Source: Sipunculus nudus (Eukaryota > Annelida > Sipuncula > Golfingiida > Sipunculidae). Taken from it: 64,000 nt of DNA. Below are positions 1 to 64,000 of this stretch, piece by piece. Every line of letters starts with the position of its first letter. The stretch's first letter is position 1. The stretch is from positions 27,321,214 through 27,385,213 of the forward strand of contig CM049320.1 of NCBI GenBank assembly GCA_026874595.1. Direction: 5' to 3'. The notes under the pieces are model-generated. The model was not told the DNA's origin and did no database searches. It was given only the letters and a program-made list of their open reading frames with translations. The position numbers and the translations under genes were made by a program.

Positions 1-456
1 ATACTGAAATGCTCCAGGAGTACTACTGCGCCCCTCATTAGGCTTTGGGGTTTCCACGGCAGCGCAGACTGCGCTCCACAGAGGCCCGTTTTCATGATCT
101 ATTGGTTTTTCCTCTATCTCATAAGCAATGTCAGTCCACTCCGTTTTCTCCTTTATTGTCACCATGGATACTGCGTCTTTTATCTCGTGCACCATTGGCC
201 TGAATGAGTATTTTCCATTTGCATTAACAACTTTCATTTGAAGGATTTCTTGTTTCTTCGCCAAGAGTCTGCATGTCTCGGAGAAATGTTCTTCTGTAAT
301 TTCGGCCGGGGAATTGACAACTGTTACCATGATAAAATCTAACGCGCCATATTTTCTTGACGCGTGGTAGAGCACCATTTCATCCTTTCCAAGGTAACGA
401 CCTCGAGGCGATTTATTAGCACCCAAGGGCATTTGACTTGCCTTGTCCACCGACAT
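1..456 (-). CDS. Condensation/CAT-like acyltransferase, N-terminal part (continues beyond left edge)
   Basis: An uninterrupted frame runs from ATG at 456 down to base 1, 152 codons without a stop, so the gene is cut by the window edge. The protein is nearly identical to the N-terminus of the broken copy at 5107-6535. That copy continues into an HxxxDG motif and a late DLRKYL segment, which points to the CoA-dependent acyltransferase superfamily (chloramphenicol acetyltransferase, NRPS condensation, alcohol acetyltransferase-like). The early GKDEMVLYHASRKYGALD segment fits the start of that fold. Both premature stops of the other copy in this stretch are sense codons here (TAC for Tyr, GAA for Glu), so this is probably the working paralogue. 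A TTTCAG just before the ATG could be a splice acceptor of an upstream leader exon. Substrate and pathway cannot be told from sequence. The catalytic His lies outside the window. Confidence 0.7.
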   Translation of the reverse strand, partial: MSVDKASQMPLGANKSPRGRYLGKDEMVLYHASRKYGALDFIMVTVVNSPAEITEEHFSETCRLLAKKQEILQMKVVNANGKYSFRPMVHEIKDAVSMVTIKEKTEWTDIAYEIEEKPIDHENGPLWSAVCAAVETPKPNEGRSSTPGAFQY

Positions 457-514
457 TTTGGATTTCTGAAAGTACATACATTGACATGAGGACGGAACAA
501 TCGTTTTACCCTTG

Positions 515-600
515 ACCAAAGTTACGGAATCGTATATTTTATTATAAAAAATAAAAGCTTGGTTTTGGAGTTTTACGGTCAAGCTTTGGCATCTATAAAT
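515..600. repeat. Upstream cassette shared by the acyltransferase paralogues, copy 1
   Basis: A stretch beginning near GTTACGGAATCGTATATTT and running through AGTTTTACGGTCAAGC recurs at about 6594-6680 and 6812-6898. It sits just upstream of the acyltransferase start in both paralogues, and upstream of the broken copy it occurs twice in tandem. It is followed by AT-rich sequence (600-720) in which nothing else is recognisable. It could be 5' gene sequence copied with the gene. Confidence 0.6.
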
Positions 601-885
601 AAATATATAAATATATAAATATAAATATATATGTATATATAATTTTAAATATTTATATACCTATATATATGTATATAGGTATGTGATTAATATTTCAAAT
701 ATATTACTATTCCGTGTGTCAGTCAACTTAAAATCTTATGTGTGTATATGTTAGGGTCTACTAGAACTCGAAGATTCTGGGTAAAATTACGTCACTTCAG
801 CATCTCTTGGTGGAAGATCTGCTCGATCCACTGTCTGCGAGTTCACGCACATACGCATATATGCGCACATGGAAACACCCATGGG

Positions 886-1940
886 ACGTCGTGATGTAAG
901 TGCAAGAGGACCTAGAACAAGATTCTGGGCATTCTCCTTCTCGCTCCATTTACCTCCGTTTATTATAGTGTGCCTATCCGCTTGCTTGGCGTCTTATAAA
1001 TTATATGTTAAAGTAGCATAAGAGTTATTATTAACTGTTTATTAATATATGACAAATCATGAATAATAAACAATGTTTTAACCATAATATGGCAAAAAAA
1101 TATTATATTACACGTAGCAGATCAGGCACAACCTGATAATTTGTTCTTGAAAAATATATTCTTATTTAAAATCGCGTGCAGATTTTGAAAAAAAAAGATA
1201 TCTAGAAACGAAATGCACCTGTTCAGAGATTTCGACAGGAATTAGCTCATGAGTATAGCTTCAGAATGAGGCATCCGTTCATGCCGACCATCCCATAGTT
1301 GCTGAGGCACAAGCTTGAAAATTAGCTTGATATTAATATATATTTCAAATAATATACACACTTTGAAAAAAAGATATCTCACTTTAAACGAAATGTACCT
1401 CTCCGGAGTTTTCACCAGGATTTGCCTGATGAGTATAGTAACAGAATGAGGTGTACCTTAAAGTCCACCATCCCGTAGGGGATGAGGTACAGCCTGATAA
1501 CTTGAAACGAAATGTACCTCTCCGGAGTTTTCACCAGAATTTAGCTGAAGGGGTGCTACAGAATGAGGCGTCCCTTAATGTCGACTATCTCGAACTGGAT
1601 AGGCTTACCTTCCTAAGCATTATTATGATAAAAAGAAACCGTGGCATAACATTGCAATTACATTGTTTATTAATCATGATTTATCATGTATCATATGATA
1701 AAGAATTAACGATTGGTAAATAAATAATTACACTAATAGCCTTGGTTAAGTTTCACATCAGTAAACAATTTTATTATTTATGCCGTTTCAAAACGGCTTT
1801 ACTCTTATACTTATTATTAACGTATTTTTAAGCCACCCAGCCAGCGGGTCGGTGCACTTGAATTAACAGAGGTAAATGGAGAAAAATCGGAGAACGCCAG
1901 AAAAATGGTTCTCGGTCCCTTGCATTAACTTCCACAACGT
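886..1940. mobile_element. Inverted-repeat element with short internal satellite (compact form)
   Basis: The ends are imperfect inverted repeats. From 886 the sequence reads ACGTCGTGATGTAAGTGCAA, and the reverse complement ending at 1940 reads ACGTTGTGGAAGTTAATGCA. The inversion extends well over 200 bp inward, through CCATTTACCTC and the AATAAACAATGT segment. Between the arms are about three degenerate copies (near 1195, 1378 and 1503) of the tandem unit that fills the large block at 15533-29081, recognisable by GTACCTCTCCGGAGTTTTCA. No protein is encoded. No clear target-site duplication is visible, so this could be a non-autonomous transposon or the foldback core of a longer element. Confidence 0.7.
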
Positions 1941-2429
1941 AAACACACGCAGTAGGCGATGTGTTACCCTGAATCGGGGCCTAAGGCCTCACATGTCATG
2001 AAACGACCGACCAACCAAAATAGAGTTCTAAACTTCGATCTGCGGAAACGACCGCGGTTTGTGACGCGGCTGCATGTTTGTTTCTAAGCATGCAGTGCAA
2101 GAAGTGGACAAAAAAGTTAAAGATAAGGTTTTTCGATTTGTTAAATGTTAAGGAATGTTAAGGCGTTTTTCAATGCCGAAACAAAATACATGTATATACA
2201 CATTTATTGGCTCACATTGGCGAATCCTTACTCTTAGGTGTAGTACTGGGCTTAAAAAAAAATTTAACTGCAACGATGGAACGGACCATTATAATATCGC
2301 CCCCGATCGCTGTCAGTCTCTGTGATTGTTTGAACATTTGATCAAAATCTGTGTCAAAGTCTTCAAACAAATGGTACGTTTTAAACTGTTGTCAAAAGCA
2401 AACCCATCTACTGATTAAGTTGTTAACTA

Positions 2430-3325
2430 TTAGTGGTGGGAGTCGGTTCCTTTTTCATAATCGATCATCGGTTTGAGCAAACCGACTTATGATCGATTAT
2501 TAACCGGTTAAGACAAATATTTGCAATTATCAAATAAATATGCAATTATCTGTGAAACTGTACCTACGTTTCCCCGGCAGATATTCCCCTCTCGCGCATG
2601 AGTGTAACGATCCTTCCACGTATAAAGACTAATTTTAAGGATCAAATTTAACGATCGGCAACGTCGGGTAATGTCTTTCATAATTGAATTTAAGAGCATC
2701 TATGAATGTTAGGACAATAAAGGGGCTGTTTTTCTAGCACATGAAGGCAGATTTTACGGGCCCTGGTGCGCTTGGGGCAGATCATAGATCATCATACCAA
2801 CAAAAAAATTGCAGACTAGTCCAGAAAAAAATTCCAGCTGATTTCCAAATATTCGATTAGCCGGGTTATCCCCAACAAAGAAATTTTTAAGGACTTCCTA
2901 CACAGTGGCACCGGGCATCAGTTGAATAGATTATTTCTAAGAGAATCTCGCAAAATTGGCATAGACCTGGAGAATTATGGAGTATTTTAACGCCTTCCCG
3001 TCCACATTTTGCAAAGTACATTTCGTTAGAAAACTCTCCGTTAATTCTGCAGCTCCCAGCGAGTTCACAGATAAAAAGTTTAATAAGTCCTGCGTTCTTC
3101 ATCTACCGTGTCATACTTAGTTAAATACGGAAGTTATCTGGGAACACAGACTCATTATATGAAGCGCGAATGTGGTAAAAAATGGAAGAATCATTTTTGC
3201 CTATAACATAAAGGCATTCTGGAAAGGAAACAATCATTATTATGATGTAATCGATAGCTGCCTTTAGTAATAAAGCGCTTGAAAGTGGCAGCAAACCGAC
3301 TGACTTTCGATAAAACTCGATGATC
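2430..3325. other. Segment private to duplication copy A, possible insertion
   Basis: Homology to copy B stops near 2425 and resumes near 3330 at CACCTACCG. The intervening 0.9 kb has a hairpin at about 2457-2500 (arms ATAATCGATCAT and ATGATCGATTAT). Related pieces in opposite orientation, with AAACCGACT and CGATGATCGG, lie near its right end, compatible with a degraded inverted-repeat insertion. No gene is recognisable. Confidence 0.4.
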
Positions 3326-3366
3326 GGCCCACCTACCGAAAAATAATGATATCTAACAGTTTCGCA

Positions 3367-3369
<3 letters not shown>

Positions 3370-3413
<44 letters not shown>
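3370..3413. repeat. (TA)n microsatellite
   Basis: Pure TA dinucleotide run of about 44 bp. A shorter TA run occupies the matching place in copy B (near 29793). Confidence 0.95.
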
Positions 3414-3417
<4 letters not shown>

Positions 3418-4200
3418 TAGTCACCTAGTCCATAAAAAAAATAGATAATAATCTCAATTTGCTGAATTCATAATCGCTAAATTCAATACAAGTATGTATA
3501 ATCAAATGCCATGTATTTGATTATGCAGCCAAGTACACAGTGATTTCATTGTCTATTCTGGCGTGGAAAATACCCTTATTGATAATTTTGATTATTTATT
3601 ATCCAGTATGAGTGCAGTTCTAAAATGTAACTTTTTGTTTAGTCACAGACTCACATGGCACTTTTATTGCCATGTGAAATAATTGTATCCATCACTCTTA
3701 TCAAGTATATACGTCTGTTGCCCTTTTATTTCTTACATGTTGTGTTTTTTACCGTAACTATTTATGTGACCCACCCAGACCCTCCTTTATTTTCTTATAT
3801 TTTGTGTCCGCCCAGGAAAATCGACTCGAACACGGAGTGCCAGCCGTTACCCTCGAGTGGCGTCTTGGAAAGGAGAGATAAAAATGGTCTGCTTAGTGGC
3901 GCGAACAGGAACGGAACACCACCGAGGGTTGTCCGGTCCACGACGACAGCGGTCCGGTCCTGGTTCAATCGTACAGGAGGCAATCGGTACTGAGGATCGA
4001 TCTTTCCAAGGGATCCGACCAGTTCATTCAATAATGAAATAAAATTAATTATTTCGAATAAAATTAACTTAAAACCCTCCCCTATGTAGGTCCTGAAAAT
4101 TAAGTGAGAAATGAACGTCAGAACCAGCTTGAAAATCTTGCTAACTAAAAAACATAATCACATTGTAAAGGGTTAAGTTCGAAATGTTTATTCTTTTGTA

Positions 4201-5106
4201 TATTCTTTTGTATTATGCCTGCGAGGCAACCTCATATGGTAACACATACATTGAATCCGGATTCTTATCGCAAGCTATAAGGTTATATTTTAGATATATT
4301 ATATACAACCAACCTAACATTTTTTTTTGTACAGAAGTAGTCCAGATTGACATTTTTCTTTTATGCTAATTATCAATGCTATAAGAGATGTATACAGTAA
4401 AATAAAGAACACATTGTATGTCAAATAGCTCCAGAGTAAAAACTGATTAGATAATATTATGTAAACATTTGGCTAATCGGAAATGTGTTAGAACTGCTTA
4501 ACACTGAATTTTGTAATATACAGGAATTTCATGTTAAGATCTTAAACGCAATTTAAGGATTGAAGTTTAGCTAGCAAAAAAAAATGTAAGCTAAAATCAA
4601 TTAATAAATATGTAAAATATCAGGTAATAAAAGTTAAATAAAAAAATTATCAGAATAAATATTTTCATATAAAGAGTGATAACAATAAATCAGACCTCCT
4701 CAACGAGAATGCGCACTTTCCATAATGGTCGTCTCAAGGTTCGGATCCAATTGTCCAGCATCACAGATTATGTTTAATAAATAAAACAGAAACCAGAAAC
4801 ACAGAACCTAACCTTACCTGTAGAGATATGGAAAGATGGTATTTGGAATTTTCTAAGATACAACAGAATAATCCTAAATGAAGGACCCGAACATGCAGTG
4901 TAAATGGTCGCCGACAGGCATCGCGACTGTGATTGGAGAGGTCTATTCCAACGTACTTTCTTTGTTCTCATTTTTTTTTCAAATCATTTATGTGGTAGAT
5001 ATACACAGAGATATACACTCTAGGCATATCTGCCCAAATCTGGCCTAGCAATTTATCAAAAACGTTCAAATTAGAGGTTTAATTGGAATTTTCTTCACAA
5101 AAATTA
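4201..5106. other. AT-rich intergenic sequence
   Basis: No supported gene, RNA or structured repeat is visible. Open frames here are short and lack recognisable domains. The left part (4184-4260) is the tail of duplication copy A. Confidence 0.6.
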
Positions 5107-6535
5107 TCAGGCGGCGTCACAAAACATTTCAAGCACAGTTTGCAAGTGATTAAGGTAAGGGCTCACAACTGCGCGGCTGTTTCTGCTTTTATTGATTGTC
5201 ACAACCGCACTGAAGAAAGGGTTACTTTCCATTGAAGTCAGGCCCGTCACGTAAAAGTAATGTTCTTGAAGATTGATGGGTTCCGTAAAATCAGCCGTTT
5301 TTGTAATTTTTCCGGTATTGCAGTAGCCCACGTCGCTGAGACAACACGTGATGTCACCGAAGCCTTTAAGGTAGGAATCTATATCGCATTCTTGTACATT
5401 TCTTGTCATTCCAAAAGCCGAAGAGGCTTGCAGGTCTTCCAGATGCAGTTTCGTTTCTTCATAGATCTGCTTGCAAAACATCCAAAATTCTTCCTGGGTA
5501 AAGTCATGTCTCTTTTGGAAACTGCAGAGTGCAGCATCAACATATACTCCGAGGTGCGGAGGGGAAGGGAGTTTCAGATACTTTCGTAGATCTATTACTC
5601 AAGCAGTACTGAAGCCGTTTGGTAAATCTATTTTAAAATGTGTTGCTGTTTTACTGATTGGAGCTGCACTTGCTGCTAACAATACACTATTTACTGTAAC
5701 AATATGGTTCTTGGCTGCTTTAATTATATCCCTGTTGGAGACTTCAGTGAACACGACCGGAAGACAGGCACTGCCACCTGGCAGAGGCCGTTTCTTATCC
5801 TCCGGCAACCTCAAATCTATTCTTTCAGGACATCCCCAGGGCAGTTTCCAGATTTTAGAAGTCACTTTAGACCATATAGTTTTATATCAAGACTCCGCCA
5901 AAACGGGTCGAAGTTGATTTGAATTCTCTTCAACCGGAAGGCACATAGGAACAAATGGAATCACGTCCTCGGTAAATTGTCCATGAACCACAGCGGATAA
6001 TGCGGGAAGAAACTGTTGAGACACCAAATCAATCGACTTTTCCCATCCACTATAGAATGGAGCAGTTTAAAGATGATCACATACTGAAATGCTCCAGGAG
6101 TTCTACTGCGTCCCTCATTAGGCTCCGGGTTTTCCAAGGCAGCGCAGACTGCCCTCCACAGAGGCCCGTTTTCATGCTCTAGTGGTTTTTCCTCTATCTC
6201 ATAAGCAATGTCAGTCCCCTCCGTTTTCCCCTTTATTGTCACCATGGATACTGCATCTTTTATCTCGTGCACCATTGGCCTGAATGAGTATTTTCCATTT
6301 GCATTAACAACTCTCATTTGAAGGATTTCTTGTTTCTTCGCCAAGAGTCTGCATGTCTCGGAGAAATGTTCTTCTGTAATTTAGGCCGGGGAATTGACAG
6401 CTGTTACCATGATATATCTAACGCGCCATATTTTCTTGACCCGTGTTAGAGCACCATTTCATCCTTTCCAAGGTCAGGACCTCTGGGCGATTTCTTAGCA
6501 CCCAAGGGCATTTGACTTGCCTTGTCCACCGACAT
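5107..6535 (-). pseudogene. Condensation/CAT-like acyltransferase, full-length but broken copy
   Basis: The gene reads from ATG at 6535 to TGA at 5107-5109, about 476 codons in one exon, the usual size of condensation-like acyltransferases. The HxxxDG active-site motif is seen as HSIVDG at 6042-6059. A late DLRKYL segment and a long C-terminal part with QEEFWMFCKQIYEETK follow. The frame is destroyed in several places: TAA at 6446-6448 (TAC in the intact copy), a one-base loss near 6412, TAA at 6381-6383 (GAA in the intact copy), a frameshift just after the HxxxDG motif (about 6036-6041), TGA at 5887-5889 and TGA at 5599-5601. These are point lesions in an otherwise collinear coding sequence, so this is a recent pseudogene. 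The homology to the first copy extends upstream into non-coding DNA, which favours DNA duplication over retroposition. Confidence 0.8.
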
Positions 6536-6593
6536 TTTGGATTTCTGGCAGTACATACATTGACATGAGGACGGAACAATCGTTTTACCCTGG

Positions 6594-6960
6594 ACCAAAG
6601 TTACGGAATCGTATATTTAAAAAAAAGATAAAAGCTTGGTTTGGGAGTTTTACGGTCAAGCTTTGGCGTCAATATATAAATATATAAATATATATATATA
6701 TATAATTTGATATATTTATATACTTATATATGTATATACATTTCTTTTATTGTCTGTGATACACATTTCAAATATATTACCATTAAGTAAAAGGTGTTAA
6801 GAATAAGATATCATGACCCAAGTTACTGAATCGTATATCTTTATGAAAATTAAAAAGCTTGGTTTGAGAGTTTTACGGTCTAGCTGTGGCGTCAATATAT
6901 CTCTCTCTCTATATATATATATGTTTTTATATATATATATACCTTTTATTGTCTGTGATA
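6594..6960. repeat. Upstream cassette, copies 2 and 3 in tandem
   Basis: The cassette at 515-600 recurs at 6594-6680 and again at 6812-6898. Each is followed by TA-rich sequence and CTTTTATTGTCTGTGATACAC (near 6741 and 6946), so a unit of about 215 bp is tandemly duplicated upstream of the acyltransferase pseudogene. Confidence 0.65.
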
Positions 6961-9084
6961 CACGTTTCCAATATATATCTAATAAGTAAAAAGTGTAAAT
7001 AATAAGATATTATGTTTTCATTATATTTTAATTCTAAACCAAAGTCTACTATTCTAATTATTGATATATTTAATTTTAAGTATATAAATAATTTTCTCTG
7101 AATAAAGGAGGATAGTAACATTGGCTACCCCCCCCTCCCCCCTTGTTAAATGTTGAGATATAAACCCCCTTACATCCTCCCCCCCCCCCCCCCCCCATTC
7201 CCCTTGCGGAAATCCAACAATATCATTTTTTTGACAAATTTGTTCTGGGACTTTAGGTTTGCCCTTAGAGGAGGCCAATCACCTATCTTACCTTTATGAT
7301 CTAAAGGTAATCCTTGGAGCTTTTAAAAAAAAGAAGTGGCCAGAAAACGTGGATATCACCGCACACAGGCTGCTTGTTTTTATTTTTATATCGACGTGTT
7401 CATAATATTTTGGGGCCCGCCAAAAATCAAACAAACTCAATAAGGGCATCTGGTAGCAAGTCAGATGAGCCAGAGCTTTGCAAATGGTGTTTTGCGGCAA
7501 GTGACCTTTAAGCCTCCGCATAGATGCAATCTACCACCTTAGGTTAGGGAAATAACACCGGGATCAGAATATGTTGGAATACTATGGTCAGAAAATGCAG
7601 AAAATATGACGGGACCGCAACATGACATGCATTAATAATTTTGGGTTTTCAGCGAGACGACAGCTTATCATAAATTTGCATATTCACGTTTGTTGATAGA
7701 TCCATGTGGTCACACTTTATATCGTTCTGGTCAAATGTGCGTTTTAATCTGAAAAAAAAAATCTTTTTTTTCCTTGGAAGGAGCAATGTAGTTGGTAACG
7801 CACTAAGCCCGGTTCGAGTGTGTTATCGTAAAGGCAGCCTTCATTGGTTTGGCTGCTAATTGGCGCAAGGTGACATTGTTAATAGGATTATTGGTCAATG
7901 TACATGTTTATGCTCGCAGCTGGTGTGATATTTACCCAGGTTATGAAATGCGTGTTGAAGTTTCATGTACAGCACCACTCACAAACGCAAAGGAGCCCTT
8001 TCCTTCCGCAAGGGGGGGGGGGGGGGACTTTGACCTTTGACTTTGAAAAAAAATACACACCAAAAATATGCCTTGGTAATGGGATACTAGTATGCTTATT
8101 TACCCCGCTCCCCGACCCATTTTCTCAATGCAATGTTATTTTTATAAAGTAATCAGTGGTAGAAAAAGAAGCAATCCGGGGTGGGGGATTTTCAAAGAGT
8201 GCGAATGTCGAGAGCGTTTAACACCGGAGGACTCGCAGGCACCTGTCGTATCAACCGAGTCTAACTGGAGTACAGATGCCATGGACCACTGCTCCTCCAC
8301 TAATCTCTATTATAATTACAGGGAGGGTCAGTGGTCCGCGGCATCTATACTCCCGTAAAAGCTCAAGTTGATACGGCATGTGCCTGTGAGAGGACTGGGT
8401 GTATGGTGGAAAAATTTAAAAATATATATATATGTCGGGACTGTAGAATAACTCGTGCAGCTCCCTGAGACAACAATCTTGTGAACAGAAAACGTTAATT
8501 GACAACCCTGATATGTGCCGGATTTTAAACTCAGTACACAAGTGTTCTACTGCACATACTGTATTTCCAATCAAACGTGAACTATTCTAGACCCTCGGTA
8601 TCAGACACACCTACAAAACTGGTCGCTGATTGGCTACAGAATGTGTAGCGAATAGTTGAGCATAACGTAACCCCGCTTATTGAGCACGCTCAAGACCAAG
8701 GTACCTCTACAGCCTACTCCGATGGGGGTCGGCCCTACGGATCGACCTGGAATGGTTGACCTGGAGTTAACGGACGACCGTACGAAGAGTGATCGCTAAA
8801 GCTCAGATAACTTACAGTCATCTGAGCTAAAAGCGCATGGATGGATATAGGATCTAGAAAACAAGTGGCGCGGGAGGTTGTTCATTTCTCTACACGCGAG
8901 ATCTCGTCCAAGAAGGGGATAGACCTCTTGCCAGTCAATGTATACAAGGCACTATTTTTCAGTCGAACACAAGCTATATCGCCTGGCAATTAAAATTACA
9001 ATAGTTAAGGCACTAGAGCAAATGAAGAACATACATTAACAAAATTCATTTCAAATATAATAGTTATAAAGAATATGATTGTCT
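6961..9084. other. Intergenic sequence with homopolymer tracts
   Basis: The stretch has C-runs near 7127-7197 and a G-run near 8011-8026. No coding region with recognisable domains, RNA gene or transposon terminus could be supported. Short frames here start at TTG/GTG or cross the homopolymers. Confidence 0.5.
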
Positions 9085-9129
9085 ACGGAAGCGTATTGCT
9101 GCCACCTGGTAAAAGAAAAATAAATTATT

Positions 9130-9255
9130 TATCTCGTACGTACGACATAGTATCTCGTACGCACGACATAGTATCTCGTACGCACGACATACTATCTCGT
9201 ACCCACGACATATCATCTCGTACGAACGACATACTATCTCGTACGTGCGACATAA
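9130..9255. repeat. 21-bp palindromic minisatellite, left arm
   Basis: Six tandem units of the form TATCTCGTACGTACGACATA with substitutions in the central TACGTACG. The perfect unit is itself a 12-bp palindrome. Confidence 0.9.
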
Positions 9256-10644
9256 AAAATCTCACGGATTTGATTCATAGACTAAATAACATGCCAATAG
9301 ATATATGTATAAGCAATATCTATATTTTAAATAATGTATGTTTTCACATTATCTGTATATATATACACAACATATCCAACTCCTTGCAAACAGCAAGACC
9401 ACCATTGAAAACAACACACACAATCACATATCTATTTATTTATAGTATATATTTAAATGCTATTCGATTCACATTTTTGTGTGTGTGCAGGTTTCTGTAA
9501 TATTTCAAGCAAGCGAAATATACATCAATTCGTTGTCTGACAATCATATAAAGAACTCATTTTACGACTGGTGATTAAATAATGTTAGCAGTATATGATG
9601 TTATAACAGTGAGCCTGTCATAATGTTAATAAGAACAAAATCTTGCCTTTGCCAAACTGAAACTACTTTTTTTAGAAAGAAGAGTTCGGACAAGAGGTAC
9701 AGCTCCCAAATAGCCTGATTTTAAGTAACTGAGAATGATATATTTGTACGACATGTTTCTAATATTTCTAAGAACTAGATTTATACATAACACATCGTGT
9801 AGTTGACCTGTTAAACTATTTAATGCATATACAGCCATTGATATGATTGTTGGGTAGCTGAATAGAAAACGATCCATTTAATGGGGTACGTATAATTTTT
9901 ATTTTGAACTAAATTATAAAAAAAATATATTAAAAACTATTACTCATGGGCGTGCGATAAATCTGTGACAGAAGAATACGAAATTAAAAAATAAGTCTTA
10001 ACCGCATATGTCAGGCTGTAGTGTTGGTAAAATCTACACCTCAGATTTGTCGAATTTGCGGAGTGGTATAAGATCATGTATGTGGTACATGTACGTGTAA
10101 CTCTCCCTTTTGTAAACGACATGAAGTTCAACTTATTGGATCAAGCACTTCGTTTAATTAAACATGAATCATGAACCTCTCCTAATGGGCATCTCTGTAT
10201 TACAGAACCTCTATAAGTGTCTGTTAAGTGTATACATAAGAAGGCCCGGTGACCAGAGGAAAGATCTTGGTCGCGCACTTGCGACAATTATAAAAAATAA
10301 AAGAAACATAAAAGAAGAAACACCTAGAAAAGCTTGAAAACCCTTGAATTGTGAATTTATGCTGTACCACCACCAGGTGGCGTGAGCGCTGTGTTTGTCT
10401 CGTTCCTAAATGATTGGTCTCGTTTCTAAATTTTATTTCCATTTCAAATTTGCCATATTAGCATAGGAATTCCCCACAAGTAATAATAACTAATTGCGTC
10501 CATTGCACATGTCTGGATATTTTATCTGGTCAAAAAAGAACGTCTGATAGACATTACATGTATTACTAATGACATTCATAGTATCCACCGGCTGAGCCAT
10601 TCTAAAACAGCGCTGGTATTATATCCCAAGGCTTTCAGTCTTTT

Positions 10645-10692
10645 CACACAAACACACACACACACATCCTCACACACACACACACATAAACG

Positions 10693-10757
<65 letters not shown>
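10645..10757. repeat. Compound (CA)n(TA)n(GA)n microsatellite
   Basis: Consecutive CA, TA and GA dinucleotide runs in the spacer between the arms of the foldback element. Confidence 0.95.
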
Positions 10758-10759
<2 letters not shown>

Positions 10760-11840
10760 GATTGTATTGTAAAGAGTTTAAATGAAAAAAAGGACCTATT
10801 TACATTTTACAAACCAAGTATTTTTAGTATACATGAAGTACAATTTAGTCTCCTTAAACTATTACGGGATCTTTCAATATTTCGTTCTTCGTTTGCTTTC
10901 TTCTCTTTACAAGTGGAACAAAAACAAATCAAGGTTTTTCAAGCTTTTCTGGGTGATTTTCTTTCATGTTTCTTCTCTTTTTTATAATTGTCGCGTGTGC
11001 TAAACTAAGATCTTGCTTCTGATCAAACTGTGTTTACTCACGCACAGAACTATAATAACGGATACAAAAGCGGTAAACAGGAGATATTAAGCCCGTGTAT
11101 CGGCATGGATTTGCTGAACAACTTTTGTATTCAGCCAAATTGAGTTAATAACGTGAGACAAAACATATATTATTACAAAAGGATATGAACCTTGAGTGTC
11201 AATATAGAGGTGTCTGTAATACAGAGATGCCCGTAAGGAGAGGTTCCTGATTCATATATTATGAAACGAAGTGCTTGATCCCATCAGTTGAACTTCGTGC
11301 CGTTTACGGTAGGGCGAGTGACACTGTGCGTTATGTCATAAATCTAGTTCTTATACAGATCAATTTTGGAATATAAGAAACCTACCCCACATATATCCAT
11401 TCTCCATTACTTACAATCAGGCTATTTGTTTGCTGTACCTCTTGTCCGAACCCTTCCTTCACCAAAAGGTAGTTTCAATTTGGCAAAGGCAATAATTTTT
11501 TCTTATTAATATTACACTGCTAACAGAATTAAATTACCTATTTAAAAATGAAAGTTCTGTATATGACTGACAGACAACGATTTGATAAATTTCTTTTCCT
11601 TGAAATATTTCCGAAACCTAAACACAAAGAAGCAACAAAAAATCAATAGCATTTTAATTTGTAGTATAAATAATTAAATAAATAAATGCATTAATAAACA
11701 TATGTATTTTTTTTTCTTTTCAAAGGTGTTCCGAAGGTTTGCAAGGTGAAGATGTTGTGTAGTTAGGGTAACATATATATAATGCTTATACATATATCAG
11801 TTGGCCTGTTGTGTATTCTGTGATTCAGATGCGGAAGATT

Positions 11841-11947
11841 AACTATGTCGTACTTACGAGATACTATGTCGTTCGTACGAGATACTATGTCGTACGTACG
11901 AGATAGTATGTCGTACGTACGAGATAGTATGTCGTACGTAGGAGATA
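11841..11947. repeat. 21-bp palindromic minisatellite, right arm (inverted)
   Basis: Five units, reverse complement of the array at 9130-9255, each with a TCGTACGTACGA-like core. They lie at the mirror position in the opposite arm. Confidence 0.9.
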
Positions 11948-12280
11948 TATAATTTATTTTTCTTTTATCAGGTGGCAGCAATACGCTTCCGTAATTGTCT
12001 GTTTGTTTTTTTTGTAAAACTCGGGGAACTGAATTGCGGCGCGATATCGGTGACGTGGAAGTTTTAACACATAAAACAATAGCACGTGGCACACGGTTTA
12101 AGCATGTGTTTGGTGAATGGGCGCGATTCTGGGAATACAGGTGACCTCCAGGTGCATGTGCTCAGCCATGGTTGTATACGACAGTGGATGCGCAAGCAAT
12201 CCAGGTCAAACCCGCTGTAGTTCCGTGTCGTGTGCACAGCCCCCTGCAGGGACCTATCATTGTCTCAATAAACCTTGATC

Positions 12281-12790
12281 CTGAAATGGGTAAACAGCAC
12301 GCATGTCCGGAGATAGATTGGTGCGATTTTACAAAAGATGCGACATTATCGTTTAATATTCCCATTAAATAGGGCAAGGCTACAGAAAAATTAGGCAAGC
12401 ACTAGCAATATACCAATATACGGATCACATAAGATAGAAGAGAACCTATTAATATTATTTATCACCAGTTTTAGGCACCAGGCTTTCTTTTTCAGAAACG
12501 GAAAGGTTCGGAAAGGTGGGGGGGGGGTTGTTCTCGAAATCCTGGCACAGGAAAACAGCACGCTTGTCCAGAGATATTCATATAGTATATAGAATAGAAT
12601 CTATAAACAATATTAATCACCAGTTTTAGGCGCCAGGCGTTCTTCTAAGAAACGGAAAGGGGCGGAAAGGTGATGGTCGTTCTCGAAATGCTGGCACCGG
12701 CAAACAGCACGCATGTCCGGAGACATTCATATAGTATATAGAACCTGTTAACATTATTAATCACCTGTTTTAGGAGCCAGGCGTTTCTAT
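12281..12790. repeat. Imperfect tandem repeat, period about 150 bp
   Basis: Two nearly complete units (about 12441-12588 and 12589-12739) and partial units on both sides share AACAGCACGCATGTCCGGAG, CATATAGTATATAGAA and TCACCAGTTTTAGG. A G-run interrupts the first. It is non-coding as far as can be seen. The 66-codon frame at 12172-12372 reads into this repeat and is not supported as a gene. Confidence 0.7.
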
Positions 12791-13069
12791 TCGATCTAAA
12801 TACTGGTGTAGGACCAATTGTATAATCGTACCGATAAACTCTCTCCCTTACTTACAGTTTGCCTTTGTAATGAAGCCGAAAAGTTTTTTTTTTCCAGCAG
12901 AAGGCGGTTTGTTTTTCTGCATCTAGGACAATTTCGAATCTCTAACATTAGAAAATCTACGACCAACATACTTAGTTTATAAGCCCAGTATCAATGTCTA
13001 CTGAGCTGAACGCTTAATCTCCAATTCTGTTAAGGCAAGAGTATGTTTCAATTAGATATTGATTAGGGC

Positions 13070-13385
13070 CCCGCTTGACAAGCGATGCCCTATATTGATC
13101 ACCGTGTCAGTCCGTCCTTCCGTCAGTGACACTTTTTTTCGCGCGCGATAACTCACACAAAACATATTGCAGCTTTTCTAAATTCACAGGGATGATTGGT
13201 ACCTATGAGGGCTCCAGACCTATTGAATTACAGACCTGACGGAATTCTAATATGGCCGCCACAGCCCGATCGCTGATTTTCTTTCGCGCGCGATAACTCA
13301 ACAACGACATAATGCAGCTTTCCCAAATTCACAGGGATGATTGGAACCTATGAGGGCTTCAGACCTATCGAATTACAATTAAATT
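13070..13385. repeat. Two-unit tandem repeat, period about 145 bp
   Basis: GCGCGCGATAACTCA starts units at 13141 and 13286. Both continue into CACAGGGATGATTGG and CTATGAGGGCT. The first is preceded by a GTCAGTCCGTCCTTCCGTCA tract. No reading frame is maintained across the units. It is probably a fragment of a dispersed repeat. Confidence 0.65.
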
Positions 13386-13898
13386 TGTATGAGACAATTA
13401 ATCCTAGTCCTAACCTGTCATGAGATAAGACGAGATAATTGTCAATAGATTAAGGTTCGGGGCTTGTCCCTTGAATCATTACTTATTTAAAATCGGGAAA
13501 ACGGAGAGTCCATGTTGTAACTGTACAGCAACTGAAGAGAGCACGGAACTCTAGCTAATTATTATAATGTTCAAGGTACAGCCGATGTCGACCCGACATG
13601 CTCACGTTCATTAAAGCAGCATTTGACGAAGAAAAAAAATACATGGGAGAAATGCCCCATCAGACTTTATAAGAGATAAAATACGCATAGACTTAACACG
13701 GTTTATTTAACAAACTAAACGTTTTTAAATGATAGCATTTATATACAACAGAGCTTGAGTATACAACAGAGCTTCACTCATTATTGCCTTTAAACCCTCT
13801 ACTAATGCAGTAAATATTTAACGGTTATCCTGCATGTATTGTTTTCTCTTCTAGTTTTGTTTAGTCATTCAGTAAGATTATTTGTCGTCCATATTATG

Positions 13899-14092
13899 CA
13901 GGGGCGGATCCAGGACTTAGGAAAAGGAGGGTCCAACGCTAGAACACTAATGAAAACCCTAAAAAAGCTCCCCAGGTCTGGAAAAGGGGGGTCAAGGCCG
14001 CAAAATATTGTCTGAAGCCCTTAAAAAACGTTGTTTATGATAAAAAAAAGGAGGGGGGGGGTCCGGACCCCCTCCCCCCGGATCCGCTTCTG
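13899..14092. mobile_element. Short MITE-like element, 194 bp
   Basis: Terminal inverted repeats CAGGGGCGGATCC (left) and, on the reverse complement of the right end, CAGAAGCGGATCC. Both sides are flanked by TTATG (13894-13898 and 14093-14097), a possible 5-bp target-site duplication. The interior is G-rich and non-coding, as expected for a non-autonomous DNA element. The superfamily cannot be assigned safely. Confidence 0.65.
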
Positions 14093-14689
14093 TTATGTTG
14101 TATATATTGTATCACTTGCTTGTATGTCACCTCATGCTTAAATGTATATATGTTGTTATCGTCATTGTTAACTTGTTACATGTTTACAGGAGAGCATGTC
14201 TTTTAGCCAATGGCTACTTTGTAATCCTGTTAAAATAAATATGTTAAAACCAAACCAATCAATGCACCTCGTCCAGAATCTTAGACTAACCCGCATTACA
14301 CCCCTGTGCTGTGCCCGTACCATTTTAAACCAAAACTAAAAATGTGTATTAAAATAAATGCAGGCCTCTGCCATTCACTTATTCGGCCCATATAACTAGG
14401 ATCGTTCGTGCATAAGTGACTGTACATTTCTGTATATTCCTTGATGACGCTCCTGGACCCTGATCATGTGCCTGAACCACACCAAAATCTATTCGAATCT
14501 TCATTTGCCACTTCTCGAAATGCCCTGTGAACTTAATGAGATTCCGTTAAAGAAAGCATGAGGTATGTTGTGAACACGCATACACATACACAAAGACACG
14601 AACGGGAATGCACGCATACCCACCAGGTCGAGGTCGAGGCCTTGCCAGAACGAACAATAATATTTGCTAGTACCTATGGAATATCTATT

Positions 14690-15030
14690 CAAGGTGTTTC
14701 CATGTGCGCGTATATGCGTGAAAAATCGCTCAAAAGATTTTGTAACTGGGGCGTTTCCATGTGTCCGTCAGCGTATAAGCGTAACTGTGTATATGCTCGA
14801 AAATCGCCACAGGAGCGATTTTCACGCATAGGGTCTGGGTGAACTCGGGAATTCGGGGTAAAATTACGTCACTTCAGCACTCTTTGTGGAAGGCCTGCTG
14901 GATCCACTGTACAAATATATTAGTCTGCAAGTTCACGCATACACGCATATACGAGCACATGGAAAAACACCCATTTTTTCATGCATATACGCACATGTAT
15001 ATACATATAAACGCGCACATGGAAACATAC
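14690..15030. repeat. Cluster of short inverted motifs (CATGTGCGCGTATATGCGTG type)
   Basis: Variants of this motif occur in both orientations near 14697, 14752, 14931 and 14978, and once in copy A near 843. A small hairpin with 8-bp arms (AAAATCGC / GCGATTTT) is near 14801-14823. Together they form the left flank of segmental duplication copy B. Confidence 0.5.
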
Positions 15031-15462
15031 TTTTATTTCTTTAGTTTCACTGATATCTAAAACAATGCCATAATCTCACCTGTATGTGTGGTTCTATATG
15101 CGCCTTGAACTGTGGAGTCTATCATAGTATAAAACACCACTGTGTCACGGTCATGTGTAGGCCTGGAACATAATGCTGGTACCCATGTTTTGAGTATGCA
15201 GTGTCTTACTTGTAAAAAACGGAGTGTTCAGTGATTCAAAAGCTGGGACGTTATCAGTACTAAATCTACATATTATGTCTTCTTAATTTATATTACACAA
15301 ACGTTGTCTATAACGCAAATTGTAAATATAACAATAAAGTATTTTGTGGTCAAAGCAATCGAAAATATTTAGAGGAAGGTCATGTGCCTGTGTAATGAAA
15401 TGCTCGCCAGTTCAGCGCGACTGGGAGTGGTGGATTTCTGATTGGAATGGTCCGAGCCGTAA

Positions 15463-15464
<2 letters not shown>

Positions 15465-15520
<56 letters not shown>
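15465..15520. repeat. (TA)n microsatellite
   Basis: Pure TA run of about 56 bp immediately before the inverted-repeat block. Two short open frames read through it and are artefacts. Confidence 0.95.
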
Positions 15521-15521
<1 letters not shown>

Positions 15522-15705
15522 GATCGGATGGGACGTCGTGAGGTTAGTGCAAGATCCGAGAACCGGATTCTGGGCGTTCTCAGACCTCCCTCCATTTACC
15601 TCCGTTTATTCTAGTAGGCCTACCCGCTTGCTGGGCGGCTTATAAATACGAGAAATAAGCATAACAGTTATCATTTACTGTTTATTATGTAACACATGAC
15701 AAATC

Positions 15706-18145
15706 ATGATTAATAAACAATGTTATAACCATAATATGGCAAAAAATATTATATTACACGTAGCAGATCAGGCACAACCAGATAATTTGGTCTTTAAAAA
15801 TATATATTTATTTAAAATCGCATGCAGACTTCGTACCTCTCCAGAGATTTCACCAGGATTTACCTGATGAGTATAGCTACAGAATGATATAGAATGATAT
15901 CCCTCAGTGTCGACCAACCCGTAGGGCATGAGGCACAGCCTGATAATTTGCTCAATATATTAAAAAACATATTTCTAATCATATGCACACTTGGAAGAAA
16001 AGCCTGAAAATTTGCTCGATATATTAATATATAATTATATACACACTTTTAATTATATACACACTTTGAAAAAAAAGATGTTTAAGTTTAAACAAAATGT
16101 ACCTCTCCAGGGTTTTCACCAGGATTTAGCTGAATACGTGAAATAAGCATAAGAGTTATTATTAACTGTTTATTATGTAACACATGACAAATCATGATTA
16201 ATAAACAATGTTATTACCATAATATGGCAAAAAATATTATATTACACATAGCAGATCAGGCAAAACCAGATAATTTGGTCTTGAAAATATATATTTATTT
16301 AAAATCGCATGCAGACTTCGTACCTCTCCAGAGATTTCACCAGGATTTACCAGATGAGTATAGCTACAGAATGATATAGAATGATATCCCTCAGTGTCGA
16401 CCAACCCGTAGGGCATGAGGCACAGCCTGATAATTTGCTCAATATATTAAAAAACATATTTCTAATCATATGCACACTTGGAAGAAAAGCCTGAAAATTT
16501 GCTCGATATATTAATATATAATTATATACACACTTTTAATTATATACACACTTTGAAAAAAAAAGATGTCTCAGTTTAAACAAAATGTACCTCTCCAGGG
16601 TTTTCACCAGGATTTAGCTGAATACGTGAAATAAGCATAAGAGTTATTATTAACTGTTTATTATGTAACACATGACAAATCATGATTAATAAACAATGTT
16701 ATTACCATAATATGGCAAAAATTATTATATTACACATAGCAGGTCAGGCAAAACCAGATAATTTGGTCTTTAAAATATATATTTATTTAAAATCGCATGC
16801 AGACTTCGTACCTCTCCAGAGATTTCACCAGGATTTACCTGATGAGTATAGCTACAGAATGATATAGAATGATATCCCTCAGTGTCGACCAACCCGTAGG
16901 GCATGAGGCACAGCCTGATAATTTGCTCAATATATTAAAAAACTTATTTCTAATCATATGCACACTTGGAAGAAAAGCCTGAAAATTTGCTCGATATATT
17001 AATATATAATTATATACACACTTTTAATTATATACACACTTTGAAAAAAAAAGATGTCTCAGTTTAAACAAAATGTACCTCTCCAGGGTTTTCACCAGGA
17101 TTTAGCTGAATACGTGAAATAAGCATAAGAGTTATTATTAACTGTTTATTATGTAACACATGACAAATCATGATTAATAAACAATGTTATTACCATAATA
17201 TGGCAAAAAATATTATATTACACATAGCAGATCAGGCAAAACCAGATAATTTGGTCTTTAAAATATATATTTATTTAAAATCGCATGCAGACTTCGTACC
17301 TCTCCAGAGATTTCACCAGGATTTACCAGATGAGTATAGCTACAGAATGATATAGAATGATATCCCTCAGTGTCGACCAACCCGTAGGGCATGAGGCACA
17401 GCCTGATAATTTGCTCAATATATTAAAAAACATATTTCTAATCATATGCACACTTGGAAGAAAAGCCTGAAAATTTGCTCGATATATTAATATATAATTA
17501 TATACACACTTTTAATTATATACACACTTTGAAAAAAAAGATGTCTCAGTTGAAACAAAATGTACCTCTCCAGGGTTTTCACCAGGATTTAGCTGAATAC
17601 GTGAAATAAGCATAAGAGTTATTATTAACTGTTTATTATGTAACACATGACAAATCATGATTAATAAACAATGTTATTACCATAATATGGCAAAAAATAT
17701 TATATTACACATAGCAGATCAGGCAAAACCAGATAATTTGGTCTTTAAAATATATATTTATTTAAAATCGCATGCAGACTTCGTACCTCTCCAGAGATTT
17801 CACCAGGATTTACCAGATGAGTAAAGCTACAGAATGATATAGAATGATATCCCTCAGTGTCGACCAACCCGTAGGGCATGAGGCACAGCCTGATAATTTG
17901 CTCAATATATTAAAAAACTTATTTCTAATCATATGCACACTTGGAAGAAAAGCCTGAAAATTTGCTCGATATATTAATATATAATTATATACACACTTTT
18001 AATTATATACACACTTTGAAAAAAAAAGATGTCTCAGTTTAAACAAAATGTACCTCTCCAGGGTTTTCACCAGGATTTAGCTGAATACGTGAAATAAGCA
18101 TAAGAGTTATTATTAACTGTTTATTATGTATCACATGACAAATCT
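15706..18145. repeat. 488-bp tandem repeat, five units
   Basis: The anchor ATGATTAATAAACAATGTTA recurs at about 15706, 16194, 16682, 17170, 17658 and 18145 (TTGATTAATAAACAATG at the last), a period of 488 bp. Each unit joins a copy of the inner part of the left inverted repeat (CATAAGAGTTATTATTAACT onward) to diverged satellite-like segments with CGTACCTCTCCAGAGATTTC. Units differ at only a few positions, so amplification is recent. The 61-codon frame in each unit is a by-product. Confidence 0.9.
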
Positions 18146-18259
18146 TGATTAATAAACAATGTTATTACCATAATATGGCAAAAAATATTATATTACACAT
18201 AGCAGATCAGGCAAAACCAGATAATTTGGTCTTTAAAATATATATTTATTTAAAATCGC

Positions 18260-21200
18260 ATGCAGACTTTGTACCTGTCCAGAGATTTCACCAGGATTTA
18301 GCCAATGAGTATAGCTACAGAACGAGGCGTCCCTTAGTCTCAACCATCCCGTAGGGGACCAGCCAAAGCCTGATATTTTGCTTACTATATCAATATATAT
18401 ATATTTCAAATAATATGCACAATTTGAAAAAAATATCTCACTTGAAACAAAATGTACCTCTCCGGAGTTTTCACAAGGATTTACCTGAGGAGTATAGCTA
18501 CAGAACCAGGCGTCCCTTAGTCTAAACCATTCCGTAGGGGACCATCCAGAGCCTGATATTTTGCTCACTATATCAATATATATATATTTCAAATAATATG
18601 CACAATTTGAAAAAAATATCTCACTTGAAACAAAATGTACCTCTCCGGAGTTTTCACAAGGATTTACCTTTTGAGTATAGCTACAGAACGAGGCGTCCCT
18701 TAGTCTCAACCATCCCGTAGGGGACCAGCCAAAGCCTGATATTTTGCTTACTATATCAATATATATATATTTCAAATAATATGCACAATTTGAAAAAAAT
18801 ATCTCACTTGAAACAAAATGTACCTCTCCGGAGTTTTCACAAGGATTTACCTGAGGAGTATAGCTACAGAACCAGGCGTCCCTTAGTCTAAACCATTCCG
18901 TAGGGGACCATCCAGAGCCTGATATTTTGCTCACTATATCAATATATATATATATATCTAAAATAATATGCACAATTTGAAAAAAAAAATTCTCACTTAA
19001 AACAAAATGTACCTCTCCGGAGTTTTCACAAGGATTTACCTTTTGAGTATAGCTACAGAACGAGGCGTCCCTTAGTCTCAACCATCCCGTGGGGGACCAG
19101 ACAAAGCCTGATATTTTGCTCACTATATCAATATATATATATTTCAAATAATATGCACAATTTGAAAAAAATATCTCACTTGAAACAAAATGTACCTCTC
19201 CGGAGTTTCCACAAGGATTTACCTGAGGAGTATAGCTACAGAACCAGGCGTCCCTTAGTCTAAACCATTCCGTAGGGGACCATCCAGAGCCTGATATTTT
19301 GCTCACTATATCAATATATATATATATATCTAAAATAATATGCACAATTTGAAAAAAAAAATTCTCACTTAAAACAAAATGTACCTCTCCGGAGTTTTCA
19401 CAAGGATTTACCTTTTGAGTATAGCTACAGAACGAGGCGTCCCTTAGTCTCAACCATCCCGTGGGGGACCAGACAAAGCCTGATATTTTGCTCACTATAT
19501 CAATATATATATATTTCAAATAATATGCACAATTTGAAAAAAATATCTCACTTGAAACAAAATGTACCTCTCCGGAGTTTTCACAAGGATTTACCTGAGG
19601 AGTATAGCTACAGAACGAGGCGTCCCTTAGTCTCAACCATCCCGTAGGGGACCAGCCAAAGCCTTTTATTTTGCTCACTATATCAATATATATATTTCAA
19701 ATAATATGCACAATTTGAAAAAAATATCTCACTTGAAACAAAATGTACCTCTCCGGAGTTTTCACAAGGATTTACCTGATGAGTGTAGCTACAGAACGAG
19801 GCGTCCCTTAGTCTCAACCATCCCGTGAGGGACCAGCTAAAGCCTTTTATTTTGCTCACTATATCAATATATATATTTCAAATAATATGCACAATTTGAA
19901 AAAAATATCTCACTTGAAACAAAATGTACCTCTCCGGAGTTTTCACAAGGATTTACCTGATGAGTATAGCTACAGAACGAGGCGTCCCTTAGTCTCAACC
20001 ATCCCGTGAGGGACCAGCTAAAGCCTTTTATTTTGCTCACTATATCAATATATATATTTCAAATAATATGCACAATTTGAAAAAAATATCTCACTTGAAA
20101 CAAAATGTACCTCTCCGGAGTTTTCACAAGGATTTACCTGATGAGTATAGCTACAGAACGAGGCGTCCCTTAGTCTCAACCATCCCGTGAGGGACCAGCC
20201 AAAGCCTTTTATTTTGCTCACTATATCAATATATATATTTCAAATAATATGCACAATTTGAAAAAAATATCTCACTTGAAACAAAATGTACCTCTCCGGA
20301 GTTTTCACAAGAATTTACCTGATGAGTATAGCTACAGAACGAGGCGTCCCTTAGTCTCAACCATCCCGTGAGGGACCAGCTAAAGCCTTTTATTTTGCTC
20401 ACTATATCAATATATATATTTCAAATAATATGCACAATTTGAAAAAAATATCTCACTTGAAACAAAATGTACCTCTCCGGAGTTTTCACAAGGATTTACC
20501 TGATGAGTATAGCTACAGAACGAGGCGTCCCTTCGTCTCAACCATCCCGTGAGGGACCAGCTAAAGCCTTTTATTTTGCTCACTATATCAATAAATATAT
20601 TTCAAATAATATGCACAATTTGAAAAAAATATCTCACTTGAAACAAAATGTACCTCTCCGGAGTTTTCACAAGGATTTACCTGATGAGTATAGCTACAGA
20701 ACGAGGCGTCCCTTAGTCTCAACCATCCCGTGAGGGACCAGCCAAAGCCTTTTATTTTGCTCACTATATCAATATATATATATTTCAAATAATATGCACA
20801 ATTTGAAAAAAATATCTCACTTGAAACAAAATGTACCTCTCCGGAGTTTTCACAAGGATTTACCTTTTGAGTATAGCTACAGAACGAGGCGTCCCTTAGT
20901 CTCAACCATCCCGTGGGGGACCAGACAAAGCCTGATATTTTGCTCACTATATCAATATATATATATTTCAAATAATATGCACAATTTGAAAAAAAATATC
21001 TCACTTGAAACAAAATGTACCTCTCCGGAGTTTTCACAAGGATTTACCTGAGGAGTATAGCTACAGAACCAGGCGTCCCTTAGTCTAAACCATTCCGTAG
21101 GGGACCATCCAGAGCCTGATATTTTGCTCACTATATCAATATATATATATATATCTAAAATAATATGCACAATTTGAAAAAAAAAATTCTCACTTAAAAC

Positions 21201-24200
21201 AAAATGTACCTCTCCGGAGTTTTCACAAGGATTTACCTTTTGAGTATAGCTACAGAACGAGGCGTCCCTTAGTCTCAACCATCCCGTGGGGGACCAGACA
21301 AAGCCTGATATTTTGCTCACTATATCAATATATATATATTTCAAATAATATGCACAATTTGAAAAAAATATCTCACTTGAAACAAAATGTACCTCTCCGG
21401 AGTTTTCACAAGGATTTACCTGAGGAGTATAGCTACAGAACGAGGCGTCCCTTAGTCTCAACCATCCCGTAGGGGACCAGCCAAAGCCTTTTATTTTGCT
21501 CACTATATCAATATATATATTTCAAATAATATGCACAATTTGAAAAAAATATCTCACTTGAAACAAAATGTACCTCTCCGGAGTTTTCACAAGGATTTAC
21601 CTGATGAGTGTAGCTACAGAACGAGGCGTCCCTTAGTCTCAACCATCCCGTGAGGGACCAGCTAAAGCCTTTTATTTTGCTCACTATATCAATATATATA
21701 TTTCAAATAATATGCACAATTTGAAAAAAATATCTCACTTGAAACAAAATGTACCTCTCCGGAGTTTTCACAAGGATTTACCTGATGAGTATAGCTACAG
21801 AACGAGGCGTCCCTTAGTCTCAACCATCCCGTGAGGGACCAGCTAAAGCCTTTTATTTTGCTCACTATATCAATATATATATTTCAAATAATATGCACAA
21901 TTTGAAAAAAATATCTCACTTGAAACAAAATGTACCTCTCCGGAGTTTTCACAAGGATTTACCTGATGAGTATAGCTACAGAACGAGGCGTCCCTTAGTC
22001 TCAACCATCCCGTGAGGGACCAGCTAAAGCCTTTTATTTTGCTCACTATATCAATATATATATTTCAAATAATATGCACAATTTGAAAAAAATATCTCAC
22101 TTGAAACAAAATGTACCTCTCCGGAGTTTTCACAAGGATTTACCTGATGAGTATAGCTACAGAACGAGGCGTCCCTTAGTCTCAACCATCCCGTGAGGGA
22201 CCAGCCAAAGCCTTTTATTTTGCTCACTATATCAATATATATATTTCAAATAATATGCACAATTTGAAAAAAATATCTCACTTGAAACAAAATGTACCTC
22301 TCCGGAGTTTTCACAAGGATTTACCTTATGAGTATAGCTACAGAACAAGGCGTCCCTTAGTCTCAACCATCCCGTAGGGGACCAGCCAAAGCCTTTGATT
22401 TTGCTCACTATATCAATATATATATTTCAAATAATATGCACAATTTGAAAAAAAAATATCTCACTTGAAACGAAATGTACCTCTCCGGAGTTTTCACAAG
22501 GATTTACCTGAGGAGTATAGCTACAGAACGAGGCGTCCCTTAGTCTCAACCATCCCGTGAGGGACCAGCCAAAGCCTTTTATTTTGCTCACTATATCAAT
22601 ATATATATTTCAAATAATATGCACAATTTGAAAAAAAATATCTCACTTGAAACAAAATGTACCTCTCCGGAGTTTTCACAAGGATTTACCTTATGAGTAT
22701 AGCTACAGAACCAGGCGTCCCTTAGTCTCAACCATCCCGTGAGGGACCAGCTAAAGCCTTTTATTTTGCTCACTATATCAATATATATATTTCAAATAAT
22801 ATGCACAATTTGAAAAAAAATATCTCACTTGAAACAAAATGTACCTCTCCGGAGTTTTCACAAGGATTTACCTGATGAGTATAGCTACAGAACGAGGCGT
22901 CCCTTAGTCTCAACCATCCCGTGAGGGACCAGCCAAAGCCTTTTATTTTGCTCACTATATCAATATATATATTTCAAATAATATGCACAATTTGAAAAAA
23001 AATATCTCACTTGAAACAAAATGTACCTCTCCGGAGTTTTCACAAGGATTTACCTGATGAGTATAGCTACAGAACGAGGCGTCCCTTAGTCTCAACCATC
23101 CCGTGGGGGACCAGACAAAGCCTGATATTTTGCTCACTATATCAATATATATATATTTCAAATAATATGCACAATTTGAAAAAAATATCTCACTTGAAAC
23201 AAAATGTACCTCTCCGGAGTTTTCACAAGGATTTACCTGAGGAGTATAGCTACAGAACGAGGCGTCCCTTAGTCTCAACCATCCCGTAGGGGACCAGCCA
23301 AAGCCTTTTATTTTGCTCACTATATCAATATATATATTTCAAATAATATGCACAATTTGAAAAAAATATCTCACTTGAAACAAAATGTACCTCTCCGGAG
23401 TTTTCACAAGGATTTACCTGATGAGTGTAGCTACAGAACGAGGCGTCCCTTAGTCTCAACCATCCCGTGAGGGACCAGCTAAAGCCTTTTATTTTGCTCA
23501 CTATATCAATATATATATTTCAAATAATATGCACAATTTGAAAAAAATATCTCACTTGAAACAAAATGTACCTCTCCGGAGTTTTCACAAGGATTTACCT
23601 GATGAGTATAGCTACAGAACGAGGCGTCCCTTAGTCTCAACCATCCCGTGAGGGACCAGCTAAAGCCTTTTATTTTGCTCACTATATCAATATATATATT
23701 TCAAATAATATGCACAATTTGAAAAAAATATCTCACTTGAAACAAAATGTACCTCTCCGGAGTTTTCACAAGGATTTACCTGATGAGTATAGCTACAGAA
23801 CGAGGCGTCCCTTAGTCTCAACCATCCCGTGAGGGACCAGCTAAAGCCTTTTATTTTGCTCACTATATCAATATATATATTTCAAATAATATGCACAATT
23901 TGAAAAAAATATCTCACTTGAAACAAAATGTACCTCTCCGGAGTTTTCACAAGGATTTACCTGATGAGTATAGCTACAGAACGAGGCGTCCCTTAGTCTC
24001 AACCATCCCGTGAGGGACCAGCCAAAGCCTTTTATTTTGCTCACTATATCAATATATATATTTCAAATAATATGCACAATTTGAAAAAAATATCTCACTT
24101 GAAACAAAATGTACCTCTCCGGAGTTTTCACAAGGATTTACCTTATGAGTATAGCTACAGAACAAGGCGTCCCTTAGTCTCAACCATCCCGTAGGGGACC

Positions 24201-27200
24201 AGCCAAAGCCTTTGATTTTGCTCACTATATCAATATATATATTTCAAATAATATGCACAATTTGAAAAAAAAATATCTCACTTGAAACGAAATGTACCTC
24301 TCCGGAGTTTTCACAAGGATTTACCTGAGGAGTATAGCTACAGAACGAGGCGTCCCTTAGTCTCAACCATCCCGTGAGGGACCAGCCAAAGCCTTTTATT
24401 TTGCTCACTATATCAATATATATATTTCAAATAATATGCACAATTTGAAAAAAAATATCTCACTTGAAACAAAATGTACCTCTCCGGAGTTTTCACAAGG
24501 ATTTACCTTATGAGTATAGCTACAGAACGAGGCGTCCCTTAGTCTCAACCATCCCGTGAGGGACCAGCTAAAGCCTTTTATTTTGCTCACTATATCAATA
24601 TATATATTTCAAATAATATGCACAATTTGAAAAAAAATATCTCACTTGAAACAAAATGTACCTCTCCGGAGTTTTCACAAGGATTTACCTGATGAGTATA
24701 GCTACAGAACGAGGCGTCCCTTAGTCTCAACCATCCCGTGAGGGACCAGCCAAAGCCTTTTATTTTGCTCACTATATCAATATATATATTTCAAATAATA
24801 TGCACAATTTGAAAAAAATATCTCACTTGAAACAAAATGTACCTCTCCGGAGTTTTCACAAGGATTTACCTGGTCAGTATAGCTGCAGAACAAGGCGTCC
24901 CTTAGTCTCAACCATCCCGTGAGGGACCAGCCAAAGCCTTTTATTTTGCTCACTATATCAATATATATATTTCAAATAATATGCACAATTTAAAAAAAAA
25001 TATCTCACTTGAAACAAAATGTACCTCTCCGGAGTTTTCACAAGGATTAACCTGGTCAGTATAGCTGCAGAACGAGGCGTCCCTTAGTCTCAACCATCCC
25101 GTGAGGGACCAGCCAAAGCCTTTTATTTTGCTCACTATATCAATATATATATTTCAAATAATATGCACAATTTGAAAAAAAATATCTCACTTGAAACGAA
25201 ATGTACCTCTCCGGAGTTTTCACAAGGATTTACCTGATGAGTATAGCTACAGAACGAGGCGTCCCTTAGTCTCAACCATCCCGTGAGGGACCAGCCAAAG
25301 CCTTTTATTTTGCTCACTATATCAATATATATATTTCAAATAATATGCACAATTTGAAAAAAATATCTCACTTGAAACAAAATGTACCTCTCCGGAGTTT
25401 TCACAAGAATTTACCTGATGAGTATAGCTACAGAACGAGGCGTCCCTTAGTCTCAACCATCCCGTGAGGGACCAGCTAAAGCCTTTTATTTTGCTCACTA
25501 TATCAATATATATATTTCAAATAATATGCACAATTTGAAAAAAATATCTCACTTGAAACAAAATGTACCTCTCCGGAGTTTTCACAAGGATTTACCTGAT
25601 GAGTATAGCTACAGAACGAGGCGTCCCTTAGTCTCAACCATCCCGTGAGGGACCAGCTAAAGCCTTTTATTTTGCTCACTATATCAATATATATATTTCA
25701 AATAATATGCACAATTTGAAAAAAAATATCTCACTTGAAACAAAATGTACCTCTCCGGAGTTTTCACAAGGATTTACCTGATGAGTATAGCTACAGAACG
25801 AGGCGTCCCTTAGTCTCAACCATCCCGTGAGGGACCAGCCAAAGCCTTTTATTTTGCTCACTATATCAATATATATATTTCAAATAATATGCACAATTTG
25901 AAAAAAATATCTCACTTGAAACAAAATGTACCTCTCCGGAGTTTTCACAAGGATTTACCTTATGAGTATAGCTACAGAACAAGGCGTCCCTTAGTCTCAA
26001 CCATCCCGTAGGGGACCAGCCAAAGCCTTTGATTTTGCTCACTATATCAATATATATATTTCAAATAATATGCACAATTTGAAAAAAAAATATCTCACTT
26101 GAAACGAAATGTACCTCTCCGGAGTTTTCACAAGGATTTACCTTATGAGTATAGCTACAGAACGAGGCGTCCCTTAGTCTCAACCATCCCGTGAGGGACC
26201 AGCCAAAGCCTTTTATTTTGCTCACTATATCAATATATATATTTCAAATAATATGCACAATTTGAAAAAAAATATCTCACTTGAAACAAAATGTACCTCT
26301 CCGGAGTTTTCACAAGGATTTACCTTATGAGTATAGCTACAGAACGAGGCGTCCCTTAGTCTCAACCATCCCGTGAGGGACCAGCTAAAGCCTTTTATTT
26401 TGCTCACTATATCAATATATATATTTCAAATAATATGCACAATTTGAAAAAAAATATCTCACTTGAAACAAAATGTACCTCTCCGGAGTTTTCACAAGGA
26501 TTTACCTGATGAGTATAGCTACAGAACGAGGCGTCCCTTAGTCTCAACCATCCCGTGAGGGACCAGCCAAAGCCTTTTATTTTGCTCACTATATCAATAT
26601 ATATATTTCAAATAATATGCACAATTTGAAAAAAATATCTCACTTGAAACAAAATGTACCTCTCCGGAGTTTTCACAAGGATTTACCTGGTTAGTATAGC
26701 TGCAGAACAAGGCGTCCCTTAGTCTCAACCATCCCGTGAGGGACCAGCCAAAGCCTTTTATTTTGCTCACTATATCAATATATATATTTCAAATAATATG
26801 CACAATTTGAAAAAAAATATCTCACTTGAAACAAAATGTACCTCTCCGGAGTTTTCACAAGGATTTACCTGGTCAGTATAGCTGCAGAACGAGGCGTCCC
26901 TTAGTCTCAACCATCCCGTGAGGGACCAGCCAAAGCCTTTTATTTTGCTCACTATATCAATATATATATTTCAAATAATATGCACAATTTGAAAAAAAAT
27001 ATCTCACTTGAAACGAAATGTACCTCTCCGGAGTTTTCACAAGGATTTACCTGATGAGTATAGCTACAGAACGAGGCGTCCCTTAGTCTCAACCATCCCG
27101 TGAGGGACCAGCCAAAGCCTTTTATTTTGCTCACTATATCAATATATATATTTCAAATAATATGCACAATTTGAAAAAAATATCTCACTTGAAACAAAAT

Positions 27201-28500
27201 GTACCTCTCCGGAGTTTTCACAAGGTTTACCTTATGAGTATAGCTACAGAACGAGGCGTCCCTTAGTCTCAACAATCCCGTAGGGGACCAGCCAAAGCCT
27301 GATATTTTGCTCACTATATCAATATATATATTTCAAATAATATGCACAATTTGAAAAAAAATATCTCACTTGAAACAAAATGTACCTCTCCGGAGTTTTC
27401 ACAAGGATTTACCTGGTCAGTATAGCTGCAGAACAAGGCGTCCCTTAGTCTCAACCATCCCGTGAGGGACCAGCCAAAGCCTTTTATTTTGCTCACTATA
27501 TCAATATATATATTTCAAATAATATGCACAATTTGAAAAAAAATATCTCACTTGAAACAAAATGTACCTCTCCGGAGTTTTCACAAGGATTTACCTGATG
27601 AGTATAGCTACAGAACGAGGCGTCCTTTAGTCTCAACCATCCCGTGAGGGACCAGCTAAAGCCTTATATTTTGCTCACTATATCAATATATATATTTCAA
27701 ATAATATGCACAATTTGAAAAAAAAATCTCACTTGAAACGAAATGTACCTCTCCGGAGTTTTCACAAGGATTTACCTGATGAGTATAGCTACAGAACGAG
27801 GCGTCCCTTAGTCTCAACCATCCCGTGAGGGACCAGCCAAAGCCTTTTATTTTGCTCACTATATCAATATATATATTTCAAATAATATGCACAATTTGAA
27901 AAAAATATCTCACTTGAAACAAAATGTACCTCTCCGGAGTTTTCACAAGGATTTACCTGATGAGTATAGCTACAGAACGAGGCGTCCCTTAGTCTCAACC
28001 ATCCCGTGAGGGACCAGCCAAAGCCTGATATTTTGCTCACTATATCAATATATATATTTCAAATAATATGCACAATTTGAAAAAAATATCTCACTTGAAA
28101 CGAAATGTACCTCTCCGGAGTTTTCACAAGGATTTACCTGGTCAGTATAGCTGCAGAACAAGGCGTCTCTTAGTCTCAACAATCCCGTAGGGGACCAGCC
28201 AAAGCCTGATATTTTGCTCACTATATCAATATATATATATTTCAAATAATATGCACAAATTGAAAAAAAAATACCTCACTTGAAACAAAATGTACCTCTC
28301 CGGAGTTTTCACAAGGATTTACCTGGTCAGTATAGCTGCAGAACAAGGCGTCTCTTAGTCTCAACAATCCCGTAGGGACCAGCCAAAGCCTGATATTTTG
28401 CCCACTATATCAATATATATATTTCAAATAATATGCACAATCATGGACAATTTGAAAAAAAAATATCTCACTTGAAACGAAGAGTATACCTCTCCAGAGT
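18260..28500. repeat. About 181-bp satellite array with 10-monomer higher-order repeat
   Basis: About 56 head-to-tail units of 181-183 bp, each with GTACCTCTCCGGAGTTTTCA, GTATAGCTACAGAAC, GCGTCCCTTAGTCTCAACC and TTGCTCACTATATCAATATA. Diagnostic monomer variants recur every 1817 bp, which is ten monomers. The CTTATGAGTATAGCTACAGA plus ACAAGG variant falls at about 22324, 24141 and 25959. A GATGAGTGTAGC variant falls at about 19779, 21602 and 23420. A CAGTATAGCTGCAG variant pair shows the same spacing at 24.9 and 26.7 kb. The left part alternates two monomer classes as 363-bp dimers (18.3-19.5 kb and 20.8-21.4 kb). Both edges decay into diverged units. Some 183-bp stretches leave long reverse-strand frames open, and these are not genes. 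Confidence 0.95.
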
Positions 28501-29602
28501 TTACATCATCCTGTTGTCGAGGAGGTTATCTGCAGAATGGAGTTTAGTTTAATTTCGCCCATCCCGTAGCGGATTAGGCACAACCTGATGATTTTTTTCT
28601 GTTAAAATATATGTTTGTTTAAAATCGCATACAGCCTTTTGTAAAAATATATTGCACTTGAAAAGAAATGTATCTTTCCAGAATTTTCACCCGAATTTAG
28701 CTCATGGGTAGCTACAGAATGCGGCGACCATTCCGAACTTTGTATAGGCTTAACTTCTTAAGCATTATTATAATATAAAATTGTTGCCATAACATCGCAA
28801 TTACATTGTTTATTAATCATGATTTATCATGTGTTACATGATAAAGAATTAACAAATGGTGAATAAACAATTAATTTCCAACCTTGATTAAGTTTTACAT
28901 CAGTGAAAAGTTTTATTATTTATGCCGTTTCATAACCGCTTTACTCTTATGCTTATTAAACGTATTTATAAGCCGCCAAGCAAGCGGATCGGCACACTTG
29001 AATAAACGGAGGTAAATGGAGCGAAATCGAAGAACGCCAGGAATTTGGTTCTCGGTTGTCTTGCACTAACTTCCACGACGTACAAAAAAAAGCAGGAGGC
29101 GGCGTATTACTCTGAACCGGGGCCTAAGGCCCCACATGTACAGGAAACGAACCACTAACCAAAATATAGTTTTATACTTCGTTCGGTTGTACCGACCGCG
29201 GTTTGTGACGCGGCTGTTTTGTTTCTAAGCAAGCAGTGCAAGAAGTGGACAAAAAGTTAAACATAAAGTTTGTCGATTTCTTAAATGTTATGGAATGTTA
29301 AGGAAAGTTTCAATGCCGAAACAAAATATATACTCGTTTATTGCTTCACAGCGGCGAATTCTTGCTCTTAGGTGTATTTCTGGACTTAAAAAAGTTTAAC
29401 TGCAACGAATGAAATGAATCATAATATCGCCCCCGATCGCTTTCAGCCTCTTTATTTGTTTGACCATTTTATCAGAATCGGTGTCAAAGTCTTCAAGCAA
29501 ATGGTATGTTTTATACTGTTTCCAAAAGTATACCCATCTACTGATAAAGTTGTAAGCTAATCTAATATTTTGAACAGAGGTTCATTGAACAGATGGTCAA
29601 TG

Positions 29603-29728
29603 TGATCGTCACATTTACTAAGCTTCGGCCTTTTGAAGTCAGTTCGGCTATTATAAGTCAAAACAAAAGGTCCTTTGCTTTGACTTAGCCGAACTGATTT
29701 CAAAAGGCCGAAGTGTAGTGAATGCGAC
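29603..29728. mobile_element. 126-bp hairpin element, present only in copy B
   Basis: A near-perfect inverted repeat: the left arm contains CTTCGGCCTTTTGAAGTCAG and the right arm its counterpart CTGATTTCAAAAGGCCGAAG, with a short central loop. It is absent from the matching position of copy A, as expected for a foldback MITE inserted after the duplication. Confidence 0.6.
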
Positions 29729-30264
29729 CGCCATGCACCGAAAAAAGTGCCACCTACCGATAAATAATGATATCTAAGAGTTTCTTAGTTTTATATATAT
29801 ATATATTTTTAGTCACCTTGTCCATAAAAATGTAACTATAGTTGGAAATCTTAATTTGCTGAATTCATAATCGTAGAATTCAATACGAGTATGGATAATC
29901 ATAAGACATGTATTTGATTATGCAGCCAAATAAACTGAGTGATTTCATTTTGTATTCTGGCGTAGAGATGACCCTTATTGGTTCATTTGTTATCTGGGAT
30001 TTATGCATTTCTAAAATGTAACTTTTTGTTGTGGTCACAGACTTGGAATCTGTGTGCGCCCCTGAAAATGGGCTCATACACGGAGTACCAGCCGATACCC
30101 GCGGTTGGCGTCTTGGAAAGGTCTTTTAACAAGAAGAGATAAAAATGGATATGCTTAGCGGCGCGAAAAGGACCGGACCACCCTTGGGCAGTCGGGTTCA
30201 CAACGATAGAAGTCCGGTCCTGGTCCGGCCCAATCGGTACTGATGATGAATCTTTCCAAGGGTC

Positions 30265-31456
30265 CGACCAATTAATTCAATAATGATTCAAAATCAATTA
30301 TTGCGAATAAAAATAAATAAATACCCCCCCCCTTTCATAGGTCCTGAAAATATATGTCAGAACCAGCTAGAAAATCTTGCTAACTACAAAACAAAAGCAA
30401 ATTTAAAATGTTAATTCTTGTGTATAAGGCAATAAATAATTTAGCTCTTCTTTACCTGCAAGACCTAATTCACCATTAAACTCCATCAAGAAGCCTGCGG
30501 TCAGCAGCTTAAAACTTACTTATCGCGTCCTTTACGTAATCGTTCTGTGTACAAAATCGGGCATTTAGTGTTGTTGGCCCGAAACTGTGGAATGACCTAC
30601 CAGATACTCTAAGAGAAGCCACCAGTCTCTAAGAATTTAAAAGTTAACTAAAAACATATTTGTTCATGGAACATTTTTATGCCTGGTAATTTTAATACGA
30701 TGTTTTATATGTAAATACCGAAACGTTTGATCATTTAAGTAGAATTTCGATGGTATATATAATTGAAATATTGATTTTTAGATGTTTCATTTAATACTCA
30801 AACCCTCTGAATGTAATATTTCAACCAACTGGACTTTAATTTCATATGCTTATAATAATATGTTTATGTTTGCTGATTGTGTTCTAGTTGTGTAACAGCA
30901 TTTTAGAGCATTAACCATCATGCATTTTACGCTTTACTAGATGAATTATTATTATTATTTTTACATTGTTCAAAACGAGGGATGCAACAAATAGGTGGCG
31001 TGCACGCTATGTTTGTAATTTGTTCCTCAGATCGTGCCAGATGGAAACCTATTTCCACTTTTGTATAGGAGTAAAGAGACGGTTTCAGATGAAATATTGG
31101 GATAATTACCATCATATTTTAAGGAGAAAACACTTGTCTATAACTCTTGTCTATTGCACATACCTTTTAAAAATTGGGACGATTACACACCCAGGGGCGC
31201 AGTAGTTTGGTTAACACCAGGATATAAAATGAGTGGAAGCGTGTGATTTTGCTCTGTCATGGATGCCGAACCAGTAATGGTATTCTGCAGATGTTACTGA
31301 GATGTACATATACACAATTAAGCTAGCATTAAAACTAAACCTCGAATAAAAATATTAATAAATAAATAATATATAGCTCCCATATATTATTGGTCATCAT
31401 TTTTGTCACTGAAAGTTTGTCATTGTAAAGGAAAGGCACCTCAGTCAGTAAAACTG
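30265..31456. repeat. 1.2-kb direct repeat, left copy flanking the LINE
   Basis: It starts CGACCAATTAATTCAATAAT and ends CAGTCAGTAAAACTG. The second copy is 37410-38616. The two are nearly identical, with scattered substitutions and small indels over about 1200 bp. The inserted LINE begins and ends exactly at the repeat borders. Confidence 0.95.
30400..30690 (+). pseudogene. LINE ORF2 C-terminal fragment (CR1/L2-like), left copy
   Basis: Conceptual translation gives pieces typical of the extreme C-terminus of CR1/L2-type LINE reverse transcriptase ORFs: FKMLILVYKAINNLA, TPSRSLRSAA and RAFSVVGPKLWNDLPDTL. In-frame stops and shifts interrupt it. The following sequence up to 31456 is AT-rich and may be its 3' UTR. 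The fragment is repeated at 37545-37830 as part of the flanking direct repeat. Confidence 0.65.
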
Positions 31457-31793
31457 GTGGTCACGTGGCGGGGGGAGTGACAGGACGTGTGTGCATGGAG
31501 CTCCGGAAAGTTTGTCGAATTATAAACGTTTAACATAAGGGAACTCTCTGAAAATTGGAGATCTACCTGCTCTTGTAACCGGTGAGTGGATTTATGGGAA
31601 ATATAAGGGATTGAAGAGATAATCCCGGGAATATTTTGAATTTACTTTTCACTATCATCAAGGGTGGTCACTTGAGAGTTCAGGCGAGCCACGCGTGCCA
31701 GTAGAACACAAGATACCTGGGGAATTAAAGCCTCTATGAAAAGACCTCGAGGGGTTACTGAGTGCTGGCCGTACACGCTAACGCTGTGTCCCA

Positions 31794-33538
31794 ATGGATA
31801 ACGGGCCAATAATCGCAACCAGCGCCTTGGTGGGCCAGTCACTCGAAGTGATTCACAACAATACTGGTATATTCCCGGAGCAAAATGTAACGCAAACAAC
31901 CCCCTGCCGACCAGAATATGTTAATAAGAATATTGTGAATGTGTTGTGTGAACAGTTTGATTTGTTCCAAAGGAGAGTTTTATTGCAAAACTTGTTGAAA
32001 ATCATGGTGGAAGTGGTGAACAGCTTGAAAATATTAGGCTAGAAATATTCAGATATGCAAAAACATATGAAGGATTCCCGACTGTGAACCTTGTAAAAAG
32101 AAAACCACCACGCACGCATTTAGGAGAAACATTGGATAAAAAACTGGCCAAAGATTGTTATTTGTTAGTATCATTTTTGAAAGGTTGCCCGATAGAAGAA
32201 ATAAAAGATGTGTTCAGCTCCGGTGTTATGAGTGCTTCAAAGGATTTGAATGAAACTGTGCGGGATGGCGAGTGGAATATGGACAGTGTAGGAAATCATA
32301 ACACTGGTAATCAAGACATGCATGCATATGCCAAATATCAGTGATACAGACTCAGTAGCTACCGGGGGCCACCCTGGCGTGGAATGTAGTACAGGTGATC
32401 GTCTCGGGATGGCCGTCAGGAATACGGGAGACTTGTCCAGTCTTACGCCACTTGATGTCACTAGATACAAACTCATTCAGTGGAGGTTATCTCGAACTTA
32501 AATCGCAGATTGTCGCAGTTGACCCTGCAACAACAGGAAGATAGAAATTCTTTCAGTGCTGAACTGAATCGTCTGTGGAACGATGTTGACAACCTCGCTA
32601 CTAGGACAGCCACGATGAACTGTGGTATAAAAGCTATTGAAGACTTGATTATGTCAGGGAAAGATAACCTGGTGAGAGTATAGAAAAGAAAGTAGAGGCA
32701 GATCTTCTCGGTCAACGATCCTTGTATGAAAGCATAAAGGCTACTATTCGAGGACACGAAGATATCCATGGCACAATGAGAGGGAACATGAGAACTGTCA
32801 AACAGCAATTAAGAGAGACTGAGTGCAATGTAGCAGCATTCAAATATAAATTGGACTCTGTGTCAACATCATTAGCATTTATAAGAGAAAAAAATAAATA
32901 TGTTAGAGGATAGAGTTAAAGGAGCACACGTATCTGCAAAAAGTTATGCAGATATGATGCTAATACAGGATGATGACCAGAACAAACAGACAAACGAGAA
33001 TTCGCATTCTGACCAAGTTGTACAAAATAATTCACAGGAAGTAGTCACTGGTGTGTCCCGTTCTTTGTTGGAGCGAGGCGTTGATAGGAACCAGGTAAGA
33101 ATACAATTTAACGCTGAAATGTCTGACCGTTCTGATAATCGTCCTGATCAGGTAAACTCTATTCCTGTGGTAACGGGACAGGGTAAAGGGAAACAGAAAA
33201 TTGAGTATTATATTGGGAACATAAAGTGTCCAATTAGCGCTGCTGTCATCGAAAGATATTTGCATGATAGGGGTGTTAGGGACATTTATGTCAAAATTCT
33301 TCCAAGTCGTGATGGTAATTGTTGTGGGGCCTACATATCTGTACCCCAATCCTATCTCAAAGTAATTGGCAACCCAAGCTTCTGGCCAATGTATGTGTAC
33401 TGTCGAAGGTGGAGGCATCGGTCTTACTATATCGACAATAAAGGGGCCAGGGTGTACACTCCATCACGTCAAGCAAGAACGCATATATTAAATGGCCCAG
33501 AAGTTCGACGCGTTGAAAATAGTTTCATGCAACATTAG
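31794..33538 (+). pseudogene. LINE ORF1, broken
   Basis: Coding-like segments at 31794-32042, 32084-32344, 32480-32683, 32722-32913 and 32900-33538 lie in different frames, so ORF1 carries several frameshifts or stops. The middle (32480-32913) is rich in charged and Leu/Ile residues and looks coiled-coil. The last 212-codon piece contains EYYIGNIKCPISAAVIERYL and a SFWPMYVYCRRW ending, resembling the RNA-binding-like fold found near the end of many molluscan LINE ORF1 proteins. It would bind the element RNA during retrotransposition. Its end overlaps the ORF2 start by 47 bp in another frame. Confidence 0.65.
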
Positions 33539-36500
33539 AGGGGTTATGGCTGGTTCAGCCTACCTCAGTGAAATTTTAGATCGTAAACCTGATATATGTT
33601 TCTTGTGTGAACACTGGCTACACTCCACAAATCTGTATTTCCTTAATTCTTTTAGCTGAATACACTGCACGTGCAGTGTCTGATAAGTCTTTAAACAAGT
33701 TTGATGTAAATAGTTCTAAGAGGAAAAGGAGGGGTTGCGATGATTTGGAAAAAAGAACTGTGTATGAATATCTCCAGTATAACTATACCAGAGGAGGATA
33801 GAATCATAGGGATGAAAATAAGCCAGGAAGGTTGTGTAAGTACGTTTCCGTTTGGAGTGTACTTGCCGAGTACTAATTATTTGATATCAGAATTCAGGGA
33901 ATACATTGATCTACTGTATAACATATATGATGAATATTCGAATTTGGGAGATGTAATATTTTGTGGGGATTTTAATTTGGAGGTAAGTGGACCTAGGTAT
34001 GTGGCCAAACCCTCTTCTAGAGGAGAATTATTGGAACAGTTCTTGGAAAATAACGATATGCTCTCCATGAGCGTACAGAATGAATGCGTTGGTCCTCCGT
34101 ATACCTACGATCCATATAGTGATGGGTCCTGTCAGTCCCTTATAGAGCATGTTATAATACCACATTATAGACAGAATGAGGTGAAGTGCATTATTGGTGA
34201 TGATGAACTGATAAATGTATCCGACCATCTTCCATTAATATTTACGATGAAATGTGTCATACTGGTTAGAAAGGACATGTCAGGAAAAATGTCTGGTATA
34301 AACTGGAAGAAGACTAACGAACCAGAAATGAAACAAAAATATCTTGAAGCTTAAATGTCAAATCTGGAGGATATTTCAAAACAGGAGATAAATGATTGTT
34401 CAAGACGAGACATAGATGTGTATTATGACAGGTTGGTACAGACTATAGTTAAATCGGCCAAAAATATTTTTCCGGAAAAGAAATTTCGACGGTATATTAA
34501 ACCCAAGTGGAAGGAATATTTAAAGCCGTTACATGATAAAATGAAGTTAGCTCGTAAAAAGTGGATATTAGATGGTCGTCCAAGGGGTAAGTCCTATTTG
34601 TCGTATGTAAAATATAAAGAAGAAAAGAATAAATTTAGGCGTGAAATGAGATGCTACAATGCGAAAGTTGAGAGGGAAATATTTGAAAACATCGATGAGG
34701 AATCAGATATAGACCTGAATAAATTATGGATTCATATTCGTAACCAGAGGAAGTTGGCTAGAGGATACGAGAGTGTAAAGCCGATTAGATTTGGTAAAGA
34801 GGTACTATTAAGGGACCCAGAATTAATATGCAAATATTGGGCAGACTATTTTAGGACATTATACTCTCCGACTGATAATGACCACTTTGATGAGGCTTTT
34901 AAAGAAAAGATAGAACATCAGCTTGAGAGGATAATAGCACAATCTGGAAATCAAATTTGCCCTGTGATGGATACTTTAATTACCCCTTTTGAGATATCTA
35001 GGGCAATTGATAGCCTTAAACTAGGAAAAGCCGCCGAATAAGATGAACTGGTGAACGAACATCTAAAAATTGGTAAAGCAGTAGTAGTTCAGTATATAAC
35101 CCACTTGTTTAACTGTATTTTTATGGGTGGAAAAATCCTGAAGGGCATGAAGCGTGGATTAATAATAACTATAATTAAAAACCCTCTTAAAGACAGTTCC
35201 AATCCTGATAATTACCGCGGGATTACTCTCCTTCCGTCCCTCTATAAATTACTTGAAAACATTCTGTTATACAGATTTAAGACATTTATCAGTCTATATG
35301 AGAGAGATTTCCCTGACGAAATGCAGTTTGCATATCAAAAGGGATTAAGTTCCATCTACCCATCCTTTTTGTTGCAGGAATGTGTGAGCCCTTCTATGGA
35401 ACGTGACTCAAGATTATATGCATGTTTCCTGGATAGTAGTAAGGCATACGACCGGGTATGGCATACCCGCCTGTTTACCAAACTTTATGATTTCGGGATA
35501 CAGGGTAGAGCCTGGAGGGTGATTTATGATGCCTACCAGGATATAGAGAGTTGCGTGAGGTATGGCGGATTATATAGCTCTTGGTTCTTTGTGAAGCAAT
35601 CAGTTAGGCAGGGTGGTGTGTTATCCCCATGGCAGTATATGTTGTTTATTGACGATCTTCTTGTAGAACTAAGGAACTTCAGACATGGAGCATACATTGA
35701 AGATGTTTATACAGGTAATCCTACTCAGGCAGGTCACCATCGGGGTTACAAGTCATGATTGATATATGTTATAGCTACTCAAGACAGTGGAGATTTGTAT
35801 TTAATTCTAATAAAACAAATATTATTACTTTTGGGGAAAGAAATCAATGTTTCCGTAAGAAAATTGACAAACGGAAATGGCGCCTTGGTAGTCAGGATAT
35901 TAAGCAAGTTAGATCTGTGAAATATTTGGGGATCAGGTTAAACTCTCAGTTATCTTGGAATGAAAGTGTTGTAGAAGCTTGTCGTAGGGGAAAAGGTGCC
36001 TTTTTATCGATCATGGGAGCAGGAGTCCGACCAATAGGACTTATCCCATTGACTGGTGTAAAGACATTTAAAATAATGGTACTGCCCAAAGCGTTGTATG
36101 GTGCAGAGTTGTGGAGCCAGCTAAACACAAGTAATATGACCCAACTAGAACGAATGCTAAGATTTTGTATTAAATCAATCCAAGGTCTCCATAGGAGCAC
36201 CCGCTCCGACATCGCGTTAAGTCTTGTGGGAATACCCCGTATTGAAGCTATCCTGGACAGATTAAAGCTTATGTTCTTACGGAGGCTACATAGTCTTCCT
36301 TATGAAAATCCTGTAAAGCGAGCCTTGGTGAACAGAATAGGTAGTTATATACAGAGGGCAGAGAGTAAAGGTAGTGTCGCTGATATATGTAATATTTTAA
36401 CCAAATATGAGTTGTCGGGATATATTCAAACCGCATTGTACAGTGACGCATTTCCAACCAAGAGTGCATGGTCAGACTTAATTACTGAAGTGATAACTAA

Positions 36501-37014
36501 CCGTGAACAAAGATTGTATGATCAGCGATTAAATATAGGGGATGACCTAAATCTGTTTAAAATGGTAAAACCGAATATGTATTCAACATCGCTTCTGTGG
36601 CAAGCTGCAATATGTATCCCATTATCTTTGTATCAGTTCACTTTGTTAACACATTTATTAGCATACGTTGATATAATCGGTGCTCCAACACCAGTGTATC
36701 TGTGTCACTTCTGTGGTAATACTTTTGGAAATGTAATTGAGAACGTTTCAATCTCTTGCGATTATACTCGAGACGAAAGAGAAAACCTTTGGTCATTTAT
36801 TTTAGACAAACTCTTAGTAGAGGTGGGGGTGTTTTTGCATACTCGTGATGACTTAACATTCCTATCATACCTTTTCGGAAAGGCTGATATTTCACTACCA
36901 GCAGATGATCATATACTATTGTTACAAAGAGTGGCATTGTTCTTCTGTAGCGTAAAACGAGTTATTATGGACTTATGGCCGAGTGAGATAAATTATCTGA
37001 TACAGAGATGGTAG
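33492..37014 (+). pseudogene. LINE ORF2: AP endonuclease plus reverse transcriptase, broken
   Basis: It starts ATG at 33492 with an endonuclease opening (LKIVSCNIRG). TGA at 33657-33659 and two frame changes follow before 33740. Endonuclease motifs GDFN (about 33966-33977) and SDH (34220-34228) are intact. TAA codons at 34352-34354 and 35039-35041 interrupt the linker and the N-terminal RT region. RT motif A is seen as FLDSSKAYDRV (35425-35457) and motif B as RQGGVLSPW (from about 35605). At about 35733-35742 a short deletion removes the aspartate pair of motif C and shifts the frame. The downstream frame (to 37014) carries the thumb (VKYLGIRLNSQLSW) and a C-terminal CHFCGNTF Cys motif. The protein would nick DNA and copy element RNA in the nucleus, but this copy cannot. 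Confidence 0.85.
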
Positions 37015-37409
37015 ATGCAGACTTGTATGGAAGACATGAGTAGTATCAAGATTGAACTGCAGAATGAGTATTTTTGTATGCAGACACATGGCTGATGAGT
37101 GGTAGAGTTCCTAGGTAAAGATCCGTATGATAACTTATTATGTCGATATGTATGCGATATATGTGTGATTAGGTGTATATGTACCCCTGACATGCAGTAG
37201 AGACGGATTGGGGTACACGTCTAAATGGTAAACTCTACTAATGTTCATGTAAATAGTTGTGTGTAAATGGTCAGGTGATGAACATTAATTTAGTGTTATG
37301 TTATGATCCTTGTTTTCTGTCATAAGTTGTGGCCCTTTGAGCCATCATTATTGTACTTTTGTTTGTTACTCTCCAGTACTGGGGGAATAAAGATTATCAA
37401 TCAATCAAT

Positions 37410-38616
37410 CGACCAATTAATTCAATAATGATTCAAAATCAATTATTGCGAATAAAAATAAATAAATACCCCCCCCCCCCTCCTTTCATAGGTCCTGAAA
37501 ATATATGTCAGAACCTGCTAGAAAATCTTCCAGACTACAAAACAGAAGCAAATTTAAAATGTTAATTCTTGTGTATGAGGCAATAAATAATTTAGCTCTT
37601 CTTTACCTGCAAGACCTAATTCACCATTAAACTCCATCAAGAAGCCTGCGGTCAGCAGCTTAAAACTTACTTATCGCGTCCTTTACGTAATCGTTCTGTG
37701 TACAAAATCGGGCATTTAGTGTTGTTGGCCCGAAACTGTGGAATGACCTACCAGATACTCTAAAAGAAGCCACCAGTCTCTCAGAATTTAAAATTTAACT
37801 AAAACATATTTGTTCATGGAACATTTTTATGCCTGGTAATTTTAATACGATGTTTTATATATAATTTTTTTATACCGAATCGTTTGAACATTTAAGTAGA
37901 ATCTCGATAGTATATACAATTGAAAAATATTGATTTTTAGATGTTTCATTTAATACTGAAACCCTCTGAATGTAATATTTTAACCAACTGGACTTTTAAT
38001 TTCATATGCTTATAATAATATGTTTATGATTGCTGATTGTGTTCTAGTTGTGTAACAGCATTTTAGAGCATTAACCATCATGCATTTTACGCTTTACTAG
38101 ATGAATTATTATTATTATTTTTACATTGTTCAAAACGAGGGATGCAACAAATAGGTGGCGTGCGCGCTATGTTTGTAATTTGTTCCTCTGATCGTGCCAG
38201 ATGGAAACCTATTTCCACTTGGGTATAGGAGTAAAGAGACGGTTTCAGATGAAATATTGGGATAATTACCATCATATTTTAAGGAGAAAACACTTGTCTA
38301 TAACTCTTGTCTATTGCACATACCTTTTAAAAATTGGGACGATTACACACCCAGGGGCGCAGTAGTTTGGTTAGCACCAGGATATAAAATGAGTGGAAGC
38401 GTGTGATTTTGCTCTGTCATGGAGGCCGAACCAGTAATGGTATTCTGCAGATGTTACTGAGATGTACATATACACAATTAAGCTAGCATTAAAACTAAAC
38501 CTCGAATGAAAATATTAATAAATAAATAATATATAGCTCCCATATATTATTGGTCATCATTTTTGTCACTGAAAGTTTGTCATTGTAAAGGAAAGACACC
38601 TCAGTCAGTAAAACTG
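37410..38616. repeat. 1.2-kb direct repeat, right copy flanking the LINE
   Basis: Matches 30265-31456 from CGACCAATTAATTCAATAAT to CAGTCAGTAAAACTG, immediately after the (TCAA)n tail of the LINE. It includes a second copy of the CR1/L2-like ORF2 fragment at 37545-37830. Confidence 0.95.
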
Positions 38617-41611
38617 ATATGAAATTGAATACAGTGTCATGCAGTTTCAAGATTTCATTTTGGTTTCTTATAATCTGTCCTATATGTTTTTCTTGATGAT
38701 TTTATACATGCTCATAAAAAAATACACTTATAGCGGACACTCGTTTTTTTTAAACCTGAAACGATCATATCCCTCTCATGGGTCGTGATGCTCTCATCTC
38801 ATCCAAGCTACTGTTCATTTTGTAATTGTCAACAGTCGTTTTGAACATTTGATTGGCAAAACAATTTTTTGAGTCCCAAAAAATACAAAAACAAATATAT
38901 ATGGATTGCTGGAAATATAAAATTGATAGACAAAATACCCGAATCATCAAAAAAGGACCATTCAACGCCCTTTTCTATCATCATATTTTTATACATTTTA
39001 ACCCAATTTCCACTTTGGAAGGTAAATGAAACCACTTGAAATTAAGGTGGGTAATTTCGATTCTTCTTAAAAGGTATTCCCATCAGGATACCATAAAACT
39101 AATACATAATTTGTTAGTTGTATCACCATTTGATCTTTACTGATTTTCAGTAATATGAATGAATGGATGCAATAATGGATTTAATCGTTCAGTTTGAAAA
39201 TATTTAGTGTCATTTGCGCTCACTTGAATACAATCGTATTTTCATTTATTTAATCTCTACAAAACACGCTTCGTTAATATGACAGGAAACCCTTTAATAA
39301 AAACAGCTTTAAAAAATTGTTATATTTGACATCAACACAGAAAAGACATTCAGTATCAAATGACTTCCCTAAATCACCAAGACGTTTACATATTTAAAAT
39401 CATATTTATCTCATTTTAATGACTTATGTTTTTATTATAAACTCAGCTCTCTGTCGGCATAATATTTGCCTAGATTTCCGATCACAGCTCTTTATCTGAA
39501 AGCAAGTAACACCATATATATATATATTAAAATTGGACCATTTTCAACGAAAATGCTATAATCCTTGCATTATATTACACTGTTAATGTGGATTTTTACT
39601 TATTTATTTACAAACAAATTGAACAGAAATCTTGCAAGGGAACATAAATGCGCCTAAGTAAACTTGAAAACATGTAACACGAATTCGGTAACCAGTGAAT
39701 ATTTCTCTCAATATTTAAAAATAATTAAACTAACAATCAATCACATAAACATTTAAAAAAATAGCCACAATGTGGGAAATTTAGATGGATAATAGATTTA
39801 TTTATTGATTAGGAATTTTTTACATTATTTTTTCATTTTCTGCTTTACTCAAGGCACCAGCGCCACCTAGGGGTCGTGTATTAAACCACTGTCCACCCGA
39901 TCCGTCATACAAATGCAAGAATGACCAAATAAAATCAAAATGGGTCATCAATTCATACGATTTCACTTTTCACCGTCCTGTCTTTTCATTTTAGTCATCA
40001 GCGAGGGTTCAAGTTTATCAAGATCCAAGCGCCCCCTGGTGGACTGATCGTCGTCCACTCGGTCTAAAATTGTCAGTTAGAACATAAGCTTTAATTTGCT
40101 ACCCAAAGGTAAACTTTAGCATCAATGTGAAATAAAAATAGTTTTTGTATCATGTCCCCCCCCCCCCTCCCACACACACACACGCACTCATACTTAATAC
40201 AATCAGATGAACCAGTGAGGAGAAACAGGGGCTAGTGATTCAGATTTGTAACATACTTTAATATATACTTATATGGTGTTATTCTTAAAATGTATAACGT
40301 TAACATAATATTAAAATTACGTGTGTGTGACTATTTATGTTCCATGAGTCGTGATGGCCCTTTTTTGTGACGCTGAGTCATCAGATGATTCATCAGGCGT
40401 GACCGTGCGACAACACACCACTAGGTAACCACGTGCACGAGATAACCCCGTCACGCATCACTGGTAATTCTTGCTCAACACAGAACCTCATCGCTGAGTC
40501 ACCGAAAAGGGATGTCCATATAGACCCAACCATCGTTTATGGCGTGACGGTCACGCCAGGCCACGCATCTAACAAATCTCTCACAGACGTAAGGTAGCCA
40601 TATAGTCAAGATAGGTTTATTCTTAAAAATAACGCTACAGAACAACAGTAGGGCAAATGTCGTGTTGTAACTAAAGTTCACCAGATGTACCTGATGAATT
40701 ATATTTAATAAATAAAAAACGTTTTTAAGCTACGTCTCTTTCGTGAATATAGAAATCGCATTAGTAGAAAAGACAGGGCAAATTCCATTCGTATGTAGGA
40801 AGCAAAAAAAGCCCCCTCCCCACCCTCATCCCCCACTGAGTGTTCACTCGATGGGTCAACAGTAATTTTGACCTATCTGGTTCCTATATTTTACCAAGAC
40901 TGTATTGGAAATATGCAAACTACAGACATTTTTAACAATACAAACCGCCTTAATCTTTTCAAGGTTTCCACGGACGATTTCATCCGGACGCAGCATCTGG
41001 GAAATATCAGCCCTTTTGAACACATGAGCATATTTTTAAAACAGCCAATTTTTGATCTATTTCTTTTGATGACAGAGCAAAAGTAAAACCGATGAAAATC
41101 TATTTTTATTGAGTCGAATTACTGAACAATTAAAACTCGCGTGAGAGAAAGCAGAGGCAGTGTCATCTAAATACCGTTTGACTCGGCCCACGTGTCGTGA
41201 TCAGTCAGGCAAAATACTATAAAGGTAACATACTTAGAATAAATGAATAGCACGTATGCACGGGCTATTTGCGGAAAACGTGCGTAATGAATAACAGGCC
41301 GGTGTCCCCACGGTATTCATGATAACATACCGAATAACAGATAGCATTTACACATTTGTCATGAAAATACGCATTTTGCGTGCTGTCGTACCGCGCAAGC
41401 TTCCTCGTACAATGACGTAATTGATGTATGTTTGCACAACATTTGCTGACAACTGAGCGAGCTGATTTTGAATTTACCTGGTGATGAAGCCAGGCGTGAC
41501 AAGTTGGGAAATCCCTTTCTACTACAGATACAGAAATACATAAATTTCCTCTTCTTCCGTATTTCTCGACGACAGAGACATTGAAAAAGTGCACCTCGAA
41601 CTCTGATTAAA
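38617..41611. other. Intergenic sequence upstream of the lectin/EGF gene
   Basis: AT-rich with no recognised repeat up to about 40300. The last 1.3 kb is less AT-rich and should contain the promoter of the gene starting at 41612. No convincing TATA box or transcription-factor cluster could be singled out. Open frames here lack domains. Confidence 0.5.
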
Positions 41612-44201
41612 ATGACTGACAGATTGATTGCTGTGGCCATTACGTTATTGGTCAGTCTGGTCAGTATCACAGGTCAACAACCAATCGGTAAGTGATATCA
41701 GTATTTATTTTAATACACAACAGCTAGCTGGTGAAATATTATGTTTACATCGTATTTGATCGGAGATATAGAACAAGAATAACACAGCACAAGTCGGATC
41801 ACCACGTATGGGATCGAACCCATGACCCTCCGGTTGCTTATTGTCTGCTCTACCACTTAGCTAAGAAGGATCCCCCGCCCCCTCTGTGTATTAGCACACT
41901 TTCATAAGAACCAGCGAAGTGACATCACAGTAGTAACGTCAGGCTATTACACACACATTGTTTTTGATTGGTGTGTCTGTATTGCTGAAGGGTCAACTCT
42001 CAACATAAAAGTCTTATCAATGATTGTCAAGGATAAATATTTAGTCGCATCACATGCTTTTACGCCGAAATCGAGCTTTTATTCGCCGGAGAAAGTGTAA
42101 AATAATAAAGATTAAGTAAATGGAGCAAATACAGAGCATGCATCGACAACATCCAATAACGACTTCCGAATATAACTAACAGGAGGGTTTTATTATTTTT
42201 TTTTCATAAAACATGTTATATATTGATAAACCTGTGAATCTATTTTGCGGCTTGAAATCCATGACGCTGTATAGTAAATATATATACATACTGGTCCATT
42301 GGATAGTTTACATGATATAACTGTTTACGGAACTGTTGAAGATGTAAATGCATCATGATAGTGCAGTGATACTTTTTGTGATTATTTCAACAGTATGCAA
42401 AAGGATTGCCTGGGCCAATTGGGGTATTAACCATTATTGCATGCTGACATAAGAAATGAGAGCCAAGAGATTGAGTCACATGTTGTTAAAATTCACTGAC
42501 CATGCCAGTGGGTCAGTGACTAGATCAAATGTCTGGCCAAACATGCTTTAATCCTTCATTGTTAGCAGGGTTCCTTCATATGCACAATAGCTCTTTAGCC
42601 TGCGCTTTAGGTTGGGTCAGACTCACTCCAAAGGAACAATCGGTTACATTTTGTAGGTAATCTGGATTTCATTATATATGTGGTTTAATTGATAGGAATC
42701 CATATCACAGAGGAGTGTAAGAGAACCCCTTAACTGGTATTAGTAAAAACTGTTGTTCTGGAGCTCAGCTGTAAAGGATGTGATCCCGACGAGGCTTTCC
42801 GTTGTATGTTGATTACAATTAAGCCTCGTTAATCCGAACAGTTGAGAGGTTCGAATTGACGAAATTTCGGATAATCTATGTGTCTCTATATATGTGTCTG
42901 GCTATACTCGTTACCTCGACTTCAATTTTTATTAACGGGTCAGATTGACTATAAATAAAAAAAATGAGTTTCAATTTCAGCATCAGTTGTTTAAGTCCTA
43001 GCAAGGAATGACTATGGACAAAAATGTTATCAAAGGTTTCTCACCTGGACTTGATTCAATGACAGTGGCTAAATGTTCAAATAAAACCCGGGCCAATTCC
43101 ACTCGGTGCAAATTGTCATTTTCATCCCGAAGCTAGGATGGTCGCATTATAATGGTGGAATGTTTAAATGGTTAAAATTCCATAACTGAGATAGAAACCC
43201 ACTTAAGGTGTCATTTATAACTTAAATTAGGATGTCTGTTCATTTAGTGATACGTGTGAGATCATGTAAGTATATACCATGCATTAAGGTCAAGGTCAAT
43301 TTCAAAATTGGCAGGAAAACAAAAATGAAACCCGTTTCTTTCAAACAAACAAAAATACTGCTCAGATAACTTAAGAAAGAATACCATTGAATTTTGTGAT
43401 ACCTCAAAATCGGAGGTACCTGGACCTGTATCGGCACCTTAATCTGTACCTGATCATTTCCCAAGTATCTGTATCTGGGTTTTATCATTGGCGCAAACCC
43501 TTTTAGTATTTATTTCAGGGCCCATCGATTTGTCTGCGGGGATGAGGGCGTACCAGAGTAGCTTGGCAGAAGATCCAAACGGCAGACAATCCACGCCCTC
43601 AAACCCTGACCTGGCCGTGGACCGCAGTCCTGCCACCTGCACCACAACAAGGCCCGAACCGGAACCGTGGTGGGGCATCGACATGGGCGACCTCTACGAC
43701 ATTGTCCATGTAGAATTATACAGAGGTCCTCCCACCGGTTAGTCTCGTATATAGTTTGAATAATTTCTTAACCTCAGTTGTGAGGGGGTAATCAAAGTTT
43801 GAATAAACTTTTTATAAACACACACACACACATACACATAGTTTTATTATTTTACCAGTATAGGTTGATTCTAAAGCAGAATTAGATAAATAATATTTCT
43901 TGATAAACTCAGAAATGTGACCTCATTCTATGTTTCTAATTAGTAATATATTTATATATTTCAAATATATAAATATTCTTATTTGAATAACAAGGGGATG
44001 CTTACATATACCATCCCCGTTTGGTAAAAAGTGGGATGGGCGTATATACCCCTCAACCCAACCTCATCCCCGCCTCTTACGATAAGTGCTAATTAACTCA
44101 GGGGCGTCAATATAGGGGGATGGGGGGTATATATCCCGCCCACTTTTTGGCAAGGGGGGGGGGGTGGTCAATGTTATCATCCCCCCCCCCACTTTGCAAA
44201 G

Positions 44202-44257
<56 letters not shown>

Positions 44258-44378
44258 CTATAGATTTGAATAGAATATAGACAGGCTCCATTTATGAGTT
44301 TACTGTGAAATATTATATTAAAATATATTTGAAATGTGATTAAGTATACATATATTTGAAATGTCACACAGGCGCCAA

Positions 44379-44450
<72 letters not shown>

Positions 44451-47400
44451 ATGTGTGTGGGTGTGTCGGCGAGTCATCCCCCCACCCTGGAAGAAAAATT
44501 GACGCCACTGAATTAACTGCTTTTGATATGAACTCATTTTACCCAATGTAATGGGTCTGCATTATCGTTAAATGAATTTCTATTCAACAGTTCCGACTGG
44601 TGCTGATGTCCAGCGCCCTCTGGTGGTTCTCGTGGGAAACAAGACCTATTCGCCGGGGGTGAAAAACGACTTCAGGGAATGCCGAAACTTCACGAATTAT
44701 ACACCGAGGGGATTTTTCAAATGTACCACAAAAGTGACAGGGACTGATCTGGTTATACTCTTGCCAGCCACGGCTAACAGCATGAAACTTCGTCTGTGCT
44801 CCTTAAGGCTACTGGGGCGCATAGGTATGTTAATTTTACCCTCTTCAACAAGCTATGTAGAGCCTGTGTTGGAGACTGAAGTCCCACTCGAAAATATGAG
44901 TATTTTTTTCTTTTTATTGATAAGTTGACCGTTTGGGTTTCAATAGAAACATTATGACAACATCATAAATTAATTAATATAATTATAAATTAAATGAATT
45001 AATGATGAAAATATTGTAAAAAGTTTGAGATCTAATGGGAGCATTATTGATTGTGACTGGCTAATTTATATTGCAAATATTATGACTGTGTCGTTTATAT
45101 ATATATATCCACGTGTCAAACAACATAGATATACATAATATGTGCGTCTCATCTTTAGCTGTACAGGGCTGAAGAAGGGGATATTGAATTCAAAACACTT
45201 CCTAAAGAATTATTATAACACAGTCATTGCTTGCTTAAATCTAACAGGCATTAACTATATCAACTGATAAAAATAATTAATAAAATTGCACTACTTTGCC
45301 CCAATACCGCCATCATGCCAGTATATTTATAGAATGGACGGTTTTGACGAAACCGAATCCAAAGTTGGTTTCGGATTTTCGCCAAAACCGGTTTTGCTTT
45401 ATTATATCATATTTTAAGGTTACAGGGCCATGTGGAAGAACAGACTATATTACTGAACAGGCTACCCTGTTAATATATTGCAATAAATAAATAAATTATT
45501 ATGTGCACGGTTTCCCGGAATCGAAACCGGTTTTGATTTTTCGAGTGGGCCCCAAGGGAGCAAGTGTTTGGAGACTTAGACCACCTGTCAGATTCATTAT
45601 CTTTCTTATTAACCATAGACGATAATCCCTAAAATTACTCAGCTTTGATAGTTAATAATTATACATTCATCTGATCGAATAAAATTACTTAATATCATTG
45701 TTTGCTTTAAAGCAGATCTATTATATAGCATTTTTAACAAACTGGAAACGAGGTTTCTTTAGGGTAGTGCCTGGCACGTAATCACTGACCATATGCCATC
45801 TGCTATGGTGACTTGACCAGAGGAATATCTTCCCTTGAGCATTTCAAACGTGACTTCTGTTTTTTTAGTTCAAGTTTCTTTAAAGAAATAATGTCCACTA
45901 ACAGTCGCACTGGTTTATAGCGGTAGAGACACCTGGTGTCTGTTGGAGATAATATGTTATTTTTAGGTTAATCATATGGTCTGGTACCCTCTGGCTTTTG
46001 GGGATAGCTGTCTTAGTTGTGTACAATATACTGTATATAGGCACACTCTTTGACATTACACATAATTAGAAACAAAATAACACAATCTTCCTTCCAATAT
46101 GAATAATTTAACCACTGTTTGCCAAGCTTGCCTTTGCTGTATACTGTGGTTGCCTTTTTGTGCGCGAGGGTTTTAAATTTGTGGCATTCGCGAAACAGAA
46201 ATCATCGCAAATATAATCCACGAATAAGAGTACCCTTCTTTGAAGGTGAAAGATGGATATAAAAATAACAGTATATCATGTATGTTACCCGTATATTAGA
46301 GATTGCTGTTGTAGTCATACCAAATCTTTCAAATTAACTTTCAATTATAAACAATATTTACAAATAATAATACCAAAACAAAAATAATCTCGATCGATGT
46401 ATATTTGGTTCCGAGTCCAATTGTTACAATTTCACATATTATTTAACATGAAACAATTTAATTTTTAATAAATTGCATGTATATCAAAGGTAAGGTACGA
46501 TCTGAAGCATTGATTGGTCAGTTCAATATGATCACATGACCGATCAATCACATGGGTTGCTTCCCTCCCATAGAAGATTTAAAACAGCTGTTCCGCATCA
46601 AATTCAGTAAATACTGAATTCAGTATCAAATCGGTGGATGCCTTCGAATGTATCCTTGAACTCGGCGTCTTGAACATAAACTCGCCTTTGTTCTGGCGGA
46701 CAGAGCTGACATCGATCCAAACATGAAGTTAATGAACGGTGACGCACATTTCTCTTAGCTTAGGTTGATATGCTTCTCTTGGTTACGCACCAAGCAACGT
46801 TTCACCAACAGGAGATTAATGTTCACTCAGGACGGTGCCTCCGGAGCACCTCATGTAGTTCCCTCCAACTGGCCTAGCGCAAAGCTGGGTCATAGTATTT
46901 GTCCGCATAAAAGTTAGGACGTCAAATCTACCCCAAATCCTTCCATAATTCATGATAAAAATTACGAGATCATATGTTATGTGTGATAAATAAATGGAAT
47001 TATGTATTGAATATGATATAACTTATGATAGTCGCCTCTTTCTATTTCTAATTAATTATTTTGTTTAAAATTTTTATGTTCTATTTTTTATTTGTTTCCC
47101 ATTGCTACTCATAAATATTGCCTGTAATAAAGGGAACAATATTTTTATGAGCAAGCAAAATTCGAAATTTTCGTCCGGGGTCCCCCAACTGACATATTCG
47201 TGCGTTTCTGGGGTTCCGTTTGCGTGAACTTTACTCTCGTGCATGTGATAAGGAGCCTAAAAATAGTCCTGGTCCAGTGATCCTGAATTTTTCATAAATA
47301 AGCATGCGGTCTCCCTTTAATAAACGAAAAAAGATATAAACTCTTTGGTACATTGAGACAAAGGATAGTTAACTCGAAGTGATTTGCCTTGTGTGGGCAG

Positions 47401-47974
47401 GAACAATGACAGAGACATAATCAGGAGCAATATTATGCCTTTTCCTTCACACTGTCACTTTTGCTTTATACAAAAGGTTCCAAGCAAAACTATCCCAGCA
47501 CAGTCTCAGTATCTCGCCGGGCTATGGTTCTGCGTGTGTGTAAACACAGTCCACGTGTGTATGTTAACCATAACATGGCCGCGTGACTGGATGTCCCATT
47601 GTGAGTCGCAACAGCGATATATCAGTCAGCGGGAACATGTACATGTATTTAATTTTCGGGGCCAAGTCAGTCAGAGCATCTCATAATTGGCCGGTGTAGT
47701 TGCTCAGCAATGCACTAGTCCCACGCGATGTGCTGATGTAGTCACCTGTGATCGCGCCCCGTGCACTGTTTGTAATACTCGTTTACAGGAGTATGCAAAC
47801 GGTTTCAGGGCAATATTTTGGCAGGTTCAACATTATTTTAAAGGGAAGACGCTATTTTTCGTATATATTCACCAAGCTTTATTGGTGTTTAGGCCTTATT
47901 AATGTATAATTGCTGATGCACTAAGTTGTTTTTTATAAGAAAAAAAAAATAGATTCATAAGATATTATATATAG

Positions 47975-48044
<70 letters not shown>

Positions 48045-49958
48045 GCCAGTTGCTTTATGTACTGGAGAATACCCAAATCTAACAAACAAAATCTGCCCTA
48101 CATAAATACACAAAACAAAAACGTTACATAAAACACAATGTGTTACCCTGGTTGTGTTTTAGCCTGCGACAAAGGCACCTACGGGCCGAACTGTAAACAG
48201 AGTTGCAACGGGAACTGCAATAACCATACGTGTCACGGATTGACTGGTGTATGTCGGTACGGTTGTGTGAATGATGGTAGCGGCCCGACCTGCAGTGAAG
48301 GTAAATCTATACGTATCTACTACTGAGTTGATCATTAACGTAGAATTCGCAACTGCCGTATTAGCAAGTATAATCATTGTTAAGTTTTCTCAATATTTTC
48401 TAAACTACTGGTCTAAAACTCCTTGACATGTGCAATTTCTAAGTGCTGAGGATGTTATCTAAATGTTCGTATATTGAAAGTGTTGGTTTTCTGAAAATGA
48501 CTGATTTTAGTTAGATTTTAAAATATTTAAATGAATTTAAGAAATTTTATGAAGGTAATTTATACCTGAATGTGAGGAGAATATCTGTATACATGATTTT
48601 AAAAAATTAAGGAAATAAAGGGCGTTTTTATGTATGATTTATATGGATTTTAAGTTTAAAATGTACAAACGTAGTTTTCTTTTCGTTTTATTCTCACCTA
48701 TAAAAAAGTTTCCCATTAATCATTGGCCTTTAAAAATGAAAAAAAATTAAAACACCCATATGGATAATTAAAATAGAAATATACCTGAACAGATAAACGG
48801 TCATGCGACATATCAATGACGACCTTAGCTGACGGTCTTAAACTACATTTATCGTACGATCGTAGTGATGACGTCACAGTTGTATTTGTACGTCACACGT
48901 TTATTACTTCACACATACGTCCCTCCTACATTGCATACATAAACAGATATGACCACTTGAACCGAGACCATCCTTTCTGCTGCACTTTCTACTCAGGTCA
49001 ACACGGTAAAGAAGTCGCAGAGTACATACATATTTATTACATGCTTATTTAAATAATCATTAATCGTAACATCACCTCCTTTAATAAAAGCTAATTTTTG
49101 GTGGCCAAAAAATATGTTTTGAGAAAAATTAGGCGGACAGGGGTGTTGGCCAGAGTATAGTCTAGATGTTACACGTTTTCATCGACTCCAGCTTAAGGAT
49201 GAATCAGTGTGTCATGCGGAAACTTTATAATTTCCCCATTACTTTACGCTTACGCCACGCATGACATATGTGAATGAATAGAAAATTATACCTGGCTATA
49301 TGTGTGTCTGTTTGTGTGTATGTTTGTGTGCGAAAGAGCGAATAGAAATTACATTATGCACCTCCCAATAGAGATTCAGTGAACCAATTTTGGGGGGAGG
49401 GGAGGGTCAAAGGGACACCCCAACCCCTTTTTCTCTACCTAAAATTCCTCGAGACAGGAAAATATATACCGAAAAGCAGGGCCTGCTATTGAATCCTGAT
49501 GCGCTTTAACTGCTTATTGCTCCAATACACCCTACTTTGTTAAGATTAATTCTACACCAGGTCAGGAGGAAATCCCTCATAAACTGCCATCTAATGCGCC
49601 CCTCCCCCCCCCCCCCCCCCCTTCTTTTTGTATCCTTTGACTCACTTTATTATCCTTAAGAGCCATAATAACGACCACCACTACCCAAGAAAGTCGTATT
49701 GCCCCCACCATTAAAAGAGACACTCTTCTCAACACATATCCCCCCCTCCCCCCCCCCCCCCCAAAAAAAAACCTTCCCATAAAAATATACTTGTATATTA
49801 CAACTTTATTTCGTCATATGAACCGTCCTACAGTTGTAATGTAGCAGCTTTTATGTTTATTTTCAGGTGTTTCTATGTCGTCTCGTCTCCTGGGGACTCT
49901 GCTTGTTACCGCTGTCGTTCTTAAAGGACTAGTCGACTTAAGTTACCAAGATCTCTAA
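41612..49958 (+). CDS. Secreted or membrane-tethered fucolectin-like / EGF-like protein, five exons
   Basis: Exons by GT..AG borders: 41612-41687, 43519-43737, 44591-44824, 48163-48300, 49867-49958. They join to 759 nt (252 residues plus stop). Every intron is phase 1, as in shuffled extracellular modules. Residues 1-22 form a signal peptide. Residues 26-176 (exons 2-3) are a fucolectin-type (FTP, F5/8 C-like) domain: [34 protein letters not shown], then ECRNF, FKCTT and [10 protein letters not shown]. Residues 177-222 (exon 4) are a Cys-rich EGF/laminin-type module with eight Cys ([16 protein letters not shown]). Residues 223-252 are mostly hydrophobic ([16 protein letters not shown]) with a short tail, suggesting a GPI signal or membrane anchor. 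Members of this domain class bind sugars, often fucose, and act in innate recognition in invertebrates; the ligand here is unknown. Extra symmetric exons in the 3.3-kb third intron cannot be excluded. Confidence 0.8.
41793..41965 (-). mobile_element. tRNA-derived SINE, copy 1 (in intron 1 of the lectin/EGF gene)
   Basis: On the minus strand the sequence has an A-box-like TAGCTAAGTGGTAGAGC and a B box GGTTCGATCCC at tRNA-like spacing, followed by a body (TTCGCTGGTTCTTATGAAAG, GTGTGCTAATACACAGA) that recurs at 63281-63445. The tRNA fold is imperfect and has no proper 3' acceptor match, so this is a SINE head and not a functional tRNA gene. Confidence 0.65.
44205..44446. repeat. Two (TA)n microsatellites in intron 2
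   Basis: TA runs at about 44205-44256 and 44383-44446, with C/G-rich tracts on both sides (44153-44190 and 44478-44490). Long tyrosine/isoleucine frames on the reverse strand are artefacts of these runs. Confidence 0.95.
44825..48162. other. Intron 3 of the lectin/EGF gene
   Basis: A 3.3-kb GT..AG intron. It holds a (TA)n run at about 47979-48040 and no recognised transposon. The Cys-rich frame near 47687-47780 lacks a convincing splice-flanked module. Confidence 0.6.
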
Positions 49959-50919
49959 ATATTGTGGCATATTACAAAAGCATCTCTTCACACAGTATTA
50001 TGTCATTTTATTAATTTTTACATCATAGTACATAATATTACGAGCAACAAATGTTTATTTTTTTATTCATCCGTCAGGAAATTATGCGTTTATCACCGAT
50101 TATGTGGTGTTTGCGCTCGTATTCGCGTTGGTGTTCGTTCACAAAATAACTTATGCAATCACGAACGGAATCTCATGAAATGTTCATTGCCTTTCGGGGA
50201 TAAGTCAATGAAGAACATAATAGAATTTGGTGTGGATTCGGCAAATGATCCTGATTCAGGAGCGCTTTCAACATAAAAAACAAAATTATAGTCACTTATG
50301 CACTAAACCTTGGATTATGCAGCGAATAAGTGAATGCAAACACGGTTTTCGGGGTAACCCACAAAGGGGACTCCCACATGGCGGAGGCATCTAGTGTTTT
50401 ACATATTCATTCATCATATGTTCGATATGCTTATTAGCGGCGCCAACTGAGTTGACATACTAACTAACAGAACAGTTACGCTGTCCTTATTTGTGTGATA
50501 TAACAAAGGTTAAGTGGACAGCTTTTTATAACGCTGAAAAATTGCTTGCGTTTATTGGTAGAGTATGTGTTTTAATTCACTTAAATAATTTGCAGCATCA
50601 TATTATAATGGTAGCTCTTTTTCGCAAAACTGAGGCATTGGTGTATTTGTTGCATTGTTTGTACACTAACAGTCATTAAATTTAAGTTTTTGTAGGACCC
50701 AGCCAATTCATTTCGCACCCCGTGAGTCGATAGGCATTTTCCACTTTTACTTTCTATCTGTTTTTTCTTTTTAAAATATTTAGAGGGTCAACAGAAACCC
50801 CTGAATTATCTGGATGTATTAAAAACTTGACATAAATAAACATTGCAAGTTACCGCAAAAGATGATATATACATTACTTGCTGATAAACCCGGTATACCG
50901 GGCTTAATACGGGGTTGGG

Positions 50920-50972
<53 letters not shown>

Positions 50973-52514
50973 TGAGATGTGGAATGTTTGCTCTTTTTTT
51001 ATTCTAAAAGTTAACAGAAAATATAGGTTTTCAGTGGGAAACAGTCTCAATAAGATATGATTAAATATTGTTTACATTTATTTTGTGGGACTGTCCTCTT
51101 GGTAAAAAATTCATACCCCGGTAGACCTGGTTTGTGATGATGTTTACATTGCGAATCGGAATGAGACGCCGGGGCATTCAGGTTTTCGATGATATTTGAC
51201 TGGATTCTATCGTTGGACGTATAAAGATTAGGTTGATGTGAGATGTATGAAAGATGAAAGATATATCAAATGTACGTTGCAAGGTACGCTCCCGAGGCAG
51301 CGGGAATCTTACGCTTCTACAAAAGCTACGGATGCTTATGGTATAGGAAGGAGGCCTATAGATAAAGCGCTGTGTAAAGAAAGTAGTTACAAGGAAACTG
51401 TTCCTGAATTAAAGAAACAGAAATATGCATACCTCGTAAGTAGCAGAAGCGGACCCAACGGAACTCCATGCAGAGGGTCCGTATCTCATTTTCAGCCACC
51501 GCAACCTTTTTTTTTCATCGTATCAGACATATATTCAGGCCTGAAACCCCCAACCCACTCCACTACCCAACCCACCCCACCCCACGTCTGTTTCTGAAAT
51601 TGGGATTTTGAATTAGGTTTTGTCATTAATCCTCCTGAACTCTCCATTTCTTAAAGCGAGAAAAATGTGTTTTTTTCCTCTTTTACTGACCACACACGTG
51701 GGTGAGAGCCTCGTTCAAATATAAGGCCCTACAGGCTCGAATCCCTCACTGAAAGCAAGCGTTATTCAAATCAACAATAGTCCTTTATAGTGTTTGAGGT
51801 TGAGTGACCACGAAGGCAGTTCGGCTGTGCTATGTCTAACCTCCGAGTCAGTAAAAACGGAAAATCACTTAAAATTATATGTACATTAAAAAATATCTAT
51901 TCTCATATCGCCTATGTCACTGCGGAGATAATGACATTTAAAATGATGTATGGCACAGTATTGTACACAGTATGTACACAGCGCGGTTTTAGAGAACATT
52001 GCGAACAGACGTGAACTGAATTCCTTTTAAAAGTTTTAGATGTTTTTCGTTACAACTATATCATCACAATGATATAAAGGTTTACTTATTTGAGTCGCCA
52101 CCAGAAGTCGCTCAAGTGCGCCAGATATATATATATATATATGCAGTGATACTCAACAAAATCGCACACACCGGGTACTTTGTCCAAAGATTTTTGGTCA
52201 TATAACGTTAATTTTTTCTATGTATGTAATTGATGTCGTCTTTATTATTCTTTGTTTGTATGCTCTATACATTTAATTGTGCATCCGTTATTTTAGATAA
52301 AAAACAACGAACAAAAAGCTATTTATTAACATTGAATTTTATTCATTTTATGTAATGACAATTCACAATGAAACATCGGTATTGACAAGCAATCTCCTTA
52401 GTATTAACAAAATACATAATTGAAACATGAACGCTGTGCAATTATGACGAAGATCTAGACCATGCATTGAAATATTCCTTGTTCTTAATTGTTATTCATG
52501 AAAGTGTATTCGCA

Positions 52515-52570
<56 letters not shown>

Positions 52571-55389
52571 GAGCCGAGAGAGATAAAATGTTTGGTTTAG
52601 TCTACGTATATATTTAATATCCTTACTGGGGCGAATTCTTTACCAAGCTGTTTACATAGGATCGGAGACATTTCCCTTGTTTATCATAACCTCATTAATT
52701 TGTTTATATAAATTATGGTTACGTCTAACATTTTCATTCCAATGTTATAGGTAACCTTTATATGGTCAATAAAAATATAAATCCTATTTACTTGAAGAGT
52801 TTGTATTTTTTCAATTATGGACTGATATTTCATTTTTCTCATTAATTATATTCATTTTATAACTGACTCGCGTGTCATTCGACTGTTGCCAGGTAATCCC
52901 TCTCTGGTAAAGCCTATTATGTATCCGTTCCGATGGTTTAGAAGTGTTAGGAACGATACCAAGTGTGCCCTAAGGGTTATTTTTTTTGTATATTTCTATA
53001 CACGCTCAGATATTTTACTTCATTCTGTAAAGGGGATATATGACAGAAACCTCGCAAGTGCTTTCACTATACAGTGGATGTAGTTGCAACGCCTTCTGTC
53101 ATACTGCCATTACGGTAAACTGGTGCAAAATATTTTAGGGTAACCTTCTAGTGGTAAATACTTATTGCATTTTAAATCCAAAATTGAATGTAAAGTATTA
53201 TTCAAGATTTGTATCCCTCATGTATAAAGCGTTTCATACTAAATGCATCAGGGTGTAGTGCATTATCTCGGAGATATGACTTACGTACTATAGTTTTGAA
53301 AAATACTCAGGCCTGTTTTTTTTATGGTTAATTTTAAAACCAGAGAAAATAGAATTTACAAATCAATGTGATAGGTACAGTATGCATATAAGGAAAAGTA
53401 GAGTTTGGCTTGACCGTTCTTTAAATTTAAAATCTGGTACGATATTAAGAAATTTAAAGAACGGGCATAATTGCAGCAGAAGTAATGTCAGCTGTGATAA
53501 GGAAATTTACTGCGATGGAATGGATTGAAAATAGCTTAATGTGCTGATAATTCTACAAATTTTGTTTCTAGTATACAATTAGTAAAAGCACTTCTACCAC
53601 TTTCGTTTCCTTCAGAGAGCCCCCGGTGGAAAGACTGAGAAGGACAAAACAGAGGTTTTGTGGATAGGTAGCAAAACTGTAATTCTTTTATCAGACGCCA
53701 GTCTTTAAATAGTCGCCTGCCTGATTTAGTGACCTGATAAGAATGAATAAAATTAACCCCTGTTTTAAATTGCCGTCAGTCTTTTCTGGCGTGGTACCAG
53801 AGTAAGTTCCATGGTCGCGGGAAGATGTCTCTGCCTAGCTTTTTGTCTGTCACTTTAACGTGTGCATTTGCGAGTCTCATTTATCTATAACCACCCATGA
53901 TTTTCATGTTGTTCTTAAAAATTGCGTTTCAACTTTGCTGCTATATTTAAAATCATATACTCATCTTAAATATTTCTCATGTCTGATGATTTGTTTATAA
54001 GAAAGGGCAGCAACATTCCCGACTCGTCTTCTGCGATATACCATATAACTTTTCCCAACATACGCGGCAAAAATACAGTTTCAATATTGGGAAAGCTATC
54101 CCTCAGACAGACGCTAACACGGCAAATAAGCCACATCACGATTCTTGACCTCATTTTAAAGCTAGATTTATAGCGCCTCTAATCTCAAAATATGTCTCTG
54201 TGATTATCAGAAACAGTATATATTAACCTGCTGTGTACAACTAACATATTTTGGTATAATATTTCCGCAAAGGACGCCACATGTTGGAATCGGCGAGGTG
54301 GAATATGCTTGGCACTTCAGTGTCGAGCTGAATAAGTAGCAAATAGTAATGTGTGAACAAAATATGAATTAGATGATGTGTCGTTAAATGTATCAATCCT
54401 TGTGTTCCTATCGACGCAAAATTGCTAGCTGTACGTCCAGGTGCACCGTTCAATTTGCGAACTTAAGGGAATTATGTTAGTCTTGGTACACCGTGTACAG
54501 TGAACGGATGATACGATAACCCAAGTTTCGACGGGCGGATTGTGGGTGTTTTATATGGATTCTGTATTTTTATTTAACATCGGTCTTAAAAATCCGAGCC
54601 AAAGCAGAATTTGAAAAATTAAAACCCGGGCGTCAGATCAAGAATATATGGTATTGGGGTTTTACATGGCAAACGGTGATATAAAAAAAGATAATTGAGA
54701 TTAATAATTTGAAAAAACTTCGAAATATTTTAAATTTGTTGTCACACAGAAACTTCAGAAATTCTCCATATACAGGTAAAAGAATTGTTTACTCAATAGC
54801 AAGCTGGACTGAAAATCTTATGCCAGTAGCTTTGGTTTGCGTGACATTACGTAGAAAAAAAACACTACATGCCATATGCACAGGATGACAGTTTTTTATT
54901 TGGCCATATATATTCCAAAACCGTTTACACAGACATAACAATCGCTTCTATCTGTCGGTAGAATATGTTTTTCAAGTACATCCGATATTATAATCAGATT
55001 CAAAGAATGAAGAACCTAAGCAGGCCTTTCCCTAGTCACAAACAGTTACTAGACATTGTGATAAACTTTATCGACTCGCTAGGAAATTAATATACAGTGC
55101 ATGCGACACCTTTTATCTATGTAAGACTGGCTTGAACCATTTAAAAGTTATTTACGCTAGTGGTATATGTATTTACAAATATTCACAATTCTTCGGCTTG
55201 CTATATACACAAATAATTTTGGTTTTCAGTCGCAAAAGAGGTATAGCTTGATCGAATAGCCACCACAGGGTGTTCACTCTACATTTAGTTTTCGATTCAC
55301 AGATACATTTATCACTGATAAAACTGATGATGAAAAATATTAAGAGTAACCTGGCTATTTATAATAGAAAAGTTGCCTTTCGTATTAGA
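49959..55389. other. Intergenic region between the lectin/EGF and receptor genes
   Basis: (TA)n runs at about 50922-50971, 52126-52143 and 52516-52566. A possible L1-type LINE scrap occurs near 53630-53700. Otherwise no gene with recognisable domains is visible. The 119-codon frame at 51238-51597 has low-complexity Pro/Thr ends and no identifiable family. Confidence 0.5.
53600..53705 (+). pseudogene. Possible scrap of a LINE reverse transcriptase
   Basis: A short plus-strand frame reads KTEVLWIGSK, a phrase typical of the region just after the RT palm in L1-type LINEs. Neighbouring frames are too decayed to follow, so this is only a hint. Confidence 0.3.
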
Positions 55390-58300
55390 CTACCGGCAAC
55401 ATCTACAGCAAAAAAGTTCAAGGAGATCTTTTCTAAACGGCCGGTTTGTCGATACAAGGAGGAAAAAAGGCATGATATTGTAGATAATGTATAAAACGCC
55501 GGATATGTTCCAAAGTATATCGATTCTTAGGCCTGTTATAATTTCTATATATACAACAGTGTTCATAGGCAGCTTACATATTAAAAAGCCGATCCCCACT
55601 GACATAGCAACAGCTTTGAACCGATTTATAGTTTTCTTCCAGTGATCATACACATTTTGTCCCAGTTGAGAAGCATTATACTTAGCATAAATCATCCTAT
55701 TCAGCGTTACTCCACCAGACGCCAGCAAAACCACCATTACCAGAACTTCATAAATTGATTGCAGTACGGTACCGACTTGCACGGTTTCCGGCACACATGT
55801 TATGGGGTCATATTCTAGTAGATAGAATACACAGCAGCAAATGAGAATATTAATGCAAACTATTGTCAAAGCTGAAAGGTTTACACGTTTATGCGACCAA
55901 TAAATCGATGCTTTGAAAGGCAGGGACATGACGCCAGCTTGCATCACATTAATGGCGGCAACAATACAGCCGGACGTGACGTTTGAGAGAAATACCAAAG
56001 TGGCAGATAGTTTACACAGCGAATCACTGACAACTGGCACTAAGATAGACATTATGTTTGCCAAAACGTGACAAAGTGACAAGATAAGAAAGTATCCGGA
56101 AACAGACATTGTCCGCATATTATTTCTCTGGGTCAGGATTGCAGAAAGAGTACTCAACATAATACCAATGACAGAAGAAACCAAAATGGCGTGCACAACG
56201 AGTGGATTTGGTTCAAAGTCGTCAGATACTTTAATTCCAGAATTAGTGGTGAAGAATTCCTTGGTTATAACTGTTACTACGCTCGACCTGTCTGTGTACA
56301 GCTGGGTTTGTCTCCCCTCGTTTGTCAAAACTGGACCAGCGGTGCTGACTAATACCTCTGCCAGCAACCAGGGCCATCTGTTGTTGTTGTGGGTGGTAGA
56401 AGTAGATATTTCCATTTCATTTGAATGGGATACGTTCTGTTCTCCAGAGTAAGAACGAGGCCTGAAAGATAAAAAACAAACATTCATTATGCCAGTTCAT
56501 CAAAGTTAGAAAGAAAACAAATTTAAAAGTTAGGGAAAATCCTTAGGTAAGAGGGAACGCGAGCCCCTCTCCCCCTCGAATGATTTTTAACCAGATGCTT
56601 CAACATAATCCTTTCTTTTATTAAATGTTAACGGTACACCTCTTGGCAAAGGATTCAAGTTCCTTGGAACTAAGACCACAACTTCTTCAAATGATTTAAT
56701 TTAGAGTATTCTTTCCGTCGCTTACTTAAGCTGAGTTTATATTTATTTCTTCAAGAAGCAGCGGTAAAGTAAATTTTTCTACGAGTTCTCTTAAACAAAT
56801 GTGATCTGATCATCATTCTTATCTTACTATTGTCCACAGCTGCAGTTTTGTACAGACAAAAAAAAGTTCAGTCTCCTCTTTGCTTGACAGCACGTCTTCT
56901 TGGAAGTCATATTTCAGTTAATGACAATTAAATTCGTTAGAAGAACTGTTAGAATCAATCTAAGCAAAGCATATGGTTATTCTCAAAACTGTATTTGGCG
57001 ACTTTTTTCGTCATATGAACAATATATTCCCAATATTGTTATGTGTTCAGGAACGAGTGTTTAGTGGTTTTTTTTCTTTTTCATTAATAGAAACATAGCT
57101 TCCTTTTTTTTCCTAAATTCGTTGTTAACCTAGATTACTTTTAAAACATTTTGACTTCTTTTCATAAGTATCTTGCTGAATCAAGATTTGTAAGAAGGTT
57201 GACTTATCATCTGCAAAGGAAGACATTTAATTTTTTGTTCCAAATGTTACTCCTCTAATATTATAATTTTTCTAATTTGAATTACCAAACTTTCAGTACA
57301 AAGAATGGTTAAATATGAAGACAATGTGTAAACCTGCCTCACACCTCTACAAATCGGAAAGTACTGAGATGCGAGATTATTTATTGTACAATTTATTATG
57401 TTATTAAAAAATCAAACCAATTAATGACAATCCAAGTTAAAAGATCTCAAAACATTAATTCCAAGTAGTCGAACACTTTTTTTTTTATCAAAATCCAGTG
57501 CTTTAATCTAGCCTTCCTTCGGGGACTTCTTACATTCTGTTAATATATCGTCCGTTGACATATCCATCATGATTTGAATGAACTGATTTTGGAATATCCT
57601 TTTGTAGCCAGGAGAGAGTGTGTTAAACCCTATTAATAGATGTCATTTAACAATTAAATCTCTCTCTATTTTTTTAGATTTGAACAATCTTAAGTTTAGA
57701 ATTTAATTTAAAAACTGCCTCCTTTTTTTAGAGAAATTGACATTTTGCCAACTTTACGGAAACAACTAAGACTATCAACTAGACATTAAAAAATTCGGCC
57801 AGAGCTTTTTATAAAATTAAGAAGAATTCCATCACTGCCTGGATCTTTGTATGCTTTAAAACATTAAAGCTTTTGTGTTATGCCTTTATAAATAATTTGC
57901 CTGCAAAAATACTTTGATCTCAAGTATGAAGAGTAATATTATATCTAATATTTAAAATACTTAATTTGTATTACATTCAGGAATGATAGAGGAAAACAAA
58001 GTTTTTTTTTTAACTAACAGTGTGTTATTATCCTCAACCTTACCATCCTTTGGAATTAATTCCCCACCATTTTATTCTTTGAGTTTCTCTTTACCAGGTT
58101 AAAAAAATATAGTTTGATCTAAGAATAGAATCTTCTACTTTCCAGATTTCTATACATTCTAATTCTTGTTTTAATATATGAACATTATTTTCAATCGAAC
58201 AATTTTTTTCATTATTTGTAAATCAAATTTTTAAAAAATATTTCCCTCTAATAACATCCCTCCCTTTCCTTCCGTTCCTCTTTCTTATTATTTTGTATTT

Positions 58301-60257
58301 AATATATCCCCATACTTTTCTTAGGTCGTAAGGTTCTCGTATTTTTCAAGCCGGATGTCGTTTTGATTTTATATCAAATTAATATATACTTCATCATTCA
58401 TGAAAGTCGCATCAAGCTTCCGCAAACCATTTCCATTTTTAGTTTGCTTAACATTTCAAATTTTAATAAAAAACGGGGTTGTAATATCTGTGATAAGAAT
58501 ATCCAGTGTTTACTGCTGAAATGATATCAAATAGATGTCTTGAGGTAAACATATAATCGTGACATCTGATGATGTTTGGGATTTTTTTACGTCGCCATGT
58601 AACTTGTTTCAAGCAAGGATGTTTTATCCTTCAAACATCACAAAACCGACATATTTTCCCATAATTTGATAAAGACTAATAACACCGCTCTTCCTGTCCC
58701 TACACAATCATTATTTCCTATCTAGCTCATCACATTAAATACAGTTCATGTCTCCGTGATGATGACAATAGCATCTGCTTTAAACTAAGCATCTCTTACT
58801 TTTTCTCTAAAATCTGTATATCAATTTCGATATCTAGCAGAACTGTGAGCCTTTACCTTAACTAGAACATAATCAACACCATGAAGTTCAACTGCTATAA
58901 TAATCACTCTACCCTGAACATCCTGTTTCCATTTAAAGTCTAAAGTGTTTTTCAGCAGAATAGCAAACATGTCTCTAACAAATGTGGCCTCTCCATTCAT
59001 TTCCATTAATTTCTCGTTGAACCATAAGTCTCCTGTATAAATATCATTTCTGCTTTTATTGCCTGTGCAACTATCTAAAATTTGTTCTCTTTTCTTAAAA
59101 AGATTGAGTGAGCTAAAATGTTCATTAAAATATAGAATTTCGGTGTTTTCTAGATTTATATAATGACCGGACAAAATTCGCATTCACAGTTTGTCCATGA
59201 ACTGTTCTAATGACTAAAGATGCAGATTTCACTAGTTCAGCAGCATTGCTTATGTCTATTTGAAATGGACAAAAATCCGGAAGTTCAACAAATGTTAACA
59301 TTGATGGTGTCCTTTGTTTCTCTAAATAAAAAAAAAACAAAGAACAGGTGGTTTACCATGGTTTCCCCTCCACAGCTTACAATGCAACAGCACTTCAAAA
59401 TTTGTAAATTTGTCCATATTGTTCTGACAATATTGAGTACATTACTACTTCGAAACTGAAAATGCCAGTTTCAGTGGTGGCATAACACACTTTTAATACG
59501 AGTTTAACATAGGTACAGATAATATAACACACGGTGCGAATCATGTTTGAGTTAAACATGGCATACGACTCAGTTGTGTTTTAGTTTACACACAATTTCA
59601 CCAATTTCCTGTATCTCCTTTTCCATCCATTACACACGAAGAAAGCTACCTCTGGGTGTCTATGCAAATGACTATTTGTGATTATAAATTTGACTGAATA
59701 CAAAGATTTATTATAATTTATAAACAGCTAAAAAGAGACGGATCGAGTCAGTGATATAAATATTTTTTTTTTTAATGCTCACGGTGTCTCCAACTTGTAT
59801 AATATTGAGTAAGCTTAAAAGACGTTAAAGCAAAATCAGCAGATATATTTATCACTATGATACTTAGTAATAGAGAGTAGAACTTTAAAACATTTAGAAT
59901 TATTTGTATCAGTTATAATCTATTTAGATGCGGATATGAATTATAATTTTAACTGAAATGTAATTGTAACCTGACATAAACATATATTTCTGAAAAATAA
60001 AGATAATCAAAATTGCAACGCCACGGCACAAGGCAAGTTTTTAAGAAATTAAAAATGTATTTTTTTTTGGTTCCTTGCTGGCCATTGTTCAATGAAATTT
60101 ATTACCTGACAATTTTTACATAAAGAAAATTTAGGATCTTGAGAAAACTTATAGAGCAAAATCCATGCTATCAAAATAAAAACAAAATAAAACTAATTTT
60201 TGATAAGCTAAACTATACTTACGCATCGCTGGTGGAACTTAAAAGCGACTCTGTCAT
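55390..60257 (-). CDS. Divergent seven-transmembrane (class A-like) receptor, two exons
   Basis: Exon 1 is 60223-60257 (ATG at 60257, preceded in frame by TAA, ending at a GTAAGT donor). Exon 2 is 55390-56461 (after a pyrimidine-rich TTTCAG acceptor). They join in phase to 1107 nt, 368 residues. An in-intron ATG at 56487 and the Met codon at 56415 are alternative starts. The extracellular N-terminus (about 95 residues) is Ser/Thr-rich with N-glycosylation-type sites. Seven hydrophobic segments then follow from about residue 98 to 350. TM6 ends FLICKLPMN, a variant of CWxP. TM7 has YNIMPFFL in place of NPxxY, then an amphipathic RPFRKDLLELF and a CCRCC tail suited to palmitoylation. The DRY motif after TM3 is not recognisable. 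It should be a plasma-membrane receptor of unknown ligand. The large second exon carrying all seven helices is usual for invertebrate rhodopsin-like receptors. Confidence 0.7.
56850..59190 (-). pseudogene. Decayed L1-type LINE in the receptor intron
   Basis: Read on the minus strand from about 59190 downward, fragments line up with L1-type ORF2: an endonuclease part at 58821-59183 (FKKREQILD, then QGRVIIIAVELHGVDYVLV), WRRKKIPN near 58595 resembling the end of the endonuclease, then reverse transcriptase pieces ending at FADD (57207-57218), the motif C aspartates. Stops and shifts are frequent. It lies in the same orientation as the host gene and within its intron (56462-60222). Confidence 0.55.
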
Positions 60258-60789
60258 TTTTATCAGGTGGAGATTTCGATTCAACACTCAGGGATGAGGG
60301 ATATAGGTCTTCTCTCGGCTTCTTTCCCGCTCCCTCTTGTCGAATCTTGTTCAATGATGGGGCAGGTTCTTCCTGGCTTGGTGTGTCGTATGTTAATATA
60401 TATATAAATATATTGATCCGAGGGGCGGGGAGAGATTCTAGCGGCGATTTGATTTGTTCAGCTTGAAATAGAGCACTGAATTTGTTTTCAGGAAGATGTG
60501 GCATAACCTTTGTCATTACCATACGGTACATAAACATTACCATGTTATGATCTGGTTATGATATGCTCTTCGTACTGGTTACACCCTGTTTCATACGTTC
60601 TCACATATGGATCGACATATATACCCAGACCTTTCTCTTCAAGTATATTTGCATTTTTTCTCCTGAACAAGACAAATATATCGGTAAAATTAAAAAAAAT
60701 ATGTATATCACGCTGATACCATTGAATGTGCATATAAAATTGGCTGTATTTTTTTCCGATCTATTCAAAGACAATGTTCACCCGATTCA

Positions 60790-62345
60790 AATCCTAACCG
60801 TTAGACCTAGACCTAGAACTTCTAACCGTACATCCAGGGATTTCCTTGGCAAATCTCCTTGGAAACCTGATATTAGGTCATGGTGACCTATATTTTGTGA
60901 CCCATGGGCCGAAAACATGATTTTGAGCACCCAGACAGTCAGACGGGGCACAAATTGTATCCGTTTAGCCTATAATTCTCTAACGCGACATTAAGAGAAG
61001 TCCCAGGCAAATGTCCTTGGAAACTTGAATTTAGGACACTGTGACATATTCTGCGACCTATAGGGAAAAGATTTCATTTAAGCAACCTGAAATTCAGATG
61101 GGACAAATCGTATCTGTTAGGCCTGGAATTTTCTAACACAATAACTTGGAAGTTTCTAGGCAAAATCACCTTGAACATTGAAATTAAGTCATGGTGACCT
61201 ATATTATGTGACCTACGGACCGAAATCATGATTTTGAGCACCCTGACAGTCAGATTTGGCACAAATTGTATCCAATAGGCCTAGAATCCTCCAACGTAAC
61301 AATTAGGGAGGACTAGGCAAATGTCCTTGGAAACCTAAAATTAGGTCACTGTGACCTATAATCTGTGACCTAAAGGAAAGGATGTCATATAAACACGCTG
61401 AATGTTTAAAGGGGAAAAGTGGTGTCTGTAGGGCCTAGAATCTTCTAGCTAACACAATATCCTTGGAGGTTCTAGACAGTCCTCTATGGAAACCTGAAAT
61501 TAGGTCATAGTGACCTACATTTTGTTACCTACAGGCCAAAAAAACATGATTTCGAACACCCAGAAGGTCAGACAGGGCAAAAATTGTATCTGTAAGACTT
61601 ATAATCTTCTTATTTAACATTCTGAGACGTTCTTCGCAAAATGTCCTTGGAAACCGGAAATTAGGTCACCATGACCAATATTTTGCGATCTATAGGAAAA
61701 GAACAGTCAGACGGGGCACAAATTGTATCCATTAGGCCTAGCATCTTGAAACATTAAATTCATTGAAGTCCCAGGCAAATGTCCTTGGAAACCTTAAATT
61801 AGGTCATGCTGACCTATATTTTGCAACTTAGGCGGGTAAAAAATGATTTTGAGCACCAAGACAGATAGTTCACAAATTGTATCCTTAAGCCCTAAAATCT
61901 TCCAACACAACATCCAGATAGATCTTGGCAAATCAAACTGGAAACCTGCATATGACAGGCCAAAAACATGACTTGAGTACCTTAACGACAGATGGGTACG
62001 AATTGTATGCATAAGGCCAAGGACCTGGGCAGTCTCCTTTGAAATTTAAAATTTGCCCATGGTGACCTATATTCTGTAAGCTACTGGTCAGAAGCATGAT
62101 TTTGAGCAGTCAGCAAGGCAAATATTGCATCTATTAGCCCTGGACTCTTCTAACATGAAATTAAGGGAAGTCCTTGACAATTCTCCTTAGAAACCTGAAA
62201 TTGGTTCACGGTGACCTATATTCTGCGAGCTATGGACCAAAAACATGATTTTGAGCACCGAGACAGACAGGGTACAAATTGTACCCATTTTTCTTGTAAA
62301 CCTGTTTTGTGAAATCCAGGGGGGTCCTTGGCAGGTCTCCTATGA
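60790..62345. repeat. About 155-bp minisatellite with ERE-like palindromes
   Basis: About eleven imperfect units, marked by TGTCCTTGGAAACCT and CACAAATTGTATCC. Most units carry an inverted repeat of AGGTCA with a 3-bp spacer: perfect AGGTCAnnnTGACCT at 60875-60889, 61343-61357, 61502-61516 and 61801-61815, with one or more mismatches at 61186-61200, 61663-61677, 62055-62068 and 62203-62217. The unit at 61343 reads GGTCACTGTGACC in its core, the same as the vertebrate vitellogenin estrogen response element on one strand. The array lies upstream of the receptor gene start at 60257. No frame is conserved across units. Confidence 0.85.
60875..61815. promoter_or_regulatory. Candidate cluster of nuclear-receptor (ERE-type) sites
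   Basis: Four perfect AGGTCA-nnn-TGACCT palindromes spaced at multiples of about 155 bp, 0.6-1.6 kb upstream of the receptor ATG. Estrogen-receptor-family dimers bind this arrangement. Function here is inferred only from the sequence and could be incidental to the repeat. Confidence 0.35.
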
Positions 62346-62349
62346 ATTC

Positions 62350-63179
62350 CGAAATTTTTATTTTATGTCAATTTTTCAACATAGAAACATTAGCCATAGG
62401 CTATTCTCACAGACAAAATATAACATCAATTTAAAGAAATGAGCACCAAGGCAAATTAAGCTGAGCGTCATGGCCCATGTGGCACTCGTTAAATATATAT
62501 ATTGACAAAGATCTATCATAAATATGACGTGGCAGCACACATCAATGTCAGATACGTCAAAGTATGTTACACAAAGACCAGCTGATACCTTACCCTACCT
62601 TCAGATGAAAAATAATGACCAATGTTATTTCATTATTATAGTGTAATTTCCAGTTTATTTTATTTTCTGTCTGTTTATGTAAACAATTTTTGTTAATTAT
62701 ATTTTTCTTGTATCATTGCTAAGCAATATTACCCACATTCAGAAAATATAGAACAGGAGTGAAAGAATTTTGGAACATCGTTAACTTTCAAATATCTCCA
62801 TAACTGCATGTTTTGCTTACGTCAGACTTCATTGGTACCCATCCATAAATTCCATCTGCATGATGACGTGTGTAATTTCATATACAGGATTCCAATAACG
62901 TATTGCCAGCACAGAGCACACTGCTTTTATGTATTACGACGAAAAAAAAATAACAATTTCCAGATGTGGATTATGTTGTTCTAAGCACAATAAAATGGAC
63001 GTTATATAAGCGCATCCCAAATGCGTTCCCTTCCTCAGGATAATTTCCTTGCATTTAACGGATTTAAAATTTCAAAGATTCCATCCAATAATTATTGGTG
63101 TTTTTTTTCTTCAGAAATCAACAGAATTTCATACTTCTTTTTAGAAACCAAAACTTTTGGATATAATTTGTTTTTTTCT

Positions 63180-63180
<1 letters not shown>
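62350..63180. other. Intergenic sequence right of the minisatellite
   Basis: AT-rich, with no gene, RNA or clear repeat recognised. Confidence 0.5.

Positions 63181-63184
<4 letters not shown>

Positions 63185-63255
<71 letters not shown>
63185..63255. repeat. (TA)n(GA)n microsatellite
   Basis: A TA run followed directly by a GA run. The same compound form appears at 63561-63676 and 63906-64000. Confidence 0.95.
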
Positions 63256-63257
<2 letters not shown>

Positions 63258-63280
63258 AAACAGGAACTACAGAAAAGCTA

Positions 63281-63445
63281 GTTGACTCCGTATGGGAATC
63301 GAACCAGTGACCTTTTGATTGCCGGTCCTTTGCACTACTACAAATTAACTTTCATCTCCAACCCGTCTGTATATTAGTACACCTTTATAGGAACCGACGA
63401 ACTGATGTTACAACAGTCCTACCTACTGCATTGTATACACAGCGA
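63281..63445 (-). mobile_element. tRNA-derived SINE, copy 2
   Basis: On the minus strand a B box (GGTTCGATTCCC) and the body CATCAGTTCGTCGGTTCC / GTGTACTAATATACAG match the SINE at 41793-41965. The A box is degraded, and the copy is more diverged. Confidence 0.6.
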
Positions 63446-63499
63446 CTTTGCATAAAGCAGGGCAACTGAAGGCCCTTCATGTTGAGCGGCATGTATTAT

Positions 63500-63584
63500 A
63501 CAGATAAGTGTATAAATAGCCATGCTAGCTCATTGGATAGAGAAAGAATATGAATACACAGAATATATATATATTATATATATA

Positions 63585-63675
<91 letters not shown>

Positions 63676-63926
63676 AGATAGAGATGGCTGGTAATAATTT
63701 TTTCATGTAAATATAGATCCTGATATTCGTAGCATATAATATAGCTTATACGTCACACTCAGTTTGACATTTCCGTCCTTGAATATAATATTTTAATTTG
63801 CAGTATGCATTTGTGGTTACCTAGTCCTGTACTTGATAATAGCACAGATAAGTGTATAAATAGCCATGCTAGCTCATTGGATAGAGAAATAATATGAATA
63901 CACAGAATATATATATATTATATATA

Positions 63927-64000
<74 letters not shown>
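63500..64000. repeat. 345-bp tandem duplication with microsatellite, cut by the window edge
   Basis: CAGATAAGTGTATAAATAGC plus the following CATGCTAGCTCATTGGATAG occurs at about 63500 and again at about 63845. Each copy is followed by the same TA/GA compound microsatellite. The second copy runs off the end of the window. Confidence 0.85.

Follow-up and report, generated by a model that had tools for sequence, protein, structure and literature searches.

Several mobile elements are already known to carry tandem repeats. Tetris of Drosophila virilis is described as a non-autonomous foldback element, each arm of which has a terminal flanking domain followed by a variable number of ~220-bp tandem repeats (PMC4079207). 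Its target-site duplications of 8 to 10 bp were the ground for placing it with Mutator; its arrays reach up to 66 copies, the long ones being more homogeneous than the arrays of complete elements, and expanded arrays inside the element were reported from fibre-FISH (PMC4079207). According to the same report, 39 of 69 D. virilis contigs carried repeats alone (PMC4079207). In bivalves, pearl, CvA, DTC84 and Cg_HINE are described as Helentron-associated elements with satellite-like monomers inside them (PMC7492417, PMC8268682, PMC5139131), and element-associated arrays of oyster CgiSat01 comprise as many as 89 monomers (PMC8268682). The literature on Tetris and the oyster Helentrons already contains the general principle that tandem seeds carried by transposons can become satellites. 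A further case reportedly comes from a Xenopus. This MITE driving a satellite (Scalvenzi and Pollet 2014, as summarized in the review PMC12628747) has an internal tandem array between inverted termini, and this array can grow longer and become a source of satellites; by the review's account, long arrays there lose their recognisable termini by mutation, whereas the arms of the family described here persist around 57 to 73 monomers.

Tetris is the closest precedent for this family, likened to it by described structure and not by sequence. Unlike in Tetris, the sequence here runs through very long arrays from arm to arm, a perfect target-site duplication accompanies two such copies (C9 and C7), monomers adjoining the arms tend towards one positional type, and one array, that of the element we call W2, is private to a single locus. 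The bivalve Helentron-associated elements have a similar monomer length and likewise carry their monomers inside a mobile element. Theirs are rolling-circle elements without target-site duplications, whereas ours have 9-bp duplications, terminal inverted arms and, often, mirrored arrays.

We analyzed a window of 64,000 nucleotides from Sipunculus nudus. W2 occupies positions 15533 to 29081 of this window (13,549 bp), where inverted arms enclose two tandem arrays. The left terminal arm (15533–15668, plus strand) has the terminus ACGTCGTG and is 83% complementary to the right terminal arm (28891–29081, minus strand), the figure being for 139 aligned bp of 15533–15668 against 28943–29081. Between them lie 5.5 copies of a 488-bp unit (15645–18322, plus strand, 98% matches), 55.8 copies of a 181-bp monomer (18270–28441, plus strand, 96% matches), and degenerate arm-proximal monomers together with the inner right arm (28442–28890, plus strand). 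These coordinates agree with the preliminary description of this DNA, which had reported about 56 units plus five 488-bp units between inverted arms. Each 488-bp unit combines 186 bp of inner left arm with ~1.7 monomers, which indicates that array growth once took in the inner edge of the left arm. Median divergence is 2.8% between neighboring monomers (mean, 4.8%) and only 0.55% between monomers ten positions apart (mean, 3.7%). The higher-order repeat suspected earlier is thus there, with a period of 10 monomers, and the lower divergence at lag 10 than at lag 1 indicates that the array arose in part through duplication of 10-monomer blocks. In the open reading frame (ORF) listing, the long ORFs of W2 fall within the array. 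The monomer also contains a motif, CTGATGAG, which suggested a hammerhead ribozyme. Rfam gave no gathering-level match in the whole window, and we dropped the idea; at E ≤ 1 over 15400–29300 there were eight matches, all to microRNA models on an AT repeat at 15449–15537.

A compact paralogue, W1, lies in the same window (886–1940, plus strand, 1,055 bp). It has both arms, 72% alike across 144 bp, and ~2 to 3 degenerate monomers, or 2.3 unit-equivalents. The likeness of the two loci continues past the right arm, which the preliminary description had not noted: 1500–2429 matches 28656–29559 at 82%, and two outer pieces of the right flank, 3329–3651 and 3803–4176, match 29750–30414 at 75%. The whole right flank of W1 (1941–4176, plus strand) is duplicated with gaps in that of W2 (29082–30414, plus strand), and the left flank of W1 (752–882, plus strand) is 77% similar to 14829–14974. 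Furthermore, a third, broken copy starts 2.7 kb upstream of the window. It has ~200 bp of left flank in common with W2, and 720 bp at 93% plus 2.1 kb at 90% in common with the surroundings of W1; some left-flank stretches are found at all three copies. The right arm and ~2.6 kb are missing from this third copy, so at least one large deletion has taken place at this site. Since the flanks held in common lie outside the element, the most plausible reading is that W1, W2 and the third copy arose from one old insertion by local duplication. W1 had been put forward as the progenitor of W2; judged by its flanks, it is a sister copy, produced by duplication of that insertion, and no progenitor.

A search of the 1.43-Gb genome for paired termini, as the preliminary description had proposed, found the arms as facing pairs elsewhere. 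Each of two arm queries had at least 41 matches, those of the second on at least 15 contigs; 40 candidates were scored per query, which makes these counts lower bounds. Fifteen facing pairs were readable at both ends, and we examined them for target-site duplications. Perfect 9-bp duplications flank five of the 15 (C1:53.39, C7:6.58, C8:13.56, C9:48.58 and C14:18.16 Mb). Three pairs on C17 that have flanks in common agree at 8, 7 and 8 of 9 bp, and the other seven (C10, C13 twice, C9:68.6, C16, W1 and W2) at 1 to 5 of 9 bp. As a control, we scored 210 mismatched pairings; the maximum was 7 of 9, reached in two cases. The inverted repeats are terminal and begin at the duplication. Five perfect duplications among 15 pairs argue for a small non-autonomous foldback family, and on these sequence comparisons the element is a copy of it. 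W1 (4 of 9 bp) and W2 (2 of 9 bp) lack a target-site duplication, so their insertion is visible only through the family. The likeness of W1 and W2 past the right arm had also raised the idea of a larger element that includes LINE-like ORFs at 32.9–37.0 kb. We rejected it, since the arms elsewhere are true ends with 9-bp duplications and the common flanks point to local duplication.

Elements of the family range from 1.06 to 16.0 kb. Growth to 13.5 kb had been thought notable, but the largest copy, on C9, is longer, at 16.0 kb, and has a perfect 9-bp duplication. The left array is reversed relative to the right one in C7, C9, C10, C14, C1 and other copies, and in many copies a long inverted repeat extends over both arm and array; in C7 it measures 4.4 kb at 83% with the arrays included. 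The arms of the C1 copy are 293 bp at 88%. The C7 and C1 copies thus have the long terminal inverted repeats, with tandem repeats inside them, of foldback elements. Arrays are one-sided in W1, W2, C17a and C13b; W1 and W2 have kept the arms and do not have the foldback arrangement of tandem repeats.

Mutator (MULE) elements make target-site duplications of about 8 to 11 bp, typically 9 bp, and the size found here is 9 bp. The superfamily is therefore probably Mutator-type, an assignment based on duplication size, as for Tetris. MULE transposases are abundant in the genome (at least 131 matches, from 150 of 252 candidates scored); compared by eye, none of these matches lay less than 100 kb from a listed arm match. 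The single 607-aa MULE locus that we checked had no significant arm match. Two copies of the MULE repeat tested are 98% identical across 6.9 kb, up to the edge of the sequence fetched. Among ORFs of at least 110 aa in nine elements (W2, C9, C13 and C14 not among them), we saw no transposase-like ORF by eye. Visual inspection suggests that ORFs on C8 (816, 376 and 312 aa) and one on C16 (171 aa) are LINE-like; the others are short or lie within repeats. Our Pfam comparison covered the ORFs of the window.

We then compared the monomers across loci. A search that skipped very common words, and that passed over W2's own 181-bp array, returned 164 matches; the part of them listed placed related monomers at 19 places, 18 with an arm and 10 with both. 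The 19th, C6:73.997 Mb, has no arm in the arm-match lists. The earlier idea that a satellite grows inside an inverted-repeat element gains from this, since 18 of the 19 places listed are arm-bearing and small and large forms coexist; what falls away is W1 as the progenitor and the 56-unit array as a genome-wide satellite. A profile search over 24 loci found 355 near-full-length monomers. Monomers of the family are 181 to 184 bp long, and the direction of an array is constant relative to its arm. Counted left/right, monomers at the loci with both arms number C9 44/29, C7 35/21, C14 13/10, C10 9/13, C1b 3/6, C13 1/10, C8 3/2, C9g 3/1, C17b 1/3, C17a 0/3, C16 2/0, C13b 0/1, W1 0/1 and W2 0/57. 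The other loci have C1 28/0, C15b 10/4, C2 0/10, C9e 0/7, C9f 0/7, C6 5/0, C7b 4/0, C10b 3/0, C12 3/0 and C9d 3/0.

The order of monomers recurs next to the arms. Type G adjoins the arm in 16 of 27 arrays of at least three monomers, and the second monomer is D or B in 12 of the 16 G-first arrays; further inwards, the longest arrays consist mainly of types A and B. First monomers make up 8.9% of the monomer pool. The nearest monomer at another locus to a first monomer was itself a first monomer in 18 of 25 arrays of at least three monomers, and not in the other 7 (W2 and the duplicate locus C9f were left out). Position and distance to the nearest monomer elsewhere were weakly and positively correlated (Spearman 0.25; 12 arrays of at least eight monomers, W2 excluded). 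These recurrent arm-proximal types suggest that ordered arrays move with the element and that their inner parts grow later. In the longest arrays, the nearest neighbor of a monomer is usually at the same locus (C9, 63/73; C7, 37/56; W2, 56/57). The corresponding counts are 15/28 for C1, 12/22 for C10, 6/23 for C14, 6/14 for C15b, 3/11 for C13 and 3/10 for C2. The largest single-locus clades in the monomer tree hold 12 of 73 monomers for C9, 12 of 56 for C7 and 6 of 28 for C1. Left-right monomer pairs less than 2% apart are absent from six of seven two-sided copies (C7, C9, C14, C15b, C1b and C13); C10 has two such cross-side pairs.

W2 stands apart. A 31-mer from its array, searched with up to 3 mismatches, had 56 matches in the genome, and all 56 were inside the W2 array. 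W2 monomers differ by a mean of 4.8% among themselves and by 28.6% from others, with a minimum of 18%; the one full monomer of W1 is 22 to 26% away. In the tree of monomers from compact and expanded elements, a comparison also suggested in the preliminary description, 56 of the 57 W2 monomers form one clade with a support of 0.99. Only the W2 array is wholly private, and only W2 forms a single clade. The 56-unit array had been taken for a satellite of this genome; a classical satellite is abundant, with long arrays at numerous sites or in heterochromatin, and the W2 type is found in one array. The arms of W2 are 17% apart, and its right arm with the adjoining flank is 18% from the sister locus. 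Set against the 4.8% within the array, these distances indicate that the W2 array is more uniform than the age of its element would lead one to expect. An old element with a younger-looking array suggests growth, or at least complete turnover, long after insertion.

The explanation we prefer, at a probability of roughly three in four, is that the element takes short ordered arrays along when it moves and that these multiply in place afterwards, and that local duplication turned one insertion into three copies. The element would consist of terminal arms, with an array of 181- to 184-bp monomers next to one of them or to both. It would be mobilized whole by a transposase acting in trans, with the 9-bp duplications as the result. 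After insertion, inner monomers would multiply in place, separately on each side in most of the copies tested, probably via unequal exchange or replication slippage, while arm-adjacent monomers would tend to keep the ancestral type. In the window, one insertion would have become three by local duplication, and in one of these copies the array would have reached ~56 units and produced a second repeat that includes part of the left arm.

The strongest competing account reverses the direction of change: W1 would have shrunk from a long ancestral local copy, and the long array would be ancestral, its uniformity maintained by turnover without net growth. Large deletions do occur here, as the ~2.6 kb missing from the third copy along with its right arm attests, and turnover alone would also make an array uniform. 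The 10-monomer blocks, with their lag-10 median of 0.55%, point instead to recent copying. The 57 W2 monomers average 4.8% apart, against 18% for right arm plus flank, and the 22 to 26% between W1's full monomer and those of W2 also speaks against shrinkage. We consider this account unlikely, and infer net growth in W2 in preference to turnover, or to losses from its sisters.

Somewhat less likely still is that the array was already long at transposition, so that big elements move as big elements. The 16.0-kb copy with its perfect duplication would fit, and monomers of mid-sized arrays are often closest to those of other loci (17/23 in C14 and 8/14 in C15b), which is what one would expect had some of the array length moved together with the element. 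The same-locus neighbors that prevail in C9, C7 and W2 argue against a ready-made array, as does a W2 monomer type found nowhere else.

A Helentron- or HINE-type rolling-circle element of the pearl, CvA, DTC84 or Cg_HINE kind, with a central satellite-like array, is very improbable. Oyster HINEs do have monomers of 160 to 180 bp in central tandem arrays (PMC7492417, PMC8268682). Helitrons are described as making no target-site duplications (PMC7492417), whereas five of our 15 arm pairs have perfect ones, and it is on this point that the earlier comparison with pearl and CvA fails; furthermore, the inverted repeats here are terminal and continue through the arrays in C7, C9 and C10. Least probable of all is an assembly artefact, a collapsed or stitched repeat, given contigs of 61 to 111 Mb at the loci studied, distinct flanks on either side, ordered monomer differences along the array and similar structures at many loci.

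Growth in place after insertion, our preferred reading, may have a stronger form. Every insertion would then plant a short ordered seed array with constant arm-proximal monomers, and each insertion, even each arm, would breed a private satellite from its inner monomers, making the family a satellite nursery. We put this forward tentatively, at somewhat less than even odds, because only the W2 array is wholly private. If it is true, the three local copies amount to a natural experiment that shows one insertion before and after.

What is new here is a private array at a single locus with sister copies of the same insertion, together with monomer types that recur next to the arms and arrays that for the most part grew separately on either side. 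Satellite origins are usually reconstructed from abundant, old satellites. Here the type is confined to one array in one identifiable transposon, beside sister copies and with about two dozen other family loci whose arrays are of very different length. The order of events, from seed array through insertion and in-place growth to separate sides, is testable by unit counts across individuals and related species. W2 looks like satellite DNA born inside a mobile element.

Copies of the arm-bearing foldback-type family elsewhere in the genome differ in what lies between their terminal inverted repeats. At two loci on contig C9, 28.14 Mb (L031) and 27.38 Mb (L032), the types of the tandem monomers follow one another in identical order, and 30 bp of the right flank is identical. 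These loci, 0.75 Mb apart, probably arose by a recent segmental duplication. At L040 (C4, 96.6895 Mb), facing arms (n = 2) are separated by a gap of about 15 to 60 bp without an array between them; this is perhaps a copy that has lost its array.

Within the window, a 1.2-kb direct repeat (96% identity) lies to the right of the expanded element, at 30265-31456 and 37410-38616. The two repeat copies surround LINE-like ORFs in which Pfam analysis of the window ORFs found a reverse transcriptase as well as an endonuclease/exonuclease domain. Positions 4016-4176 resemble the start of the same repeat. A second inverted-repeat element, unrelated to the arm-bearing family, occupies 9080-11995. Its arms start TACGGAAGCGTATTGCTGCCACCTG, and within them a 21-bp unit is repeated in short arrays; ATTGTC on either side of the element is a possible 6-bp duplication. 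Degenerate tandem repeats (65-80% identity) occur at 60788-62290, and directly upstream of the window (C15:27314001-27318154; L009, about 1-4154) local tandem duplications of 68-95% identity are densely nested.

The arm-bearing family is itself probably of Mutator (MULE) type. About 43 of the 131 MULE transposase matches listed genome-wide (e.g., L042 and L048) share an ORF length of 607 aa, and a 6.9-kb comparison of two copies shows 98% identity. This MULE family may have been active recently.
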